From Nocardia arthritidis (GTDB lineage Bacteria > Actinomycetota > Actinomycetes > Mycobacteriales > Mycobacteriaceae), in NCBI RefSeq assembly GCF_011801145.1, contig NZ_CP046172.1, positions 5,270,001 through 5,334,000 of the forward strand: a stretch of DNA of 64,000 nucleotides. Reading direction: 5' to 3'. Under the pieces are notes generated by a model, which was not told the origin of the DNA, made no database searches, and was given only the letters and a program-made list of their open reading frames with translations. Of the stretch, positions 1 through 64,000 are shown one piece after another. Both the position numbers and the translations under genes were made by a program. Numbering within the stretch: the first letter of the stretch is position 1; each line of letters starts with the position of its first letter.

Positions 1-570
1 CAATCCGATCAGCAGCGCCGTGGTGAAGACCGCAGGGATCGCCGCGAGACCGAGCATCCAGCGCCAACTGTGCGATCCGGCCAGCAGGTAGGCCGCCAGA
101 TATCCGATGACGATGCCGATCACCGTCGCCATCTGATAGGCGACGAGCAGCGCGCCGCGCACCCGCACAGGCGCGGCCTCCGCCACGAAAACCGGGACCA
201 CCACGACCGAGATACCGATCGTGATCCCGAGCGCCAGCCTGGCGGCCACCAACATGGGCAGCGCGGTCGAGAACGCGGACAGCAGCGCGAACGCCCCGTA
301 GGTCGCGGCGACCAGAACCATGGATCGCTTACGGCCGATCCGGTCGGCGAGCATGCCGCCGCCGATCGCGCCCGCGATCTCCCCGATCACCACCGCGGTG
401 GTCAGCAGCTCCTGCTGATGGGTGGTCAGGCCGAATTCGTCGGTGATGAACAGCAGCGCACCCGCGATATTGGACAGGTCGTAGCCGTAGATCACCCCGA
501 CGCTGGCGGCCGCGACCCCGACCAGCACGCCAAGCCGGGGCGCTGCCCGCAGCTCGTCAACGAACCGCAT
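1..570 (-). CDS. MFS sugar porter, N-terminal part (runs off the window)
   Basis: This is the first 190 codons of a major facilitator superfamily transporter that continues beyond base 1. It starts at an ATG ending at 570, with a GAGAGGCG ribosome site just upstream. The visible protein opens MRFVDELRAAPRLGVLVGVA and has about five hydrophobic segments. The loop between the second and third carries GGMLADRIGRKRS, the classic MFS D-R-x-G-R-K signature. A further motif, RLALGITIGISVVVVPVFVAE, resembles the sugar-porter family's RxxxGxGxG helix. Sugar or polyol import by proton symport is therefore likely, but the substrate is not readable. The gene diverges from a GntR regulator, with two operator-like palindromes in between, so it is probably that regulator's target. 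Confidence 0.85.
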   Translation of the reverse strand, partial: MRFVDELRAAPRLGVLVGVAAASVGVIYGYDLSNIAGALLFITDEFGLTTHQQELLTTAVVIGEIAGAIGGGMLADRIGRKRSMVLVAATYGAFALLSAFSTALPMLVAARLALGITIGISVVVVPVFVAEAAPVRVRGALLVAYQMATVIGIVIGYLAAYLLAGSHSWRWMLGLAAIPAVFTTALLIGL

Positions 571-602
571 ATCTTCGCCTCTCACCGTTGATCAGGGGAA
601 GG

Positions 603-650
603 AATTGGTGTACACCAATTTGTCGGACACGAGATTGGCATACACCAATT
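603..650. promoter_or_regulatory. Two GntR/HutC-type operator palindromes
   Basis: A perfect 18-base palindrome, AATTGGTGTACACCAATT, lies at 603-620. A second near-copy, ATTGGCATACACCAATT, lies at 634-650. Both sit between the divergent MFS porter (start 570) and the GntR regulator (start 689). HutC-subfamily GntR proteins typically bind GT-N-TA-N-AC cores, which fits GTGTACAC. I infer that the neighbouring regulator binds both copies and controls the porter and itself. Confidence 0.7.
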
Positions 651-688
651 CGACCGTCAAGCGGAGGGTTGAGCGGTAGGTTCTACGC

Positions 689-1417
689 ATGGGTAACGAC
701 ACCGGGGCCGCCCTGCGATCCACGCAGCCCCAGCCCCGCTATTACGACACCAAACTGGCCCTGCGCGAGCTCATCGGCACGATGCGGTCGTCGAGCCCGC
801 TCCCGCCGGAACGCACACTCGCCGAACAACTCGGCACGTCACGGACCACGCTGCGCAAAGCGCTCGCCGAACTCGCCGCCGAGGGGGTGCTGCGCCGGGT
901 ACAGGGCAGCGGCACCTTCGTCGCGCCGCCGAAGGTGGTGCACATCCGGCAGCTGACCTCGCTCACCGATGATCTGCAGGCCCGCGGCCAGCAGATCGGC
1001 TCCCAAATCCTGTCGCTGACGCGGGTGCCCGCCGACGAGACCGTCGCCGAACAACTCGCCATCGCCCCCGGCCGCCGGGTGCACCGCCTCGAGCGCCTGC
1101 GCTCGGTCGCGGATGAACCACTGGTCTTCGAAATCGCCTATCTTGCCGACCGATTGCCGAAGCTGGAACGGCATCTCACCGAGAAGGGTTCGCTCTATGC
1201 CACCCTGCGCGAGTGCTACGGCATCGAGGTGGCCGCGGTGGAGGACACCGTCGAAACCGCGCTCACCACACCCACCGAGGCGAATCTGCTGCACGTCGCG
1301 ACCGGATCGCCGATTCTGCTCGTCCACCGGCGCGCCTGCGATCCGGCCGGACGCCCGATCGAATGGACCCGTTCGGCCTTCCGCGGCGACCGATTCCGAT
1401 TCGTCGCCCGCGCCTGA
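689..1417 (+). CDS. GntR family regulator, HutC subfamily (UTRA domain)
   Basis: A 242-residue DNA-binding regulator. Residues about 20-85 form a GntR winged helix: the stretch with PERTLAEQLGTSRTTLRKAL followed by EGVLRRVQGSGTFVAPP is the family hallmark. Residues about 100-240 form a UTRA ligand-binding domain, recognisable from R-x-H-R-L-E-R-L-R, LRECYGIEV and the ending IEWTRSAFRGDRFRFVA. UTRA regulators usually sense a small metabolite such as a sugar phosphate or amino acid and release DNA on binding. The gene diverges from a sugar-type MFS porter with paired palindromes between them, so it most likely represses that porter. The effector cannot be named from sequence. Confidence 0.9.
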   Translation: MGNDTGAALRSTQPQPRYYDTKLALRELIGTMRSSSPLPPERTLAEQLGTSRTTLRKALAELAAEGVLRRVQGSGTFVAPPKVVHIRQLTSLTDDLQARGQQIGSQILSLTRVPADETVAEQLAIAPGRRVHRLERLRSVADEPLVFEIAYLADRLPKLERHLTEKGSLYATLRECYGIEVAAVEDTVETALTTPTEANLLHVATGSPILLVHRRACDPAGRPIEWTRSAFRGDRFRFVARA

Positions 1418-1479
1418 TCGGCGCCGTCGGCGAAGCCGTCCGCAGCCCACGCACGGCCGGAGCGTAATCCGTTGCGGCA

Positions 1480-2157
1480 TCAGGCATTTCGTGGTCTGAT
1501 CAGGCCGGATTCATATGCGAGCACGACGGCTTGGGCGCGGCTGCTGAGCTGAAGTTTCGTCATCGCGCGGTACAGGTGGGTTTTGACGGTGCCGTCGCTG
1601 ACGCTGAGGTGGCTGGCGATCTCGGTATTCGATATGCCGGTGCCGACCAGCCGGAGCACCTCGATCTCCCGGGTGGTCAGCGCGGCCAGATCCGGATGCG
1701 GTTGCCTGCGCAGGTCGGTCCGGTTCGCGAACTCCTCGATCAGCCGCCGGGTGACGGTCGGCGCGAGCAGTATGTCGCCCGCGGCGACCGCGTGGATCGC
1801 GGCCAGAACCTGTTCTGGCGAGGCGTCTTTCAGCAGAAATCCGGACGCGCCCGCACGCAGCGCGGTGTAGACGTATTCGTCGAGATCGTATGTGGTCAAG
1901 ATGAGTATCTGCGGCCGGTAGGTGGTCGCCGCGGCGAGGATGCGTTCGGTGGCGGTGATGCCGTCGGTGCCGGGCATGCGGATATCCATCAGGACCACAT
2001 CGGGTCGATGGGCCGCCGCCATGGCGATCGCCTCGTCACCGGTGGCGGCCTCGCCCGCCACCTCGAGTTGTGGGCTCGAGCGGATCAGCGCGGCCAGACC
2101 GCCACGGACGAGTGGCTGGTCGTCAACGACCAATACGCTGGTCACCCGACCGCCCAT
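1480..2157 (-). CDS. NarL/LuxR-family response regulator
   Basis: A 225-residue two-component regulator. The N-terminal receiver starts VLVVDDQPLVRGG and has the phospho-acceptor Asp in DVVLMDIRMPG, with a Lys in GFLLKDASPEQ. The C-terminal LuxR-type helix-turn-helix reads LTTREIEVLRLVGTGISNTE, followed by SVSDGTVKTH. The gene overlaps the 3' end of the upstream histidine kinase by about 35 bases, so the two are co-translated. Start could be the ATG at 2157 or the GTG at 2145. The pair resembles DesK/DesR or LiaS/LiaR-like systems by architecture, but the signal and regulon are unknown. Confidence 0.92.
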   Translation of the reverse strand: MGGRVTSVLVVDDQPLVRGGLAALIRSSPQLEVAGEAATGDEAIAMAAAHRPDVVLMDIRMPGTDGITATERILAAATTYRPQILILTTYDLDEYVYTALRAGASGFLLKDASPEQVLAAIHAVAAGDILLAPTVTRRLIEEFANRTDLRRQPHPDLAALTTREIEVLRLVGTGISNTEIASHLSVSDGTVKTHLYRAMTKLQLSSRAQAVVLAYESGLIRPRNA

Positions 2158-3421
2158 CGCCCGCGGACCGGGTGGTCCCCTCCGGTCCGCGGGCGACGGT
2201 CCCGGCGGACATCGGCAGCGTCAGCACAACTCCAAACCCCTTCTGCACCTGGGTATTTGCGGTGAGTGTACCGCCGTACAGCCTGGCTCGCTCCCGCATA
2301 CCGATCAGCCCGTGCCCCTGAGTGGCCGAATTCCCGCCCGGCACAGCGCCTCTGCCGTCGTCGACGATCCGTACCACCACCTCGGACGGGCGGAAATCGA
2401 CGGTCACGGCGGCGTGCGCGGCGCCCGCGTGTTTGAGCACGTTGGTGAGCGATTCCTGGACGACCCGATAGATGCACAGTTCGGCGCCCGAGGTCAGTTC
2501 GCGGACGGCCCCGGTGACGGCGAGGGTGGTCGGCACGCCCGCCGCGGTGATGCCGTCCACGAGCTCGCCGAGCCGATCGATGCCGGGCTCCACTTCGAGC
2601 AGTTTCGCGTTCGGTGGATGATCGGGGTCGAGACGGAGCAGGGTCAGCAGCCGCCGCATATCCTCCATGGCTTTTCCGCTGGCATCGCCGATGGCCTGTA
2701 CGGCGGTGTAGGCGGTGCCGGGATCGGTGTGGAAGACGTAGCGCGCCAGACCGGCCTGAATCGAGATCGCCGACATGTGGTGTGCCACAACATCGTGCAG
2801 TTCCCGTGCGAGCCGGACCCGCTCCTCGACGACCGCGCGACGGGCACGCTCGATTCGGTCCCGCTCCAGCTGCTCGGTCAATGCCGCCAGCCGTTCGTTG
2901 CGCTCGTCCAGCACCCGTTTCAGATTCCCCAACGCCCATGCGCCCGCACTGAACATCGGTGCGAGGGCCAGGATCAGCCACAGCGCGACCGCTCCGGTGA
3001 TCATTGCCGCGAAGATCTGGGTGGCGACGTGCAGTGCGGCCGCCGGGATCGACCTGGTCGGCCGGTAACGCGTGGCGACCGTGTACAGCGCCCATAACGA
3101 ACCCGAACCGTTCAACGCCTCCCAATATCCCGACGCCGCGAACAGCGACATACCGGCGCAACAGACCACCAGCGCCGTGATCGGCGCCCGGCGGCGCAGC
3201 ATCACCGGCAGATTCGCGACCGCGATGAAGGCGGCGCCGAGTACATCCAGCCGCAACGGCCCCGTCGCATAGTTACTGCCCGCCGCCAGCAACACCATCG
3301 CGGTGATGACGATCGACCCGCCGATATCGAGCAGCAATGGCGCCGCAGCCTTCCAACGCCGTCCCGGCGCCGCACCGCTCCACACCGGATCACCATATTC
3401 CGGCACCGGTCGCGCGGTCAT
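2123..3421 (-). CDS. Sensor histidine kinase (HisKA_3 type)
   Basis: A membrane kinase of 432 residues, partner of the response regulator immediately downstream. The N-terminal about 190 residues contain several hydrophobic segments with short loops and no obvious large external sensor domain. The dimerisation domain carries the phospho-accepting His in RLARELHDVVAHHMSAI. The HATPase domain follows, with VQESLTNVLKHAG (N box), IVDDGRGA (G1) and GLIGMRERARLYGG (G2). ATG at 3421 is preferred over an adjacent in-frame TTG at 3424. The few-loop sensor suggests that it reads a membrane-associated stimulus. This is inference. Confidence 0.92.
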   Translation of the reverse strand: MTARPVPEYGDPVWSGAAPGRRWKAAAPLLLDIGGSIVITAMVLLAAGSNYATGPLRLDVLGAAFIAVANLPVMLRRRAPITALVVCCAGMSLFAASGYWEALNGSGSLWALYTVATRYRPTRSIPAAALHVATQIFAAMITGAVALWLILALAPMFSAGAWALGNLKRVLDERNERLAALTEQLERDRIERARRAVVEERVRLARELHDVVAHHMSAISIQAGLARYVFHTDPGTAYTAVQAIGDASGKAMEDMRRLLTLLRLDPDHPPNAKLLEVEPGIDRLGELVDGITAAGVPTTLAVTGAVRELTSGAELCIYRVVQESLTNVLKHAGAAHAAVTVDFRPSEVVVRIVDDGRGAVPGGNSATQGHGLIGMRERARLYGGTLTANTQVQKGFGVVLTLPMSAGTVARGPEGTTRSAGDGRSGDQRIGR

Positions 3422-3509
3422 CAACCGACGGTGTGCTGCCGCCTACCACCACGGTTGACCCGGACTACCGAACCGGTTGCGCGGACCGATGGCGCAATAT
3501 GTGGGGTCT

Positions 3510-4526
3510 ATGTCGTTGACGCCATCGTCGGAGCTCGGAGATCCTGGAGGCGTGCAGCAGCGGCGGATCGTTTTCGTAGTCTTCGATCGATTCCAGTCGT
3601 TGGACCTCGTCGGACCGATGGAGGTCTTCGACGCGGCGAATCAACGCGCGGACCAGATCTACGATGTGCGCGTCATGGCGGCGCGGGCCGGGACGGTGCA
3701 GGCCAGCAACGGCCTGGGAATCATTGCCCCGCACGGGGTTCGGGATCTCCCGCCCGAGCGGATCGATACGGTCGTCGTGGTCGGCGGCTCCGGCGTGTAC
3801 CAGGCGGTCGACGAGACCGACCTCACGCGGTGGCTGCGGGCCGCATGCACCGGCGCCCGGCGCATCGCGTCGGTCTGCAGTGGCGCGTTTCTGCTCGCGG
3901 CGGCAGGACAGCTCGACGGCTGCCGGGTGACCACCCACTGGTCTCGGGCGCGGCAGCTGGCCGCCGAATATCCCAGGGTGCTCGTCGATCCCGATCCGAT
4001 CTTCATCAACAGCGGCAAGGTATGGACCTCGGCGGGCGTAACCGCGGGGATGGATCTCGCCCTGGCGTTGGTCGAGAACGACCTCGGCCACGAAGTGGCA
4101 CATGCGGTGGCGCGTCACCTGGTGCTGTTCCTGCGGCGCCCCGGAAACCAGTCCCAGTTCAGTGCGGCGTTGAGCACACCGCCCGCGACCAGCGACCCGA
4201 TCCGCATGGTCGTATCCAGAATTCACGCCCGCCCCGGCGACCGGCACCGCCTCGACGATCTCGCCCGCTACGCCGGGCTCAGCACGCGACATCTGCAACG
4301 GCGATTCACCGCCGAACTGGGTATCGCGCCGGCGGGCTATCTGGAGCGCGTACATCTGGAAGCCGCGCAGCGAGCGCTCACCGAAAGTGACGACCCCCTC
4401 GAAACCGTCGCGCGCCGTTGCGGATTCGGCACCGCCGAATCCATGCGCCGAACCTTCCACCGCCACCTGGGCATCGCCCCGTCCGATTACCGAGACCGGT
4501 TCTCTTCCAACACAACCCGGATCTGA
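3510..4526 (+). CDS. GlxA-type AraC regulator with DJ-1/PfpI domain
   Basis: A fusion regulator of about 338 residues. The N-terminal half is a class I glutamine-amidotransferase-like (DJ-1/PfpI) domain. It opens RIVFVVFDRFQSLDLVGPME and has the nucleophile-elbow Cys in SVCSGAFLLAAAG. The C-terminal about 100 residues form an AraC double helix-turn-helix: LDDLARYAGLSTRHLQRRF, then VARRCGFGTAESMRRTFHRH. Such GlxA-like proteins are transcription factors whose amidotransferase-like part senses a ligand. ATG 3510 was chosen; ATG 3489 and TTG 3477 are in-frame alternatives. The next gene encodes a free-standing paralog of the N-terminal domain, and the two likely act in one response. Confidence 0.9.
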   Translation: MSLTPSSELGDPGGVQQRRIVFVVFDRFQSLDLVGPMEVFDAANQRADQIYDVRVMAARAGTVQASNGLGIIAPHGVRDLPPERIDTVVVVGGSGVYQAVDETDLTRWLRAACTGARRIASVCSGAFLLAAAGQLDGCRVTTHWSRARQLAAEYPRVLVDPDPIFINSGKVWTSAGVTAGMDLALALVENDLGHEVAHAVARHLVLFLRRPGNQSQFSAALSTPPATSDPIRMVVSRIHARPGDRHRLDDLARYAGLSTRHLQRRFTAELGIAPAGYLERVHLEAAQRALTESDDPLETVARRCGFGTAESMRRTFHRHLGIAPSDYRDRFSSNTTRI

Positions 4527-4548
4527 TTCCGACAACCCTGGAGCAGCC

Positions 4549-5163
4549 ATGACCACATACGGACTATTGATCTTCGACAACGCCGAGGAACTCGATATCG
4601 TCGGCCCGTGGGAGGTGTTCACCGCCTCGGCGGCACAGCGCGGCGACGCCGATACCGCCGTGCTGATAGCCGAACAGCCGCAACCGATTCGCTGCGCGAA
4701 GGGGATGCGAATGATTCCCGATCACACCCTCGACGACCACCCGCCCCTGGACGTGGTCCTGGTCCCCGGTGGCGCCGCGGCCCGGGAAACCTTGCCGCAG
4801 AACAAGAATGTCATCGACTGGCTGGTCCAGACCTCGGCCACCGCCGCTTGGACCACCTCGGTGTGCACCGGCGCATTCCTGCTCCGCGCGGCCGGTCTCA
4901 CCCACGGTCGGCGCGTCGCCACCCACTGGGCCTACGAGGATCGGCTCGAAGCCCTCGGCGACCACACCGTCGTGCGCGACGCCCGCTACGTGGTCGACGG
5001 AAACCTGCTCACCAGCCAGGGCGTATCCGCGGGCATCGACAGCGCCCTGTGGCTGGTGGGAGCCCTGCACGGCCGCGACCACGCCCGCGCGGTCCGCCGC
5101 GTCCTCCAATACGAGCCCGCGCCGCCCTACCTCGCCGACGAACCACTGCCGACGCCCCGCTGA
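4549..5163 (+). CDS. DJ-1/PfpI family protein (isonitrile-hydratase-like)
   Basis: A 204-residue stand-alone DJ-1/PfpI domain. It begins MTTYGLLIFDNAEELDIVGP at an ATG preceded by GGAG with seven bases spacing. The nucleophile elbow reads SVCTGAFLLRAAGLTHG, and GGAAARE precedes it. It aligns along its length with the N-terminal half of the AraC-type regulator just upstream (for example CxGAFLL, VxTHW, SxGVxAGxDxAL), so the pair looks like a duplication of one fold into enzyme and sensor. Related enzymes hydrate isonitriles or remove glyoxal-type adducts. The substrate here is not determined. The 22-base gap after the regulator suggests one transcript. Confidence 0.82.
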   Translation: MTTYGLLIFDNAEELDIVGPWEVFTASAAQRGDADTAVLIAEQPQPIRCAKGMRMIPDHTLDDHPPLDVVLVPGGAAARETLPQNKNVIDWLVQTSATAAWTTSVCTGAFLLRAAGLTHGRRVATHWAYEDRLEALGDHTVVRDARYVVDGNLLTSQGVSAGIDSALWLVGALHGRDHARAVRRVLQYEPAPPYLADEPLPTPR

Positions 5164-5170
5164 CTCGACC

Positions 5171-6136
5171 TCAGACCAGCTCGGACTTGTAATAGATGCT
5201 GGCCACTCGCGCTCCCACTTGGCCCGAGGCGAATCCGAAGCACAAATGTGGTGCGCCGGAGTCGATTCGGATGGCCATGCCCTCCGGTTCGCGATAGTCC
5301 AGTGATTTGCCCGCTCGGCTGAGTTCGTGTTGGATCCGCTGTCCGGTGCGTAGGTCGACGCTGGTGATGTAGGTGTTGCCGGGTGCGGGATTCGAGTCGC
5401 TGTACGGGTCGCCGGACAGCAGGTAGAGGTAGTTTCCGTAGGTGGTGTGTCCTTGGAAGGTGCCGAGGCCGTCCGGTTGGGCGATGTCGTACAACCGCGT
5501 CGGCGAGCCCGCTTCGACGGCCGCCAGGTCGAACACCGCGTACCGGAAGGCGCCCGCCTGCTCATAGCGCATGGTCAGGTGGTTGGTCGAGGGATCGATC
5601 GCCGGGGTCGTCTTGATCGCGCCGGGGACCAGGGTGTACTTGGTGAGTTCCGCCGACGATGTGGTCAGCGTCGCGCCGTCGGCGAACTCGAATCTGGCGA
5701 TCCGGTTACCCTGGGTGACATCTCCGTCGCCGGGCGGCGCGGCATCGGTTTCCGTCCACAGATATGCGGACGACCCTGCGGGCTCCACCCCGATCTGGAC
5801 GCCGTGGCCGAAGCCCATCAGATACATATGCCCGAGGATCTCCCCGCTCATCGACAGCTTGGTCAGGCACATATCCCCCGCCGCGCCGGAACCCGAGCCG
5901 TTCTTCAACTGCACCGCGTAGATATGCCCGTTGTCGTTGTCGAATGCGAAGGACTGCAACACCGTTCGGTCGTGCAACGCCCGCTGCCGGATCAGCATCG
6001 CCGAAGGCGCGGTGAGCTCGAAGCGCCCGTCGACGGGCGCGGCATCCGAAAGTCCGCGATCCGCGACGGTCAGCGCGACCGTCGCCGCGCCCAACTTCAA
6101 CACTCCTCGGCGAGATATGGTCATCGACACGTCCAT
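5171..6136 (-). CDS. Tat-exported TagC-like beta-propeller protein
   Basis: A protein of about 321 residues with a twin-arginine export signal near its start: MTISRRGVLKLGAATVAL, followed by a hydrophobic run and an Ala-rich cleavage region. The mature part has phrases such as VLQSFAFDNDNGHIYAVQL, MYLMGFGHGVQIGVEPAG and GNRIARFEF. These are typical of actinobacterial proteins annotated as 'teichoic acid biosynthesis protein C', whose fold is the P68 RBP/TagC-like propeller. A carbohydrate-binding or cell-wall role outside the cytoplasm is plausible but unproven. ATG 6136 is used; ATG 6124 would also leave a complete signal peptide. It converges on the upstream DJ-1 gene with a seven-base gap. 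Confidence 0.75.
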   Translation of the reverse strand: MDVSMTISRRGVLKLGAATVALTVADRGLSDAAPVDGRFELTAPSAMLIRQRALHDRTVLQSFAFDNDNGHIYAVQLKNGSGSGAAGDMCLTKLSMSGEILGHMYLMGFGHGVQIGVEPAGSSAYLWTETDAAPPGDGDVTQGNRIARFEFADGATLTTSSAELTKYTLVPGAIKTTPAIDPSTNHLTMRYEQAGAFRYAVFDLAAVEAGSPTRLYDIAQPDGLGTFQGHTTYGNYLYLLSGDPYSDSNPAPGNTYITSVDLRTGQRIQHELSRAGKSLDYREPEGMAIRIDSGAPHLCFGFASGQVGARVASIYYKSELV

Positions 6137-6295
6137 TCGGAGAGGTTCGTTTCGCTGGCCGAACAAGTCGGATCATGCCCGCCCGCTCCCCGGCGCCACC
6201 ATCGTCAATCCGCCAACCCACCGCCCGATCACCTGGTCGAACGCACCAACCGGCCGCCGCGTTTGGCCGCTCGGTTCCCGGGGTATCGCGGCCCC

Positions 6296-7051
6296 GTGGC
6301 CCAACCCGCGGATGCTCGACTCGGTTTGCCGGCCGCCATCTCGGTGGCGCTGTTCGATCTAGACGGTGTGTTGACGAATACCGCAGTCGCGCATCGGCGC
6401 GCGTGGCGGGAGGTGTTCGACGGATTTCTGGCGCGCCGGTGCGGGGCCGGGTTCCAGCCGTTCACCGACGACGATTACCTACGGTACGTCGATGGGCGGC
6501 CGCGGGCGGACGGGGTCCGAGAGTTCCTGCGCTCCAGGAGTATTGCCCTACCGGAGGGCGAATCCGGTGACCCGCCCAGCGATTCGAGCGTGCAGGGTCT
6601 CGGTAACCGGAAGAATCGGCTGCTGCTTTCGATCATCGATCGCGAAGGCGTGCACGTGTATCCGGGTGCGGTGAAGTATTTGTCCGCGGTGCGCGCCGCG
6701 GGGCTGAAGATCGGCGTAGTGACCTCGTCGGCCAATGCGGTCGCCGTCTTGGCCGCCGCCGGTCTCACCCGATTCGTCGACGCGCGGATCGATGCGCAGG
6801 AGATCGCGCGGCGCGGACTGCGCGGCAAACCGGCGCCGGACGCGTTCCGCGCCTGCGCGGAAGCACTCGGCGTGCGACCGCCGCGAGCGGCGGTTTTCGA
6901 GGATGCCGTCGCCGGGGTCGCGGCGGGCCGGGCCGGGGATTTCGGCTTCGTGGTCGGCGTCGACCGAACCGGCGACGGTGCGCATGCCGAGGCGTTGCGC
7001 GCGGCCGGTGCGGATATGGTCGTCGCCGATCCGGCGGAGCTGGCGCGATGA
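6296..7051 (+). CDS. Beta-phosphoglucomutase-type HAD phosphatase/mutase
   Basis: A 251-residue HAD-superfamily enzyme, probably converting beta-glucose-1-phosphate to glucose-6-phosphate. All HAD motifs are visible. Motif I is ALFDLDGVLT, motif II is GVVTSSANA, the motif III Lys is in RGKPAPDAF and the metal-binding motif IV is AVFEDAVAGV. The cap has GNRKNRLL, a loop shared with beta-phosphoglucomutases fused to or paired with GH65 enzymes. The GTG at 6296 is the most likely start. Its stop overlaps the ATG of the GH65 gene (ATGA), so the two are translationally coupled and form a disaccharide phosphorolysis unit. Confidence 0.85.
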   Translation: MAQPADARLGLPAAISVALFDLDGVLTNTAVAHRRAWREVFDGFLARRCGAGFQPFTDDDYLRYVDGRPRADGVREFLRSRSIALPEGESGDPPSDSSVQGLGNRKNRLLLSIIDREGVHVYPGAVKYLSAVRAAGLKIGVVTSSANAVAVLAAAGLTRFVDARIDAQEIARRGLRGKPAPDAFRACAEALGVRPPRAAVFEDAVAGVAAGRAGDFGFVVGVDRTGDGAHAEALRAAGADMVVADPAELAR

Positions 7052-9384
7052 CCGCGGGGTTCGAGATCGCGCCGTGGCAATTGCGCTGGTGCGGAATGGA
7101 TTTCGACAGGCTGCACCGCGCGGAGTCGATATTCGCACTGGCCAATGGTCATCTGGGCCTGCGCGGCACCCTGGACGAGGGTGAGCCGATCGGGCTGCCC
7201 GGCACCTACCTCAACGGATTCTACGAAACACGGCAATTGCCTTATGCGGAAACCGGATTCGGCTATCCGGAACAGGGCCAGACCGTGGTGAACGTGACCG
7301 ATGGCAAGATCGTCCGGCTGCTCGTCGAGGACGAACCGATGGATATGCGCTACGGCAAGACCATCGATCACGAACGCGTGCTGGACTTCCGGTCCGGCAC
7401 GATGCGGCGCATGACGGTGTGGACCTCGCCCACGGGTCGCACGGTGCGCATTCGCTCGGAGCGGCTGGTGTCGTTCACCGAACGCGCGCTTGCGGCGATC
7501 CGGTACGAGGTGCAGCCGCTCGACGCCGATCTGGAGCTGGTCGTCCAATCGGATCTGCTCGCCAACGAGCCGGTGGAGACCACGCCCGGCGACCCCAGAC
7601 TCGCTGCGGCACTCGACCGCCCGCTCGTCGCGGATTTCGCCGCGGCGCACGACCTCGCCGCGGTCCTCGCCCATCACACCCGCGGTTCCGGGCTGCGGAT
7701 GGCCGCCGGTATGGATCATGAACTCGACTTCGCCGGGTCCGCACGATGCGATGTGCGCGCAGGCGAGGATCTGGCCCGGGTGACGATCGCGGCCGACGTA
7801 CCCGAGGGTCAGCGGCTGTGCCTGACGAAATACTGTGCGTACGGCTGGTCGAGCAGGCGCTCGACGCCCGCGTTGCGGGCCCAGGTGGATGCGGCGCTGG
7901 CCGCGGGCCTCGACACCGGCTGGGATAGGTTGCTGGCCCGCCAGCGCGCCTACCTCGACGAGTTCTGGCGCACCGCCGATATCGAGATCGATGGCGATCC
8001 GGAACTCCAACAGGCCGTGCGGTTCGCGCTGTTCCATATCCTGCAGGCGGGTGCGCGCGGTGAGACCCGCGCGATTCCGGCGAAGGGCCTCACCGGACCG
8101 GGCTACGACGGCCATTCATTCTGGGACACCGAGACTTTCGTACTTCCGGTGCTCACCTACACGGTGCCGAACGCGGCCGGGGACGCGCTGCGCTGGCGCC
8201 ATGCCACGCTGGACAAGGCGCGACGGCGGGCCCGCGAACTCGGCCAGCCGGGGGCCATGTTCCCGTGGCGTTCCATCAACGGCGACGAGGGCTCCGGCTA
8301 TTGGCCGACCGCGACAGCAGCCGTGCACGTCGATGCCGATATCGCCGACGCCACCGTCCGATATCTCGCCGCCACCGGTGATGAGCCGTTCGAAACCGAC
8401 TGCGGCGTAGAACTTCTGGTCGAAACCGCGCGGTTGTGGGCCGGTATCGGCCACTTCGATCCCTCGGGTGATTTCCGGATCGATGGCGTGACCGGGCCCG
8501 ACGAGTATTCCGCGCTGGCCGACAACAACATCTACACGAATCTGATGGCGCAGCGGAATCTGCACGAGGCCGCACAGGCCTGCGCCCGCCGTCCGGACGT
8601 GGCGGGGCGGTTGGGTGTCTCCGCCGAGGAGACCGCCCGCTGGCGCGACCAAGCGAAACGAATGTCGTTGCCCTACAACGAGGATCTCGGGGTGCACGAG
8701 CAGTCCGAGAACTTCACCCGTTACGCGCGCTGGGATTTCGCCGCGACCCCCGCCGAGAACTACCCGTTGCTGCTGCACTATCCGTATTTCGATCTGTACC
8801 GCAAACAGGTCGTCAAACAGGCCGACCTGACGCTGGCAATGTATCTGTGCCCCAACGCGTTCACCGCGGAAGAGAAGGTTCGCGACTTCGACTACTACGA
8901 GGCGGTGACCGTCCGCGATTCCTCGCTCTCGGCGGGCATCCAGGCGGTGCTCGCCGCCGAGGTCGGGCACCTGTCGCTGGCCTTCGACTACTTCACCGAG
9001 GCCGCGCTCACCGACCTGCACGACCTGCACAACAATGCGGCACACGGGCTGCACATCGCCTCGCTCGCCGGAACCTGGATCGCGTGCGTCGGCGGCTTCG
9101 GCGGCATGCGCGACAACGACGGTGAGCTGCGCTTCGCGCCTCGGCTGCCCACCGCGCTGAACCGCATCTCGTTCCGAATTGTCTGGCGCGGCAATTGCAT
9201 TCGCGTCGATATCGATGCTGAGACCGCCACCTATCGGGTGTTGTCCGGCGGTGCGGTCGCGCTGCGGCACCACGGCGAGCGCCACACGATCGGCGATGCC
9301 TCGACGAGACTCCCGATTCCGCAGCGCCCGCCCCGGCCGGGCCCACGACTGCCACACGGACGCGAGCCCTACCGCAGGCCCTGA
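7048..9384 (+). CDS. GH65 family disaccharide phosphorylase (trehalose/maltose/kojibiose type)
   Basis: A 778-residue glycoside hydrolase family 65 enzyme. It begins with the family's N-terminal domain (WQLRWCGMDFDRLHRAESIF, ALANGHLGLRG). The catalytic (alpha/alpha)6 barrel has GHSFWDTETFVLPVLTYT, the general acid Glu in GVTGPDEYS and the phosphate-site neighbourhood KQVVKQADLTLAMYL. Members cleave alpha-glucobioses with inorganic phosphate, releasing beta-glucose-1-phosphate. This fits the overlapping upstream beta-phosphoglucomutase gene, whose product would use that intermediate. Which disaccharide is used (trehalose, maltose, kojibiose or nigerose) cannot be told by eye. The last about 25 residues are a Pro/Arg-rich tail. 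Confidence 0.9.
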   Translation: MTAGFEIAPWQLRWCGMDFDRLHRAESIFALANGHLGLRGTLDEGEPIGLPGTYLNGFYETRQLPYAETGFGYPEQGQTVVNVTDGKIVRLLVEDEPMDMRYGKTIDHERVLDFRSGTMRRMTVWTSPTGRTVRIRSERLVSFTERALAAIRYEVQPLDADLELVVQSDLLANEPVETTPGDPRLAAALDRPLVADFAAAHDLAAVLAHHTRGSGLRMAAGMDHELDFAGSARCDVRAGEDLARVTIAADVPEGQRLCLTKYCAYGWSSRRSTPALRAQVDAALAAGLDTGWDRLLARQRAYLDEFWRTADIEIDGDPELQQAVRFALFHILQAGARGETRAIPAKGLTGPGYDGHSFWDTETFVLPVLTYTVPNAAGDALRWRHATLDKARRRARELGQPGAMFPWRSINGDEGSGYWPTATAAVHVDADIADATVRYLAATGDEPFETDCGVELLVETARLWAGIGHFDPSGDFRIDGVTGPDEYSALADNNIYTNLMAQRNLHEAAQACARRPDVAGRLGVSAEETARWRDQAKRMSLPYNEDLGVHEQSENFTRYARWDFAATPAENYPLLLHYPYFDLYRKQVVKQADLTLAMYLCPNAFTAEEKVRDFDYYEAVTVRDSSLSAGIQAVLAAEVGHLSLAFDYFTEAALTDLHDLHNNAAHGLHIASLAGTWIACVGGFGGMRDNDGELRFAPRLPTALNRISFRIVWRGNCIRVDIDAETATYRVLSGGAVALRHHGERHTIGDASTRLPIPQRPPRPGPRLPHGREPYRRP

Positions 9385-9468
9385 ACACTTCTCGCAAATC
9401 CGGCACTCGGCGAACAACGAATGTTCAGCGATCGACTATCCACGGCCACCGGCGAAAAGGAGTACGGG

Positions 9469-10407
9469 ATGCGCGCTGTCACCGTGTCGTCCTTCGGCGC
9501 GCCCGCCGAACTCACCGCGACCGACCGGCCGGCGCCCGGCCGCGACGAACTGCTGGTCCGGGTGGAGGCGGCCGCGCTCAACCCGGTCGACCGGCGCATC
9601 GCGAACGGCGATCTGCGCGTTCGGCTGCCGCATCGTTTTCCGCTGGTGCCGGGAACCGACGGCGCCGGTGTCGTCGTCGGAATGGGCAGCCGGGTAACGG
9701 GATTCCGCATCGGCCAACGCGTCGCGGGCAGATTCGACACCCCGCCGCTCGGACGCGGCTGCTTCGCCGAATACGCCGTGATCTCGGCGCACGGGCTCGT
9801 CGCCGCGATCCCCGATGGGCTGTCGGCGCATATCGCGGCGGCGGTTCCGGTGGCCGGGACCGCCGCGCATTGCCTGTCCCAGTGGGTGGGCACCGAAGGC
9901 CGTAAGACGGTGTTGATCGTCGGTGCGGCCGGGGGCGTCGGATCCTTTCTGGTGCAGCTGGCCGCCCTGCACGGCGGCTACGTCATCGCGACCGCACGGC
10001 GCCAGGACGTCGAACGACTGCGCGCACTGGGTGCGGCGGAGGTGGTCGAATACACCGAATCCGTTGTGCTCGACCAGGTTACGGCCGGTTACCCGGATGG
10101 CGTCGACGTCCTGATAGATCTGGTCGGCACTCCGGCACAATTCCGGGTATTCGCCCGCACCGTTCGCCCCGGCGGCGTCGCACTGAGCACGACCGCATCC
10201 GCCGACGCGACCCACCTGCACCGGCTCGACCTCGAAGGCGGCAACTTCCAGAACACCGCTAGCGCAGGAGATCTCGCCGAACTGCTCCGCGATATCGCGG
10301 GCAAACGGATCACTGCGCCGATCGAGCACGCGGTCCGTCTCGACGACGTACCCGCCCTCCTCGGGCGGGTGCGCGGCGGCCGGGGCAAGACGATCGTCAC
10401 GATCTGA
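9469..10407 (+). CDS. Zinc-independent MDR quinone oxidoreductase
   Basis: A 312-residue medium-chain dehydrogenase/reductase of the quinone oxidoreductase type. The start ATG at 9469 has an AAAGGAG ribosome site six bases upstream, better than the in-frame ATG at 9421. The GroES-like part reads MRAVTVSSFGAPAELTATDR, then VPGTDGAGVVVGMG. The Rossmann part has VLIVGAAGGVGSFLVQLAA, the NADPH-binding AxxGxxG-type motif. The Cys cluster of zinc alcohol dehydrogenases is absent. It probably reduces quinones or enones with NADPH. It converges on the following SGNH gene with an 11-base overlap of 3' ends. Confidence 0.88.
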   Translation: MRAVTVSSFGAPAELTATDRPAPGRDELLVRVEAAALNPVDRRIANGDLRVRLPHRFPLVPGTDGAGVVVGMGSRVTGFRIGQRVAGRFDTPPLGRGCFAEYAVISAHGLVAAIPDGLSAHIAAAVPVAGTAAHCLSQWVGTEGRKTVLIVGAAGGVGSFLVQLAALHGGYVIATARRQDVERLRALGAAEVVEYTESVVLDQVTAGYPDGVDVLIDLVGTPAQFRVFARTVRPGGVALSTTASADATHLHRLDLEGGNFQNTASAGDLAELLRDIAGKRITAPIEHAVRLDDVPALLGRVRGGRGKTIVTI

Positions 10408-11542
10408 AGGGCCCGCTCCCGGCGAATACCTTTGTCGCGAAACGCTCGCCGATGCGCCGGTGGGTCACGGCATCCGGATGCAGGCGGTCGGGCAGCGGCA
10501 GCTCCGCGAAATCGGCTTCGCCATACAGCTCCAGACCATCGAGGTAGTGCAGGTTCGGATCATCGCCGGCGCGCCGGGCCACGATGCGAGACAGTTCATC
10601 CCTGACTCGGATCAGGGTCAGGCGGGTCGGATCGGCGGGATCGCCGGTGGCGCGGAAAAGCACCGCGCCGTCGACGATTTCGGGTTCGATCGGGCCCGGC
10701 GTGTGCTCGTGCATCGGGCACAGGATCGGCGAGACGATCAGCAGCGGCGTGTCCGGGTGGCCGTCGCGGACGGTGTCGAGGAAGCCGTGCACGGCCGAGG
10801 CGAGGGTGCGCAGGCGCATGGCGTCGGCGTTCACCAGGTTGATGCCGATGGCCAGGCTGATCGCGTCGGCCGGGGTATCGCGGATGGTGCGGGCGACGAA
10901 CTGGTCGAGCAGCGCGTTGCCACGCAGTCCCAGATTGATCAGATCGACGCCCGCGGCGCGGGCGGCGATGGCGGCCCATGTCGCGGTGGGGCGTTCGGCG
11001 TTGGAGCCGTGGCTGATCGAGCTGCCGTAGTGCAGCCAGGTCCGGTCGCGGACGCGCGCGGGCTCGACCGGCGCGTCGGTGCGCAGGGCGATCAGTTCGG
11101 CGACTTCCGTATGCGGCAGCCAGATTTCGATGTCCTTGTCCCCCTCGGGCAGTCCGGCGAAGCGGACGACCCCGGGCGCGCCCACTTCGGTGGCCGTGCC
11201 GCCCGCGGCGTCGATCAGATGCACGATCCCGGTGGAAATACTTGCCGCACCGGATAATTCGCCGTCCACGACGAGTTCGTACACACCATCCGGCAGGGCG
11301 AGACCATTCGCGAAGGCGATCCGGGTCGGCAGCGCCTCCAGCTCGACAACCGTTGCGCGGGTGCGCAATGCCAGCCGCACCCCGGTGGGCTGGGCCTCGA
11401 CCATGGTCAGGAAGGTGTCGTCGAATTGCCGCCGCGCCGTCGCGGGCAACCGGTGCGGCAGTACGCCGCGCGGGGTGCGCTCCAGCTCCAGCGCACCGCG
11501 CACCAGGCGTTCGTCGATCGGCGTCGCGATCAGGTCGGTCAT
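10397..11542 (-). CDS. SGNH/GDSL hydrolase with N-terminal beta-sandwich
   Basis: A 381-residue protein without a signal peptide. Residues about 40-160 look like a beta-rich carbohydrate-esterase-type N-terminal domain. The rest is an SGNH hydrolase. The nucleophile Ser is in HYGSSISHGSN, the oxyanion Gly in INLGLRGNALLD and the Asn in AIGINLVNADA. The Asp-His pair is in LPDRLHPDAVTHRRIGE. Deacetylation of a carbohydrate or another small ester is the likely activity. It lies 16 bases downstream of the amidohydrolase gene on the same strand, so they are probably co-transcribed. The biological substrate is unknown. Confidence 0.85.
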   Translation of the reverse strand: MTDLIATPIDERLVRGALELERTPRGVLPHRLPATARRQFDDTFLTMVEAQPTGVRLALRTRATVVELEALPTRIAFANGLALPDGVYELVVDGELSGAASISTGIVHLIDAAGGTATEVGAPGVVRFAGLPEGDKDIEIWLPHTEVAELIALRTDAPVEPARVRDRTWLHYGSSISHGSNAERPTATWAAIAARAAGVDLINLGLRGNALLDQFVARTIRDTPADAISLAIGINLVNADAMRLRTLASAVHGFLDTVRDGHPDTPLLIVSPILCPMHEHTPGPIEPEIVDGAVLFRATGDPADPTRLTLIRVRDELSRIVARRAGDDPNLHYLDGLELYGEADFAELPLPDRLHPDAVTHRRIGERFATKVFAGSGPFRS

Positions 11543-11558
11543 GATGTCCTCGAATCGT

Positions 11559-12590
11559 TCAGAGCGTCAATTGATATGTGCGTGAGGCGGTTCCGGAGAA
11601 CAGGTCGGCGAGTTCGGCGTCCGACGCTCCGGCGGCGAGCCGTTTGAAGGCGTTCCACAGGGTCGCGTAGCCGGTGCCCATCTTCTCCACGGGGAAGTTG
11701 CTTTCGAACATGCAGCGCCGCGGGCCGAAGGCATCGATACACACGTCGAACCATGGATGCCACAGGGCAGCAAGCTCTTTCGAGGTCGGCGGCACAGCGG
11801 CACCGAGGTAGTCGTACGCGGCGGCACAGCCTAGAATGCCGCCGAGCTTGCACACGACATTCGGCCTGCGGGCGAGCGCGCGAATTCCCCGCTCCCACTT
11901 CGCGAAATGCTCCGCGCGCCGGTCAGCGTACGGGCCGAAGCCGAGCGGGCCACCGCAGTGGTCCAACACCAGCCGCACCTGTGGCAGCGCGTCGGCCAGT
12001 TCAGCCGCATCATCCAACTGCGGGAAGAGCAACCAAAGGTCCAGCGCCAGATCGAATTCCGCAACCGTGCGGGCGCCCGCACGAACGTCAGGCTCGGCCA
12101 GCAGGTGCGGGCGGGCGGTGGGCGGCCCGAGCCGGATTGCCGGGCTCGGATCCCAGCTCGCGTTGTACCGCACACCGCGGAACCTGCCCTGCCCGGCGGA
12201 AATATGCGCCTCGAGCACTCGGCCGACGGCGGCCCCGAGGCCGAGGTCCGCCGCGCCGATGATCCCCGCCGCCACCCGCGTCGGACCGTGAGTCTCGGCG
12301 GTCCAGGCCGCAATATGTTCGGTCTCCCCCACCGGGCGCAGCTCCGGCGGCCCGTCGGTGCGGTAGGCGCAATGACATTCGGCGTGCACCGTGGCCGTCA
12401 CCCGATGGCCGCTACCGATATCCGTCGCGAGATCCGAAGTGGTGTAACGGAATCCAAGCGAATCGCCCAGATGGTGGTGCGGATCGACGATGGGCAGTTC
12501 GGGTAGCAGGATCTCCTCCGGTTCCTGCCGGGCCAGCCAATGCTCGTCGGGCGGATAGATCCGGCCGAATCGAGTCGGTCGCGTGCTCAT
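11559..12590 (-). CDS. Amidohydrolase-2 family metal-dependent hydrolase
   Basis: A 343-residue TIM-barrel hydrolase of the amidohydrolase-2 type. The metal-binding HxH-like signature is near the N terminus in LPIVDPHHHLGD. Later strands carry VTATVHAECHCAY, RLVLDHCGGP and, at the end, CMFESNFPVEKM, matching the family's conserved His and Asp/Asn positions. Relatives hydrolyse lactones or decarboxylate aromatic acids. It diverges from a TetR regulator across two palindromes and precedes an SGNH hydrolase, suggesting a small inducible catabolic unit. The exact reaction is not assigned. Confidence 0.85.
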   Translation of the reverse strand: MSTRPTRFGRIYPPDEHWLARQEPEEILLPELPIVDPHHHLGDSLGFRYTTSDLATDIGSGHRVTATVHAECHCAYRTDGPPELRPVGETEHIAAWTAETHGPTRVAAGIIGAADLGLGAAVGRVLEAHISAGQGRFRGVRYNASWDPSPAIRLGPPTARPHLLAEPDVRAGARTVAEFDLALDLWLLFPQLDDAAELADALPQVRLVLDHCGGPLGFGPYADRRAEHFAKWERGIRALARRPNVVCKLGGILGCAAAYDYLGAAVPPTSKELAALWHPWFDVCIDAFGPRRCMFESNFPVEKMGTGYATLWNAFKRLAAGASDAELADLFSGTASRTYQLTL

Positions 12591-12610
12591 AAGACCCCAC
12601 GGTATTTCAG

Positions 12611-12652
12611 CTAGAGACTCTAGGCAAATAACTTGATCACCTATACCTTAGG
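12611..12652. promoter_or_regulatory. Palindromic operator candidates between amidohydrolase and TetR genes
   Basis: CTAGAGACTCTAG at 12611-12623 is a perfect 13-base palindrome. CCTA-N5-TAGG follows at 12640-12652, ending ten bases before the TetR start codon. Together they occupy most of the 71-base divergent spacer, so autoregulation plus control of the amidohydrolase operon by the TetR protein is likely. Confidence 0.55.
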
Positions 12653-12661
12653 CTTGGGCTC

Positions 12662-13249
12662 ATGGCACGCGCCCGTTTGAACACCGACACATTGATCCAG
12701 GCGGCGGCGGAGATGGCCGACGAGGTCGGCTTCGACAACGTCACCGTGATGGCGCTGGCCCGCCGCTTCGGCGTCAAGGACGCGAGCCTCTATTCGCATC
12801 TCAAAAACGTGCGCGACCTGCGCGAACGCCTGGCCGGATCGGCACTGACCGAACTCGCCGACCGAGCCGCCGACGCATTGGCAGGCCGCTCCGGCAAGGA
12901 GGCGCTCATCGCCTTCGCGGGCGCCTACCGCGACTACGCCAAAAAACATCCGGGCCGCTACGCCGCCTGCCTCCTCGATATCGACGCCGATTCACCCGCC
13001 GCCGCGCCCGCCCGCAGGCACGCCGAACTCACCCGCGCCCTGCTGCGCGGCTACAAACTCGCCGAACCCGATCAGACCGATGCCGTCCGATTCGTCAGCG
13101 GCGCATTCCACGGCTACGTCGGCCTCGAGAAATCCGGCGGCTTCCGCCACCACCCCCGCGACACCGACGCCTCCTGGACCCGCGCCCTCGACGCCCTCGA
13201 CTCCGTCCTGCGCAACTGGCCGCCCGCCGACCCGAGCGCGCGCGAATAA
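12662..13249 (+). CDS. TetR/AcrR regulator with WHG-type C-terminal domain
   Basis: A 195-residue regulator. The helix-turn-helix lies in residues about 8-55: LIQAAAEMADEVGFDNVTVM, then LARRFGVKDASLYSHLKN. The C-terminal half carries YRDYAKKHPGRYAACLLD and FVSGAFHGYVGLEKSGGFRH, which identify the WHG subgroup (PF13305-like). It is read away from the amidohydrolase/SGNH pair and is likely their repressor, acting at the palindromes just upstream of its start. The ligand is unknown. Confidence 0.88.
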   Translation: MARARLNTDTLIQAAAEMADEVGFDNVTVMALARRFGVKDASLYSHLKNVRDLRERLAGSALTELADRAADALAGRSGKEALIAFAGAYRDYAKKHPGRYAACLLDIDADSPAAAPARRHAELTRALLRGYKLAEPDQTDAVRFVSGAFHGYVGLEKSGGFRHHPRDTDASWTRALDALDSVLRNWPPADPSARE

Positions 13250-13280
13250 TCGTTTGGCCGGACGGCTCGCCGAATATAAG
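13245..13280 (+). promoter_or_regulatory. Promoter of the ABC-F gene, WhiB7-like arrangement
   Basis: A TATAAG -10 hexamer lies at 13275-13280, with a -35-like GTTTGG at 13252-13257 (17-base spacer). Immediately before the -35 is an AT-rich GAATAAT in an otherwise GC-rich stretch. In actinobacteria an AT-rich patch just upstream of -35 is the requirement for WhiB7-SigA activation of antibiotic-resistance genes. The predicted start falls within a few bases of the upstream ORF's GTG, so that ORF may be nearly leaderless. Confidence 0.45.
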
Positions 13281-13289
13281 CTCCCGACC

Positions 13290-13313
13290 GTGAATTACCG
13301 GTTCTTCCTCTGA
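13290..13313 (+). CDS. Short upstream ORF (leader peptide, 7 codons)
   Basis: GTG-initiated and reading MNYRFFL before TGA, this seven-codon ORF sits 10 bases after a -10-like TATAAG and 139 bases before the ABC-F start codon. Its stop is followed eight bases later by GGGCAC, which can pair with two downstream copies of GTGCCC. Very short Arg/Phe-containing leader peptides are a known way for ribosome-targeting drugs to stall ribosomes and open resistance genes. That role is inferred here from position and composition. Confidence 0.5.
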   Translation: MNYRFFL

Positions 13314-13320
13314 TTCCCAC

Positions 13321-13440
13321 GGGCACTGCTGCGCCGACGGCGGCGAGCAACCCACATCGATGACCCGGCACCCACCACGTGCCCCCATCGAATCAAGGTG
13401 CACCCCTGCGGTTCTCGCGTATCCGAGACACGGGTGTGCC
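13321..13440 (+). promoter_or_regulatory. Attenuator-like RNA leader before the ABC-F gene
   Basis: GGTGCACCC (13397-13405) pairs with GGGTGTGCC (13432-13440) through nine pairs including two G-U. A nested TCTCG/CGAGA stem lies at 13413-13428. The 3' arm abuts the GGAGG ribosome site of the ABC-F gene. GGGCAC at 13321-13326, beside the upstream ORF stop, can pair with GTGCCC at 13379-13384 or with GTGCCC at 13436-13441. This offers mutually exclusive folds, as in drug-inducible translation attenuators. No U-run follows, so control of translation is more likely than of termination. Confidence 0.5.
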
Positions 13441-13452
13441 CGGAGGAAGAAC

Positions 13453-15072
13453 ATGAACATCTCGACTCACCCTGCCCGCGAACGGGCACAGCTGAGCTGC
13501 TCGGGCATCCGTGTCGAACGCGGTGATCGCGTCGTGCTCGACGGCGTGGACATGACGGTGACGCCGCGCTCGCGGTGGGGCATCGTCGGCGAGAACGGCC
13601 GCGGCAAATCCACCCTTCTGCATGTCCTCGCCGGTGAACTGGCACCCGACGCGGGCGCCGTACACCGAGTCGGCTCGCTGAGCTTGGCCACCCAGGAAAT
13701 GCCCGCCGACGACGAACGCACCATCGGCGACGCCATCGACGAACAGCTCGCCCCGGCCCGGGCGGCCCTGCACCGCCTCGATGCGGCCACCGCCGCCCTC
13801 GCCACCGAACAGCCTTGCGCGGCAGACGAATACAGTGCGGCCCTCGACCTGGTGCAGCTCCTCGACGCCTGGGACGCCGACCGGCGGGTCGATATCGCGC
13901 TGGCGGGACTCGGTGCGATCACCGATCGAGAACGACCGCTCGCGACCTTGTCGGTCGGACAGCGGTATCGGGTCCGGCTGGCCGTAATGCTCGGCGGCAC
14001 AGCCGATTTCCTGCTGCTCGACGAACCGACCAACCATTTGGACCATGCCGCACTGGAATTCCTCACCACCCAACTGCGCGCCTTCCACGGCGGCGTCGTG
14101 GTGGTGAGCCACGACCGAGCGCTGCTGTCCGACGTGGCCGAGACGATCCTCGATCTGGATCCGACGCGGGACGGCGCACCGCGCGTATACGGCGGCGGCT
14201 ACTCGGGCTACCGCGAAGGTCGCCGCGCCGAACTCGAGCGCTGGGAACACGAGTACAAGCAGCAGCAGACCGAGCGCGCTCGGCTGGCCGACGATCTGTC
14301 GGCCGCGCAGAACCGCCTCGTCACCGGATGGCGGCCGGACAAGGGCACCGGAAAACATCAGCGGGCCACCCGCGCCGGCGCGTTGACCAGATCCGTCCAT
14401 CGCCGCCAGGACGCGCTCGACCGGCATGCGATCACGGCTCCCGTTCCGCCGCAACGCTTCGCCATGCCGGAACTCCCGTCGCGCTCGGGCGTGACGTTGA
14501 TTCGCGCCGACAAGGTGACCGTCGACGAGCGGTTGCGCCGCCCCGTCGATCTCGCCATCGATTCCGGTGACCGCCTGATGATCACCGGCGGCAACGGTGC
14601 GGGCAAGTCGACGCTGCTCGCGGTGCTCACCGGAACGCTCACGCCGACAACGGGTTCGGTGCACCGCGCCCGCAAGGGTCGCCTCCGGCTGCTGCGCCAG
14701 GAGTCCGAGCTGCCGCCGCGACGCCGCGCCCGAGACGTATACGCCACGCACACAGCGCAATTGGTGGCCGATGGGCTACTGCCGGAAGGCGAAGTGGTCC
14801 CCTTCTCCACCCTAGGTCTGCTCTCCTCTCGGGATGCGAACAAACCCATCGCCGACCTGTCGATGGGCCAGCGACGCCGCCTCGACTTGGCGCTGGCCCT
14901 GGCCGCACGCCCGCATGCGCTCCTACTCGACGAGCCGACCAACCACCTGTCCATCGCACTCGTCGACGAACTCACCGACGCGCTGCACGCCACCGCCGCC
15001 GCCATCGTCGTCGCCACCCATGATCGCCAATTCCAGCGCGATGTCGGCGGCTGGCCGCGCTTGAACCTCTAG
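13453..15072 (+). CDS. ABC-F ATPase, probable ribosome-protection antibiotic resistance protein
   Basis: A 539-residue tandem ABC ATPase with no membrane segments, which is the ABC-F architecture. Domain 1 has Walker A GENGRGKST (residues 46-54), signature LSVGQRYRVRL and Walker B LLLDEPTNHLD. Domain 2 has GGNGAGKST, LSMGQRRRLDL and LLLDEPTNHLS. The linker between them is charged. ABC-F proteins bind the ribosomal E site; resistance types displace macrolides, lincosamides, pleuromutilins or related drugs. The ATG at 13453 follows GGAGGAAGA. The upstream very short ORF and hairpin leader point to drug-induced expression, which favours a resistance role over an EttA-like housekeeping one. Confidence 0.88.
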   Translation: MNISTHPARERAQLSCSGIRVERGDRVVLDGVDMTVTPRSRWGIVGENGRGKSTLLHVLAGELAPDAGAVHRVGSLSLATQEMPADDERTIGDAIDEQLAPARAALHRLDAATAALATEQPCAADEYSAALDLVQLLDAWDADRRVDIALAGLGAITDRERPLATLSVGQRYRVRLAVMLGGTADFLLLDEPTNHLDHAALEFLTTQLRAFHGGVVVVSHDRALLSDVAETILDLDPTRDGAPRVYGGGYSGYREGRRAELERWEHEYKQQQTERARLADDLSAAQNRLVTGWRPDKGTGKHQRATRAGALTRSVHRRQDALDRHAITAPVPPQRFAMPELPSRSGVTLIRADKVTVDERLRRPVDLAIDSGDRLMITGGNGAGKSTLLAVLTGTLTPTTGSVHRARKGRLRLLRQESELPPRRRARDVYATHTAQLVADGLLPEGEVVPFSTLGLLSSRDANKPIADLSMGQRRRLDLALALAARPHALLLDEPTNHLSIALVDELTDALHATAAAIVVATHDRQFQRDVGGWPRLNL

Positions 15073-15086
15073 GCACAGTCGATCGG

Positions 15087-15113
15087 GCCATTGGGGATTA
15101 CTTCCCCAATGGC
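15087..15113 (+). terminator. Stem-loop terminator candidate after the ABC-F gene
   Basis: GCCATTGGGG pairs perfectly with CCCCAATGGC around a seven-base loop, 14 bases after the ABC-F stop codon. No U-run follows, as is common in high-GC actinobacteria. A second small inverted repeat, CCGTTCG/CGAACGG, lies at 15165-15193. Confidence 0.6.
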
Positions 15114-15294
15114 TCTCGGCAAGATCGGCCCGCATCGATATCGCGCTGGTGAGGGTGAACCTTGCCGTTCGCGTATCGGTGGATGCCGAACGGGACTTGG
15201 ACGGGCGGCGATCGAAATTCCTAACGTCTTCTCGCAGGCCGCGGGATATCGACTGTGGGCCAACACATCCCGCAAGCACGGGAAGGATCCTCCG

Positions 15295-16479
15295 ATGGTC
15301 AGGGCAAGGAAGTCTTCGGTCGTCGTCGTGGCGCTGGCCGCACTGGTGTGCACCGTCGTCCGGCCGCAAATACACACGGCGGCAGCGGATGTCGTGCGGT
15401 TCCAGCATCCCGGCGTGCTGGTCGGCGATAAGCAGCTGACGTTCGTCCAGGATCGGCTGGCCGCCGGCGCCGAACCGTGGAAGTCGGCCTTCGCCGACCT
15501 ACAGGCCAGCCGATATGCCGCACTCGATTGGCAGGCCAAGCCGCGCGCCACCGTCGAATGCGGCTCGAGCTCCAAACCGAACAACGGCTGCTCCGACGAA
15601 CGCGACGATTCGATGGCCGCCTACACCGACGCCCTCGCGTGGGCGCTCACCAAGGACCAGCGGTACGCGGACAAGGCAATTCAGATCATGGACGCCTGGT
15701 CGGCGACCATTCGCGAACATACGAACACCAACGCGCCGTTGCAGACCGGATGGTCCGGCAACAACTGGTCCCGCGCGGCGGAGCTCATCCGCTACACCGG
15801 TGCGGGCTGGGCCGCGGCCTCGATCGATCGCTTCGCCACCATGCTGCGCGACGTCTACGCGCCGCTGCTGACCCCGGGAAGCCCACGCAAGAACGGCAAT
15901 TGGGAACTGATCCAGGCCGACGCGCTGCTCGGCATCGCGGTATTCCTCGACGACAACGATCTATTCGGACAGGCAATTACACTGTGGCGCAACCGATTAC
16001 CCGCATACATCTACCTGACCACCGACGGCCCGCGGCCGGTGCCGCCGCCGAACGCGGGCATCACCGACCCCGACGCGCTGATCAAATACTGGCAGGGCCA
16101 GTCGACGTTCGTCGACGGACTGGCCCAGGAGACCTGCCGCGATTTCGGCCACACCGGATGGGGTTTCGAGGCCGCGGCGCAGGCGGCCGAAACCGCGCGG
16201 CTGCAGGGCGTGGATCTGTGGTCCGAGGGCCGTGACCGCCTGGTCAAAGCGCTGGAGTTCCACACCGCCTACGACAACGGCGCGGATGTGCCGGACTGGC
16301 TGTGCGACGGCAGCGTGAAAACCGGACTCGGCCCGGCGGTGCAGCTCGCCTTCAACGAATACCACTCCCGCGAGGGCATGCCGATGCCGCAGACCGAACG
16401 ATACGTGGCCGCGCACAGCCCGTTCGAGGTCAACTACTTCATCGGCTGGGAGACGCTGACCGACACCGGCGCACCCTGA
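15295..16479 (+). CDS. Secreted alginate-lyase-family protein
   Basis: A 394-residue protein with an N-terminal signal peptide (MVRARKSSVVVVALAALVC and an Ala-rich cleavage area). The start ATG at 15295 follows GGAAGGA. The mature part is helix-rich with AYTDALAWALTKDQRYADKA, IMDAWSATI and TGWSGNNWSRAAELIRYTG. LAQETCRDFGHTGWGFEAAA follows, matching the (alpha/alpha) toroid of alginate lyase family proteins (PF05426-like). These depolymerise uronate or related polysaccharides. The true substrate here may be a plant, algal or own cell-surface polymer. A 222-base leader separates it from the ABC-F gene, so it probably has its own promoter. Confidence 0.8.
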   Translation: MVRARKSSVVVVALAALVCTVVRPQIHTAAADVVRFQHPGVLVGDKQLTFVQDRLAAGAEPWKSAFADLQASRYAALDWQAKPRATVECGSSSKPNNGCSDERDDSMAAYTDALAWALTKDQRYADKAIQIMDAWSATIREHTNTNAPLQTGWSGNNWSRAAELIRYTGAGWAAASIDRFATMLRDVYAPLLTPGSPRKNGNWELIQADALLGIAVFLDDNDLFGQAITLWRNRLPAYIYLTTDGPRPVPPPNAGITDPDALIKYWQGQSTFVDGLAQETCRDFGHTGWGFEAAAQAAETARLQGVDLWSEGRDRLVKALEFHTAYDNGADVPDWLCDGSVKTGLGPAVQLAFNEYHSREGMPMPQTERYVAAHSPFEVNYFIGWETLTDTGAP

Positions 16480-16502
16480 CGGGTGCGGGCAGACTGGAGT
16501 CT

Positions 16503-16991
16503 GTGCGATTCGTGATGCGACAGCGCGTATTGAGCCTCGGCCAGGACTACTGGGTCACCGACAGCGCGGGGAACCGGGTATTCCTCGTCGACGGGAAGGT
16601 GCTGACCTTCCGTCGGCGGTTCCAGCTGCGGGGTCCCGGCGGCGAGATATACGCGGTGGCGCATCGCAGACTCATCGCACTGCGCGACACCATGGTGGTC
16701 AGGTCCGGCGGACGGCACGCGGCCACCGTGCGCACGAAGCTGTTCAGTCCGGTCCGCCACAGCTTCACCATCGCCCTCGCCAACGGTGAACGGTGGGTCG
16801 CGCGCGGCGATCTCATCGAGAAGAACAACACGCTGGAGGGTCCGCAGGGCGTGGTCGCACACACCTCGCACCGGTGGTTCCGGATCCGCGACAGCTACGG
16901 CGTCGAGATCTACCACCCCGACGTCCCACTGGCGCTGGCCCTTGTCGTGTGCATCGACGAAATGGTCGCCGCCGAACGCGCTCGGGAGTAG
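16503..16991 (+). CDS. LURP-one-related family protein
   Basis: A 162-residue protein starting at GTG (MRFVMRQRVLSLGQDYWVTD). Repeated beta-hairpin phrases such as NRVFLVDGKVLTFRRRFQL, GPGGEIYAVAHRRLIALRD and RWVARGDLIEKNNTLEGPQG are typical of the LURP-one/Tubby-like fold. Bacterial members are widespread, with no settled function; phospholipid scramblase-like lipid binding has been proposed for the superfamily. The gene is 23 bases after the alginate-lyase-like gene on the same strand and ends before a bidirectional terminator. Confidence 0.85.
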   Translation: MRFVMRQRVLSLGQDYWVTDSAGNRVFLVDGKVLTFRRRFQLRGPGGEIYAVAHRRLIALRDTMVVRSGGRHAATVRTKLFSPVRHSFTIALANGERWVARGDLIEKNNTLEGPQGVVAHTSHRWFRIRDSYGVEIYHPDVPLALALVVCIDEMVAAERARE

Positions 16992-17005
16992 ACCCCTGCC
17001 AGGGT

Positions 17006-17050
17006 GCTGCCCGGTTGTGATGCCACTGGATGTGCTCACGGCCGGGCAGC
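17006..17050. terminator. Inverted repeat between convergent genes
   Basis: GCTGCCCGG (17006-17014) and CCGGGCAGC (17042-17050) form a perfect nine-pair stem with a 27-base loop. It sits between the converging LURP-one gene and the last gene of the capsid-containing operon, so it may terminate both. Confidence 0.45.
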
Positions 17051-17087
17051 TGGCCAGGAACCCGATACCGCGAGATCAGCTGCGCCA

Positions 17088-17780
17088 CTAGCGAAACGGC
17101 TTGCGGCACAACGTGTTATGCACCATCTCGGTGAGCGTCACGATGTCGAAGACGGGTAGGCCGATGCGACTTCGGATGGCGTGGGCGTACGGGACCAGAT
17201 CGGTGCATTCGATGACGAGTGCGCCCATATCCGGGTTGTGCGCGGCCAGCTCGGTCACCTCGTCGAGCACTTCGCGGCCGAGGCGTTCGGCATCGAGTTC
17301 GGTGCGGCGGCCTTCGAGGACGACCTCACGGAATTCGGGATGCTCCGACATGCCCGCGACGCGGACCGGCACGGATTCACCGCCGATCGCCGCCAGATGA
17401 CGGTGGGTGAGCGACTCCTTCCTGGCGACGAGCAGACCCACCGTGCGATCCGCGGCCAGCATGCGGTGCACCATCGGCAGCTGGATCAGGCTGGAGCTGA
17501 ACAGCGGAACACGCACGGCGTCGGCCAGTTGCGCCTGAAAGATGACGAGGAAGCCGCACGCGGCCGTAATCGCCGCGACGCCTTCGGATTCCAGTTTCCG
17601 CGCGGCGTCGACGAATGGGCGCAGCAGTGCCGGATCGGCCTCGGTCACCACTCGCCGCGGTGTCGCGCCCCGCACCACCTCGTACACGACCGGAAAGTCG
17701 AATGTCGCCGGATTCCGGATATGGCCCGGATTTTTGGTGAACGCGGTGTCGAGGCACAGCACACCGATCGCATCCGTCAT
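17088..17780 (-). CDS. Asp/Glu/hydantoin racemase family protein
   Basis: A 230-residue member of the aspartate/glutamate/hydantoin racemase superfamily. Both catalytic Cys positions are visible: AITAACGFLVIF in the first half and LVIECTDLVPYA in the second. The ATG at 17780 has a GAGG site six bases upstream. It is the last gene of the seven-gene operon, starting one base after the FAD dehydrogenase stop. Pairing of a cofactor-free racemase with a D-amino-acid-dehydrogenase-like enzyme suggests successive steps on one amino acid, in or around the capsid encoded upstream. That is inference. The amino acid is unknown. Confidence 0.85.
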   Translation of the reverse strand: MTDAIGVLCLDTAFTKNPGHIRNPATFDFPVVYEVVRGATPRRVVTEADPALLRPFVDAARKLESEGVAAITAACGFLVIFQAQLADAVRVPLFSSSLIQLPMVHRMLAADRTVGLLVARKESLTHRHLAAIGGESVPVRVAGMSEHPEFREVVLEGRRTELDAERLGREVLDEVTELAAHNPDMGALVIECTDLVPYAHAIRSRIGLPVFDIVTLTEMVHNTLCRKPFR

Positions 17781-17781
17781 A

Positions 17782-19083
17782 TCAACCTCGTTTCGCATGA
17801 CCGCCGCCGAAGCGGTTCGGCCGCAACGGAATCGGATCGGTGACCGGTTGCGCACCGGATAGCAGCTGCCCGACCAGTTCCCCGCCCGCGGGCGCCAGCC
17901 CCATGCCGATATGGCCGTGGCCCGCCGCGACGAGTAGATTGCCGAAATCACCGGCGCGCCCGATCAGCGGCAGGCTGTCCGGCGTGCACGGCCGAAATCC
18001 GCTCCAGGTCTCCAGGATTCGGGTTTCCTCCAGTGCGGGCAGATAGTCGCGGACAGTTCGCAGCATCGCCCGCACCCTGCGGTCGGCGGCGGCGCCGTTC
18101 ATCCCGGTGAGCTCGAGCCGTCCACCGACGCGCAGGCGCTCGCCCAGCGGCACCATCGCAATCCTGCCCTCACTCAACAGCACCGGACGACTGGGCGCGC
18201 TCGCCGGGCGCTCCATGGTGACGCTGTAACCCTTCACCGGCTGCAACAGCAGGCCGATACCGGCCATCCGGGCGCAGTCGGCCGACCACGCGCCCGCGGC
18301 GACAACCACGTCCGCGGGACGGAATTCGCCCCGATTCGTTCGCAGCAGCCGGACCCGCCGCCACTCGGTCTCGAACCCGGTCACCTCGGTGTGCTCACAG
18401 ATCTCGACGCCCAAATCCCGTAGCATCCGGCCGAATTCGGTGACGAACTCCGGTACGTGCAGATAGGCGCCCTCCGGGTTGTACAGGGCGCCATGGATGT
18501 CGAACCGCGTCTTCGGTTCGAGCTCGCCGAGTTCATCCGGGCCGAGTACGCGCAGCGGTATTCCGTTGTCCACCGCGCGGGGTACCGCCCGGCTCGCCTC
18601 GGCGAAACCGCGCGCGGATTTGAACGTCAGCACGATGCCCGGTGAATCCAGTTCGGCGGCAAAGTTTTCCGATGAACACAGGGCGTCGAGCAATTCGAGG
18701 CTGCGCCGCTTCATCCCGGCCAGCACCCGGAATCCGGCCGCCGCGGCCTCGGCCGAGCACGCCCGGCGGAAATGCCAGAGCCAGCGTAGTAATTCGGCAT
18801 CCGCGCGCGGTTCGATATACCAGGGCGCGTCCGGGCGCAGCATGCCGAGCGCGCGCAGCGACCGCATGCCCGGCTCGGCCAACGGCGCGGCGCCGTGGCT
18901 GCCGACGAATCCGGTATTCCCGTAGGAGCACGACTGCGGCCCGCCGAGCGCGCCGCGCTCCAGCACGGTCACCGACGCACCGCCGAGGCGCAGATAGTAG
19001 GCACAGAACAGACCGGCGACCCCGCCGCCGACGACCACCACATCCGGATCGTCGCGCACGGGAGCCGGGTCTCGGTTCACCAC
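17782..19083 (-). CDS. FAD-dependent D-amino-acid dehydrogenase-like oxidoreductase
   Basis: A 433-residue DAO-superfamily flavoenzyme like DadA. The dinucleotide fold is at residues about 14-42: VVVVGGGVAGLFCAYYLRLG, then VTVLERG. GYSVTMERPA and the C-terminal PDSLPLIGRAGDFGNLLVAA, followed by GHGHIGMGLAPAGG, match the FAD-binding C-terminal signature. Members oxidise amino or imino acids to imines/keto acids. The start is GTG at 19083, nine bases after the capsid gene stop. It has an N-terminal extension of about 13 residues and a Gly/Arg-rich C-terminal tail (RPNRFGGGHAKRG), both of which could be capsid-targeting segments. No targeting motif is known for this group. Confidence 0.87.
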   Translation of the reverse strand: MVNRDPAPVRDDPDVVVVGGGVAGLFCAYYLRLGGASVTVLERGALGGPQSCSYGNTGFVGSHGAAPLAEPGMRSLRALGMLRPDAPWYIEPRADAELLRWLWHFRRACSAEAAAAGFRVLAGMKRRSLELLDALCSSENFAAELDSPGIVLTFKSARGFAEASRAVPRAVDNGIPLRVLGPDELGELEPKTRFDIHGALYNPEGAYLHVPEFVTEFGRMLRDLGVEICEHTEVTGFETEWRRVRLLRTNRGEFRPADVVVAAGAWSADCARMAGIGLLLQPVKGYSVTMERPASAPSRPVLLSEGRIAMVPLGERLRVGGRLELTGMNGAAADRRVRAMLRTVRDYLPALEETRILETWSGFRPCTPDSLPLIGRAGDFGNLLVAAGHGHIGMGLAPAGGELVGQLLSGAQPVTDPIPLRPNRFGGGHAKRG

Positions 19084-19092
19084 GATTCCGGC

Positions 19093-19959
19093 CTACACGG
19101 TGACGACGAAGAAGTTCGTCGGCAGGTTGACCACCACCCGCTCGTAGATCTGGGCCATCAGCGCGATACCCGGCTCGGCGAAGGTGCCCTCGGGCGGTTC
19201 GGCGAAGCGGATGACCGAGCGCCCGGCGTCGAAAAGCTGTGCGCCGTGGCCGAAATCGCCGACGATCGCGGTCCCCGGCTCGACAAGGCGGGTGCGCACG
19301 ATGAACACCCCGTTCTGCTCGAGATCCTCCATCAGCCGACCGCTTCCCATGGCCAGGTAGTAGTCGACGGGGTTGATGATCAGGCCGTCGGCGGTGCCGC
19401 CCATCTGCTCTACCTCGTTGCAGGCGCGCAGGATCGTCGAGGCGAACGGCCCCGGCGCGGTCATCCGTTCGATACCGGGCATATTCAGCAGCCCGCCCTC
19501 GCCGCTGATGATGGTGTGATTCTCGGCAGTGCACAGCCGGACGATCAATCGATAGTTGATGAAGTTCTCGAAGGTTTCCGGATCCGTCCACAGCTCGGGC
19601 GGCACCCTGACCCACGCCGTGGTGGTGAGCAGTTCCGGGATCGGCGACTTGTGGAATCCGCTGGCCAGCTCGCGCCGCACCTCCGCGCCGGCGATCGGCG
19701 CGTCACCCGCGCTCTCGTGCCAGTAGAAGTGGCGTGGATCACGGGACAGGTCAATGGTTTTCAGCATATTGCGGGCCGGGTTGCGCGGTTTGCGCCGCGA
19801 GCTCGTGAGCGAATCGGTGATGGTCACGTCGTACTCGACGGCCGCGTCGAGCCCTTGTTCCGCACAGCATTCGGCGAATACCCGGCCCGGCGACCGCTCG
19901 TTCTTCCGGTCGGCGACCACCTGCGCCAGAGTCTGCTTGATACCCTCTGTTTTCAACAT
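19093..19959 (-). CDS. HK97-fold capsid-like protein: encapsulin, family 3-like
   Basis: A 288-residue protein with the sequence pattern of HK97-type major capsid proteins. It has an E-rich helix (residues about 125-150), then IISGEGGLLNMPGIERMTAP, a long helix, DGLIINPVDYYLAMG (191-205) and GTAIVGDFGHGAQLFD (229-244). FAEPGIALMAQIYERVVVNL leads to an aromatic C terminus. There is no N-terminal scaffold domain. The ATG at 19959 follows a strong AGGAGG. It lies in the middle of a metabolic operon with no portal, terminase, protease or tail gene anywhere in the window, so a resident phage is unlikely. The protein most resembles encapsulin shells of the natural-product class (family 3), which self-assemble and hold enzymes. 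Assembly, cargo and family placement need testing. Confidence 0.8.
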   Translation of the reverse strand: MLKTEGIKQTLAQVVADRKNERSPGRVFAECCAEQGLDAAVEYDVTITDSLTSSRRKPRNPARNMLKTIDLSRDPRHFYWHESAGDAPIAGAEVRRELASGFHKSPIPELLTTTAWVRVPPELWTDPETFENFINYRLIVRLCTAENHTIISGEGGLLNMPGIERMTAPGPFASTILRACNEVEQMGGTADGLIINPVDYYLAMGSGRLMEDLEQNGVFIVRTRLVEPGTAIVGDFGHGAQLFDAGRSVIRFAEPPEGTFAEPGIALMAQIYERVVVNLPTNFFVVTV

Positions 19960-19989
19960 CTTGCCTCCTGAGAAATCCGGCGCCGCTTG

Positions 19990-20793
19990 CTATTTCGCCG
20001 GCGCGTAGGACGAGCCGAGCACGCTCGCGCCGCCGTCGATCAGTTGCACCGTTCCGGTGATGTACGCGGCCCGTTCACTGGCCAAAAAGGCGGCGAGGGC
20101 GGCGATTTCGTCCGGCCGCGCGATCCGCCCCACCGCGGTGTGCGCGTCGAGCGCGGCCAATTCCGCATCGATCGCGCCGTCCGCGGATCGCTGTGCCAGG
20201 ACCCGTTCCAGCAACGGGGTGCGGGTGGAACTCGGCGCGAGCACGTTGACGGTCACGCCGTCGCGCCCGGCCGCAGCGGCGAGGGATTGGGCGAACCGTG
20301 TGATCGCCGCCCTGGTCACGCCGGACAGCGCCAGCCCGCCGATCGGTACCGCCGCCGTTTCCGATGCGACGAAAAGCACACGGCCCCAGCCCTTTTCCCG
20401 CAAATAGGGCAGTGCCGCCAGCGCCAGTTCGACGGCGGGCATCAGCACCTCGTCGACCGCCGCCCGGTAGGTCGCCGGGTCGAAGGCCACCGCGCTGCCG
20501 GTGGGCGGGGTGCCGCCGCTCACCGCGACGATATGCAGCCCGCCGAATTCGGCGGCCACCTCCTCGACCCAGCGCCGGGCCGCGACGCCATCGGTGATGT
20601 CGACGCTCGTGGCATGCACCCGGCCCAACGCCTTCTCCCGCACGACGCGCTCGGCCGCCGCCAGCCGGTCCGGATCGCGCGCGCCGATGGCGACGTGCGC
20701 GCCCTCGGCCGCCAACTCCCTGGCGATCGCCAGACCTATACCGCTCGAACCGCCGGCCACCAGCGCGACCTTGTTCGTCAGACCGAGATCCAC
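19990..20793 (-). CDS. SDR oxidoreductase with altered active site
   Basis: A 267-residue classical-length short-chain dehydrogenase starting at GTG two bases after the sulfotransferase stop. The cofactor motif is GGSSGIG (residues 14-20), and the Ser of the catalytic set is S144 in VASETA. The usual Tyr and Lys of YxxxK, expected 13 and 17 residues further on, are S157 and R161 (SGVTR). Some FabG-like SDRs share this S-x-x-x-R pattern and their chemistry is unclear. The C terminus, EIAALAAFLASERAAYITGT, is intact. It is the gene directly upstream of the capsid gene, 30 bases away, and is a candidate cargo or partner enzyme. Confidence 0.9.
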   Translation of the reverse strand: MDLGLTNKVALVAGGSSGIGLAIARELAAEGAHVAIGARDPDRLAAAERVVREKALGRVHATSVDITDGVAARRWVEEVAAEFGGLHIVAVSGGTPPTGSAVAFDPATYRAAVDEVLMPAVELALAALPYLREKGWGRVLFVASETAAVPIGGLALSGVTRAAITRFAQSLAAAAGRDGVTVNVLAPSSTRTPLLERVLAQRSADGAIDAELAALDAHTAVGRIARPDEIAALAAFLASERAAYITGTVQLIDGGASVLGSSYAPAK

Positions 20794-20795
20794 CG

Positions 20796-21722
20796 CTAGG
20801 CTCTTCCGTTGCGGTCGGTGTAGCCGTATCGCCGCAGCAGTGGCCAGGACAGCGTGGCCACCGTCGTCCGCGCGGATTTCGGCAGCGCGGTCCGCCAGGT
20901 ATCGTCCGTCGGCCGGATGACGGTGACGCCGGTGTTGAAGCGGTCCGGATTGCCGGTCACCGTGTGGTTCGCGCGCAGTTCGATCGTTCGATCGGTCAGC
21001 GGATTCGCCGACGGGTCGGTTTCGCACAGCCGCAACAGGTCGTCCACCGTCCCCGCCGGATCGGCGATGAAATCCTCGTACCGCAGGAACATCGACCGCT
21101 CCGGATGGCGGCGGGTGATCGCATGCGAGGCCAGATTGAATCCGCTCCAGTAGCCGGTGCTCTTGGCCGGTGACATGGTGTACACGTATTCCTTTGGCCT
21201 GCTCCATGATTGGGCGACGGCACGGGGATCGCGCACCAGATGGACGTAGTACGGGACGATGCCGTCGAGGTATCCGAGCAGCGCCGCCTCGCCCGGGATC
21301 TTCGTGGTGTCGACGATCACCCGCGATTCGCTGCGCTCCGCGATGGCCCGATAGACCCGCGTCATCAGGTCGGCATGCGCGCGGATTTCTTCGTTGTGCA
21401 GGCCGCGGCCGAGTACCTGCCAGGTGTGCCGGGTCCGGACATTGCCGAGCTGCCGCCGGATCACCACATCGGCATGGGCCTGCATGCTGAACCCGGCGGG
21501 CCTGCCGATCGGCAGGATGGTGGACCAGAACGGGCATTCAACCAATTTCCGCCCGCAGCCGCAACTTTCGTTCGCGCCGCGACCCGCCGCGTTCTTCCAG
21601 AGGAAATGCAGTTCGCCGACGTGGAAGAAGTCCGGGATCTCGTTGAGGATATTGCCCATGATGGTGCTGCCGTTGCGGCACCACCCGGTAATGCACAGAA
21701 CCTTGAGTGGTGCGTTCGTCAT
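20796..21722 (-). CDS. PAPS-dependent sulfotransferase
   Basis: A 308-residue sulfotransferase. The 5'-phosphosulfate loop is near the N terminus in CITGWCRNGSTIMGNIL, and the 3'-phosphate motif is in HLVRDPRAVAQSWSRP. A Cys cluster, SCGCGRKLVECPFW, follows the first loop. It would move sulfate from PAPS to a hydroxyl or amine of a small molecule, lipid or glycan. The gene overlaps the upstream MFS stop by ATGA and precedes the SDR by two bases, so it is firmly part of the capsid operon. Its acceptor is unknown, but the neighbours suggest an amino-acid- or amino-sugar-derived product. Confidence 0.88.
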   Translation of the reverse strand: MTNAPLKVLCITGWCRNGSTIMGNILNEIPDFFHVGELHFLWKNAAGRGANESCGCGRKLVECPFWSTILPIGRPAGFSMQAHADVVIRRQLGNVRTRHTWQVLGRGLHNEEIRAHADLMTRVYRAIAERSESRVIVDTTKIPGEAALLGYLDGIVPYYVHLVRDPRAVAQSWSRPKEYVYTMSPAKSTGYWSGFNLASHAITRRHPERSMFLRYEDFIADPAGTVDDLLRLCETDPSANPLTDRTIELRANHTVTGNPDRFNTGVTVIRPTDDTWRTALPKSARTTVATLSWPLLRRYGYTDRNGRA

Positions 21723-22882
21723 CTGCCGACTTCCTGTTCGAGCGATTGCCGGATCGTGCGGGCCAGCGCCGTTGCGAGCAGCGCGCAACCCGCGCCGACG
21801 ACGAAGACCGCCGGATAACCGAATCCGCTCGCGATCGCGCCGGTCACCGGACCCCACACGAACAGGCCCAGATCCCAGAACGAGGTGTAGGCGCCAAGGG
21901 CCGCACCCTGTTTCGACTTCTCCGTATTGTTCATGACGATCAGCGCGAGCGACGGATGCAGCAGCGAGAATCCGGCTCCCATGACGACCGCGCCGAGCAC
22001 CGCCACCGGAAGGTTCGGCGCCCAGGCGATGATCAGCAGTCCGGCGGCCTCGCCGACACCGGACCAGGACGCCACCCGCCGCGGCCCGAGCTGGTCCGGC
22101 AGCCGCCCGATGACCAACCGGGTGCCCGCGTACACCGCGCTGAAGATGCTCAAAACAACCGCGCCGGAACCTATTCCGCGCAGCTGTAGTTCGCGGATGA
22201 CGAAGGCGGCCAACCCGACGTAGCCCGCGGCCGCGAGGCAGAGTGCGACACCGGGCAATACCGCGGGCCGCACCAGCAACCCGCCGCCACCGCCGGACGA
22301 TTCGGCGCGTGCGGGCACCGGCACCACGCTTACGAGTACTAGACCGACCAAAGGCATTGTGGCACAAAAGCTCCACACCGCATCGATGCCGAAATGCCGC
22401 AGCGCGGCCCCGAGCGCGGTGCCCGCCGAGATACCACCCCACATGGCGACGCCGTACAACCCGATCAGCTGGCCGCGGCGTTCGTGCGGTGCGAGCGTGA
22501 CCGTCCACACGGCGCCCGCGGTGAAAAGCGCCGCCTCGCCGACGCCGACCAGCAGGCGCACCGCGATCAGCCCGATGAATCCCAGCGGCACAAAGTAGAG
22601 CAGTCCGCCCGCCGCGATGGCCATGGCGCCGGACCGCATCACGAAGCGATGCCCGTACCGGTCCGCGAGCCCGCCGAAAACCGGCCGGGTGAGCAGCGCG
22701 GTGAGCGCGGTCGCCGTCACCGCGAGCCCGACCGCGAGATCGCCCGCGCCGAACTGATCCCTGACATAACCGGGCAGCACCGGAATCGCCGCCGACAGAC
22801 CGAGATAGCCGCAGAACAATCCGCCGTACACCCCGGCGAGCGCCAGACGCGGGTACGCGCCGGTCCCGGAGGAGACCGTCAT
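21719..22882 (-). CDS. MFS transporter (probable product exporter)
   Basis: A 387-residue, 12-helix-pattern major facilitator. The loop 2-3 signature is VFGGLADRYGHRFVMRSG; another conserved stretch is ALFTAGAVWTVTLAPHERRG, in the drug/multi-drug exporter style. The central loop contains a Ser/Gly-rich spacer (ESSGGGGG). It is coupled by ATGA overlaps to the aminotransferase before it and the sulfotransferase after it, which makes export of the pathway product, or import of a precursor, the likely role. No signal peptide is present or expected. Confidence 0.87.
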   Translation of the reverse strand: MTVSSGTGAYPRLALAGVYGGLFCGYLGLSAAIPVLPGYVRDQFGAGDLAVGLAVTATALTALLTRPVFGGLADRYGHRFVMRSGAMAIAAGGLLYFVPLGFIGLIAVRLLVGVGEAALFTAGAVWTVTLAPHERRGQLIGLYGVAMWGGISAGTALGAALRHFGIDAVWSFCATMPLVGLVLVSVVPVPARAESSGGGGGLLVRPAVLPGVALCLAAAGYVGLAAFVIRELQLRGIGSGAVVLSIFSAVYAGTRLVIGRLPDQLGPRRVASWSGVGEAAGLLIIAWAPNLPVAVLGAVVMGAGFSLLHPSLALIVMNNTEKSKQGAALGAYTSFWDLGLFVWGPVTGAIASGFGYPAVFVVGAGCALLATALARTIRQSLEQEVGR

Positions 22883-24225
22883 CGTTGCCCGGCCCACGAG
22901 TTCGCTTCGGCGCCAAGGTCTTCCGGGTCCGGTAGCGCGGCGGCCACCTTGCCGACCGCGGCGACGAGATGATCGCAATCCGCCCGCGACAAGGTGGACG
23001 AGAGCGGAATATCAACGGCCCCTTGCAGATAGCGGGTCGTACTCGGCAGGAGTTCCTTGACCGCCGCGGTATCCGTCCCGCCGAACAGGAACCGCCAATT
23101 CCAGAACGCCCGGATATTGCGATCGGAATCCGAGCCGAGGTTGCGCGCCTCGATCCCCTCGTGGCACAGCGCTCGCGCGAACCACTCCGCGTGGCCGCCG
23201 GGGACCTGGAAGATGAACGCCTCGCCCAGATACGCGCCGGGCGCGACCGGGCGGCGGATCCGGATTCCGTCCAGATCGGCCAGCGCCGAGGCGACGTAGT
23301 CGTAGTTCTCCCGGAAGGCGGCGAGGCGGATCGGCAGCCGTCCCAGTTCGGAGCGCAGCAGGGCGGCCCGGATCTCATCCATCCGGAAGCTGTACAGCGG
23401 CAGCTCCAGATCGGTCACCAGCGGCGGCTCGCGGTCCGGGAAGTGCCGCCGCAACCGGCCCTCGTACGCGCCGGAAAGCACTGTGGCACGGGCGAAAAGG
23501 GTGCTGTCGTCGGTGATCAGGAACCCGCCCTCGCCGCTGTTGAGCGACTTGTCCGACTGGGTGCTGAACGCACCGGCCACACCGAAGGTCCCGAGTTTGC
23601 GGCCGTCGAGTTCCGCGCCGAGCGCGGGCACCGCGTCCTCGAAGACCGGCACACCCATCTCCTCGGCGAACCGCGTCAGCGCGGCCATATCCCCGGCGAA
23701 TCCGCGCATGTGCACCACCACGATCGCCCGCACCGCCGGTGTCCACCGGCGACGCAGATCGGCCACGTCGAGGTGCAGGTTCTCGTCGACGTCGACGAGG
23801 AACGGCTTACATCCGGCGAGCATGATGGAGCTCGGCGTCGCGGCGAAAGTGAAACCGGGACAGGCGATCAGGCTGCCCGGCTCGATTCCCGCCGCCATGA
23901 TCGCCAGCGCGAGGGCGGTGGTGCCGCTCGAGGTGGCCAGCGCGTGGCGGCAGCCGAAATAGCGGCACAGCTCCGCCTCGAACATGCCGCATTCGGTCTC
24001 GTCCGGCGGGCGATAGTCGTATCGGAAATAGAGGTGGCTGCGGATCGCACGCAGCGCCGCCGCCTCATCGTCGGGGTGGACGCACACCGCACCCCTGTCG
24101 TACGTCGGCCAGGCGGTCAGCCGAACCGGATTTCCGCCGTAGATAGCCAAAGGTGAACCGTGGGCCGACCGTGTGCCGGGAAGAACCGGAGCCGATGCCG
24201 AATGGTGACTCTCGTTGTCCGCCAT
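22879..24225 (-). CDS. DegT/DnrJ/EryC1-type PLP aminotransferase
   Basis: A 448-residue PLP enzyme that opens the capsid operon. The ATG at 24225 has AAGGA five bases upstream. The fold-type I pattern is clear: ATSSGTTALALAIMAAGI, CPGFTFAAT, FEDAVPALGAELDGRKLGTF. The PLP Lys is in STQSDKSLNSGEGGFLI, followed by RMDEIRAALLRSEL. This family aminates keto-sugars or cyclitols and also serves in other natural-product pathways. The first about 28 residues are Ser/His/Pro-rich and probably disordered, unlike most DegT proteins that start close to the fold. The substrate is unknown. Confidence 0.88.
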   Translation of the reverse strand: MADNESHHSASAPVLPGTRSAHGSPLAIYGGNPVRLTAWPTYDRGAVCVHPDDEAAALRAIRSHLYFRYDYRPPDETECGMFEAELCRYFGCRHALATSSGTTALALAIMAAGIEPGSLIACPGFTFAATPSSIMLAGCKPFLVDVDENLHLDVADLRRRWTPAVRAIVVVHMRGFAGDMAALTRFAEEMGVPVFEDAVPALGAELDGRKLGTFGVAGAFSTQSDKSLNSGEGGFLITDDSTLFARATVLSGAYEGRLRRHFPDREPPLVTDLELPLYSFRMDEIRAALLRSELGRLPIRLAAFRENYDYVASALADLDGIRIRRPVAPGAYLGEAFIFQVPGGHAEWFARALCHEGIEARNLGSDSDRNIRAFWNWRFLFGGTDTAAVKELLPSTTRYLQGAVDIPLSSTLSRADCDHLVAAVGKVAAALPDPEDLGAEANSWAGQR

Positions 24226-24676
24226 CGTATTCCTTGCCGAAAATGCCGGTCCGGGGACCGGCGGGTAACGCTCGATTCGAGCCACGCTACGCCAACATCC
24301 CGCCATCCGTGCCCGGAATGTCCGAACCCATTTTTGGGGGCACGGCGAACGCCTCGGCACACATGGGATGAGTGCCGGGCGGCGGGCCTTCTTGTGGGAC
24401 AAACGATTCCCGTCTGCTATAACGAATATGGCCGTGCCGCAGGCGATTTACTCGTCTCGCTGCTTGCTGTCCTCGAAAACTGTAATGCGCGAGTCGGTTT
24501 CGAGTCCGCGAGCAGTTCGCTCAGCGGACCGGCCCCGGGAAGCGGTTCAGCACCGAAACCACCGCCGGTGATACGCCATCGGGTTGCCCGAACGCTTCGA
24601 CCGAAACCCGCACGCCGGACGGCCCGAACGCCGATAATGGACTGGCGGGGGTTCGATGAGGATGCGGGGAGTTTCC
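24226..24676. other. Intergenic region between capsid operon and aldose epimerase gene
   Basis: About 450 bases separate the divergent starts. Near the operon side are two palindromes (24245-24282, listed separately). A TATAAC (about 24417-24422) downstream of TTGTGGGACA could be part of a plus-strand promoter for the epimerase, but its spacing is not ideal. I see no convincing gene; the open frames here are compositional. Confidence 0.5.
24245..24282. promoter_or_regulatory. Two palindromes upstream of the capsid operon
   Basis: GCCGGTCC-GG-GGACCGGC lies at 24245-24262 and GCTCGATTCGAGC at 24270-24282, ending 20 to 57 bases before the aminotransferase start codon. They are the only clear symmetric elements upstream of the operon and could be binding sites for an unlinked regulator. 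No regulator gene is encoded within the operon. Confidence 0.4.
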
Positions 24677-25873
24677 ATGCGCGGCATCGTTATTGCTCGG
24701 GTCATCGCGCTCGCCGGTGTGGCGGGTTTGGTCGCGTGCGGCGGCGGCACGACACCCAGGACCACGGCGCCCAGCAGCAGCGTCACCACACCGAACCAGG
24801 CGCCGGCTATCGCCGGTGAGCCGTTCGGTCAGGTGGGCGGGGCCGAAGTGCTCCGCTACACATTGACCAACGGTCGCGGCATGCGGGTGCGAATCCTCAA
24901 CTACGGCGGCATCATTCAGTCGCTGGAGGTACCCGACCGCAACGGCCACACCGACAATGTGGTGCTCGGCTTCCCGACGCTGGCCGACTATGTCGCCAAG
25001 AACGGCTCGGGCGGGCCCTACTTCGGTGCGATCGTCGGGCGTTACGGAAACCGGATCGCCAAGGGCGCCTTCACGCTCGACGGCACCGAATACCACTTGC
25101 CGATCAACAACAACGGCAACAGCCTGCACGGCGGCACCAGTGGTTTCGATCAGAAGGTCTGGCAGGCGAGTATCCAGCAGGGCGGCGACACCGTCGGCCT
25201 GAAATTGCAATACATCAGTCCCGCAGGGGAAATGGGTTATCCGGGCACGCTGACCACGACCGTCACCTACACCCTCGACCAGAACAACCGGCTGAATATC
25301 GACTACCAGGCGACCACCGATGCGCCGACCGTGCTCAACCTGACCAATCACACCTATTGGAATCTCGCGGGTGAGGACACCCTCGGCATCTACGCGCATA
25401 AACTCATGCTCAACGCCGACAATTACACCCCGACCGACGCCACCCAGATCCCGACGGGACAGATCGCCCCGGTCAAGGGAACGCCGATGGACTTCACCAC
25501 GCCCACCGAAATCGGCGCGCGAATCACCACAGACGATCCACAGCTGATGATCGGCCAAGGCTACGACCACAATTGGGTGATCAACCGCACCGACGACACC
25601 TCACTGGTCAAGGCGGCCGAAGTAGTGGATCCGGCCTCGGGCCGCACCCTCACCGTCCGCACCACCCAACCCGGAATCCAGTTCTACTCGGGCAATTTCC
25701 TGGACGGAAAATTCATCGGCACCGGTAATCACGCCTATCGGCAAGGCGCGGGACTGGCACTGGAAACCCAGCACTTCCCCGACTCCCCCAACCACCCCGA
25801 ATTCCCGACCACGAGACTCGATCCGGGCCGAACCTATCATCAGACAACCGTTTTCGAGCTCGGCAGGGGCTAG
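24677..25873 (+). CDS. galM: Aldose 1-epimerase, secreted lipoprotein form
   Basis: A 398-residue galactose mutarotase-like enzyme. The start ATG at 24677 follows GGGGAG. The N terminus is a lipoprotein signal with lipobox LVAC, then a Thr/Ser/Pro-rich linker of about 35 residues. The catalytic domain has NYGGIIQSLEVPDR, GRYGNRIAKGAFTLDG, NNGNSLHGG, VLNLTNHTYWNLAG and GIQFYSGN, and ends LALETQHFPDSPNHPEFP, which holds the catalytic Glu. It interconverts alpha and beta anomers of hexoses. Here it acts outside the membrane, probably preparing sugars for uptake. Neighbouring secreted glycosidases support this. Its 3' end converges on the GH5 gene with a one-base gap. Confidence 0.92.
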   Translation: MRGIVIARVIALAGVAGLVACGGGTTPRTTAPSSSVTTPNQAPAIAGEPFGQVGGAEVLRYTLTNGRGMRVRILNYGGIIQSLEVPDRNGHTDNVVLGFPTLADYVAKNGSGGPYFGAIVGRYGNRIAKGAFTLDGTEYHLPINNNGNSLHGGTSGFDQKVWQASIQQGGDTVGLKLQYISPAGEMGYPGTLTTTVTYTLDQNNRLNIDYQATTDAPTVLNLTNHTYWNLAGEDTLGIYAHKLMLNADNYTPTDATQIPTGQIAPVKGTPMDFTTPTEIGARITTDDPQLMIGQGYDHNWVINRTDDTSLVKAAEVVDPASGRTLTVRTTQPGIQFYSGNFLDGKFIGTGNHAYRQGAGLALETQHFPDSPNHPEFPTTRLDPGRTYHQTTVFELGRG

Positions 25874-25874
25874 C

Positions 25875-27383
25875 TCAGCAACCCTCTTGATCCGGTCCGT
25901 CGCCCGGCATGACCGTAACGGATACCTCGGCCGCGCAGCCAGCGACCTTCAGCTCTGCGGCATGCCGCTCGGACACCTGACGACCCCCGATGATCCGGAC
26001 GTGATACCCGCCCGGATACGACCGGTGCGGCGTGCTGATCACGGTGACCGAACCGTCGGGGAATCGCCCGTCATTGTCGGCGCGCCGGGTGTCCCACCGG
26101 TAGGTGAACTCGTGGCCGGATACGTTGTAGCCCCATTCGATCGGGGTGCCCGAGGTCAGCTTCGGGTAGGGCCGCACCAGCGCGTCGAGATTGGATTCGC
26201 GCACATTGCCCGGAGTTCGCGGCAGATGTGCGTCGATCACGATCGCCTGGTCGTCCGGGTTCTTGGCGACGGTCGCCGGATCGCCGCCCAAATACGTCCA
26301 GTTGAACCAGCCGACGCGGTCCTGGTCGAACAGATCGAGATTGCGCACCAGCGCGCCTCGATCGCCGGTCGCGCCGAATTCGGTGACCACCGGCGGGATT
26401 CCGACCGCGTCGGTGTAGACCGCGGCTTGGTTGATATCCGATTCCCACTGCGGATCGCAGCCCCCGCTTCCGCCGCCCTGCAACGCCTGGACCACGCAAT
26501 ACACATTGAATCCGTATGCGGTGCCCGCCACCGGCGGCGCGCCGAGATCCGCCGCGGTGCCGTAGTTCGTCGTGATCACGCCCGACAGCCAGATCGGGGT
26601 ATCCGGATCGACCGATCGGATGGCGACGCCGACATCGCGGTCGAATGCGCGTAGCGAATCGATGATCGGCGGCGGGCACGCGTTGGCCAAACAGGGCAGG
26701 AAGGCCCCGCCCGCCGGCGGCTGATTGAGCGGACCGTAGCCGATAACTCCCAGTTTGCCCTTGAAATAGGCCGCCACGTGCTGCCACATCTGTATGAATC
26801 GCGTCTGGATGCCGACGCCATCGGGTCCGGGCGCATTGCCGAAGAAGTTCTGGGTCGCGTTCCAGAACGCCGGATTGCCCAGGTTCGCGGCCACCAGATC
26901 GTGCGAGGTGTCGGGTGCGCCGTCGGTGATCGTCGCCCAGGCCGGTGCGCCCTCCCCGCCGATCACGCTCGACCAAAGGTCTTGGTGGAATTCGATTTCC
27001 ACGCCTATGCCATACCGATGCAGCGTGGCGACGGTGTCCGCGATATCGGCGAGATACCCGTCGTCGTATTGTCCGGGCCGCGGTTCCACCGCCTCCCAGA
27101 CAATCGGCATGCGCACCGCGTCGAAGCCCTCGTCGGCCAGCAGTTCGGCATCGGGTTCGCCGAATCCGGTGGCCGACGGCGTATATGGCGGCTTCTTGTT
27201 CGCCACGTTCTCGCCGTGGAATACGACGACGCGTCCGGCGGCGTCGGTGAACCATTTCCCGGCGGTGCGGACCGCTCCGGCCACCGCCGGATCCGCGGCG
27301 CCGTGCCCGCTCGACAGGAATGTCGCGGCCACGGCGACGACCACACCGAGCACTGTCCTGCGAACCACCCGGGGCTGCGACAT
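25875..27383 (-). CDS. Secreted GH5 endoglycoceramidase-like protein, acid/base Glu replaced by Gln
   Basis: A 502-residue secreted glycosidase-fold protein. It has a signal peptide (MSQPRVVRRTVLGVVVAVAA) and opens with WFTDAAGRVVVFHGENVANK, typical of endoglycoceramidase-related GH5. RMPIVWEAVEPRPGQYDDGY and GVEIEFHQDLWSS match the barrel strands. The nucleophile Glu is present in PPVVTEFGATGD (E335). The expected acid/base motif NEP reads N-Q-P: GYGPLNQPPAGGAF, Q221, codon CAG at 26721-26723. A C-terminal beta-sandwich follows. With Gln there, hydrolysis should be weak unless another residue substitutes, so binding or transglycosylation is possible. Confidence 0.82.
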   Translation of the reverse strand: MSQPRVVRRTVLGVVVAVAATFLSSGHGAADPAVAGAVRTAGKWFTDAAGRVVVFHGENVANKKPPYTPSATGFGEPDAELLADEGFDAVRMPIVWEAVEPRPGQYDDGYLADIADTVATLHRYGIGVEIEFHQDLWSSVIGGEGAPAWATITDGAPDTSHDLVAANLGNPAFWNATQNFFGNAPGPDGVGIQTRFIQMWQHVAAYFKGKLGVIGYGPLNQPPAGGAFLPCLANACPPPIIDSLRAFDRDVGVAIRSVDPDTPIWLSGVITTNYGTAADLGAPPVAGTAYGFNVYCVVQALQGGGSGGCDPQWESDINQAAVYTDAVGIPPVVTEFGATGDRGALVRNLDLFDQDRVGWFNWTYLGGDPATVAKNPDDQAIVIDAHLPRTPGNVRESNLDALVRPYPKLTSGTPIEWGYNVSGHEFTYRWDTRRADNDGRFPDGSVTVISTPHRSYPGGYHVRIIGGRQVSERHAAELKVAGCAAEVSVTVMPGDGPDQEGC

Positions 27384-27531
27384 TCCGACAAGATACAACG
27401 CGCCTTCGCCCGGAATCGATATGCGGCGGTGATCCGATAATTTCGTCGCAGCTCGCGAATTTCCCCCGCTATCCGGTGAAATGAAGTACATCACACCGAA
27501 ACGGCGTGCCCGAGGATTAACCTCGTTCGGC

Positions 27532-28464
27532 ATGAGCACTCGTCTTCTGCTCGTGCTGACCACAGCGCTGCTGGCCGGTGCGCTGATCGCGCCGCGGGCG
27601 AATGCGGATGATTATGTCGAGCGCGTTTACGCCAACGCCGCGGGCGCTCGGCACTACTACCTGCATCTGCCGCCCGGCGATGCCACCGGGAAACCGTTGA
27701 TGATCTTCCTACCCGGCTGTATCGATCCGGTCGAGGAGAATCGGCCCGCGGTCCTTCCGCTGATTCCGCAGTCCGATCAGATGGGATTCGTGCTCGCGTA
27801 TCCGCTGCAGGATCAGGCCGCGAATCCGGGCTGGTGCTGGAATCCGTGGAATCCGGACGACAATCGGCGCGACAGCGGCGAGCCATCGATAATCGCCGGA
27901 ATCACCACCTCGCTGATCGACGAATTCAAGCTCGACAGGTCGCGCGTCTACGTCGGCGGATATTCGGCGGGCGGCGCGATGTCGACGGTCATGGCCGCGG
28001 CCTATCCCGACCTGTACGCGGCGGCCGCGCCGTTGGCGGGTACGCCGTACCAGCTGACCGGGGACGGCGGCGCGATCATCGCCCAGATGGGCCCGCGGGC
28101 ACGGGCGGTGCCGACATTCTTCATGCAGAGCCTGTTCGACGAGGCGAGCATCTATCCGGTGGGCCGGATCAACCTGTCCCAGTGGCTGCAGGCCGACAAT
28201 ATGATCGATCCGGGATCCGTTACGCCCCAACCGACTTCGACAGAATTCAGCGGCCCGCCGCAGGGTGTGCCCATTCCCGCCGTCGTCGAGCGCTACCGGA
28301 GTCCGGCCGGGTGCGAACTGGCCCAGTTCTGGACGCTCACACTGTCCGAACATCAGCTCGGCGCGCTGCTGGTGCAGCAGCCGTGGGGCGACCAGTTCCG
28401 TCGGGACATGATGACCTTCCTGCTCTCGCATTCGATGACGCAACCGCACCATCCGTGCGGCTGA
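27532..28464 (+). CDS. Secreted alpha/beta-hydrolase, PHB-depolymerase/feruloyl-esterase type
   Basis: A protein of about 310 residues with a signal peptide (MSTRLLLVLTTALLAGALIA). The catalytic Ser is in RVYVGGYSAGGAMSTVMAA, and the oxyanion region is PLMIFLPGC. WCWNPW and the Cys positions fit the esterase LpqC/PHB depolymerase family. ATG 27532 is chosen over ATG 27481 because it gives a clean signal peptide. It would act outside the cell on polymer esters or acylated sugars. It diverges from the GH5 gene and converges on the PepSY gene over a bidirectional terminator. Confidence 0.85.
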   Translation: MSTRLLLVLTTALLAGALIAPRANADDYVERVYANAAGARHYYLHLPPGDATGKPLMIFLPGCIDPVEENRPAVLPLIPQSDQMGFVLAYPLQDQAANPGWCWNPWNPDDNRRDSGEPSIIAGITTSLIDEFKLDRSRVYVGGYSAGGAMSTVMAAAYPDLYAAAAPLAGTPYQLTGDGGAIIAQMGPRARAVPTFFMQSLFDEASIYPVGRINLSQWLQADNMIDPGSVTPQPTSTEFSGPPQGVPIPAVVERYRSPAGCELAQFWTLTLSEHQLGALLVQQPWGDQFRRDMMTFLLSHSMTQPHHPCG

Positions 28465-28478
28465 CCGGACCGGTCAGC
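28460..28478. terminator. Bidirectional terminator palindrome
   Basis: GCTGACCGG-A-CCGGTCAGC is a perfect nine-base inverted repeat that contains the stop codons of both converging genes (28464 on plus, 28474 on minus). It could terminate both transcripts or reflect overlap-stop economy. No U-run is present. Confidence 0.5.
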
Positions 28479-29706
28479 GGGCCGCGCGGCGTCTGCGCTT
28501 GGTGGCGCGCCGGAACAGCCAGCTCGACAGTCCGGTGACGGCCAGCGCCAGCGGCGTCAGGCCGAACGCCAACCAAATGAGCCGCCACCAACCGTTCACC
28601 AGCCAGCCGAAGTGTGCGGGCTCGAAAACTTTGGCGTAGAACGTATTTGCCAGCGGCCGGTCGCGACCGGCATCGACCACCTTCAGATCGGCGGCGTCGG
28701 TGGCATTGATGTAGACCAGGACATCGCCGCTGTAGAACGCGCGGTGTTCGTAAGGCGAGTACGCGCCCGCGATCGCCGCGCGGTAGTACGGTGTGGCTTC
28801 GGTGGGCAGCATCAGATACGCCAGCCGTCCCGGGGCCGCGCGCAGCGCGATCTCACCGGCGTCGGTGATCGACACCGGAGCGCCGCGATCGGTCGCGCGT
28901 GGTGTGAAAACATCTTGCGGCCGTTCGAGATTCGTATCGCCACCGGTCGCGCCGAGCCAGGCCCGTTCGACGGCGGGCCATTCGATCGCGGTCCCGGTGA
29001 TGCCCCACATCAGCAGGAACGGCACGCTGATGATTCCGATCACATCGTGCAGATCGCGGTCGCGGGCGAATCGGCCCTTGCGCAACCGGACCCGGAATCC
29101 GTGCCGCAGACGCCGGATCGATGGCCACCAGATGATGGCGCCGGATACCGCCAGCAGCACCAACAGCAGCCCCATGATGCCGAGAATCACTGCGGCCCAG
29201 GTGATACCGATCAGCGGCGGCTGGTCGTTCATGATGGGCAGCGCACCGGAGTAGCGCGGACAACCGAATGCGCAGTCGTGCAGGTTGATCAGCCAGCCGA
29301 GCACACCGTCGGTCAGCCGCACCCGGCCGTTGAGCAGGCCGGTGCCGGGATCCACCGCGTAGACGGCGGTGAAATCGCTGTTGCCAACCACGATTACGCC
29401 GCCGTCCGACCCCGCCCAGCCGATATCGAAACCGGGATCCTCGGCCCGCACCAGCGCGACCGCCCGTTCGGTGTCGATCACCGGCGGCCCATCGGTGTGC
29501 CGGTAGAACGACGCGTGCCCCGCCCGGAACAGCTCCGCGTGATAGAGCAGGATCGCGCCGGACGTCGACTGGACGACCAGCACGATCCCGAGGATCAACG
29601 CGGACCAGCGATGCAGCGCTATAAGACCGCGCCGCAACGGCTTACGTGCACGCCGCGGCGACCGGACCGGCCCGCGGCCACCTGCTCGCACCTCCTCTAG
29701 AGTCAT
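28474..29706 (-). CDS. PepSY-associated transmembrane protein, iron-regulated
   Basis: A 410-residue membrane protein of the PepSY-TM/PiuB group. The first helix has LIALHRWSALILGIVLVVQS, with the conserved His at its start, then SGAILLYHAEL. Two PepSY-like external regions and further helices follow, including DLHDVIGIISVPFLLMWGIT, and it ends in basic RRATKRRRRAAR. Relatives act with siderophore uptake, perhaps as ferric-siderophore reductases. The ATG at 29706 lies directly against an IdeR/DtxR-type iron box, and a TAGCCT -10 sits six bases before the ATG on the coding strand. A leaderless, iron-repressed transcript is therefore probable. Confidence 0.85.
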   Translation of the reverse strand: MTLEEVRAGGRGPVRSPRRARKPLRRGLIALHRWSALILGIVLVVQSTSGAILLYHAELFRAGHASFYRHTDGPPVIDTERAVALVRAEDPGFDIGWAGSDGGVIVVGNSDFTAVYAVDPGTGLLNGRVRLTDGVLGWLINLHDCAFGCPRYSGALPIMNDQPPLIGITWAAVILGIMGLLLVLLAVSGAIIWWPSIRRLRHGFRVRLRKGRFARDRDLHDVIGIISVPFLLMWGITGTAIEWPAVERAWLGATGGDTNLERPQDVFTPRATDRGAPVSITDAGEIALRAAPGRLAYLMLPTEATPYYRAAIAGAYSPYEHRAFYSGDVLVYINATDAADLKVVDAGRDRPLANTFYAKVFEPAHFGWLVNGWWRLIWLAFGLTPLALAVTGLSSWLFRRATKRRRRAAR

Positions 29707-29724
29707 AAGGGTAGGCTAAGCTAA
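29706..29724. promoter_or_regulatory. IdeR/DtxR-type iron box
   Basis: TAAGGGTAGGCTAAGCTAA matches the 19-base iron-box consensus (TTAGGTTAGGCTAACCTAA) at 16 of 19 positions by hand comparison. It begins at the first base of the PepSY gene's start codon and covers its likely -10. Iron-loaded IdeR/DmdR bound here should block transcription. Confidence 0.75.
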
Positions 29725-29754
29725 ATGATACCCGCCTGTATATCGGCCCCGGTT

Positions 29755-31953
29755 TCAGCCCGCCACGAGGGCACGAGGCACCAGTGCGGCGACGACCGGT
29801 GCGAGCGTCTCGGCATAGGTGACGGTGAGGTGGTTGTCGTCGCGGTAGATCAGGTCCTTGGCGGCGATCAGCGGGCAGCGATCGGCGGTGCAGAACAATG
29901 CGGTGAGATCGGCGTAGCGCCCGCCACCCGCCTCGGTCGCCGCCACCTCGTCCGCGATACCCGCGTCGTTCACGGCCACCGATCGGGTCGGCGCACAGGC
30001 GAGTGCGTCATCGAGGTGACCGGACAGGCAGGTCGGCACGGTGGTGTGCGGATCGGGAATCGGACCGAGCACCACAACGGCCGCACCGGTCGCGCGCAAC
30101 CGCGCCACCAGCCGCCGGAGGCTGTCGAGCCAGGCCGGATCGTAAGCGGTGAACCCGAAATCCGCGCCGTAGCGCCGCGACATGCTCATGACGATCAGCC
30201 GTGGACGTTCGGTGCGCAACCGATCCATGACGAGCGTGCGCCACTGCTCGCATTCGGTGTATTCGCGACCGAGGTACGGGCTGTCGATGGGTAATTCGAG
30301 CAGCGGGCAGGTGACCTTGCTCATCGTCTCCAGGCGCCAATTTCGCTGCGCGGCAATCTTTTCGAATGCCGGACTCCACATGGCCGCGTGCGAGTCGCCG
30401 ACCAGGGCCACCGTGGTGGCCGATCCGGCGTCGCCCGCGACGCATTCGGGCTGACCGAGATCACGCCAGGAACGCACGCATCCGTTGTCGAATACCCTCG
30501 CCCGGTCCCCCGGCGCATCCGCCAGCGCCGGGGTGAGATTCGAAGGGACGGCCCGAGTTTCGGCCGAGGCGACGATCGCGGCCTGCACCTGCGCGATCAG
30601 CCGTGCGGCCGGATCGGCGGTGGGCGACGGTCCGACCGTCGGCGACGATTCGCCCGAGGGCGTGGGTTCGGCCGTGACAGTGAGCGCCTCCGCCGCTGCG
30701 CCACGGCCGACCGGGGCGGGTACCAGGACGAGCAGCGCTGTGCTCACCGCACCCGCGGCGACCGTCACCGCGGCGCCGCAGGCGAGACTGTGCGCCGCCG
30801 AACGCCGCAGCGGCGCCGCGAAACGAATCGGGTTCTCGATCAGCCGCAGCGTCAGGACCGCCAGCGCACCCGACAGTCCGACCGCGCCAACGGAATCCAT
30901 CGGACCGAGCGGATGGCCGAGCGCCGCGGGCGCGAGAGTCAGCACCGGCCAGTGCCACAGATACCAGGAGTAGGACAACCGCCCGAGCGCCCGCATCGGC
31001 GGCAGCGCGAGCATTCGGCCGACGCCGAAATATGGTGCGCCACAACCACCGACGATGACGAGCGCGGTTCCGGCGACGGGTAGCAGCGCGGCGGTGCCCG
31101 GATACGGCGTCGCACTGCCCAGGTGTACGCAACCGAAGACGATCGAGCCGAGTCCGAGCCAACCGGCGACGGTGCTCAGCGGCGCGGGCAATCGGCGCCA
31201 GACCGGTACCGATAGCGCGATCAGCCCACCCGCCGCCAGCTCCCAGGCCCGTGCGGGCAGGGCGAAGAAGGCCCAGGGCGGCGACGTACGCGTCCAACTC
31301 AGCGAGATCGACCAGGATGCCGCCGAAATCAGCACGAGCACCGCGAAATACGGCAACGCCGTCCGCCGCGCATGCCGCCCGCCTCCGCGCCTGAGCAACC
31401 AGGCGATGCCGAGAATGACCGCGGGCCAAAGCAAATAGAACTGCTCCTCCACGCCCAGCGACCAGTAGTGCTGGAACGGCGACGGCGGCGCATCGGCATT
31501 CAGATAGTCGGTGCCGCGCACGGCCAGCCGATAGTTGCCCGCGTAGAGCGCGCTCGCGATACCGTCGCCGAGCACGGCACGGGCCCGCAACGGCGGCAAC
31601 AGCGCCGCGGCCGTAATTCCCGTGACCACCAGGACAATTCCCGCGACGGGCAGCAGCCGCCGCGCCCGAGCACCGTAGAACCGCGCCAAATCAACCCGGC
31701 CGGTATCCCGCACTTCCCGCCACAGCATGCCGGTGATCAGGAATCCGGAAATCACGAAAAAGGTATCCACACCGACGAATCCGCCGCCGATTCCGGGCAG
31801 CCCCGCGTGGAACAGCACGACCGCGAGCACCGCGACCGCCCGCAACCCCTCGATATCGGACCGGAAGACCCGCTCCGGCCGAGCACCGGCCGCCCGTGAC
31901 TCGGCCCGCCGAATTCCCGGCCCCCGATCCACGGCTGCCACCATGGCAAGCAT
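29755..31953 (-). CDS. AT3-SGNH membrane acyltransferase (OafA-like)
   Basis: A 732-residue two-part enzyme. Residues about 30-370 are an acyltransferase-3 membrane domain. It has FRSDIEGLRAVAVLAVVLFH, where the conserved Arg and the His-containing region lie, VDTFFVISGFLITGM, and further on SLGVEEQFYLLWP. After a Pro/Ser/Thr linker (about 415-445) comes a periplasmic-type SGNH domain with VALVGDSHAAMWSP (nucleophile Ser) and DDNHLTVTYAE (Asp/His). Such proteins O-acylate cell-surface glycans, peptidoglycan or glycolipids, moving acetyl from inside to outside. The surface target is unknown. It lies upstream of the PepSY gene but is separated from it by the iron box. Confidence 0.9.
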   Translation of the reverse strand: MLAMVAAVDRGPGIRRAESRAAGARPERVFRSDIEGLRAVAVLAVVLFHAGLPGIGGGFVGVDTFFVISGFLITGMLWREVRDTGRVDLARFYGARARRLLPVAGIVLVVTGITAAALLPPLRARAVLGDGIASALYAGNYRLAVRGTDYLNADAPPSPFQHYWSLGVEEQFYLLWPAVILGIAWLLRRGGGRHARRTALPYFAVLVLISAASWSISLSWTRTSPPWAFFALPARAWELAAGGLIALSVPVWRRLPAPLSTVAGWLGLGSIVFGCVHLGSATPYPGTAALLPVAGTALVIVGGCGAPYFGVGRMLALPPMRALGRLSYSWYLWHWPVLTLAPAALGHPLGPMDSVGAVGLSGALAVLTLRLIENPIRFAAPLRRSAAHSLACGAAVTVAAGAVSTALLVLVPAPVGRGAAAEALTVTAEPTPSGESSPTVGPSPTADPAARLIAQVQAAIVASAETRAVPSNLTPALADAPGDRARVFDNGCVRSWRDLGQPECVAGDAGSATTVALVGDSHAAMWSPAFEKIAAQRNWRLETMSKVTCPLLELPIDSPYLGREYTECEQWRTLVMDRLRTERPRLIVMSMSRRYGADFGFTAYDPAWLDSLRRLVARLRATGAAVVVLGPIPDPHTTVPTCLSGHLDDALACAPTRSVAVNDAGIADEVAATEAGGGRYADLTALFCTADRCPLIAAKDLIYRDDNHLTVTYAETLAPVVAALVPRALVAG

Positions 31954-32128
31954 GGTGTCGGCCGATTCGGTGGTACCGCAACAACTTCAAGCCTGTCTAA
32001 CAGCGATTGCGGACGCCCTTACGAGCGGAGTCGTTCAGGCGGCTCCGGCGATCACCTGGACGGCCCGCGGGCCACCGTCGGCCGGACCGCGCGTACCGTC
32101 GGCGATCAAGATCGCGAAAAGGGTTGGA

Positions 32129-33478
32129 GTGGAATTGAACAGGGACAGGGCACTGATCGCGGCGGCGCTGGGCGTGATCCTGATGACGGGATCGGCGTTG
32201 CCCGCGCACGCGGATACGGGCGCGACGGTCACGATCGACTTCAACGCGGCGGGCATGCCGACACCGGCGACCTCGATCGGAACCTCGATTACCGGCTACG
32301 GCCAGGGCGATTACATCACCAACAGCCAGAACCACCGCGCCAGGATGGCCGCGCTCGCGCCGCGAACGCTGCGGATGGAGCTGGCCTACGCGACGCCCGG
32401 CGATCCGGCCAGCCATCTGCAATGCGGCGGCGACCACTGCGCGACCGACCAATCCGCCGACGACTGGGTGTCCGCCATGGTCGGATTGGGCGCCGCCCCG
32501 ACCATCGTCCTGCCCTTGGACGGCAGGCATGCCGCGCAGCTCGACGTCACCGACGCGGTGAACATCTACAAGCATTTCGCCGCGACCGCCACCCCGGTGA
32601 CGCGGTTCATCGTCGGCAATGAGCTGGACAACAGTTACAACCCGAAGCATATGGCCGCCACCGAATACAGCTCGCGGTTCAATCAGATCAACGACGCGCT
32701 CAAGGCGATCAACTCCAATATCACCATCGGTGGTCCGGCCTTGGCCTCCTACAACACCGGATACCTGGACACCTTCCTGGCCAACTCCGGCCAGCGCGCC
32801 GACTTCATCGATATCCACGATTACGGACAGGGCGGCGACACCAACTACTCCGACGCGGATCTGCTCGGCAAGGTCGTGCGCGGCTACGGCACGACCCTGG
32901 CCGATATGCGCGCCAGGATCGACGCCGCGGTGCCCGGCCGCGCGATCGGCATGCAGATCGGCGAATTCAACCTGTCCTGGTCGGGCGACCCACGCACGCT
33001 CACCCATTTCAACACCGTCTGGGGCGCGGCCGTGCTCGGCACCATCCTCGGAAAGGGCGCTGTCGCACTGCAATACGGTGACAAGAACGGGCAGCTCGGC
33101 CTCACCAGCGAGAACGGCGAAGGAGGATTCGCACGGAATCAGCCGCTGCCGATCTACCACGGGATCGGCATGTTCACCGGCGAGGGGCTGTTCCGCTCGT
33201 TCGGCGCGAGCATGATCCCCACCAAATCCGATACGGCGACCCTTTACGCATTCGCATCGACCAATCAGCGAAATATCGTGCTGGTCAACACCGCGACGAC
33301 CACCCAACCGACCACCGTCAACTATCAGGGTCTGTCGGCGGGCAGCGCCGTCGAATGGCAGAGCACCGACACGAACGCCAACGCACCCCAGAACATCGGC
33401 ACCATCACCATCGACGGCACCGGCCCGATATCCCTCACCCTGCCCCCGATGTCGGTGACCACCATCCTCATCGGCTGA
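32129..33478 (+). CDS. Secreted clan-A TIM-barrel glycosidase-like protein
   Basis: A protein of about 449 residues starting at GTG 32129 (or TTG 32135), with signal peptide ALIAAALGVILMTGSALPAHA. The barrel domain shows the two clan-A carboxylates: VTRFIVGNELDNSYN (acid/base Glu after Asn-like context) and GMQIGEFNLSWSG (nucleophile Glu). ADFIDIHDYGQGGD and VALQYGDKNGQLGLTSENG lie between or after them. The last about 90 residues are a small beta-domain (NQRNIVLVNTATTTQPTTVN) typical of GH39/GH30-like enzymes. It likely cleaves a beta-linked polysaccharide outside the cell. The GH family is not assigned with certainty. Confidence 0.78.
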   Translation: MELNRDRALIAAALGVILMTGSALPAHADTGATVTIDFNAAGMPTPATSIGTSITGYGQGDYITNSQNHRARMAALAPRTLRMELAYATPGDPASHLQCGGDHCATDQSADDWVSAMVGLGAAPTIVLPLDGRHAAQLDVTDAVNIYKHFAATATPVTRFIVGNELDNSYNPKHMAATEYSSRFNQINDALKAINSNITIGGPALASYNTGYLDTFLANSGQRADFIDIHDYGQGGDTNYSDADLLGKVVRGYGTTLADMRARIDAAVPGRAIGMQIGEFNLSWSGDPRTLTHFNTVWGAAVLGTILGKGAVALQYGDKNGQLGLTSENGEGGFARNQPLPIYHGIGMFTGEGLFRSFGASMIPTKSDTATLYAFASTNQRNIVLVNTATTTQPTTVNYQGLSAGSAVEWQSTDTNANAPQNIGTITIDGTGPISLTLPPMSVTTILIG

Positions 33479-33488
33479 TCCGGAGTAC

Positions 33489-34349
33489 TCAACGAAAGCG
33501 CCGCGCGATCGCCGTCGCGATCGCGTCCGGTGCGTGTTCCTGGATGAAATGCCGAGCGTTCGGCAGCTCGACTATGTCGAGATCGGTGAAGGCGGAGCGC
33601 ATTCGGGGGATGCAGTCGTTCGGACGGAACACCATGTCACGCATCCCCCACACCAAAAGGGTCGGCTTATCGCCGAGTTGGGCGGGCACGTCGCGGGCGA
33701 GTTGGTCCAGCAGCGGGCGGGCGGCGCGAATCTCCTTGGGCATCACGGCAAGTCCGCGCCGGGCGGCCGCAGTTGGCTGCACGGCGCGATAGTGGTCGGC
33801 CTCGGCCGGGGTGAGCGTGTGCCCCAGCTCCCCGAGCAACACGCGCTCGATGAGGAAATTCCGCTCGAGGATCCGCCGCTGCATCGGACGACTGCTCATG
33901 ACCATGCTGAAGGCCCGATTCGCGAGCGCTTCGATCGGCCAGAATACGGTGTTGCCCAACACGATTCCGCGCACACGGTCCGCGCGCTCGGTGACCGCGC
34001 CGAGACCGATCGGCCCGCCCCAATCGTGTCCCATCAGTACGAAGCCGTCCAGCCGCAGATGATCGATCAGCTCGCCGAGGACCGCGGTGTGTTCGGCGAC
34101 GGTGTAACCGAAACCCGCAGGGCGCTCGGACAATCCGAAACCCAGGTAGTCGACGGCGACACACCGATACCGGTCGCGCAGCCGCCGCACGATATGGCGG
34201 TAGAGGAAACTCCACGCCGGAGCGCCGTGACAGAACAGGATCGTCGGCCCGGTCCCCTCGTCGATGTAGTGCACCCGGCCGACGGACGAGTCGAACCACC
34301 GCGACTCGAACGGATACAGGTCCCCGTCGGGAACGAAATCAATCAGCAT
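33489..34349 (-). CDS. Haloalkane-dehalogenase-like alpha/beta-hydrolase
   Basis: A 286-residue alpha/beta hydrolase. The oxyanion region is ILFCHGAPAWSFLYRHIVRR and the nucleophile is Asp, not Ser, in FVLMGHDWGGPIGLG. That is the dehalogenase/epoxide-hydrolase arrangement with a halide-binding Trp after the Asp. The catalytic His is in NARHFIQEHAPDAIA. These features favour the haloalkane dehalogenase family over esterases; an epoxide hydrolase role remains possible. The ATG at 34349 follows a perfect AAGGAGG. Twenty-one bases upstream is the palindrome TACTACATATGTAGTA, so its expression is probably controlled by a dedicated repressor encoded elsewhere. Confidence 0.83.
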   Translation of the reverse strand: MLIDFVPDGDLYPFESRWFDSSVGRVHYIDEGTGPTILFCHGAPAWSFLYRHIVRRLRDRYRCVAVDYLGFGLSERPAGFGYTVAEHTAVLGELIDHLRLDGFVLMGHDWGGPIGLGAVTERADRVRGIVLGNTVFWPIEALANRAFSMVMSSRPMQRRILERNFLIERVLLGELGHTLTPAEADHYRAVQPTAAARRGLAVMPKEIRAARPLLDQLARDVPAQLGDKPTLLVWGMRDMVFRPNDCIPRMRSAFTDLDIVELPNARHFIQEHAPDAIATAIARRFR

Positions 34350-34370
34350 TGGTCCCTCCTTCGGGCGCTA

Positions 34371-34386
34371 TACTACATATGTAGTA
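34371..34386. promoter_or_regulatory. BlaI/CopY-like palindrome TACTACATATGTAGTA
   Basis: A perfect 16-base palindrome lies 21 bases upstream of the dehalogenase-like gene and 67 bases before the frameshifted lipoprotein gene. Its core, TACA-N2-TGTA, is the box bound by the BlaI/MecI/CopY repressor family. A near-copy with a three-base spacer occurs at 47683-47699. Confidence 0.6.
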
Positions 34387-34453
34387 CGCGCCGGGCGTAA
34401 TGGTCCCGTATCGAATCGGGCGAATGCGGCGAAGCGCCCGTAGGATCCGCGGG

Positions 34454-35532
34454 GTGAGGAGAGCGATCGTTGCTGTCGTGATGCTGTTGTCGGGTGCTGT
34501 CGCGGGGTGTGCGTCCCCGCAGACGAACCCGGCCGGGCACAACCCGGCCGGGCACCCTGCGTATCCGACATTCCTGTCGGCACCGGACCGGGACACGGTC
34601 GCCCTGCGCGATACCTTCCGCCCGCTGGATCCGTGCGGTTACGTCGACGACGCGGTGATACAACGGATCGGGACACCGGCATACTTCGGTGCCACGGATT
34701 TTTTCGGCGACTGTGCTGTAGTCTTCCGTACCCCTGACAGTCCCAACCGTAGCTGGATCAACGCCGGGCCCGAATTCCCCCTGCTGCCGCCGACGCCTCA
34801 GCCCGACATCGGTCGAATCTTTTCTACGGCCTACCAATCCGAAAAAGACAGCTGCCAGGCGAGCGTGACCCTCGACGAAAAGCTGCGTTTCGACGTGGAC
34901 GTCAGGCATCTGCCCGATGCGTGCACGGTGGCGCGGGATCTCGCCCAAGCGGCTCGACCACCGGGCCGAGCGTCCGCTGCGAGCGACATCGCAACGCGCA
35001 TACATGAACTCGCGACTCGCCACCCTCGACCCCTGCGCCGTGCTCGGCAAACTCGGGCAGGGACACCGCCCTTCGCTGATGACGCAAGACAACGACCACC
35101 CCGCGCGGACCGGAGACGTCTACTTCAGGGCGCAATGGAATGCCGATCCGTGGGTATGTGCCTTCCAGTTGGACGATGGCAACCCCTCGACGTTCCAGAA
35201 CATCCAGTACAAGTTCGTCAACGACGAATACAAGTACGCCGTCAGCCACGTCGTGCAAGAGGGGCACCCGCGATGGGAAGGAAGTCGAGATCGGCGGACT
35301 GCGGGCCATCGAGAACGCCAAGGACGGCGACGCTTCTTCCTCCCTCGATGGCGTGTCTTACGGTTACTGCTCGATCGAAGTCACGGTCCCGCCGCAGCCG
35401 CCCGTGCCCGGTCTCGACCGCGACAACCCCGGGAAATTCGAGAAAATCCGGATCACGGCCAACAGCGGTTGCACCGCTGCTCGGGCCACTGCCGAAGAAC
35501 TCCTGCGGCTCTACCATCAGCTCCCAGGCTGA
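34454..35532 (+). pseudogene. DUF3558-like lipoprotein gene with two frameshifts
   Basis: Coding signal continues through three frames. From GTG 34454 to about 34945 it reads a lipoprotein signal (lipobox SGAVAGC) and a domain with FRPLDPCGYVDDAVIQRIG and FFGDCAVVF. From about 34945 to 35270, one frame over, it continues RLATLDPCAVLGKL and WVCAFQLDDGN. From about 35270 to the TGA at 35532, shifted again, it gives EVEIGGLRAIENAKDG and a Cys-containing end. Two similar DPC(A/G) repeats suggest a duplicated domain, as in DUF3558-type actinobacterial lipoproteins. It is either a decayed gene or carries two sequencing errors. The function of the family is unknown. Confidence 0.65.
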
Positions 35533-35608
35533 CCTGCGCAGTTGATCCGCATCCGCGAGCGGACGCCCGATATGAGTCCGCGAGACGGTCGGATCACCGA
35601 GGAACCGA

Positions 35609-35643
35609 CCGGGCGCTACCGTTCGGAATACGGTAGCGCCCGG
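35609..35643. terminator. Strong bidirectional stem-loop terminator
   Basis: CCGGGCGCTACCG and CGGTAGCGCCCGG form a perfect 13-pair stem with a nine-base loop. It lies between the frameshifted lipoprotein gene and the end of ectD, so it should terminate both. Confidence 0.75.
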
Positions 35644-35665
35644 CCGATTTCGGCGACGGCCGCGA

Positions 35666-36562
35666 TCAGATCACCGGCGTGAAATCGCGGCTGGCGAAAT
35701 AGGTGGGGCGGGGAGCGTCCGCCGCGTACGGCGCGTCGAGGGTGTTCTCGACGCTGTTGAACACGATGAACAGGTTGGAACGCGGGAACGGCGTGATGTT
35801 GTTCGCCGAACCGTGCATGATGTTCGAGTCGAACAGCAGTGCCGCACCGGCCTTTCCGGTGAACTGCGCGATGCCGTGCCGGTGCGCGAGCTCGGTGATG
35901 TCGGCGGGCGCGGGCACACCGATCTGCTGCTCGCGCAGCGACTCCTGGTAGTGCTTCGCCGGTGTGCGGCCCTGACACGGCACGAACGTACGATGCGATC
36001 CCGGGATCAGCATGAGGCTGCCGTTGTAGGGAACGTTGTCGCACAACGCGATCGAAAGGCTCACCGCGCGCGGTGACGGCATTCCGTCCTCGGCGTGCCA
36101 GGTCTCGAAATCGGAGTGCCAGTAGAATCCGGCGCCGCGGAATCCCGGCATATAGTTCACCCGGCTCTGATGGATGTACACCTCCGAGCCCAGCACCTGC
36201 CTGGCCAGCCCGGCGATCCGCGACTCCCGCACCAGATCCGCGATCAGCGGGCTGATCCGGTGTACCTCGAAGATCGAGCGCACCTCGTCCGAAGTCTTCT
36301 CGGTGATCACCCGCTCATCTCCGCGCAGCGCGGGATCGCTTGCCAGTCGGTCGATTTCGGCGGAGACCCGATCCACTTCGCCGATGGTCAGCAGACCGTC
36401 GATGATCGCGAAGCCGTTATCGCGGAAGCCGGCCAGCTCCGGGGTTTCCACGGCGCCCCACACCGTAGGGTCGGGCCGCTCGACGGCGACGGCCCGGTCC
36501 GCGGTGCGCGTCGGATACCGATCGACGGCCGACTCCGCGAAACGATTGTCACTCATGGTCAT
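35666..36562 (-). CDS. ectD: Ectoine 5-hydroxylase
   Basis: A 298-residue Fe(II)/2-oxoglutarate dioxygenase converting ectoine to 5-hydroxyectoine. The iron ligands are visible as His-x-Asp in GFYWHSDFETWHAEDGMPSP, a signature stretch of EctD, and the distal His in NIMHGSANNITP. VYIHQSRVNYMPGF and SLMLIPGSHRTFVPCQG are also characteristic. It is the last gene of ectABCD and overlaps the ectC stop by ATGA. 5-Hydroxyectoine protects against salt, heat and drying. Confidence 0.97.
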   Translation of the reverse strand: MTMSDNRFAESAVDRYPTRTADRAVAVERPDPTVWGAVETPELAGFRDNGFAIIDGLLTIGEVDRVSAEIDRLASDPALRGDERVITEKTSDEVRSIFEVHRISPLIADLVRESRIAGLARQVLGSEVYIHQSRVNYMPGFRGAGFYWHSDFETWHAEDGMPSPRAVSLSIALCDNVPYNGSLMLIPGSHRTFVPCQGRTPAKHYQESLREQQIGVPAPADITELAHRHGIAQFTGKAGAALLFDSNIMHGSANNITPFPRSNLFIVFNSVENTLDAPYAADAPRPTYFASRDFTPVI

Positions 36563-36966
36563 TCGGCAGCACTCCCATTTCCGACGGCGACCAGCGGATA
36601 GACGCCGTCCTCGTCATGAACCTCCTGCCCGGTGACCGGCGGGTTGAATACGCACATCATCCGCATGCCGACGCGGACCTCCAGCCGGTGCCGCTCGTGT
36701 CCGTCCAGCAGATACATCGAGCCGGGCCGCAGCTCGTAGCGGACGTCGTTGTCGAGATCGGTCAGCGTCCCTTCGCCTTCCACCAGCCAGACCGCCTCGA
36801 TGTGGTTGCGGTAGTGGAATTCGTGTACGGTGCCCGCCTCGATGGTCGTCTCGTGGAAGGAGAAGCCGACCCCGTCGCCGCCGAGCACGATTCGCTTACT
36901 GCGCCAACCGGTTCCGGCCACATCGCGCTCGGTTCCGGTGATTTCCTCGGTGCTGCGCACGATCAT
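36559..36966 (-). CDS. ectC: Ectoine synthase
   Basis: A 135-residue cupin enzyme, the usual EctC length. It closes N-gamma-acetyl-diaminobutyrate to ectoine by loss of water. It opens MIVRSTEEITGTERDVAGTG; the cupin metal/substrate region has FHETTIEAGTVHEFHYRNH and EAVWLVEGEGTLTDLD. LRPGSMYLLDGHERHRL and CVFNPPVTGQEVHDEDGVYP are typical of the family. It lies one base after the ectB stop and overlaps ectD. Confidence 0.97.
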   Translation of the reverse strand: MIVRSTEEITGTERDVAGTGWRSKRIVLGGDGVGFSFHETTIEAGTVHEFHYRNHIEAVWLVEGEGTLTDLDNDVRYELRPGSMYLLDGHERHRLEVRVGMRMMCVFNPPVTGQEVHDEDGVYPLVAVGNGSAAE

Positions 36967-36967
36967 G

Positions 36968-38236
36968 TCAGCGCCCCGCTCCGATGGTGGTGGTCACGGC
37001 CGCGCTGAGGATATCGAGGCCCTCGGTGAGCTCCGCGTCGGTGATCGTCAGCGGCGGAAGCAGTTTCACCACTTCGTCGCAGGGACCCGACGTCTCCAGC
37101 AGCAGGCCGTTCTCGAATGCCCACTGGCACACCTTGCCCGCGACCGATGCGTCGTCGAAGGCCAGGCCGTGTACCAAACCCCTTCCGCGCGTGGTGATTC
37201 CGTCGGACAAATCGGCCAGACCACGCAATGCTTCGCCGACGATCGCACCCTTGCGCAACGTGTCCTGCTCCAGCCGGTCATCCGCCCAGTACTGGTCGAG
37301 GGCCGCCTGAGCGGTGACGAAGGCCGGGTTGTTGCCGCGGAAGGTGCCATTGTGCTCACCGGGCGCCCACTGGTCGAGTTCCGGCCGCATCAGCACCAGC
37401 GCGAGCGGTAAACCGTAGCCGCCGATCGACTTCGACAGCGTCACGATATCCGGTGTGATGCCCGCGGTCTCGAAGGAGAAGAACGGCCCGGTGCGACCGC
37501 AGCCCATCTGCACGTCGTCGACGATGAGCAGAATGCCTCGGGCCGAGCATAGTTGGGCGAGATGGCGCAGCCACTCCGGACGGGCCAGGTTCACCCCGCC
37601 CTCACCCTGCACGCATTCGACGATGACCGCCGCCGGGGTGTCGATGCCCGAGGACGCGTCGTCGAGGGCGCGCTCGATCCACGCCAGATCGATATCGCCG
37701 GTGTCGAAATATCCGTCGTAGGGCATCGGCGTCGCGTGCACCAGCGGCACCCCGGCGCCCGCCCGCTTGGCGGCATTGCCGGTCACCGCGAGCGAGCCGA
37801 GCGTCATCCCGTGAAATGCGTTGGTGAAGTGGACGATTCCGGTGCGTCCGGTCACCTTGCGGGCCAGTTTCAGCGCCGCCTCCACCGCATTCGTTCCGGT
37901 GGGTCCGGGGAACTGCACCTTGTAGTCGAGCCCGCGCGGCGCGAGCACCACTTCGTAGAGCGTGCGCAGGAAGTCGCGCTTGGCCACGGTGGACATATCG
38001 AGTCCGTGGGTAATGCCGTCGCGCGCAATGTATTCGAGCAGAGCCGCCTTCAGTCGCGGGTTGTTGTGCCCGTAGTTGAGCGCGCCCGCGCCGGCGAAGA
38101 AGTCGAGGTAGTCGCGGCCGTCCTCGTCGCGCAACCGCGCGCCACGGGCGGTGTCGAAGACGGTCGGCCAGGCGCGGCAGTAGCCTCGGACGTTCGATTC
38201 CAGCAGTTCGAATATCGTCACTTCAGCAGTTGTCAT
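36968..38236 (-). CDS. ectB: Diaminobutyrate-2-oxoglutarate transaminase
   Basis: A 422-residue class III aminotransferase that makes L-2,4-diaminobutyrate from aspartate semialdehyde using glutamate, the first ectoine step. Visible marks are [52 protein letters not shown] and the PLP Lys in [17 protein letters not shown]. The ATG at 38236 has AGGAG upstream and overlaps the ectA stop. A longer open frame upstream is not part of the gene. Confidence 0.97.
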
Positions 38237-38814
38237 CGGTGTATCTCCTGTCGGTTCAACGGCGCGATCCGGTACAGCTCTTCGGCGGCATGCCGGTCGG
38301 GGAAATCGGCGGCTTCGAACAGCGGGCGCTGGGTCAGTTGCGCACCGTGGCGGCGGGCCAGCGACGTGAACATCGCGATGGACGCCCGATTGTCCGGCGA
38401 GATGGTGGTCTCGAGCTTCGAAACACCCTGGCGCACAAGGCTGCCGACCAGATGGTCGAGCATGGCCGCGCCCGCGCCGCGCCCGCGGCAGCGGTGCTCC
38501 ACCGCGACCTGCCAGACGAAAAGGGTGTCCCGCGCCGCGGGCCGCAGGTAGCCGCTGACGAAACCGACTACCTCGCCGGCCATTTCCGCGACGACGGATG
38601 TGGTGCGAAAGTCGCGACACCACAGCACATATGCGTAGCTCGAGTTCAGGTCGAGCACCCGGGAATCCCGTGCGATCCGCCACATCGCCGCACCGTCCGC
38701 GGCGACCGGATGCCGGACGACCGGCCTCGTGTCGATGGAATGCGAAGGCGCGGTAGTGGAAATCGGCGCGCTCCGCGAGGATTGCTGCGTTTGCGTGCTT
38801 GATTCGTTGTGCAT
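38233..38814 (-). CDS. ectA: Diaminobutyrate acetyltransferase
   Basis: A GNAT-family enzyme of about 193 residues that acetylates diaminobutyrate at the gamma nitrogen. The core shows [30 protein letters not shown] and [20 protein letters not shown] (the acetyl-CoA loop). [20 protein letters not shown] is also characteristic of EctA. ATG 38814 is preferred because it gives near-normal length. An in-frame ATG at 38934 would add 40 residues and overlap the putative GlnR-type box. It heads the ectABCD operon; all four genes overlap or touch. Confidence 0.95.
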
Positions 38815-38873
38815 GACGAATCCAGGCTTGCCGACGAACTTTGAGATCATCGGGGCGAGAACATTACAGTCGT

Positions 38874-38889
38874 GTGACATCCGGGTCAC
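38874..38889. promoter_or_regulatory. GlnR-like box upstream of ectA
   Basis: GTGAC-N6-GTCAC (GTGACATCCGGGTCAC) lies 60 bases before the ectA start. GlnR boxes of actinobacteria are pairs of GTNAC/GNNAC half-sites six bases apart, and GlnR control of ectABCD has been reported in Streptomyces. Assignment rests on motif and position only. Confidence 0.5.
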
Positions 38890-38973
38890 GAGCTGCGAAA
38901 TCATGTGTTCTCGGACACGAAAGGTTTGAACCATCCGGCGAATGGCTAAGGAACTCAGGGAAATTCGGGTCGA

Positions 38974-39687
38974 TCAGTCCGGCGGGTCGAGCCGATAGCC
39001 CAGACCGCGCACCGTCACCACGATGCGCGGCTCCGACGGATCCCGCTCGATCTTCTTGCGCAACCGCCGGACATGGACGTCGACGATCCGCTCGTCGCCG
39101 AAATACTCGCCACCCCAGACACTTTCGAGCAGGGCCGGGCGGCTCACCACCCGCCCCGCATTCCCGGCCAGCTCGCACAGCAGCCGGTACTCGGTCAGCG
39201 TCAACTGCAGATCCTTCGTGCCGCGGCGTACCGTGCCGCGGTCCTGCGCCAGCTCGAGCGGCGCCGCCGGGTGCGCGTCGAGCACCAGACGCTCCCGGTC
39301 CGCCTCGCGCGGCATCGCCCGCTCGGCGCGGCGCCGCAGCGCCCGCACCCGCGCGGTGACCTCCTTGACCTCGAACGGCTCGGAGACGAAATCATCGGCG
39401 CCCGCCTCCAGCGCGGCGACGACGTCGTGTGTGTCGTCCCGGTCGGTCACCACCATGATCGGCACGTCGTGATCGCGCCGGATCTCCCGGATGCAGCTGA
39501 ATCCATCCATATCCCCCAGCACCAGATCGACGAGCACCACGTCCGGCGCGCCGTTGGCCCGCAGCTGGTCGAGCGCGTCCGCCCCCGCCGCTGCCGCCGC
39601 GATCCGGTATCCCTCCCCCGCCATCGCATCCCGCAATTCGGCACGGGCCCGCCCGCCGTCCTCGACGAACAACACCCTCGCGAGCAT
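38974..39687 (-). CDS. Orphan OmpR-family response regulator with altered receiver
   Basis: A 237-residue regulator read in the same direction as ectABCD and ending 159 bases before ectA. The receiver has acidic residues E9-D10 and the phospho-acceptor D54 (VLVDLVLGDMDGF), and the Thr in MVVTDRDD. The invariant Lys of K-P-F is Glu (VSEPFEVKE, E103). The C-terminal winged helix is intact: LTLTEYRLLCELAGNAGRVV, LLESVWGGEYFGDERIVDVH, VTVRGLGYRL. No histidine kinase gene is beside it. Position suggests a link to osmotic control of ectoine synthesis, but that is inference. Confidence 0.9.
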   Translation of the reverse strand: MLARVLFVEDGGRARAELRDAMAGEGYRIAAAAAGADALDQLRANGAPDVVLVDLVLGDMDGFSCIREIRRDHDVPIMVVTDRDDTHDVVAALEAGADDFVSEPFEVKEVTARVRALRRRAERAMPREADRERLVLDAHPAAPLELAQDRGTVRRGTKDLQLTLTEYRLLCELAGNAGRVVSRPALLESVWGGEYFGDERIVDVHVRRLRKKIERDPSEPRIVVTVRGLGYRLDPPD

Positions 39688-40024
39688 GCCTCGACCCCAA
39701 TCCCTGCCCGCACCGCGGCACGCACGGACAGCGCAACAATCAAGCCAACACCGCTCTTCGGGTTACCACCCCGGCAATCCCGCCAAACACCGGCGACCGG
39801 GCGATATCGGCCACATCGGGGCAAACGACGCGCGCGAGCGATCGGCGTGTCGCATGACACCGAGCCAACCGGATCAATCGGACCTACCATCAGCTATCAG
39901 ACAGCTACAGAATCTCGCTTCACCAAGATCACCGGTGGCGGTCGGTATTCCATACGGGCCAGCACAACGCCGGGGGCGCAGGCAAACATCTCGTTCGGCT
40001 CACCCCGACAGAGGAGGCGGCACC
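39688..40024. other. Intergenic region between response regulator and VOC gene
   Basis: About 337 bases of divergent spacer with normal GC content. I see no convincing gene, palindrome or strong promoter hexamers, apart from the AGGAGG ribosome site of the VOC gene near 40012. Confidence 0.4.
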
Positions 40025-40414
40025 TTGAACGTCCTCGGCGGCGCGATTATGGTCAACGTCCCCGATCCGGACGCATCGGCGGCCTTCATGATCGATCTCC
40101 TCGGCTTCACCGAGACGATCACCGACGACGGCCTGGCCGTGATCTTCAGCGCCGAGGCGGATCTGCACATCGCCTACCTGCGTGTCGGCATGCAGGACTT
40201 CAAGCCCGAATCCGTGGCCGGCCCGCTGACCAGGGGCATGATCATTGTGATGGTCGTCACCGGCGTCGACGCCGAATACGACCGGCTGCGGGCGGCGGGC
40301 GCGGAAATCGTGACGCCGCTCGACTATTCGGAGTGGGCCGAGAATTCCGGCGAACGCTACTTCCAGATGCGAGATCCGAACGGGATCATCGTCCGCCTCA
40401 CCGAATGGGTTTGA
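40025..40414 (+). CDS. VOC/glyoxalase-fold protein
   Basis: A 129-residue vicinal-oxygen-chelate protein starting at TTG 40025, behind GAGGAGG. The text LGGAIMVNVPDPDASAAFMI, DLLGFTETITDDG and FQMRDPNGIIVRLTEW gives the beta-alpha-beta-beta-beta halves of the fold, with C-terminal Asp-Pro-x-Gly before the last strand. Members include glyoxalases, dioxygenases and antibiotic-binding proteins; none can be chosen here. It stands alone and ends facing the TetR gene. Confidence 0.82.
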   Translation: MNVLGGAIMVNVPDPDASAAFMIDLLGFTETITDDGLAVIFSAEADLHIAYLRVGMQDFKPESVAGPLTRGMIIVMVVTGVDAEYDRLRAAGAEIVTPLDYSEWAENSGERYFQMRDPNGIIVRLTEWV

Positions 40415-40426
40415 ACTCGGCCGGTT

Positions 40427-41014
40427 TCAGGACGCATACCCGCGAATGAGCGGCAGGTACACCGTGTCGACGATCTCGACGAGCACCTCGTCGGGCACGC
40501 TGGGCACGCCACGCGTGACGAATTCATTGCGCAACAAGTCGATCGGAACCGACGCCACCTGCGGGTGCCGGGCCGCAGCGGGGGCCTGCCCGCGCGCGAT
40601 GGCGCGGTCGAGAATCATCAGCCAAGGCGCTTCACCGGATCGTTCGCGCAGCTGGGCCAGCAGTCCCGGCTCCGGTGCGAGTTCGGCGAGCAGGTTGCGC
40701 AGGATCTCGCCGAGGGGTGAGGCGAGATGAGAGTTGGCTCCCCGCAACAACTCCAGCGCGTCCGTGCGTAGGTCGCCGGTGTCGGGGACGATCAGCGCTG
40801 CGGCGCTGAGCTGCTTATATGCCGCGACGCCGAGTGCGGCGCGGTGCGGCCAGCGGCGGTAGATGGCGTTCTTGTTGGTGCCGGCCCGCCGGGCGACGGC
40901 GTCCATGGTCATACCCGGGTAGCCGGATTCCAGGAGTTCGTCGACGGCCGCGCGCAGGATGGCCTGTTCGAGTTCGGCACCGCGGCGGCGAGTTGATCGA
41001 GTGTCGTCGGCCAT
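40427..41014 (-). CDS. TetR/AcrR family regulator
   Basis: A 195-residue repressor. The helix-turn-helix is in ILRAAVDELLESGYPGMTMD, followed by AVARRAGTNKNAIYRRWPHR. The C-terminal part resembles the TetR_C_16/AefR-like helical ligand domain (ANSHLASPLGEILRNLLAEL). It diverges from the TIM-barrel gene at 41107, with two copies of an inverted repeat GGTAC-N5-GTACC between them, the nearer one only four bases from its own start. It probably represses both genes. Confidence 0.9.
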   Translation of the reverse strand: MADDTRSTRRRGAELEQAILRAAVDELLESGYPGMTMDAVARRAGTNKNAIYRRWPHRAALGVAAYKQLSAAALIVPDTGDLRTDALELLRGANSHLASPLGEILRNLLAELAPEPGLLAQLRERSGEAPWLMILDRAIARGQAPAAARHPQVASVPIDLLRNEFVTRGVPSVPDEVLVEIVDTVYLPLIRGYAS

Positions 41015-41017
41015 AAC

Positions 41018-41089
41018 GGTACTCAGCGTACCTTGCGGAGCCGTCGGGGCCTCGCTATGGTCGAAATTAAGGTACTGAACGTACCTTAA
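41018..41089. promoter_or_regulatory. Two TetR operators, GGTAC-N5-GTACC
   Basis: GGTAC-TCAGC-GTACC at 41018-41032 and TTAAGGTAC-TGAAC-GTACCTTAA at 41067-41089 share the same half-site and spacing. The second is a perfect nine-base inverted repeat 18 bases before the TIM-barrel gene start. Both lie in the TetR divergent spacer. Confidence 0.75.
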
Positions 41090-41106
41090 CCATTCAGGAG
41101 GTACCG

Positions 41107-42123
41107 ATGCGCGCCATCGGCGTGTGCTACGACACCGGCTTCGTCCACCGCGGCAACACCACGCACGAACCGTTCGATCCGGATGCCGTGCTCCGGGATA
41201 TGCGAGCCATCCACGACGACCTGCACTGCGACGCGGTCCGCATCACCGGCGGATACCTCGAGCGGCTGAAGCAGGCGGCCGCACTCGCGGCGGATGTCGG
41301 ATTGGAGGTGTGGATCTGCCCGTTCGTCAACGGCGTCACACAGGACGAACTGTTCGAAATGGTCGCCGACATCGCGGAATTCGCCGAACGCCTACGGGTC
41401 CAGGGCGCGAATGTCGTGCTGGCCGTAGGCTCCGAGCTGAGCCTGTTCGTCGACGGCTTCTTCCCCGGCGACGATTTCGAACAGCGCGCCGCCGCGCTGC
41501 CCACCCCGGCGGGCCGGACGGCGATGGCGGCGCTGCCAGGGCCCTTCAACGAATTCCTCGCTCGCGCAACCGCAATCGCGCGGGCCCGCTTCCGCGGCAC
41601 GCTCACCTACTGCTGTCTGCCGTTCGAGCAGGTGAACTGGGAGATTTTCGACGTACTCGCCACCGATGCCGGATACCGGTCCGCAGCGCTCGCCGACCGC
41701 TATCCCGACCTCATGCACACCTTCGTCGCTGCGGGCGCGAAACTCGGAAAGCCGGTGGCCGTAACGGAATTCGGCTGCGTCACCTACCGGGGCTCGGCGG
41801 ACCGGGCCGACAAAGGCGCGGACGTCATCCAATGGGATCCCGACACCGCAACGCCGCTACGCCTCGACGGCGAATACGAGCGCGACGAGGAAGGGCAGGC
41901 CGCGCATCTGCTCGAAATGCTCGCCATCCTCGACGAATCCGGTATCGACGCCGCCTTCTGGTACTGCTTCGCCCGCTCCGACCTCGTCCACCGCGACGAG
42001 CCGGTGCTAGACCTCGATCTGGCCAGCGGCGGCCTGGTCAAGGTGTTCGACAGCGTCGGCGGCGCGGCCAAGACCTGGGAACCCAAGCTGGCCTTCGCGG
42101 CGATGGCGAACCGCCCCCGCTGA
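41107..42123 (+). CDS. TIM-barrel glycosidase-like protein of unknown function
   Basis: A 338-residue cytoplasmic protein with CAGGAGG before its ATG. It opens MRAIGVCYDTGF. Strand-like segments include VRITGGYLERLKQAAALAAD, GLEVWICPFVNG, VVLAVGSELSLFVDGFFPGD, LTYCCLPFEQVNWEIFD and KPVAVTEFGCVTYRG. The Glu in VGSELSLF and the Glu in VTEFGC occupy places like the acid/base and nucleophile of clan-A glycosidases. Similar actinobacterial proteins are sometimes annotated as abortive phage infection proteins without evidence. The TetR pair upstream suggests induction by a small molecule. The role is unknown. Confidence 0.8.
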   Translation: MRAIGVCYDTGFVHRGNTTHEPFDPDAVLRDMRAIHDDLHCDAVRITGGYLERLKQAAALAADVGLEVWICPFVNGVTQDELFEMVADIAEFAERLRVQGANVVLAVGSELSLFVDGFFPGDDFEQRAAALPTPAGRTAMAALPGPFNEFLARATAIARARFRGTLTYCCLPFEQVNWEIFDVLATDAGYRSAALADRYPDLMHTFVAAGAKLGKPVAVTEFGCVTYRGSADRADKGADVIQWDPDTATPLRLDGEYERDEEGQAAHLLEMLAILDESGIDAAFWYCFARSDLVHRDEPVLDLDLASGGLVKVFDSVGGAAKTWEPKLAFAAMANRPR

Positions 42124-42131
42124 CACCGCGC

Positions 42132-42491
42132 TCACGAAATGGCTTGGGCCAGAGCAGTTCCGGTGTAGTAGGCGCCCAGCCCGCCGATGATGGTCGCGGC
42201 CAGGTTGGCCACGGCCTGGAAGCGGGCTCGAGTGCGGGCCAGTTGCAGGGTTTCGTAGCCGAAGGTGCTGTAGGTGGTCAACGCGCCGCACAGGCCGGTG
42301 CCGACGAGTACCTGAACGTGCGGGTCCGCCGCCATGCCGCTCAGCGCGCCGAGGATCAGGCTGCCGACGATGTTGACGGTGAAGGTGCCCCACGGGAAGA
42401 TCGTGTCGTGCCTGGTCTGCACCGCGCGGTCGGTGAGGTACCGCAGGGGCGCGCCGACGGCGGCGCCGAGAATCACCAGCAGCCAGTTCAT
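42132..42491 (-). CDS. crcB: Fluoride exporter subunit (CrcB/Fluc), second copy
   Basis: A 119-residue four-helix fluoride channel. It has [31 protein letters not shown] and [18 protein letters not shown], including the conserved Gly-Ala-x-x-R and the T-x-x-T-F/S-T-F-G-x-E motifs of Fluc. Actinobacteria often carry two crcB genes whose products form a heterodimer. It overlaps the DUF190 gene by ATGA and is the last gene of the crcB-DUF190-crcB cassette. Confidence 0.95.
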
Positions 42492-42838
42492 TTCCGATGC
42501 TCCGTCCGGCCGACATAGCGGATGACGTCGACCTCGTCGAGGATGACCAACCCCTCGGTCACGAGCTCGTCGAGCTGCGGCAGGAATGCGCGGACGCGAT
42601 CGGCGTCGTCGACGATCACGATCGCCACCGGCAGATCCTCCGACAGCGAGAGCAGCCGGGTGGTGTGGATGTGCGACGACGCGCCGAATCCCTCGACGCC
42701 GCGAAAGACGCTCGCGCCCGCCAGGCCCGCGCGGTGGGCGCGGTGCACGATCTCGCTGAACAGCGGTTTGCGATGGTAGGTGTCGCTCTCGCCGATGAAC
42801 ACCGTCAGGCGCAGGGCGGGTCCGGTGAGCCGGGTCAT
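42488..42838 (-). CDS. DUF190 family protein between two crcB genes
   Basis: A 116-residue PII-like fold protein of DUF190. It reads [40 protein letters not shown] and [20 protein letters not shown]. This small protein is often found beside fluoride exporters; a regulatory or nucleotide-sensing role is suspected because of its PII-like fold. ATGA overlaps couple it to both crcB genes. Confidence 0.93.
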
Positions 42839-43302
42839 GACATCCTCCTGGTGAGCAGGCGGCGAGTGAGGGTGGCGGTGGTCCAGGTCGCGGTGAGTGC
42901 CGCGATCGGGGTCGCGGCGAGATACGCCAGCGCGGGTGCGGCGTGCCCGAGGCCGACGAGACGTTCGATATCGGCGGTGTAGGTGGAGAAAGTGGTGTAG
43001 CCGCCGAGGATGCCGGTGCCGAGGAACGGGCGCAGCAGCCGGTGACCGGCCCAGATCTCGGTGATCAGCACCATGACGATGCCCATCAGCGCGCATCCGG
43101 TGACATTGACGGCGAGGGTGGTCCACGGGAACGCGGCGCCCGCGGTCGGCCACAGCAGGCCCGCGGCGTAGCGGGCGGTCGCGCCGAGCGCGCCGCCCGC
43201 CGCCACGACCGCCACCACCGGGGCCTGTTCGCGCGACCGATTCGGCCGCGCCCGCGCGGCGAACGGAGTGCGGGTGGTGGTGTCGGGGTGCGGTGTCGGC
43301 AT
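42835..43302 (-). CDS. crcB: Fluoride exporter subunit (CrcB/Fluc), first copy
   Basis: A 155-residue member with a polar N-terminal tail of about 30 residues followed by four helices: [60 protein letters not shown]. It is longer than its partner because of the tail. The ATG at 43302 has AGGAG seven bases upstream. A perfect inverted repeat in the leader can cover that ribosome site. It should form a dual-topology channel with the other CrcB. Confidence 0.93.
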
Positions 43303-43309
43303 ATCCACT

Positions 43310-43361
43310 CCTACTCGATCGTCGAGGCGCTGCCCCGGGCCTGCCGGGATGGTCGAGTAGG
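43310..43361 (-). promoter_or_regulatory. Leader hairpin covering the crcB ribosome site
   Basis: In the crcB transcript, CCTACTCGA pairs perfectly with TCGAGTAGG (plus-strand 43353-43361 and 43310-43318). The 3' arm overlaps the AGGAG ribosome site. The 34-base loop contains a nested CCCGG/CCGGG stem. It does not look like the known fluoride (crcB) riboswitch consensus to me, so the ligand, if any, is open. Confidence 0.45.
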
Positions 43362-43580
43362 GACCGTTGGCGGCCGATCGCCGCGGTTGGGTACGGCGGG
43401 CCCCACCGCCGCGCGAGCCACCCACCGGGGTGGACCCACTGGCCGGACAGCATACGACACACCGGCTTCCGCCTGTTCGTCACCGTGCGGGTTCCGTCAG
43501 GCGACCGTTCGGCCCGGGTGGCGACCGCGCTCTGTTCGAATTGCGAGCCGCGCTGCTGCGCGCGTGGATCGCGGAGCTGG

Positions 43581-44342
43581 TCAGCGGGCGTAGTCGAAAC
43601 GGACGCCGGATGCGAGTAGGGCGGTGGCGGACAGGCCGAACATGCGGTGGAAGTCGGCGCTGAAGTGGGAGAGGGAGGCGTAGCCCGCGTCGACGGCGCT
43701 GCGGGTGAGGTCGTGGCCCGCGGCGAAACCGGCTGCCGCGCTGAGCATTCTCGCCCATTGCCGATAGCGGCGGAAGGTTGTTCCGGTTTGCTCGGAGAAG
43801 GTGCGCAGCAGATGGGAGGTGGAGACGCCGACGATGGACGCGGCGTCGACGGCGCTCATCTCGCGGGCCGGGTCGTCGCGAATCAGCTGGGCCACCTTGG
43901 TGATTCGCGGATCTATGGCGTTCGGCGCGGGCAGGCTCGCGCGCCGCAGCACCGCTTCGACATCCAGTTCCGCGGCGACGCAGGCCTCGATCAGTTGCCG
44001 TTCGTTGCGGTGATCGAAACCGAAACCGGCCCGCGTGCATCGCATTTCGGCCATATCGCGCTCTCCGGCGAGCGGATCGATGAATAGGTACAGCATCCGT
44101 CCGCCGGGTGCGGGGATCCGGTGGGTGACCCGGGCGGGCGCATAGGCACTGCGGACACGCACCGCTCCCAGCGCGTCGGCCCGGAATTCGAACGGCCCGT
44201 CCAGGCCGACGGCCAGGCAGCCGATGGACGTGGAATGTGGATCGATGGCCAGCCCGGGCCCGACGTATCCCGCGTGCCCGTGCCGGATCCACATGACGGC
44301 CCGATCCGCACCGCACGTTTCTGAAAGCGCGACACCCTCCAT
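43581..44342 (-). CDS. AraC family transcriptional regulator
   Basis: A 253-residue regulator. The first about 140 residues form a cupin-like arm domain. The C-terminal AraC double helix-turn-helix shows [35 protein letters not shown] and [20 protein letters not shown], followed by [11 protein letters not shown] 44342 removes an unrelated Arg/Pro-rich upstream frame. It diverges from the M28 peptidase gene with only 35 bases between starts, so one regulatory region serves both. Target genes are unknown. Confidence 0.87.
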
Positions 44343-44377
44343 CCCTGCCAGGCTAATCGCACAGGTTCGAGCGAAGG

Positions 44378-45541
44378 ATGGTGACGTTGTCGACAACCAC
44401 AGCAGCGGCCCCGCCGGGCGAAATGACCCGCGACGTGGCGGCATTGGCCCGGCTGGACCGGCGCACCACCCGCCCGGGCGAACGCGACTCGGCCGAATTA
44501 CTGGCGGCGCGGTTGACGGAATCCGGTGCGGTGGCGGTCGAGGTCGCCGAGTTCCGTGGCCAATCATCCTGGGTGCCAGCGCATCTGGCACATCTCATCG
44601 GAGCGGTGGCGGCAAGTGCGCTGCCGGGAACAGCGGGACGGCTCGCGTCGGTCGCGGTCGCCGCCTCGTACGAACTGGAGGTCGGCGGCCGCTGCCAGTG
44701 GGTGCGGCGACTCCTGCCCGCGGGGCGCGGCGTATCGGTGTCGGCGCGGGTGCCCGCCGCGAACCGGCCGCGCCGCACCCTCGTGCTGATCGCGCACCAC
44801 GACGCCGCGCACAACGGTCTGGTCTGGCATCCGAAAACCGTTGCGCTGAACCGGTTCCGGTCACACCGCACGGGACGTTCGGCGCCGAGTCACGCCCCGG
44901 TCCTGCTGGCGATCCTCGCCTCGGCGGTACCGCATGCCGGTGTCCGGCGCGTCGCGCGACTGGTGTTGGGCGGGCTCGGACTGGCGATGATCCAATCGAT
45001 GCGCAGCCCGACCACACCCGGCGCGAACGACAATGCCACCGGTGTCGCCGCCGTGCTCGAACTCGTCCGGCGGTTGCGGGCGGCGCCGCTGGCCGACACC
45101 GAGGTGCTCATCCTGCTGCCCGGCGGTGAGGAGGCCGGGAATGTCGGCATGCTGGCGTTGACCCGGCGCGACCGATTCGACCCCGCCCATACGCTGGCGA
45201 TCGGCCTCGATTCCCTCGGCAGCGGTGAGCATTTGGTGGTCGCGCGCCGCGAAGGGCTCACGGGCCGGATGGCCGAACGCGATATCACCGCGGCACAGCG
45301 CGTCGCCGCGCGGGCCGGAATCGAGTTGCCCGCGGTGACTTTCGCCAACGTCTGCGATACCACCATCGCGAAACGCGCCGGTATGCGCGCGATCTCGCTG
45401 CTGTCCTACGAACGCGGCTGGATCCGCCATCTGCACCTGAAATCCGACACCGCCGACGCCGTCGGCTGGCGCACCGTCATCGACGCCGTCGAACTCACCG
45501 AACACCTCGCCCGCGCCTGGGATCGCGGCGAGATCGATTGA
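44378..45541 (+). CDS. M28 family zinc aminopeptidase-like protein
   Basis: A 387-residue M28 peptidase. The two-zinc site is complete: His/Asp region LVLIAHHDAAHNGL, bridging Asp in GANDNATGVAAVLEL, catalytic Glu-Glu in PGGEEAGNVGM, Asp in AIGLDSLGSG and the last His in RHLHLKSDTADAV. There is no clear signal peptide; a moderately hydrophobic stretch lies in the middle (VLLAILASAVPHAG). The start could also be GTG 44381 or TTG 44387, which have better ribosome-site spacing. The peptide substrate is unknown. Confidence 0.88.
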   Translation: MVTLSTTTAAAPPGEMTRDVAALARLDRRTTRPGERDSAELLAARLTESGAVAVEVAEFRGQSSWVPAHLAHLIGAVAASALPGTAGRLASVAVAASYELEVGGRCQWVRRLLPAGRGVSVSARVPAANRPRRTLVLIAHHDAAHNGLVWHPKTVALNRFRSHRTGRSAPSHAPVLLAILASAVPHAGVRRVARLVLGGLGLAMIQSMRSPTTPGANDNATGVAAVLELVRRLRAAPLADTEVLILLPGGEEAGNVGMLALTRRDRFDPAHTLAIGLDSLGSGEHLVVARREGLTGRMAERDITAAQRVAARAGIELPAVTFANVCDTTIAKRAGMRAISLLSYERGWIRHLHLKSDTADAVGWRTVIDAVELTEHLARAWDRGEID

Positions 45542-45553
45542 GGGGCTGGAGAT

Positions 45554-46657
45554 ATGGATCAGCGAAAGACCATCGCCGTCTACGGCGCGACCGGCTACTC
45601 CGGCCGCGCGATCGCGAAGGAACTCGTGGCGATGGGTCACGACGTGCTGCTGGCCGGCCGTTCGGCGCAGGCGCTGCGGCGGCTATCGGCCGAACTCGGC
45701 GATATCGACCAGTACCCGGTCGCGCTGCACGATCGAAATGGTTTGGCGGACTTGACAGCAGGGGTCCGCACGCTGGTCAATGCCGCCGGGCCGTTCGCCG
45801 ACACCTACGCCTCGGTGGCCGCCGCGGCGATCGCGGGCGGCTGCCACTATGTCGACATCAGCGGCGAACAGCAGGCCATCCGAGGCCTTTTCGACGATTA
45901 CGGATCCGCCGCCGCGGCGGCCGGTGTCGCGCTGGTGCCGTCGGCCGCCTTCTACGCCGCGCTGGCGGACCTGCTGATCGCGCTGGCCGCAACCGAATTC
46001 GAGCAGGTGGACGATCTCGACATCGCCTATCACATCACCGATTGGGTGCCGAGCGGCGCGGCCTTCGAGGCACGGCTGCGCGGGCTCACGCAACCGGTGC
46101 TCCAATTCGACGACGGCCTGGTGGAACTCACCACTCAGCCAGCGGCACGGTGGGTGGACTTCCCGGCGCCGATCGGCCGCCGCCGGGTCGTCGCGTATCC
46201 GCTTCCCGACGTGCTCACGATTCCGCGGCATGTGCCGGTGCGCCGCATCCGGCCCGCCATGACGGCATCGACCGTACTGCCACCCTTCGCCGTCCGGTTC
46301 GTTCCGCAACTGTCGCGGTTGTATCGGTGGGGTACGCGGACGCCGCTGTCCCGCATCTTCGAACGGGCCGGGGCGGCCGCCACCGGCGGCGTTCGCACCC
46401 GAATCGCGAACGATCCCACGCATTTTCATATCGTCGCCCGGTTGTCCGGTGGCGGTGCGCACCGCACCGCGACGCTCTCGGGCCCGGGCATCTTCGATAT
46501 CACCGGTCCCATCGCCGCACGCATCGCCGCACGCACGATCGAGGCCGATTTCACGGCGTCCGGACCGTTGGCGGCCGCACAGGTCGTCGATCCGGCGGAA
46601 TTCCTGAACGCACTGCGCGACAGTGGGGTTCGCTACCGGATCGATGCACGCCGATGA
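45554..46657 (+). CDS. Saccharopine dehydrogenase/trans-acting enoyl reductase family protein
   Basis: A 367-residue Rossmann enzyme. The N-terminal NAD(P) motif is IAVYGATGYSGRAIAKELVA, followed by RTLVNAAGPFADTYASV and GCHYVDISGEQQ. This is the saccharopine-dehydrogenase-like fold used by trans-acting enoyl reductases of mycobacterial lipid synthesis (Rv2449c/Rv2953 group). A reductase acting on a lipid or polyketide chain is likely. It is coupled by an ATGA overlap to a crotonase gene, which fits fatty-acyl chemistry. Confidence 0.87.
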   Translation: MDQRKTIAVYGATGYSGRAIAKELVAMGHDVLLAGRSAQALRRLSAELGDIDQYPVALHDRNGLADLTAGVRTLVNAAGPFADTYASVAAAAIAGGCHYVDISGEQQAIRGLFDDYGSAAAAAGVALVPSAAFYAALADLLIALAATEFEQVDDLDIAYHITDWVPSGAAFEARLRGLTQPVLQFDDGLVELTTQPAARWVDFPAPIGRRRVVAYPLPDVLTIPRHVPVRRIRPAMTASTVLPPFAVRFVPQLSRLYRWGTRTPLSRIFERAGAAATGGVRTRIANDPTHFHIVARLSGGGAHRTATLSGPGIFDITGPIAARIAARTIEADFTASGPLAAAQVVDPAEFLNALRDSGVRYRIDARR

Positions 46658-47601
46658 ACGACTACCGCGGGTTACGCATCGAACAACAGGGCCCGGTGCT
46701 GGTGGTGTGGTTCGACAATCCGCCCCGGCACTTCTTCGACGAGCGGATGAGTGTCGAGCTCGACGACCTGACCAGGCGGTTGCGACACGATCGGACGACG
46801 CGCGCGGTGGTGTTCACCGGCCACGGCGACAACTATCTGACCCACTTCGATGTGCCCGAACTGCTGCGCGGCTCCGAGCGTCTGCCTTTTCGGGTGCCGT
46901 ACCCGGTGGCGAAAGCGGTTGTCGCGGACGCCATGCTGGGTCGCCTGCGACCTGCGGACCGGCTGCTGCGCCGCACCCCGGCCCGCGAATTGCTGCTGAT
47001 GACAAGGACATACGCCGCGCTGCGCCGAATGGACCGGATGGACAAGGTTTTCCTCACCGCCATCAACGGTCTCGCGCTCGGTATGGGCTGTATCTTCGCG
47101 CTCGCCTGCGATATTCGGTTGATGGCCGACGATCGGCGGCTCGGCCTGCCCGAATCCGGGCTCGGCATACTCGCGGCGGCGGGCGGTACCCAGCGTCTGG
47201 TTCGGATGGTGGGCCCGGGACGCGCCCTCGAACTGCTGCTCGACGGGCGCGCGCTCGATGCGGCCGAGGCGGCCGATCTCGGCCTGATCCACCGCGCCGT
47301 ACCCGCAGCCGAACTGATGCCCGAGACGTTGGCGATCGCGCGGCGTCTCGCCGACAGACCGCCGCTGATCGTCCGCGAGATCAAGCGCATGGTCTACGAC
47401 GCGGGTACCCGGCCGTTCGCCGCGGCCACCCGGATGGAGGCCGCGAGCCTGCTCACCACGTTGACATCCGCCGCGGCCGGAGATCGCCTGCGCACCTACC
47501 GCGATTTCCTGGCCGCCGCCGATCCGATAACGGACGACGTTGTGCGCCAAGGTTTTTCCACCCTGCTCGACGGCGAACGACTCGAGACACCGGAGGCGTG
47601 A
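46654..47601 (+). CDS. Enoyl-CoA hydratase/isomerase family protein, atypical
   Basis: A 315-residue crotonase-superfamily protein with an insertion of about 45 residues after the first oxyanion region. The usual catalytic Glu of the GCEL motif is Ile (ALGMGCIFALACDIRL), while the second Glu is kept (GLPESGLGILAAAGGTQRLV). Loss of the first Glu is seen in isomerases and other non-hydratase members, so simple hydration is doubtful. It starts inside the stop of the reductase gene (ATGA) and probably works with it on an acyl-CoA-type substrate. Confidence 0.85.
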   Translation: MNDYRGLRIEQQGPVLVVWFDNPPRHFFDERMSVELDDLTRRLRHDRTTRAVVFTGHGDNYLTHFDVPELLRGSERLPFRVPYPVAKAVVADAMLGRLRPADRLLRRTPARELLLMTRTYAALRRMDRMDKVFLTAINGLALGMGCIFALACDIRLMADDRRLGLPESGLGILAAAGGTQRLVRMVGPGRALELLLDGRALDAAEAADLGLIHRAVPAAELMPETLAIARRLADRPPLIVREIKRMVYDAGTRPFAAATRMEAASLLTTLTSAAAGDRLRTYRDFLAAADPITDDVVRQGFSTLLDGERLETPEA

Positions 47602-47682
47602 CGACCACCGGCCACCGCACGGTGTGTATCGAGGCCCCCACCGGGTAGGCGACGCATGAACCTTGTGGTCGACACCACATTC

Positions 47683-47699
47683 TACTACAGTTTGTAGTA
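47683..47699. promoter_or_regulatory. Palindrome TACTACA-GTT-TGTAGTA
   Basis: A perfect seven-base inverted repeat with a three-base spacer, 25 bases before the zinc alcohol dehydrogenase gene. Its half-sites are identical to those of the palindrome at 34371-34386 (two-base spacer). One repressor of the TetR or BlaI/CopY type could control both loci. Confidence 0.55.
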
Positions 47700-47724
47700 T
47701 TCAGGCGATCCGTGGAGGGGAATC

Positions 47725-48990
47725 ATGCCGGATTCACATGCCAACAAGCCGATTTCGGACCAGCACCGCCATCGGGCCCGAGGATACGTCCGCCACCTGG
47801 CCACACTCCTCGGTCCGGATACTGCCGCCGGTATGCGAGTGGCGCTGAGCCGGGACGCCGGACCGCGGCTGAGCCGCGGCTACCGCCTCGCCACCGATTC
47901 GATCCGGGAGCGATGGCGGCCGACCAGGGAGCGGATGCGGGCGTTGATGGTGTCGCCGGGCGGTCGCGTCCACTGGCGCGATGTGCCGGTACCGCCACCA
48001 CCCGCTCCCGGCGGCGCGATCGTGCACCCGATCGCGGTAACCACCTGCGATCTGGATCGGCCACTGGCGCTGGGCATGTCCCCGCTGCCGTTGCCGCTGT
48101 GCCCCGGGCACGAGTGCGTCGCCGAGGTGGTGTCGATCGGCGACGGGGTGCGAACCGTCGCACCCGGCGACCGTGTCGTGGTCCCCAGCCAAATCAGTTG
48201 CGGCACTTGCACTTCCTGCGCCAAGGGATATACCGCACACTGTCTGTCCGTACCCCCGGTCTCGATGTACGGACTCGGGGTGACCACCGGCAGCTGGGGC
48301 GGGGCCATCAGCGATCTGCTCGCGGTGCCCTACGCCGACGCCATGCTGGTACCGCTGCCAGACGGCATCAGCCCGGCCGCCGCGGCCGGGCTGGGCGACA
48401 ATGTCAGCGATGCCTATCGCCGCATCGCGCCGCATGCGGCGGGCCTGCTCGCCCGCGGCGACGACGCGCGGGTGCTGATCCTGTGCGAACTCGGCCGTCG
48501 CCCACCGTACGGGACCGGATTGGCCCTCTCCACCGGGCTCGTCGCCAAGGCGCTCGGCCTGCCCGACGTACACCTGGTCGACCGTCGCCCCGCACTCCGC
48601 CGCCAAGCGGAAGAGCTTGGCATACAAGCACATTCACCGGACGAGCTGACCAAGCTTCCGCTCGCGCCACTGGTCGTCGAGGCGACGGGCACCCGCTCGG
48701 GCATGGCCACCGCCATCCGGCACACCGCACCCGACGGCGACTGCACCAGCATCGGCAGCCTGCACAGCGGCATTACCATCCCGGCCTCGCTCATGTACCT
48801 GCGCGATATCTCGCTGCACATCGGCCTGCCGCCCGCCCGCACGCTCATCCCGGACGTCCTCGACCTCATGACATCGGGCCGATTCCATCCCGAACATGTC
48901 ATCACCGACGAGGGCAGCCTCGACGACGCCGAAAACACCATGCGCCGCTACATCTTCGGTGACTCGGTGAAAACCGTCTTCGTCGAGTAG
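47725..48990 (+). CDS. Zinc-dependent alcohol dehydrogenase
   Basis: A 421-residue MDR alcohol dehydrogenase. It has an extra N-terminal helical region of about 70 residues before RALMVSPGGRVHWRDVP. The catalytic zinc site includes the Cys in TTCDLDRP and PGHECVAEV. The structural zinc cluster is CGTCTSCAKGYTAHC. The nucleotide fold is less canonical (VLILCELGRRPPYGTG). A GGAGGGG site precedes the ATG. The TACTACA palindrome in its promoter links it to the dehalogenase-like gene at 33.5 kb. The alcohol or aldehyde substrate is unknown. Confidence 0.85.
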   Translation: MPDSHANKPISDQHRHRARGYVRHLATLLGPDTAAGMRVALSRDAGPRLSRGYRLATDSIRERWRPTRERMRALMVSPGGRVHWRDVPVPPPPAPGGAIVHPIAVTTCDLDRPLALGMSPLPLPLCPGHECVAEVVSIGDGVRTVAPGDRVVVPSQISCGTCTSCAKGYTAHCLSVPPVSMYGLGVTTGSWGGAISDLLAVPYADAMLVPLPDGISPAAAAGLGDNVSDAYRRIAPHAAGLLARGDDARVLILCELGRRPPYGTGLALSTGLVAKALGLPDVHLVDRRPALRRQAEELGIQAHSPDELTKLPLAPLVVEATGTRSGMATAIRHTAPDGDCTSIGSLHSGITIPASLMYLRDISLHIGLPPARTLIPDVLDLMTSGRFHPEHVITDEGSLDDAENTMRRYIFGDSVKTVFVE

Positions 48991-49080
48991 CCGTGCGGGC
49001 GCACGGATCCGGGAATAGTTCACCGTCCGGATCGGCTGACCTTGGTCGGACCCGAACCCGAGATCGACTGGAGGACCCAC

Positions 49081-49887
49081 ATGACGGTGCGGATCGGCTT
49101 GATACTGCCCACCTCGACGCCCGATCCAGCACGGCCGATCATCGGTGACGTGCGGGCCGCGGCGCGGCTGGCCGAGCGGATCGGCGTCGAATCGGTGTGG
49201 GCCACCGATCATCTCATCGCCAGCGCGCCGATTCTGGAGACCACCGTCGTGCTGGCGACGGCCGCGGCGGTGACCGAGCGAATCCTGGTGGGGTACAACG
49301 TGATGCTGCCCGCGTTACGCGGGGTGGCCTGGGCCGCCAAGCAGATCGCGTCGCTGCAACTGGTATCGGGAAATCGGGTGCTGCTCGGGGTCGGCACCGG
49401 GAATCCGGCGCACGGGGATATCGGCTGGCGGGCGGCGGGTGCGTCGTTCGAGGCGCGCGGGAAACTCACCGACGAGGCATTGGCCGCCTTGCCCGGGCTC
49501 GTCGAGGGCAGGCCGACTACGCTCGCCGACGGCCTGGAGGTGACGCTCTCACCCGGCGCTCCGATGCCACCGGTGCTGGTGGCGGGCACCGGGAATCGGG
49601 TGCGGCGCCGGGCCGCGGCGCACGGTGACGGGTGGATTCCGATCGCACCCGACCTGACGCGGCTGCCCGCCGAAATCGCCCGGCTGGGCGAGCTCGCGGC
49701 GGAGTTCGGCCGCCCGGCGCCCACGGTAACCGTTGTGGCACCGGCATTGTCGGACGATCCGCGCCGGGCCGCCGAGCAGTTGACGGAGTACGGGGCGGCC
49801 GGTGTCGAGCGAGTGATCCTGCGGTCGTCCGGGCCGGATTGGGAACGGAATTACGCCTTCGCCGCGGATGTCGTTGCCGCGCGGTAG
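49081..49887 (+). CDS. LLM class flavin-dependent oxidoreductase
   Basis: A 268-residue luciferase-like monooxygenase, possibly F420-dependent as many are in this order. It begins MTVRIGLILPTSTPDPARP after GGAGG. AARLAERIGVESVWATDHLI, LVGYNVMLPALRG, VLLGVGTGNPAHGDIGW and VLVAGTGNRVRRRAAAHGDG are family landmarks. It is shorter than most (about 300-340). It stands alone, 90 bases after the alcohol dehydrogenase, and ends at a strong terminator. Confidence 0.87.
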   Translation: MTVRIGLILPTSTPDPARPIIGDVRAAARLAERIGVESVWATDHLIASAPILETTVVLATAAAVTERILVGYNVMLPALRGVAWAAKQIASLQLVSGNRVLLGVGTGNPAHGDIGWRAAGASFEARGKLTDEALAALPGLVEGRPTTLADGLEVTLSPGAPMPPVLVAGTGNRVRRRAAAHGDGWIPIAPDLTRLPAEIARLGELAAEFGRPAPTVTVVAPALSDDPRRAAEQLTEYGAAGVERVILRSSGPDWERNYAFAADVVAAR

Positions 49888-49895
49888 ATAACGGT

Positions 49896-49926
49896 TCGGC
49901 CCCGGCGGTCTATCCGCCGGGGCCGA
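49896..49926. terminator. Strong bidirectional stem-loop terminator
   Basis: TCGGCCCCGGCGG and CCGCCGGGGCCGA pair perfectly over 13 bases around a five-base loop. It lies between the converging LLM oxidoreductase gene and a small hypothetical gene. Confidence 0.8.
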
Positions 49927-49952
49927 CTCACGCTACCGATACGAATGCCGAA

Positions 49953-50252
49953 TTACCCTGCCATAACTCGTGATTCGCGATATCTCGTACCGATGTGGGC
50001 GTCACCGAGCAAGGCATCCACGCCGATGCCGAGCCGTCCGGTGACCGTCGATAGCGCGGTCCGCACGGTTTGCGGCACCGTAGCCGATCGCGCCTGCAGC
50101 CGCACCGGATGCGCTGCCCACCCTTCGATACCGACATGGCATAGGTAGCCGATACCGGTCGATTCCGAAATCCGTTGCGGCGTGTTGATCGTCACCCGAA
50201 CCCGTCGCCCACCCACATCGAGCTCCCGCACCACGAGCACATCACCTGTCAT
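49953..50252 (-). CDS. Small hypothetical protein
   Basis: A 99-residue protein that I do not recognise with confidence. It opens MTGDVLVVRELDVGGRRVRV and continues TINTPQRISESTGIGYLCHV; the second half has HPVRLQARSATVPQTVRTAL, and no signal peptide or membrane segment is visible. The layout (a short beta-hairpin, then a helix) resembles small DUF6968-like proteins of actinobacteria. It is transcribed toward the LLM gene, with a terminator between them. Confidence 0.6.
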   Translation of the reverse strand: MTGDVLVVRELDVGGRRVRVTINTPQRISESTGIGYLCHVGIEGWAAHPVRLQARSATVPQTVRTALSTVTGRLGIGVDALLGDAHIGTRYRESRVMAG

Positions 50253-50572
50253 AGCTGAACAGTATTTGCCCAGCTCTTCATGGTCGAATCCGGGTGCGCG
50301 TGTCGCTCGCGGGCGTGTTCGAATCGATACGTGACGAACCTTGGCGCGAACGCTCATCGGCCGCGGTCGCCGCCACCACTGCGCGTATGAGCAAGACTGG
50401 AACCGGCCGGAAGGGTTACCAGTCATTCACGGTGAATGTAGTACGAGGTCGGTGTTCAATTCTATTGTCTTGCAGAGCATATGCGACATTGTCGCCATCC
50501 GACGGTGATATTAAGTTACTATCTATTCTTCGTAGACTACTGGAGATCCAGCACAGTGAAGGAACCGGGTCC
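50253..50572. other. Promoter region of the MpaB-like gene with palindrome
   Basis: This 320-base spacer is clearly more AT-rich than its surroundings from about 50420 to 50560. It contains the perfect palindrome CATTCAC-G-GTGAATG at 50424-50438, a possible operator. A plausible promoter is TTAAGT (near 50511) with TAGACT (near 50533), 16 bases apart. No gene is seen. Confidence 0.5.
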
Positions 50573-51484
50573 ATGACTGCCGCTGCGAATTCGCGGGAAT
50601 CCATTGCGCACGAGCCGGCGCTCACCACGGAGCGGACGCGCATCCGCATTCCGGCGGTCCACCGCTCGGCGACCAAGCGCCCGCCGCGACTGCCGGACGC
50701 GCTCGACTTCTGGCAATTCGCCGGGGCCGCCGCGAATGTCGCCATGCAGATGGCGCGGCCCGGCGTCGGCCACGGCGTCGCGGACAGCAAGGTGGAATCC
50801 GGCGCGCTGCTGGTGCATCCGTGGAAGCGCCTGCGGACTACGGCCTCGTATCTGGCGGTCGCGATCCTCGGCACCGAATCCGATAAGGAGGCGTTCCGCG
50901 AGGCCGTGAACGTGGCGCACCGCCAGGTACGGTCCGAGCCGGGCGCGCCGGTCCGGTACAACGCATTCGACCGCGACCTCCAGTTGTGGGTGGCCGCCTG
51001 CCTCTACATCGGTTTCGAGGATTCCTATCAGCTGCTGAACGGCCGGATGAGCCCGGAACAGGCCGAGGCGTTCTATCGAACATCCGCGACACTCGGCACC
51101 ACGCTCCAGGTGAGTCCGGATATGTGGCCCGCGACCCGCGCCGAATTCGAAACCTACTGGAATCGCGCGGCCGAACAGGCGGTGCTCGACGACAAGGTGC
51201 GCGCCTACCTCGACGAGCTACTGCACCTGCGGATGATCCACTGGTACCTGCGGGTGCTCTTCGGCGGGTTGCTGCGATTCCTCACCGCGGGCTTCCTTGC
51301 GCCGCACTTCCGTGCGCAGCTGGGTATCGAATGGTCCGATACCGATCAGCGGCGGTTCGAACACCTTTTCCTGTTCGTCGGATTCGTGAACCGCTTCATC
51401 CCGCGCTTCATCCGCTTCTACCCGACCCACTTCCTGATCCGGGATGTGCGCCGCCGAATTCGCAAGCGCAAACCGCTCATCTGA
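50573..51484 (+). CDS. MpaB-family oxygenase-like protein (DUF2236)
   Basis: A 303-residue protein of the oxygenase MpaB/Latex-clearing-like DUF2236 family. The domain begins PDALDFWQFAGAAANVAMQM and has RPGVGHGVADSKVESG, AILGTESDKEAFREAVNVAH and VRYNAFDRDLQLWVAACLYI. The His of EAVNVAHRQVRS and the downstream motif belong to the haem-binding pattern of the family. The C terminus is basic (RRRIRKRKPLI). The ATG at 50573 has AAGGA upstream. The substrate is unknown. Confidence 0.83.
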   Translation: MTAAANSRESIAHEPALTTERTRIRIPAVHRSATKRPPRLPDALDFWQFAGAAANVAMQMARPGVGHGVADSKVESGALLVHPWKRLRTTASYLAVAILGTESDKEAFREAVNVAHRQVRSEPGAPVRYNAFDRDLQLWVAACLYIGFEDSYQLLNGRMSPEQAEAFYRTSATLGTTLQVSPDMWPATRAEFETYWNRAAEQAVLDDKVRAYLDELLHLRMIHWYLRVLFGGLLRFLTAGFLAPHFRAQLGIEWSDTDQRRFEHLFLFVGFVNRFIPRFIRFYPTHFLIRDVRRRIRKRKPLI

Positions 51485-51497
51485 TCCGCACGGGCCG

Positions 51498-52313
51498 TCA
51501 CTGCTGTGGCCGCGGCGCGAGCGGCGCGTCGACCTTGTTCACCAGCCACCGATCGCCCGACCGCTCCAGCCGCATCACCATCGACAGCTGCCCGGGCGCC
51601 GGTTTGCCCTTGGTGCCCAGGCTCGTGATGGTCTGCCCGATCACCACGATCGCCTCGGCGGAATCGGTGTCGCCGCCGCGAATCGCGCACTGGACCTCGT
51701 TCACCTTCGACACCACCTCGCCCTGTGCGAGCACATCGCGCAATTCCTTACTGGTCGAATCGAATTGCTTACGCCAGTCGCCGGTCGCCCCGTCGAGCAC
51801 CGCGCTCACGTAGCCGTCGAGATGTTTCGCGTCGTAGTCGGCCAGGACCGGCGCGTACCGGCACGCCGCGGCGCGCGCCTGCTCCTGCGCGGACAGCAGG
51901 TCCTCGTGCTTCTTGTTCTGGAAGAACAGATATCCGGTGCTGCCGAGCGATGCCACGAGCAGCAGCGCGGCCGCGGCACCCGATGCGATGCGGGTGCGGC
52001 GGCTGAATGATGGGCGAGTTATCAAGCGGCGGAATCCTTTTCGTTCGGCAATCGGTTCTGTCCCGGTCGCCGGATCGACCTCAGGTGCCGTGTCTGCCTG
52101 GACGGCGGGGTCCGCGGCCGCCGAGTCCACCACGGCCACTGCTGGTTTCGCCGCAGCCGCTACCTCCACCGGTTCCGATTCGGCCGCCGATTGCGGCGAC
52201 ATCTCCGCTTCTCCTGCGGCCGAGCTCGATTCCGCCGACGCACCGTGCGTCGACTTATCGATCGCCGGATCCGTGGCGTCGGCGCGCTCGTCCTTGTTCA
52301 CCATGTCGCTCAT
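51498..52313 (-). CDS. Mce-associated membrane protein
   Basis: A 271-residue protein, last in the mce operon. The first about 100 residues are acidic, Ala/Ser-rich and probably disordered in the cytoplasm. One transmembrane helix (IASGAAAALLLVASLGSTGY) follows, then an external NTF2-like domain with ACRYAPVLADYDAKHLDGYV and RLERSGDRWLVNKVDAPL. Mas proteins of this type stabilise Mce transporters in mycobacteria. The gap to mceF is 12 bases. Confidence 0.87.
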   Translation of the reverse strand: MSDMVNKDERADATDPAIDKSTHGASAESSSAAGEAEMSPQSAAESEPVEVAAAAKPAVAVVDSAAADPAVQADTAPEVDPATGTEPIAERKGFRRLITRPSFSRRTRIASGAAAALLLVASLGSTGYLFFQNKKHEDLLSAQEQARAAACRYAPVLADYDAKHLDGYVSAVLDGATGDWRKQFDSTSKELRDVLAQGEVVSKVNEVQCAIRGGDTDSAEAIVVIGQTITSLGTKGKPAPGQLSMVMRLERSGDRWLVNKVDAPLAPRPQQ

Positions 52314-52325
52314 AGCTTTTCACCT

Positions 52326-53504
52326 CTATCGAGTGGGTGCGGGTTGGGACAGCTCGTTTCCGGTCACGCCGGGCGGCGGGCCCGATCCGTTGTCGGGCAC
52401 GTCGGGGCGCGGGGCATTGGCCGAGCCGCGGATCTGCAGGGCCGGGTTGCTGGTGACGCAGTAGTTGTAGAGCCGGACCCGGGTGTCGGTGGTCTTCTCG
52501 GTGGGGACCACGGGGATGGTGTCGTATTCGCACCACGGTCGCGGCCACGGATCGACCAGCGTGTAGAACTGGCCGTCGTGTGCCGGGATGCCGAGCGCCT
52601 CCGATCCGGTGCGCAGCGCGGGGAACAGCGCGGCGATCGCGGGCGCGCGCAATTTCGCCGCCTTGGTGATCGCGACGAAGTTCGTCACCAGATCGGTGAT
52701 CGGATCCTGTGTGCGCGAAACGAATTCGTTCAGCGTGGCCAACTGTCCCGGCCCGGCGTCGATCAGGTGGCGCAGTTCCCGATCGGCCGCGGTCGTCTGC
52801 TCGAACAGCACGCCGCCCGCTCTGGTGAGCGTGGCCAGGTCGGGTTGCGCGTGCGAGGTGGTTTCGGCGATCACCTCGAGGTTCGCGATGAGGGCGCGGG
52901 TCTGCGGCAGCAGGCCGTCCAGCCCGGCCATCGCCCGGCTCATCCCGGATATCATGTCGCGCAACCGATCCGGGCCGCCGGCCAGCGCACGGTCGAGCTC
53001 GTCGATGATCGTGTCGAGCCGGTCCGGGTTCATCCCGCCGATGAAATCGCTCAGATTCGCCAGCACCGATTGCACCGGTACCGGCACGGTCGTACGCGCA
53101 CGCTCGACGACGGCGCCGTCGCTCAGATACGGCCCGGTTTCGGAGTCGGGGCGGAAGTCCAGATACTGTTCGCCGGCCGCGGACAGCCGCCCGACGGCGA
53201 CGGTTCCGCCGACGGGAATGCGGGCCGCCGCGTCGATTTCGGCGATCGCCGTCACACCGGCGCCGGAAATCCGGAGCTCACGCACCTTCCCCACCCGGAC
53301 GCCCCGGAACGTCACGTCGTTGCCCCGCGACAATCCGCCCGACGACGGCAGCTCCACCGTCACGGTGTAGCCGCGCGCCAACGGATTCCACCGCAGCACG
53401 CCGGCGGACAGGTAGGCCGTGCCGAGCACCAGCGCGACGATCAAACCGATATTCGCGACCGCTATCCGGTGGCGCACCAACCATTGCCACAGCGGCGGAT
53501 TCAC
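52326..53504 (-). CDS. mceF: MCE family protein, MceF position
   Basis: A 392-residue substrate-channel subunit of the Mce transporter. One N-terminal helix (IAVANIGLIVALVLGTAYLS) anchors it; the MCE domain follows with GGLSRGNDVTFRGVRVGKVR and GEQYLDFRPDSETGPYLSDG. A long helical region and a Pro-rich end (PRPDVPDNGSGPPPG) complete it. It starts at GTG 53504, overlapping the mceE stop by GTGA. Confidence 0.9.
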   Translation of the reverse strand: MNPPLWQWLVRHRIAVANIGLIVALVLGTAYLSAGVLRWNPLARGYTVTVELPSSGGLSRGNDVTFRGVRVGKVRELRISGAGVTAIAEIDAAARIPVGGTVAVGRLSAAGEQYLDFRPDSETGPYLSDGAVVERARTTVPVPVQSVLANLSDFIGGMNPDRLDTIIDELDRALAGGPDRLRDMISGMSRAMAGLDGLLPQTRALIANLEVIAETTSHAQPDLATLTRAGGVLFEQTTAADRELRHLIDAGPGQLATLNEFVSRTQDPITDLVTNFVAITKAAKLRAPAIAALFPALRTGSEALGIPAHDGQFYTLVDPWPRPWCEYDTIPVVPTEKTTDTRVRLYNYCVTSNPALQIRGSANAPRPDVPDNGSGPPPGVTGNELSQPAPTR

Positions 53505-54607
53505 CGCTCGCCCCCGGGCCGAGGCGGGCTGGTCAAGCGCCCGATGACCTTTTCGATCACCTGGGCCAGACTCCCGATGAATGCTGCGGCGTCACCGAAT
53601 TCGGGCCATCGGCTGCCGTTCGGATCCGTCAACGCGCCGACGCTGAGGTAGGAAACGGTCGCCGCGACGGCGAGCGTCGGACCACTCATGCTGGCCATCA
53701 CCGGCGGATAGATTTCGTGTAATCCTTCGAGGGTGCCCGCCAGATCGTCGCCCATTCGGGTGAAGCCCGACATCAGCCGCTGAATGCTCTCGAACAGGCT
53801 CACCGCCTGCGGCCCGGTGCTGTCGGCGAAATCCCCGAGCGCCGCCATGGTTTCCGAAACCTTCCGCAGCAGTGTGACGATGCTCTGCGTGTTCTCGCTG
53901 AGCAGCGCCAACAGTTGCGGGAACGAGTCGGCGGCCGCGCCGAGTTCGGCCTTGCGCCTGGACAATTCGCCGCTCAGCACGTTCAGCCCGGTCAGAGTGC
54001 TGTCGATATCGGCGGTTCGCTGGTTCAATGCCGCTATGGCATCGGTCATTTCGCCGATCAGGTGGGCCAGCTGCGGAGCCCGGCCCGCGAACATCGAGTT
54101 CAGTTCCGCCGCGATTTTCGCCGCCTGGTTGATGCCGCCCCCGTTGATCAGCATGGACACCGACATCATCAGCTGCTCCACCGATGCGGCCGCCGCGGTG
54201 TGCTGAAGATCCAGTGTGTCGCCGGGCCGCAGCGGCGGACCGCCCGCACCCTCCGGCGGCAGCGTCATCGCGACGAAGATATCGCCGAGCGGCGTCGCCT
54301 GGCGCAGCTCGGCCGTGGTTCCCTGGGGAAGTGAGATGTCCTCGCGGATAAGCATTTCCACATCGGCGACGAAGTTCGTCGTGGTGATGCGGGTGACGAC
54401 GCCGATATCGGTTCCGCCGATCCGGATGTGGGCGCGCTGCGGCAGATTCAGCGCATCGCGAAAGGCGGCGTGAATGGTGTATCCCGGCGCGCCGAGACCG
54501 GGTTCCGGCATCGGAACGTCCTCGACGGTTACCACGCATCCGCTCGCGCTCACCGCTACCGCGAGCACGGCGGCGACGATTCGAATTCGCTTGATCCGCA
54601 ACGTCAT
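53501..54607 (-). CDS. mceE: MCE family lipoprotein, MceE position
   Basis: A 368-residue Mce subunit with a lipoprotein signal: basic start MTLRIKRIRI, hydrophobic run, lipobox VSASGC. The MCE domain includes ALNLPQRAHIRIGGTDIGVV and LRQATPLGDIFVAMTLPPEG. The long C-terminal coiled region has repeated small-hydrophobic heptads. MceE is the usual lipoprotein of mce operons (LprK/LprN type). It is ATGA-coupled with mceD. Confidence 0.9.
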   Translation of the reverse strand: MTLRIKRIRIVAAVLAVAVSASGCVVTVEDVPMPEPGLGAPGYTIHAAFRDALNLPQRAHIRIGGTDIGVVTRITTTNFVADVEMLIREDISLPQGTTAELRQATPLGDIFVAMTLPPEGAGGPPLRPGDTLDLQHTAAAASVEQLMMSVSMLINGGGINQAAKIAAELNSMFAGRAPQLAHLIGEMTDAIAALNQRTADIDSTLTGLNVLSGELSRRKAELGAAADSFPQLLALLSENTQSIVTLLRKVSETMAALGDFADSTGPQAVSLFESIQRLMSGFTRMGDDLAGTLEGLHEIYPPVMASMSGPTLAVAATVSYLSVGALTDPNGSRWPEFGDAAAFIGSLAQVIEKVIGRLTSPPRPGGER

Positions 54608-55701
54608 TTGGTGATTCCCAGCAGTGCGGCGGTGAGCCCGAAGTCGGGGCCGAAATCCTGGATGCGGCCGGTGCGGCAGCCGTCGAGGCGCAGCTGGATA
54701 CGCTCGCAGAACAGCGAAAGCGCCTCGCTGTCCAGCACCGTCTTGTCGAGCAGGCCGTGTAATCGCAACGCCTGGTCCTCGCGGCTCACCGCATTGGACA
54801 GGTTCTGGAACAGCAGCGGGCCGACGTCGACGATTTCGGTGAGCCCGCGCGCGTTCGCCCGCATCTGCGCGGTGACCTCGGCGAACCGGTTCATGGCCCC
54901 GGCCAGCTGATCCCCATTCTGCCCGACGAGCGTCGCGGTGTTGGTGACGAATTGGTCCAGCTGGTCCAGCACCGCCTGCAGCCCGGGCGCCTGATCGCCC
55001 ATCAGCCGGACCAGTTCGGTGAGCCTGCCGCTGAAATCGCGGACGGTCTGGTCGTTTTGGGCGGTGATCTCGGTGACCTCGTTGAGTTTGACGATGGTGT
55101 CGCCGATCTGGTCCTTGTTCGCCAGGGTGACCTGGAATGCGGCGGAGAGCGCGTCGAGGGTCTGTTTCAGCTTGTCGCCGTTGCCGTTCAGCAGCGGGAA
55201 CAGCACCCGGCTCGCCATCGGCCCGGTACGGTCGTCGCCTTTGAGCGCCGCGCCGAGCTGATCGAAGTTCTGCAGTATCCGGTCCAGCTCCACCGGAGTC
55301 CTGGTGTGCGCCAGCGGGATATGCGCCCCGTCCGCGAGCACCGGCCCGTTACCCGGATAGGCGGGCGCGAGCTCGATGTGCCGATTGGTGATCAACTGCG
55401 GATTCACCAGCGCCGCAATGGCATCCGCTGGGATGCGGACGTCCTTGTCGATACTCATGGTCACCTGCACGTAACTGCCCTTGGCCTCGATCGTGTCGAC
55501 CCGCCCCACCGGGACGCCGAGCACGGCGACCTCGTTGCCCGCGTACAGCCCGGCGACGTTCTCGAAATCGGCGCTGATACGCAGATGTTCACCGAGATAC
55601 TGTCCGGGCAGTGCCGTCAGGCTCGCGGGCAGCAGTCCGCATCCGGCGGTGAGCAGCATGCTCGCGCACAGCGCCATCATCTTCATCGCGACGCGCGCCA
55701 T
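54604..55701 (-). CDS. mceD: MCE family protein, MceD position, with lipobox
   Basis: A 365-residue Mce subunit. It begins MARVAMKMMALCASMLLTAG with a Cys right after, so LLTAGC is a good lipobox, which is less usual for MceD. The MCE domain has VAGLYAGNEVAVLGVPVGRV and PQLITNRHIELAPAYPGNGP. Helical repeats follow, ending ERIQLRLDGCRTGRI and a short tail. It begins one base into the mceC stop (TGATG). Either MceD is lipidated here, or the lipoprotein order differs from mycobacterial operons. Confidence 0.88.
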   Translation of the reverse strand: MARVAMKMMALCASMLLTAGCGLLPASLTALPGQYLGEHLRISADFENVAGLYAGNEVAVLGVPVGRVDTIEAKGSYVQVTMSIDKDVRIPADAIAALVNPQLITNRHIELAPAYPGNGPVLADGAHIPLAHTRTPVELDRILQNFDQLGAALKGDDRTGPMASRVLFPLLNGNGDKLKQTLDALSAAFQVTLANKDQIGDTIVKLNEVTEITAQNDQTVRDFSGRLTELVRLMGDQAPGLQAVLDQLDQFVTNTATLVGQNGDQLAGAMNRFAEVTAQMRANARGLTEIVDVGPLLFQNLSNAVSREDQALRLHGLLDKTVLDSEALSLFCERIQLRLDGCRTGRIQDFGPDFGLTAALLGITK

Positions 55702-56714
55702 CAGCCGCACCCCTGTACCGCTCGGGCGAAACACAACCAGTTGTCCGGAAAGATCCACGGCGCGTATACATTTCCGTACGGACCGTCGCCGAGAACATTG
55801 TTGAACTGCCGCAGCGCCACCGGCATGATCTCGTAGAGCCGGTCGAGGTTGCGCCGGTTCTTCGTCAAACCCTCGGACATGGTGTTCAGGTCGTTGATCA
55901 GCGGGGCCAGCCGATCATTGTTCTCCAGGCCCATCTCCTGGAGCACCTTCGAGAGCGCCGCCACATTGTCCAGCAACTGTTTCAGCAGTTCCTGCCGTCG
56001 CTGCACCGCCGTCCCGATCGCGTCGCCGCGGGTGATCAGCAGCAATACGCTGTTCTGGTTGTCCGACACCAGCTGTGCGACCTGATCCATACCCTTCAGC
56101 AGGGTGTCCACCTCTTCGCGGCGATCGCTGACCACCTTCGCCAGCGCACCGATGCTGTCGAGCGCCTGCACGGCCAACTGCGGGGAATCGCCCATCTGCT
56201 GGTTGATCACGTCCAGCGCCTGCCGCAACTTCCCCGGGTCGATCCGCTCGATCCGCTCGAACGAATTCTTGTACTGCGGATCCTGAATGACCTTGCTGAG
56301 GTTGTACGGTACCGCCGTGTTCTCGATTCGAATACGGTTGCCCGGCAGGCCCTTTCCATTGCCGGGCACCAGATCGATGTGCAGCTTGCCCAATATGGTC
56401 GACATCTTGATGGCCGCGTGCGCGTCCGGCCCGAGCCGCAGATCGCGGCGGATCTTCAGCTCGGCCACCACCTTGTCGCCGTCGAGCCGGATCGAACGCA
56501 CCTGGCCCACTTCGATTCCCGATACGTCGACGGTCGCGCCGGGCCGTAATCCGGCCGCCTGCGCGAATTCCGCCTGGATCGTCCGGTCGCCGACCCGCAC
56601 CTGTTCGAGCACGCTCGAGCCGACCAGCAGCAGCGCGACCAGCGTCGCCGCGGTGATGCCGAGCCGCAGATATCGGTTGCCGAGAAAGCCCGGCGGCCTT
56701 CGCTTTACCGTCAT
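55701..56714 (-). CDS. mceC: MCE family protein, MceC position
   Basis: A 337-residue subunit with one N-terminal helix (LGITAATLVALLLVGSSVLE). The MCE domain contains AAGLRPGATVDVSGIEVGQV and IKMSTILGKLHIDLVPGNGK. The helical tail is followed by a conserved end with FNNVLGDGPYGNVYAPWIFP, then two Cys. ATGA overlap with mceB fixes the start at 56714. Confidence 0.9.
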   Translation of the reverse strand: MTVKRRPPGFLGNRYLRLGITAATLVALLLVGSSVLEQVRVGDRTIQAEFAQAAGLRPGATVDVSGIEVGQVRSIRLDGDKVVAELKIRRDLRLGPDAHAAIKMSTILGKLHIDLVPGNGKGLPGNRIRIENTAVPYNLSKVIQDPQYKNSFERIERIDPGKLRQALDVINQQMGDSPQLAVQALDSIGALAKVVSDRREEVDTLLKGMDQVAQLVSDNQNSVLLLITRGDAIGTAVQRRQELLKQLLDNVAALSKVLQEMGLENNDRLAPLINDLNTMSEGLTKNRRNLDRLYEIMPVALRQFNNVLGDGPYGNVYAPWIFPDNWLCFARAVQGCG

Positions 56715-57733
56715 CGGCACACCTCCGATTGCGAATCGCCGCCCACCTGGGAGAACAGCCCAGGCGGTAGCAGCACGCCCCACAGCGAGACGTCCAGGCG
56801 GCAGATGTAGGCATTCCCGTACGCGCCGTAGCTGGTGAAACGGGCGATGCCGTTGAGGATCGTCGGCAGCTCGACCGCGGCCCGATCCAGCGACGCGCCG
56901 TTGAGCAGCAGCAGCGCCACACCGGATGTCGCATCGCCCTGCGCCCGCGCCAGCCCCGGCTCGAGCTGGGTGATGAGGCGGGTGAGCGAATCGGTCGAAC
57001 CGGCCACCCGATCGACCGAACTCTTCAGCGATTCCCCTTGGCTGTAAAGCGCTTCCACCAACGCACGGGCCTGGGTGAGCAAGGTTTCGAACTCGCCGCT
57101 GCGGCGCGCGAGGCCGGAGATCACACCGCTGAGGTTGGTCAGCACCTCGCCGAGGATCTTGTCGCGCTGCCCGAAGGTGCCCGCGAGCTCGGCGGCCTGC
57201 GTCACCAGCGCGCCGAGCGAGACCTGATTGCCCTGCAATGCCTGAATCAGCGTCTCCGACAGCGAATTCACCTGATCCGGTCGCAGCACATCGAACAGCG
57301 GCTCGAATCCGGACAGCAGCGCCGACACGTCGAACGACGGCTCGGTGCGGGCGAGCGGGATCTCGCCGTCCGGCGGCAGCGGCGTCCCCGGATCGGCGCC
57401 CGGCAGCAGTGCGATATACCGTTGTCCGATCAAATTCTGGTATCGGACAACGGCTTTCGTTGTCGAGGTGAGATGCTGGCCGTCTTGGATGCGGAACCCG
57501 ACCCGCGCCTGGTAGCCGTCCCCGAAACCGATGGTGTCCACCCGGCCGACGCGCACACCGGCCATCCGCACATCGTCGCCGACCCGCAGCCCCAGCACAT
57601 CGGAGAACACCGCGGAATACGATCGGGTGCCACCGGCGACCGGTCGCTGCAGCGTCGACCAAATCGTATAGGTCAATACGACGGCCACGACCGCGAACAA
57701 GCCGAATCCCACCGTCGCCCTGGCCGATTTCAT
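56711..57733 (-). CDS. mceB: MCE family protein, MceB position
   Basis: A 340-residue subunit. MKSARATVGFGLFAVVAVVL is the membrane anchor; the MCE domain has FSDVLGLRVGDDVRMAGVRV and VRYQNLIGQRYIALLPG. A helical needle region follows, ending with SYGAYGNAYICRLDVSLWG. The start at 57733 overlaps the mceA stop (ATGA). Confidence 0.9.
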   Translation of the reverse strand: MKSARATVGFGLFAVVAVVLTYTIWSTLQRPVAGGTRSYSAVFSDVLGLRVGDDVRMAGVRVGRVDTIGFGDGYQARVGFRIQDGQHLTSTTKAVVRYQNLIGQRYIALLPGADPGTPLPPDGEIPLARTEPSFDVSALLSGFEPLFDVLRPDQVNSLSETLIQALQGNQVSLGALVTQAAELAGTFGQRDKILGEVLTNLSGVISGLARRSGEFETLLTQARALVEALYSQGESLKSSVDRVAGSTDSLTRLITQLEPGLARAQGDATSGVALLLLNGASLDRAAVELPTILNGIARFTSYGAYGNAYICRLDVSLWGVLLPPGLFSQVGGDSQSEVCR

Positions 57734-59091
57734 CGCGGACCGCCTTCCTGGTCGTAGACGGTGACCGCGCCGCCCGCCAGCAGCGGACCGATCAGCAGCA
57801 GTTGGGTCGCCGTAGGCCGGTCGCCGACGACGGCGGCTACCGCGGCGGGCCCGCGCACTGCCGCCGGATCGCGGTCCGCGGCGGGCACGGTGATCCCCGG
57901 AATCGACGGCAGGCCAGGGATACCCGCGAGCGGAGGCTGCACAACCGGCGGAGGCGGTCCGGCCGAATCCAGCCACCCCGGTCGCAGCGATTCCGGAAAC
58001 TCTTGCGGCGGTGCGGAATCCGGGACCGTAGGACCACCGCAGCGCGGGCCGCTCAGCTCGCCGTAGTGCGGGCAATCCCGAGCGGTGTATTGCTGGAAGG
58101 GCGTGAACGACACATCCATTCGCCACACCATCTGGCGGTGCGGCCCGAAATTGAATGTCGTGGCCAGCTTTCGCAGCGCGGCATTGAAGTTGGCGGCCGT
58201 ATACGGGATCGCGTCCGGATCCCGCGCCAGGCTGCCGAACAGCTCATCGGTCCCCGCGACGAGGAATTTGCCCGCGTCGGGGTTGCGCGCGAACAGCGAA
58301 TTCACCGCGTCGACGGCCGCATTGCCGTTCGTCAGCAGCGCCACCAGCCCGGCCCGGCGTTCGGCGAGCGTGCGCGCGGTGGTGACGGATTCCGAAAGCA
58401 CCCCGACCAGATCCGGCGCCGATCGGCTCAACGCCTGTGCGGCGCGGCCGAGATCGCCGAGCAGAGTTCCGATTCCGGGAATCGAGCGCACCGCGGTGAG
58501 CCACGCATCGAGCCGCTCGACGGTCGAACCCGGTGCGCGCGCGGCGGGATCGAGGGCGGCCGCCAGGGTGGCGAGCACCCGGCCGAGCTTTTCCGGTTGG
58601 ATCTTGTCGAGCACGTCGCGCAGCACGTTCAGCGTGGTCTGCAGTTGGACGGTGCCGCCGCTCGTATCCTCGGCGATCGTCGCGCCGGCCCGCAGCCTGC
58701 CCGGCGCGGGCCCGTTGTCGACCAATTCGATCGCGGTCACGCCGAAGAGGTTGTTGGGCACCACCCGCGCCGTCACATTGTCCGGAATCGAGCCCGCCAG
58801 GTGCGGATCCAGGTCGACGCTCGCGTGCTGGCGCGCCCCCTTCGCGACGACCTCCACCCCGGCCACCCGGCCGACCAGCAGGCCGCGGAATTTCACATCC
58901 GCCCGCGCGGGCAGGCCGTCACCGGTGCTGGTCAGGGCGACGGTGACCGCGACGCGTCGTTCGAAGGCGCCGGTGTATCGCAGGGTCAGCAGGCCGAGCA
59001 GCACCGCGACAACGGTAAGCATCGCCAGTCCGGCCATGCTCAGTTGACGGCCGGTCGGGCCGCGGCCACTGGGATCGAGAAGTATCGCCAT
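57730..59091 (-). CDS. mceA: MCE family protein, MceA position
   Basis: A 453-residue subunit, first of the six. Anchor helix SMAGLAMLTVVAVLLGLLTL; the MCE domain has GLPARADVKFRGLLVGRVAG and RVVPNNLFGVTAIELVDNGP. The end is a Pro-rich tail (PPPPVVQPPLAGIPGLPSIP) typical of MceA. It begins four bases after the yrbEB stop. Six Mce proteins are thought to form a channel for fatty acids, sterols or other lipids across the periplasm. Confidence 0.9.
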   Translation of the reverse strand: MAILLDPSGRGPTGRQLSMAGLAMLTVVAVLLGLLTLRYTGAFERRVAVTVALTSTGDGLPARADVKFRGLLVGRVAGVEVVAKGARQHASVDLDPHLAGSIPDNVTARVVPNNLFGVTAIELVDNGPAPGRLRAGATIAEDTSGGTVQLQTTLNVLRDVLDKIQPEKLGRVLATLAAALDPAARAPGSTVERLDAWLTAVRSIPGIGTLLGDLGRAAQALSRSAPDLVGVLSESVTTARTLAERRAGLVALLTNGNAAVDAVNSLFARNPDAGKFLVAGTDELFGSLARDPDAIPYTAANFNAALRKLATTFNFGPHRQMVWRMDVSFTPFQQYTARDCPHYGELSGPRCGGPTVPDSAPPQEFPESLRPGWLDSAGPPPPVVQPPLAGIPGLPSIPGITVPAADRDPAAVRGPAAVAAVVGDRPTATQLLLIGPLLAGGAVTVYDQEGGPR

Positions 59092-59095
59092 ACCG

Positions 59096-59959
59096 CTACC
59101 CCGAGATCCGGAATCCCGGATCTATTCCCCAGATCGCCAGTGTGAGAAACAGATTCGCGAAAACCATGACGACGATCACCATCTTGATCGCGCGTCCGGC
59201 CGCCATGCCGACACCCTCGGGCCCGCCGCTGGCGACGTATCCGTAATAGCACTGGATGAAGGTGGAAAGCAGCACGAACACGACGACTTTCAGCAGCGAC
59301 CAGAACACGTCGGGTCCGATGAGGAACTGGAAGAAGTAATGGTCGTAGGTGCCCGCCGAGGTGCCGCCGAGGAATAGCACCGACAGTTTCGTCGCCAGAT
59401 ACGCTGCCGCGAGGCCGATTCCGTACAGCGGGACGATGGTCAGCGTCGCCGCGACCATGCGGGTGCTCACCAGGTATGGAAGTGGCCGGATGGCAAGCGA
59501 TTCCAGCGCGTCGATCTCCTCCGCGATCCGCATCGCGCCGATCTGCGCGGTGAACCGGCATCCGGCTTGGATGGCGAACGCCAGGGTGCCGAGAATCGGC
59601 GCCAGCTCGCGCGTGGTCGCGAACCCGGAGATGGCACCGGTCAACGGGCTCATCGTGAGCAGGTTCAGCGCCGTGTACGACTCCATCCCGACGATGATTC
59701 CGCCGAAGGCGCACAGGATGAATACGACGCCGATGGTGCCGCCGCCGACGATGAGCGATCCGTTGCCCCAGCCGACATCGGCGGTCAGCCGTAGCACTTC
59801 CTTCCGATAGTGCCTGAGCGCGAAGGGAATTGCCGCCACCGCCCGGACGAAGGTGATCGTCTGGTGACCGAGCCGCTGATTGGCGTGCACCGGAACCATG
59901 GCGGCGCCCGCGACCGCGCGGAAGGGTTTCAGTGGCGGCGGGACGTACGTGCTTGCCAT
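59096..59959 (-). CDS. YrbE/MlaE-type permease B of the Mce importer
   Basis: A 287-residue integral membrane permease. GGGTIGVVFILCAFGGIIVG, FAIQAGCRFTAQIGAMRIAE, EEIDALESLAIRPLPYLVST and YYGYVASGGPEGVGMAAGRA are MlaE family hallmarks; the EEIDAL region is the coupling-type helix. It is the second of the paired permeases of a lipid ABC importer. The start at 59959 lies two bases after the yrbEA stop. Confidence 0.93.
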   Translation of the reverse strand: MASTYVPPPLKPFRAVAGAAMVPVHANQRLGHQTITFVRAVAAIPFALRHYRKEVLRLTADVGWGNGSLIVGGGTIGVVFILCAFGGIIVGMESYTALNLLTMSPLTGAISGFATTRELAPILGTLAFAIQAGCRFTAQIGAMRIAEEIDALESLAIRPLPYLVSTRMVAATLTIVPLYGIGLAAAYLATKLSVLFLGGTSAGTYDHYFFQFLIGPDVFWSLLKVVVFVLLSTFIQCYYGYVASGGPEGVGMAAGRAIKMVIVVMVFANLFLTLAIWGIDPGFRISG

Positions 59960-59961
59960 GC

Positions 59962-60825
59962 TCAGACCACCTTCGCGGGCAACAGCGTGTTGTAGAGCTG
60001 GGTGAGAATGATGTTGGTGGCGAACAGCATCAGGGCCGAGCTCACCACGGCGGAGTTCACCGAATTCGCGACGCCGCCCGGGCCGCCGCTGGTGTGCAGG
60101 CCGATATCGCAGGCGATGATCGCGGTGAGCGCACCGAAGATCGCGGCTTTGACCAGGGCGACGACGAGATCGTTCGCCACCGCGAAGGAGGCGAACGAGC
60201 CGATGAAGGATCCCGGCGTGCCCGACTGGGCGTAGACGTTGAACAGATACGCGGTGGCGAAACCGACGAAAACGACGAAGCCGCACAGCAATACGCTCAC
60301 CAGCACCGCCGCGGCCAGGCGCGGGGCCACCAGGCGGCGCACCGGGTCGACACCCATCACCATCATCGCGTCGATCTCCTCGCGAATGGTCCGCGAGCCG
60401 AGGTCGGCGCAGATCGCCGACCCGACGGCGCCGGCGATCATGAGCGCCGAAACCAGCGGTGCGCCTTGGCGAATGATGCCGAGACCGGCCACCGCGCCGA
60501 CGAAGGTGGTCGCACCGACCTGATTCACCAGCGCACCGACCTGGATCGAAACCACCACCGCGATCGGAACCGCGACGAACACCGTCGGGGCCGCCGACAC
60601 ACCGGCCATGAAGGCGCACTGCTTGATGAACTCCTGGAACGGAAACCGGCCGCGGACGATCGAAATCACCAGCTGGACAAGCGTTTCCCGGCCAAGCAGC
60701 ACCTGTCTGCCGAGGGTTTCGAGCGAGCGTTGCGGGTGACGGCGCCACAAACCCATGGCAGCGCCCGCGATTCGCTCCAGCTCCCCTGTCTCCGACTCCG
60801 GATCGGATCCCGTGACGACCGCCAT
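59962..60825 (-). CDS. YrbE/MlaE-type permease A of the Mce importer
   Basis: A 287-residue MlaE-family permease, first of the pair. It has PTVFVAVPIAVVVSIQVGAL, LISALMIAGAVGSAICADLG-like wording (SALMIAGAVGSAICADLGSR), REEIDAMMVMGVDPVRRLVA and CDIGLHTSGGPGGVANSVNS, which match the family. The Mce ATPase (MceG/Mkl) is normally encoded elsewhere and is not in this window. It starts one base after the small membrane protein gene upstream. Confidence 0.92.
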   Translation of the reverse strand: MAVVTGSDPESETGELERIAGAAMGLWRRHPQRSLETLGRQVLLGRETLVQLVISIVRGRFPFQEFIKQCAFMAGVSAAPTVFVAVPIAVVVSIQVGALVNQVGATTFVGAVAGLGIIRQGAPLVSALMIAGAVGSAICADLGSRTIREEIDAMMVMGVDPVRRLVAPRLAAAVLVSVLLCGFVVFVGFATAYLFNVYAQSGTPGSFIGSFASFAVANDLVVALVKAAIFGALTAIIACDIGLHTSGGPGGVANSVNSAVVSSALMLFATNIILTQLYNTLLPAKVV

Positions 60826-60826
60826 C

Positions 60827-61018
60827 TCAGCTCCCCAACCCGACGAGCCAGTGTTGCAGCGCGACGAGCAGCCCCGCGACCACCGCGAATCCGGCCGCGA
60901 GCACGGTCAGGACGGCCAGCCACAGCCCGAACCGAAGGACCGGATGCACCCGCATCCGGCCACCGAGGATCTTGACGCCGATCACCAGGACGTCGATGAA
61001 CCACACCAGCGCCATCAT
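60827..61018 (-). CDS. Small membrane protein at the head of the mce operon
   Basis: A 63-residue protein with two hydrophobic segments: MMALVWFIDVLVIGVKILGG and FGLWLAVLTVLAAGFAVVAG, joined by a short RMRVHPV loop. Start ATG overlaps the stop of the preceding small gene (TGATG), and yrbEA begins one base after its stop, so it is part of the operon. I do not recognise a named family. A small accessory or scaffold subunit of the Mce complex is plausible. Confidence 0.6.
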   Translation of the reverse strand: MMALVWFIDVLVIGVKILGGRMRVHPVLRFGLWLAVLTVLAAGFAVVAGLLVALQHWLVGLGS

Positions 61019-61254
61019 CAGGTCATGCACACATTCGAGAAGGTGAGCACCGGCCAGCACACGATCGAACCGAGAAATGAGATCAGCACATCGATTCCGT
61101 GCATATTCCGCAGATGACTCGTGTGCGTCAGGGACCAGACCACCCCGACGAGACCGTACGGCACCGCGAGAATGATCAGCGTCCCGAGGAATTCCGAGAC
61201 CTTCATCTCGTAGCTCAGCAACCGATCCAGCCTCTTCAGCATCCGCCGCCGCAT
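61018..61254 (-). CDS. Small membrane protein, first gene of the mce operon
   Basis: A protein of about 78 residues: MRRRMLKRLDRLLSYEMKVS, then a hydrophobic segment EFLGTLIILAVPYGLVGVVW, a short His/Asn loop, and a second segment VLISFLGSIVCWPVLTFSNV. It has two likely membrane helices. ATG 61254 or 61242 could be the start; AAAGGA lies close to both. It overlaps the next small gene at TGATG. No family is recognised. Its conserved position would be the main clue to function. Confidence 0.55.
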   Translation of the reverse strand: MRRRMLKRLDRLLSYEMKVSEFLGTLIILAVPYGLVGVVWSLTHTSHLRNMHGIDVLISFLGSIVCWPVLTFSNVCMT

Positions 61255-61648
61255 CCTTTCGTCCCGAATCCGATGCCCGGCGCATCGCCGAGACACCGGA
61301 ACCTGGGCCAGTATGTTACGCACGATTCTTCTATGTGTGGAGCGCTTTCGAGCAACTTTCCGAGCGATTTACTCGACTAGGTCTGCTGTAACGCCCCATA
61401 ACCGATCGGTCGTTCCCCAGTAAGTTCATGTCGATTTACACGGGACTCGACTCCCCACTTCCGGACTGGGGAGTTCGCGGGCGCGGCTTTCGTGTCAGAA
61501 TTCATCCGGTTGTCCACACATGGCGGGAGACCACAACCGGCGGCGAATCTTATTGCGCGGCTGGTGATTTGGTCGGCGTGCTGACGCGCGCGACGGTTCG
61601 GCGCGGGCCGCGATCGGCACTGCCGCGCTCGACGGCTACGAGGGTTTG
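61255..61648. other. Divergent control region of the mce operon and transglycosylase gene, with hairpin
   Basis: About 394 bases. ACTCCCCA (61450-61457) and TGGGGAGT (61467-61474) form a perfect eight-pair inverted repeat around nine bases. It may be an operator or an RNA leader element of the transglycosylase gene. The c-di-AMP riboswitch often found before actinobacterial cell-wall hydrolase genes was looked for by eye and not recognised. No gene is evident here. Confidence 0.45.
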
Positions 61649-63772
61649 GTGTTGCCGATGCGCATATCCGGTCCGATTACCGCATCGGCTCTGGTGATGG
61701 CGGGATTGCTGGCCGCGGCGTCGGCCCCGCGCTCCGACAGACCAGCACCCGACTCCATCGCCGCGCAGCTGGCGGCCGTGACCGCGCAGGTGGCACAGAC
61801 CAGCCCGACGACCGACCAATCCATCGGCCTGCTGCCCGCCACGCCGGAACCGCCGCGGCAATTGCGCGCGATAACACCCCCGGCCAATGGTGCGCTCACC
61901 TCGGGAGCCGTACCGCTGCACGATATCTCGCTGCCGCGCGGCGGCACCCTCGGAATTCCGGAGATCGTGCTCGCCGCCTACCGCAATGCCGAACTCGCGC
62001 TGCAATCCTCGCTGCCCACCTGCGGTCTCACCTGGTACCTGCTCGCCGGCATCGGCAAGATCGAATCCGATCACGCGAGCAATGGACGCACCGACGCCGA
62101 CGGCACCACCATCGGCATCATCTACGGTCCGGCACTGGACGGCACACTGCCCGGCAACGAGGTGATCAAGGCCACCGACGGTGGTTATGTGCGCGCCGTC
62201 GGGCCGATGCAATTCCTGCCCGCCACCTGGTTCCAATACGCCTCCGACGGCAACGGCGACGGCCGGGCCGATCCCAACAACGTCTTCGATGCCGCCCTCG
62301 GCGCGGGCAAATACCTCTGCTCCGGCGGCTCGGATCTGCGCGATCCGCAGCAGGAACTACAGGCGATTCTGCGCTACAACAACTCGATCGACTATGCGAC
62401 ACAGGTGCTGAGCTGGGCCAATGCCTACCGTACCGGCGGTGTTCCGCAACGAATGCCCATCTCCCCCAACCCAACTCGGCCCGATTCCCGGCCGGGCCGA
62501 AACATGCTGACGGGTGCGGGGTCGAGTATGGGCATACCCAAGTCGGCCACCCCGACGACGACCGCGCCACCGACTTCGCCGACCTCGCCGCCGAGTTCGC
62601 GGACCTCGCCGCCGAGTTCCCCACCGAGTCCGCCGACCGCGACATCGACGCAGCCGCTCCAAATCCAAATCCAAATAATGATCATCATCCCCGGGCTGCC
62701 GCCGATCCCCTGCGGCATCTTCTGCGTGCTGGAGCCGGATCCTGCTGACCCCTCGACCATTCCGTTGCCTACGACGACCAATCCCGGCAACTGCCAAGGA
62801 CTGTGGATACCCACCTGCCCGCCTAGTACGCCGCCGAACCCGTCGACATACCAAACACCCACCGTGACAGTACAACCCACGTCACCCTGGTATCCGCCGA
62901 CACCGACCACCCCACCGTGGTACACGCCGACGCCGACCACCTCTCCCGGCCCCGTACCGTCACCGACCACGCAGCCCACACCGAGTCAGCCAACCAACCC
63001 GCCACCCACACCATCCGAAACCCCCACCACGACAGCACAACCCACACCGCCACAGCCGACTACAACTGGGTCTGCTCCGAGTCAACCAAGCAGCCGGCCG
63101 CCGACGACTACCCCAGGCCAACCACCGCTCGAAACATCCACCGCGATAACGCAGAGCGATCCCACCGCGTCGACGCCTACGCCGGGCCAGCCGAGCAGCC
63201 AACCCCCAGCCGCGCCCCCACCGAATCAACCGCCACCCGAATCACCCACCGCAACAACACAACCCGTATCGCAACAGCCCGGGGAGCCCGCGCCGAGCCA
63301 ACCGGCTCCGCCAGCCGCTCCACCGGCCCCGGCATCGCCGGACAACGGACAATCCGCAACCCCGGCGACACCGACGCCCGCCCCGCCACCAACGGCGCCC
63401 GCGCAACCAACGCCGATTCAGCCGACCACGCAGCCACCGGTATCGCCAACGGATCCGGTCTCATCCCGAGTACCAACGGCGGCAACCGAACCCGCACCAC
63501 CCAGCCAACCCGCACCGCTGCCGCCGAACCAGCCCGCACCGGGCCCCGAATCGACCCCGATCGCACCGGGCCGGACCGCCGAACCCAAAGCGCCTGCGAC
63601 CGAGCCGAACTCATCGGCGCCCAGTCAACAGCCGATCGCACCGGCGCCACCGATTCCCGAACCCCGCCCATCTCGAATACCCGGCACGACAACGAAACCC
63701 GCTCCCGCAGCACCGGCCGAGCCAACCCGATCAACCGCTCCGATACCACCGCCCGATGAGCCCGAGCCGTAG
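61649..63772 (+). CDS. Secreted lytic transglycosylase with long Pro/Thr/Ser tail
   Basis: A protein of about 707 residues. A signal peptide (RISGPITASALVMAGLLAAA) precedes the catalytic domain, residues about 95-270. The domain has TWYLLAGIGKIESDHASNGR, whose Glu is the expected catalytic acid, GYVRAVGPMQFLPATWFQYA, FDAALGAGKYLCSGG and LQAILRYNNSIDYATQVLSW. It matches the SLT_2/MltB-like family of actinobacterial transglycosylases that cut peptidoglycan glycan strands. The remaining about 420 residues are a Pro/Thr/Ser/Gln/Ala tail, probably wall-spanning. The tail is broken by one hydrophobic island (IQIQIQIMIIIPGLPPIPCG). The start is GTG 61649 or TTG 61652; GAGGG lies upstream. Confidence 0.82.
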   Translation: MLPMRISGPITASALVMAGLLAAASAPRSDRPAPDSIAAQLAAVTAQVAQTSPTTDQSIGLLPATPEPPRQLRAITPPANGALTSGAVPLHDISLPRGGTLGIPEIVLAAYRNAELALQSSLPTCGLTWYLLAGIGKIESDHASNGRTDADGTTIGIIYGPALDGTLPGNEVIKATDGGYVRAVGPMQFLPATWFQYASDGNGDGRADPNNVFDAALGAGKYLCSGGSDLRDPQQELQAILRYNNSIDYATQVLSWANAYRTGGVPQRMPISPNPTRPDSRPGRNMLTGAGSSMGIPKSATPTTTAPPTSPTSPPSSRTSPPSSPPSPPTATSTQPLQIQIQIMIIIPGLPPIPCGIFCVLEPDPADPSTIPLPTTTNPGNCQGLWIPTCPPSTPPNPSTYQTPTVTVQPTSPWYPPTPTTPPWYTPTPTTSPGPVPSPTTQPTPSQPTNPPPTPSETPTTTAQPTPPQPTTTGSAPSQPSSRPPTTTPGQPPLETSTAITQSDPTASTPTPGQPSSQPPAAPPPNQPPPESPTATTQPVSQQPGEPAPSQPAPPAAPPAPASPDNGQSATPATPTPAPPPTAPAQPTPIQPTTQPPVSPTDPVSSRVPTAATEPAPPSQPAPLPPNQPAPGPESTPIAPGRTAEPKAPATEPNSSAPSQQPIAPAPPIPEPRPSRIPGTTTKPAPAAPAEPTRSTAPIPPPDEPEP

Positions 63773-64000
63773 GTTCGCGCAACGGAACCGTAGTCCGAGA
63801 TCGACTGCCTACACCAATATTTCGCAGCTCATCATGACGGAATCCCGCCAACCGATATCGGCTCGGGCAGCGGCCAACGCGGTCAGAGTCCAGCGCCAGC
63901 GGTGGCGTCGATTACTCGGCCAGTGCCCCAGCGGGCGTCGCCGGAGGCCAAGAACGCGACGATATCGCCAACCTACACGGACATTTCGCAGCTCATCAGG
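63773..64000. repeat. Imperfect 27-base direct repeats at the window end
   Basis: CCTACAC-N4-ATTTCGCAGCTCATCA occurs at 63808-63834 and again at 63972-63998; only the four N bases differ. The repeats bracket an SDR-like coding remnant on the minus strand. Nothing else is seen between the transglycosylase stop and the window end. Confidence 0.6.
63883..63972 (-). pseudogene. SDR C-terminal remnant
   Basis: Read on the minus strand, 29 codons give VGDIVAFLASGDARWGTGRV then IDATAGAGL and a stop. This is the end of a short-chain dehydrogenase (the usual ...FLaS-x3-r-x-TG-x-v-i-x-v-x-g-G). The frame is closed by TAG directly upstream at 63973-63975, so only a fragment remains. The parent gene is not in the window. 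Confidence 0.5.

What the first reader, a model, noticed from the sequence alone, without database searches (positions are those of the whole stretch)
17088..24225. Encapsulin-like capsid protein embedded in a seven-gene biosynthetic operon
An HK97-fold shell protein (19093-19959) sits in a gap-free operon with a DegT aminotransferase, MFS exporter, sulfotransferase, SDR, FAD amino-acid dehydrogenase and Asp/Glu racemase. Seen directly: all seven genes read one way, with spacings of -4 to 30 bases. The capsid gene has its own strong AGGAGG, which fits a need for many copies. No phage structural or packaging gene is present. Known: encapsulins reuse the HK97 fold to house enzymes, and a 'natural product' class (family 3) has been described computationally near enzymes such as sulfotransferases and SDRs (from memory, not checked). 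Inference: this operon makes a sulfated, amino-acid-derived small molecule, with reactive imine, keto or peroxide chemistry confined in a shell and the product exported by the MFS protein.
Basis: partly seen in the sequence, partly recalled or inferred. Interest (0 to 1): 0.93.

Follow-up and report, generated by a model that had tools for sequence, protein, structure and literature searches.

The report
Encapsulin shell gene in sulfation operon
A Nocardia genome carries a virus-derived shell protein inside a small-molecule operon; it belongs to the known but experimentally untested family 3 encapsulins, and comparison with relatives suggests that such shells are tied to a sulfate-adding enzyme.

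The parts
22879..24225 (-). DegT/DnrJ/EryC1/StrS-type PLP aminotransferase (448 aa), first gene
   Evidence: PF01041 E 9.9e-58; Lys of the SDK..NSGEGG motif in 32 of 32 (taken from memory to be the PLP lysine); nearest solved relatives by sequence are mostly sugar and cyclitol aminotransferases
21719..22882 (-). MFS transporter (387 aa), presumed exporter
   Evidence: PF07690 E 5.7e-43 (on a frame with extra residues upstream); overlaps both neighbours by 4 bases; a related MFS follows the shell gene in 3 of 6 class 4 loci
20796..21722 (-). sulfotransferase (308 aa)
   Evidence: PF13469 E 1.6e-11 (on a frame with six extra residues); CRNGST, LVRDPRA and NHTVTGNPDR identical in 32 of 32 class 1 rows; one clade with sulfotransferases of two other encapsulin cluster types
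19990..20793 (-). SDR-fold protein (267 aa, GTG start) without the classical catalytic Tyr/Lys (Ser157, Arg161)
   Evidence: PF13561 E 3.3e-38 (on a frame ten residues shorter); alignment to sorbose reductase 3ai3; Ser and Arg in 37 of 37 proteins, window included
19093..19959 (-). family 3 encapsulin shell protein (288 aa, HK97 fold)
19964..19969 (-). AGGAGG ribosome-binding site, 4 bases before the shell ATG
   Evidence: sequence; AGGAGG, spacing 4
17782..19083 (-). FAD-dependent D-amino acid dehydrogenase/DAO-type oxidoreductase (433 aa, GTG start)
   Evidence: PF01266 E 1.3e-66; PRK00711 D-amino acid dehydrogenase 234.8 bits, below its cut-off of 383
17088..17780 (-). Asp/Glu racemase-superfamily protein (230 aa), last gene
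   Evidence: PF01177 E 2.2e-9 (on a frame with extra residues upstream); PRK07475 279.6 bits, cut-off 231; two Cys in 35 of 35

Best explanation
The 19093-19959 protein is a family 3 encapsulin, a phage-derived shell protein domesticated as a permanent part of a small-molecule operon. Most likely mechanism: the shell assembles and works with the sulfation step; it holds the sulfotransferase, or the enzyme that hands it its substrate, while other operon enzymes make an amino-acid-like alcohol that is sulfated and exported by the MFS protein. Shown: fold (predicted) and family, no packaging genes listed near it, purifying selection, conserved gene set, constant sulfotransferase neighbour in the loci sampled, shared ancestry of the sulfotransferases of three cluster types. 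Inferred: assembly, cargo identity, product. My odds: family identity 0.97; assembles as a shell 0.8; function coupled to sulfation 0.4; sulfotransferase itself is inside 0.25.
Against: No particle, cargo or product was found in print for this family in my searches. Neighbourhood does not prove encapsulation. In class 1 one or two genes lie between sulfotransferase and shell. No terminal extension is shared by the sulfotransferases of classes 1-3. The Mesorhizobium type in PMC8346489 (section 9) is described without naming a sulfotransferase, and I could not fetch Mesorhizobium or Myxococcus loci, so the rule may hold only in Actinomycetota. The 49 loci are not independent: 34 are class 1, most of them found by similarity to this shell, and one (L125) scores under the family cut-off and has a broken shell gene; independent classes are four. 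The sulfotransferase tree has long outgroup branches, and the program warns that such joins may be false. The window operon has no sulfate-activation genes of its own.
Confidence: 0.55

Rival explanations
1. Reaction-vessel model of the 2021 paper: the shell traps reactive aldehydes, ketones or imines made by redox enzymes (FAD dehydrogenase, SDR), and sulfation is just a frequent tailoring step. Not exclusive with the best explanation.
For: An FAD D-amino-acid-dehydrogenase-like gene follows the shell gene in class 1; the class 4 locus L120 has an AMP-binding/PP-binding/NAD_binding_4 protein that could release an aldehyde, an aldo-keto reductase and a DAO-like FAD protein (my reading). Proposed in PMC8346489 section 9.
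Against: Class 2 shows no DAO-type, SDR or reductive-release gene in the run of genes around the shell, although its unassigned F10 protein begins like a Rossmann dehydrogenase (my reading) and L066 has FAD-like and SDR-like genes 5-8 kb away; the SDR lacks Tyr and Lys. A sulfotransferase is the gene common to all four classes sampled.
Confidence: 0.3
2. The SDR-fold protein is the cargo: its conserved C-terminal tail (LPHLTG...DTY at the end) is a targeting peptide, lost in Nocardia together with the methyltransferase.
For: In 17 methyltransferase-bearing loci the last 14 residues of the SDR are 66% identical, against 12-37% for the last 14 residues of the other five enzymes and the transporter (the shell's own C-terminus is 87%); the tail scores about 67-70 in the model while 16 of 25 ten-residue blocks before it score 90 or more. 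Family 1 targeting peptides are usually C-terminal (PMC10960027 passage).
Against: Nocardia keeps a well-conserved shell while its SDR tail is only 23% identical; the class 3 SDRs printed end without a tail; the tail may instead dock the methyltransferase, although L021 keeps a similar tail without one beside it.
Confidence: 0.2
3. Remnant or satellite of a prophage: a phage capsid gene that landed in an operon by chance.
For: HK97 fold; phage major capsid proteins are distant relatives, about 30% identity over residues 79-288. Two PHROG tail-named matches in the window were not placed.
Against: No packaging genes listed nearby; same operon in Nocardia, Streptosporangiaceae, Micromonosporaceae and a MAG labelled Chloroflexi; dN/dS 0.139; shells are one side of a 100/99 branch against 9 phage-type capsids.
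Confidence: 0.02
4. The shell protein is kept for a non-compartment role, such as a scaffold that docks operon enzymes without forming closed particles.
For: No report of a family 3 particle surfaced in my literature searches or in the passages read.
Against: A whole HK97 fold is predicted with good confidence from residue 21 on, except 48-55, and residues conserved over four classes run from 59 to 283.
Confidence: 0.13

Closest known systems
Family 3 (natural product) encapsulins, PMC8346489, NCBIfam NF041188
   Same: Shell family, actinobacterial host, biosynthetic operon with a sulfotransferase and SDR pair, no packaging genes listed nearby
   Different: Whether this exact gene set is one of the six published operon types could not be checked: figure and supplement were not readable. 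Here no NRPS, PKS or amino-group carrier gene in the operon, and no methyltransferase
Class 1 relatives in Micromonospora, Nonomuraea, Streptosporangium and MAGs (L007-L025)
   Same: Same seven genes, in the same order where the locus is complete (exceptions L011, L014, L017)
   Different: 18 of 19 carry a methyltransferase between SDR and shell (L021 lacks it), and their SDR has a conserved tail; both missing in Nocardia
Second family 3 cluster of the same genome (L065), with L066, L118 and L119
   Same: Shell plus sulfotransferase of the same clade plus an MFS gene
   Different: Transaldolase-like protein and sulfate-activation genes; shells only 24-27% identical to the window's
Family 1 encapsulin EncA (8vjo) and HK97 gp5 (8fqk)
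   Same: HK97 fold
   Different: Identity 10% and 19% in those alignments; no Linocin_M18 match; no phage context

Membership tests
Family 3 encapsulin | Capsid sequence of the family 3 type | tested here: met
   NF041188.2 equivalog 319.4 bits, cut-off 180
Family 3 encapsulin | HK97 fold | tested here: met
Family 3 encapsulin | Embedded in a biosynthetic gene cluster, no phage genes around | tested here: met
   reserves: capped family lists, and two PHROG tail-named matches not placed
Family 3 encapsulin | Common partners sulfotransferase and SDR | tested here: met
Family 3 encapsulin | Pfam PF05065 annotation (paper: some members) | tested here: not met
   No Pfam match at E 0.001; not a requirement, since most of the 120 relatives listed carry none either
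Family 3 encapsulin | Self-assembly into an icosahedral shell | not testable with these tools
   Needs expression and electron microscopy
Family 3 encapsulin | Dedicated cargo loading | tested here: inconclusive
   No terminal motif seen in common; conserved SDR tail only outside Nocardia in class 1
Phage major capsid protein | Portal, protease, terminase or tail genes beside it | tested here: not met
   None among the operon and its near neighbours nor among families listed for the window (two tail-named matches not placed); contrast phage Gack
Phage major capsid protein | Full-length match to phage capsids | tested here: not met
   0 of 312 matching phage records cover 80% or more
Family 1 encapsulin | PF04454 Linocin_M18 | tested here: not met
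   No Pfam family matched
Classical SDR oxidoreductase (for 19990-20793) | Catalytic Ser-Tyr-Lys (recalled from the SDR literature) | tested here: not met
   Ser144 kept, Tyr and Lys replaced by Ser157 and Arg161 in 37 of 37

The most novel reading that the evidence does not exclude
Family 3 shells are sulfation compartments. The shell and a dedicated sulfotransferase are one inherited module that has been plugged into at least four different pathways, with the sulfotransferase once exchanged for another type (class 4) and sulfate-activation enzymes present in two classes; this Nocardia runs two such systems side by side. The module may keep PAPS, its by-product, or a sulfated intermediate apart from the cytoplasm.
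Probability: 0.27. Interest if true: 0.78.

Novelty: new member of a known kind. Interest (0 to 1): 0.5.

Why it matters
Family 3 encapsulins have been predicted since 2021 but, according to passages in papers of 2024 and 2025, still lack experimental validation, and their cargo is unknown. The comparison narrows the search from any tailoring enzyme to a sulfotransferase-linked step, shows that the SDR does not have a classical reductase active site, offers a candidate targeting peptide in relatives, and points to one genome with two different systems where cargo choice can be tested against an internal control. A virus-derived shell tied to sulfation would be a new kind of bacterial compartment chemistry.

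Tried and rejected
Rejected: prophage capsid. Rejected: strong ribosome-binding site as proof of many copies. Looked for a methyltransferase elsewhere in the genome: 32 weak matches, best 31% identity and 91.5 bits, no close copy. Promoter and terminator scan: 0 promoter-like sites (shuffles 0.7) and 6 terminator-like (shuffles 4.0, sd 2.0), nothing clear. PADLOC: one weak desaturase-model match of the FAD protein (21 bits), nothing else for the four proteins given. Plasmids: 9 of 72,556 records match, none covering 80%. Viral contigs: 6 distant matches, not followed. Racemase: no solved relative at E 0.01. Sulfotransferase: only marginal solved relatives (4gox E 0.0035, 22ga E 0.089). No shared targeting motif was seen in DegT, FAD, racemase, sulfotransferase or MFS termini. 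Literature: 2 papers hold encapsulin, family 3 and biosynthetic gene cluster, 1 holds natural product encapsulin, none from 2022 on holds the phrase family 3 encapsulin, 169 from 2022 on hold two of encapsulin, family 3, sulfotransferase, 25 listed; chloromyxamide is in 9 papers, seen as a listing only. Only an open-licence library was searched.

Dropped rows. Sulfotransferase tree: 24 of the 40 encapsulin-linked rows in hand were given (16 of 32 class 1, all 8 of classes 2 and 3), and 14 of 18 outgroup rows; four (L131a, L133, L139, L135) were dropped as badly called; L142 was fetched and not used. Shell tree: 29 of 45 shell rows and 9 phage-type capsids that score under the family cut-off. 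L017, L023, L081, L125 and L002-L006 (which repeat genomes fetched again as L068, L073, L069, L071, L075) were left out of trees. Gene tables come from my own simple gene callers.
Full report
1. What is there. The seven genes lie on the minus strand: DegT aminotransferase 24225-22879, MFS transporter 22882-21719, sulfotransferase 21722-20796, SDR-fold protein 20793-19990, shell protein 19959-19093, FAD oxidoreductase 19083-17782, racemase-family protein 17780-17088. Spacings run from -4 to 30 bases. The genome is a 10.0 Mb single contig. It is taken to be a Nocardia: the closest named proteins are from Nocardia, and contigs of genomes labelled same genus have the lengths of named Nocardia contigs (130468, 9122433, 129130, 349940, 1110130).

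3. Conservation of the operon (class 1). The scan of genome contigs gave 24 loci: Nocardia, Nonomuraea, Streptosporangium, Micromonospora, MAGs of Streptosporangiaceae, Micromonosporaceae and Thermomonosporaceae, and a MAG labelled Chloroflexi. 19 of 24 hold all seven genes in this order on one strand; of the other five, L008, L017 and L024 are cut by contig ends (L017 also lacks FAD), L011 lacks a recognised MFS gene, L014 has DegT on the other strand downstream. Within Nocardia, 25 of 150 genomes have some match and 16 a shell over the family cut-off; 15 of the 17 shells over the cut-off, window included, are class 1. In a sample of 396 genomes of the phylum, 12 had a match and 2 were over the cut-off, the window's own included. 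In 295 genomes of another genus, taken to be Streptomyces from protein names, 30 had a match and 11 were over it. Among the 22 best conserved neighbour families listed, the one found beyond a single lineage in most loci is a methyltransferase (my reading of its sequence) of about 280 aa between SDR and shell: 18 of 19 non-Nocardia loci and G352, but 0 of 15 Nocardia loci. The window's genome has no close copy elsewhere. The shell is the most constrained of the seven proteins (dN/dS 0.139).

4. A second system in the same genome. G000:C1:6690779-6691591 is another family 3 shell, 307.9 bits. Its cluster (L065) runs MFS, transaldolase-like protein, a protein without a match over a Pfam cut-off, shell, sulfotransferase, a PAPS_reduct-domain protein (CysD by position) and an EF-Tu-like/APS-kinase fusion (CysN-CysC-like). 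Shell and sulfotransferase of the two clusters are related (29% over part of the shell, 38% for the sulfotransferase). The genome has three Sulfotransfer_3 genes and two of them stand beside the two shells; a rough chance estimate is 6e-6.

5. Four cluster types, one constant neighbour. Loci fetched fall into class 1 (window type); class 2 (L065, L066, L118, L119); class 3 with a LysX-like ATP-grasp, transketolase-type and amino acid kinase/peptidase proteins (L114-L117; Pfam on L116; ArgC-like and carrier-protein names are my reading); class 4 with AMP-binding multidomain proteins, an aldo-keto reductase and a Sulfotransfer_5 protein (L120-L125; Pfam on L120). A sulfotransferase gene lies on the same strand within 2.6 kb of the shell gene in 47 of 48 loci, 48 of 49 with the window; L017, the exception, begins at a contig end. 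In classes 2, 3 and 4 it is the neighbouring gene. In class 4 it is not of the PF13469 family and one search did not find it; it rests and blast. These loci are not independent; the count that matters is four classes of four. The PF13469 search over 28 genomes gave 1 to 10 matches per genome, and a chance of about 0.0025 per genome for one to lie within 4 kb.

6. Trees. Sulfotransferases of classes 1, 2 and 3 are one side of a branch (96/88.8) against 14 others from these genomes, with classes 2 and 3 together (100/99) (the printout warns of long outgroup branches). Shells are one side against 9 phage-type capsids (100/99), with classes 2 and 3 together (100/98) and classes 1 and 4 together (97/97). 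The shared part of the two trees agrees, as expected if shell and sulfotransferase travelled together; class 4 would then have exchanged its sulfotransferase for another type. The 15 sulfotransferases aligned share 73 invariant columns, among them RTRHT, CGCG and NHTVTGNPDR.

7. The SDR. Aligned with solved SDRs (3ai3, 2z1n), the catalytic Ser is present but Tyr is Ser157 and Lys is Arg161, in 37 of 37 proteins of classes 1 and 3. 2z1n shows the same letters there. So the usual reading, that an SDR makes the hydroxyl for sulfation, is not supported by its active site. In 17 methyltransferase-bearing loci its last 14 residues are 66% identical, against 12-37% for the C-termini of the other five enzymes and the transporter (the shell's is 87%); in Nocardia 23%. 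L021 has no methyltransferase yet keeps a similar tail. The tail scores about 67-70 in the model. I read it as a linear motif, for the shell or for the methyltransferase.

8. Mechanism. The racemase-family protein (two Cys in 35 of 35) and the D-amino-acid-dehydrogenase-like FAD protein would process an amino acid; DegT (Lys in 32 of 32) would set an amino group; the sulfotransferase would sulfate a hydroxyl; the MFS protein would export. No peptide-forming gene was recognised in the operon, so a small sulfated amino-acid-type product is the inference. The shell most likely works with the sulfation step. All of this paragraph is inference from families.

9. Known or new. The 2021 paper (PMC8346489; abstract and section 9 read, other passages by search) defined family 3, named sulfotransferases and SDRs as common genes, and proposed trapping of reactive aldehydes or ketones. 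PMC10960027 and PMC12140327 (one passage each) call family 3 unvalidated. So the window holds a new member of a known kind. In the passages read I found no statement that a sulfotransferase accompanies every class, that shell and sulfotransferase trees agree, or that the SDR lacks its catalytic pair; the paper's figures and supplement were not readable here.

Noticed in passing
L065 (own genome C1:6681500-6701400), 14127-5617 minus strand: Second family 3 encapsulin cluster in the same genome, with transaldolase-like protein, sulfotransferase and sulfate-activation genes (PAPS_reduct protein and CysN-CysC-like fusion).
   Followed up: yes
L081 9437-10312 and L125 9515-10350: Shell genes with broken reading frames in one Nocardia genome (G043) and one genome of the other genus (G679); no SDR was recognised in the L081 operon. 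Some lineages may be losing the system.
   Followed up: no
L005/L071 and L079, FAD gene: FAD gene is split into two overlapping frames while the rest of the operon looks intact; sequencing error or decay not told apart.
   Followed up: no
L017: MAG locus in which the racemase gene follows the shell gene directly, without the FAD gene.
   Followed up: no
G129:C313:258-926: Sulfotransferase scoring like the class 1 ones near the edge of a contig, in a genome whose one detected shell is class 2; it may be a cut class 1 operon.
   Followed up: no
window 52326-60825: Eight minus-strand genes that look like an mce-type lipid uptake operon: Pfam counts MlaD and Mce4_CUP1 in 6 of 51 and MlaE in 2 of 51 window proteins; the placing here is inferred from gene layout.
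   Followed up: no
window 13450-15072: Protein with two ABC_tran stretches, ABC-F-like from memory, beside a TetR regulator at 12662-13249.
   Followed up: no
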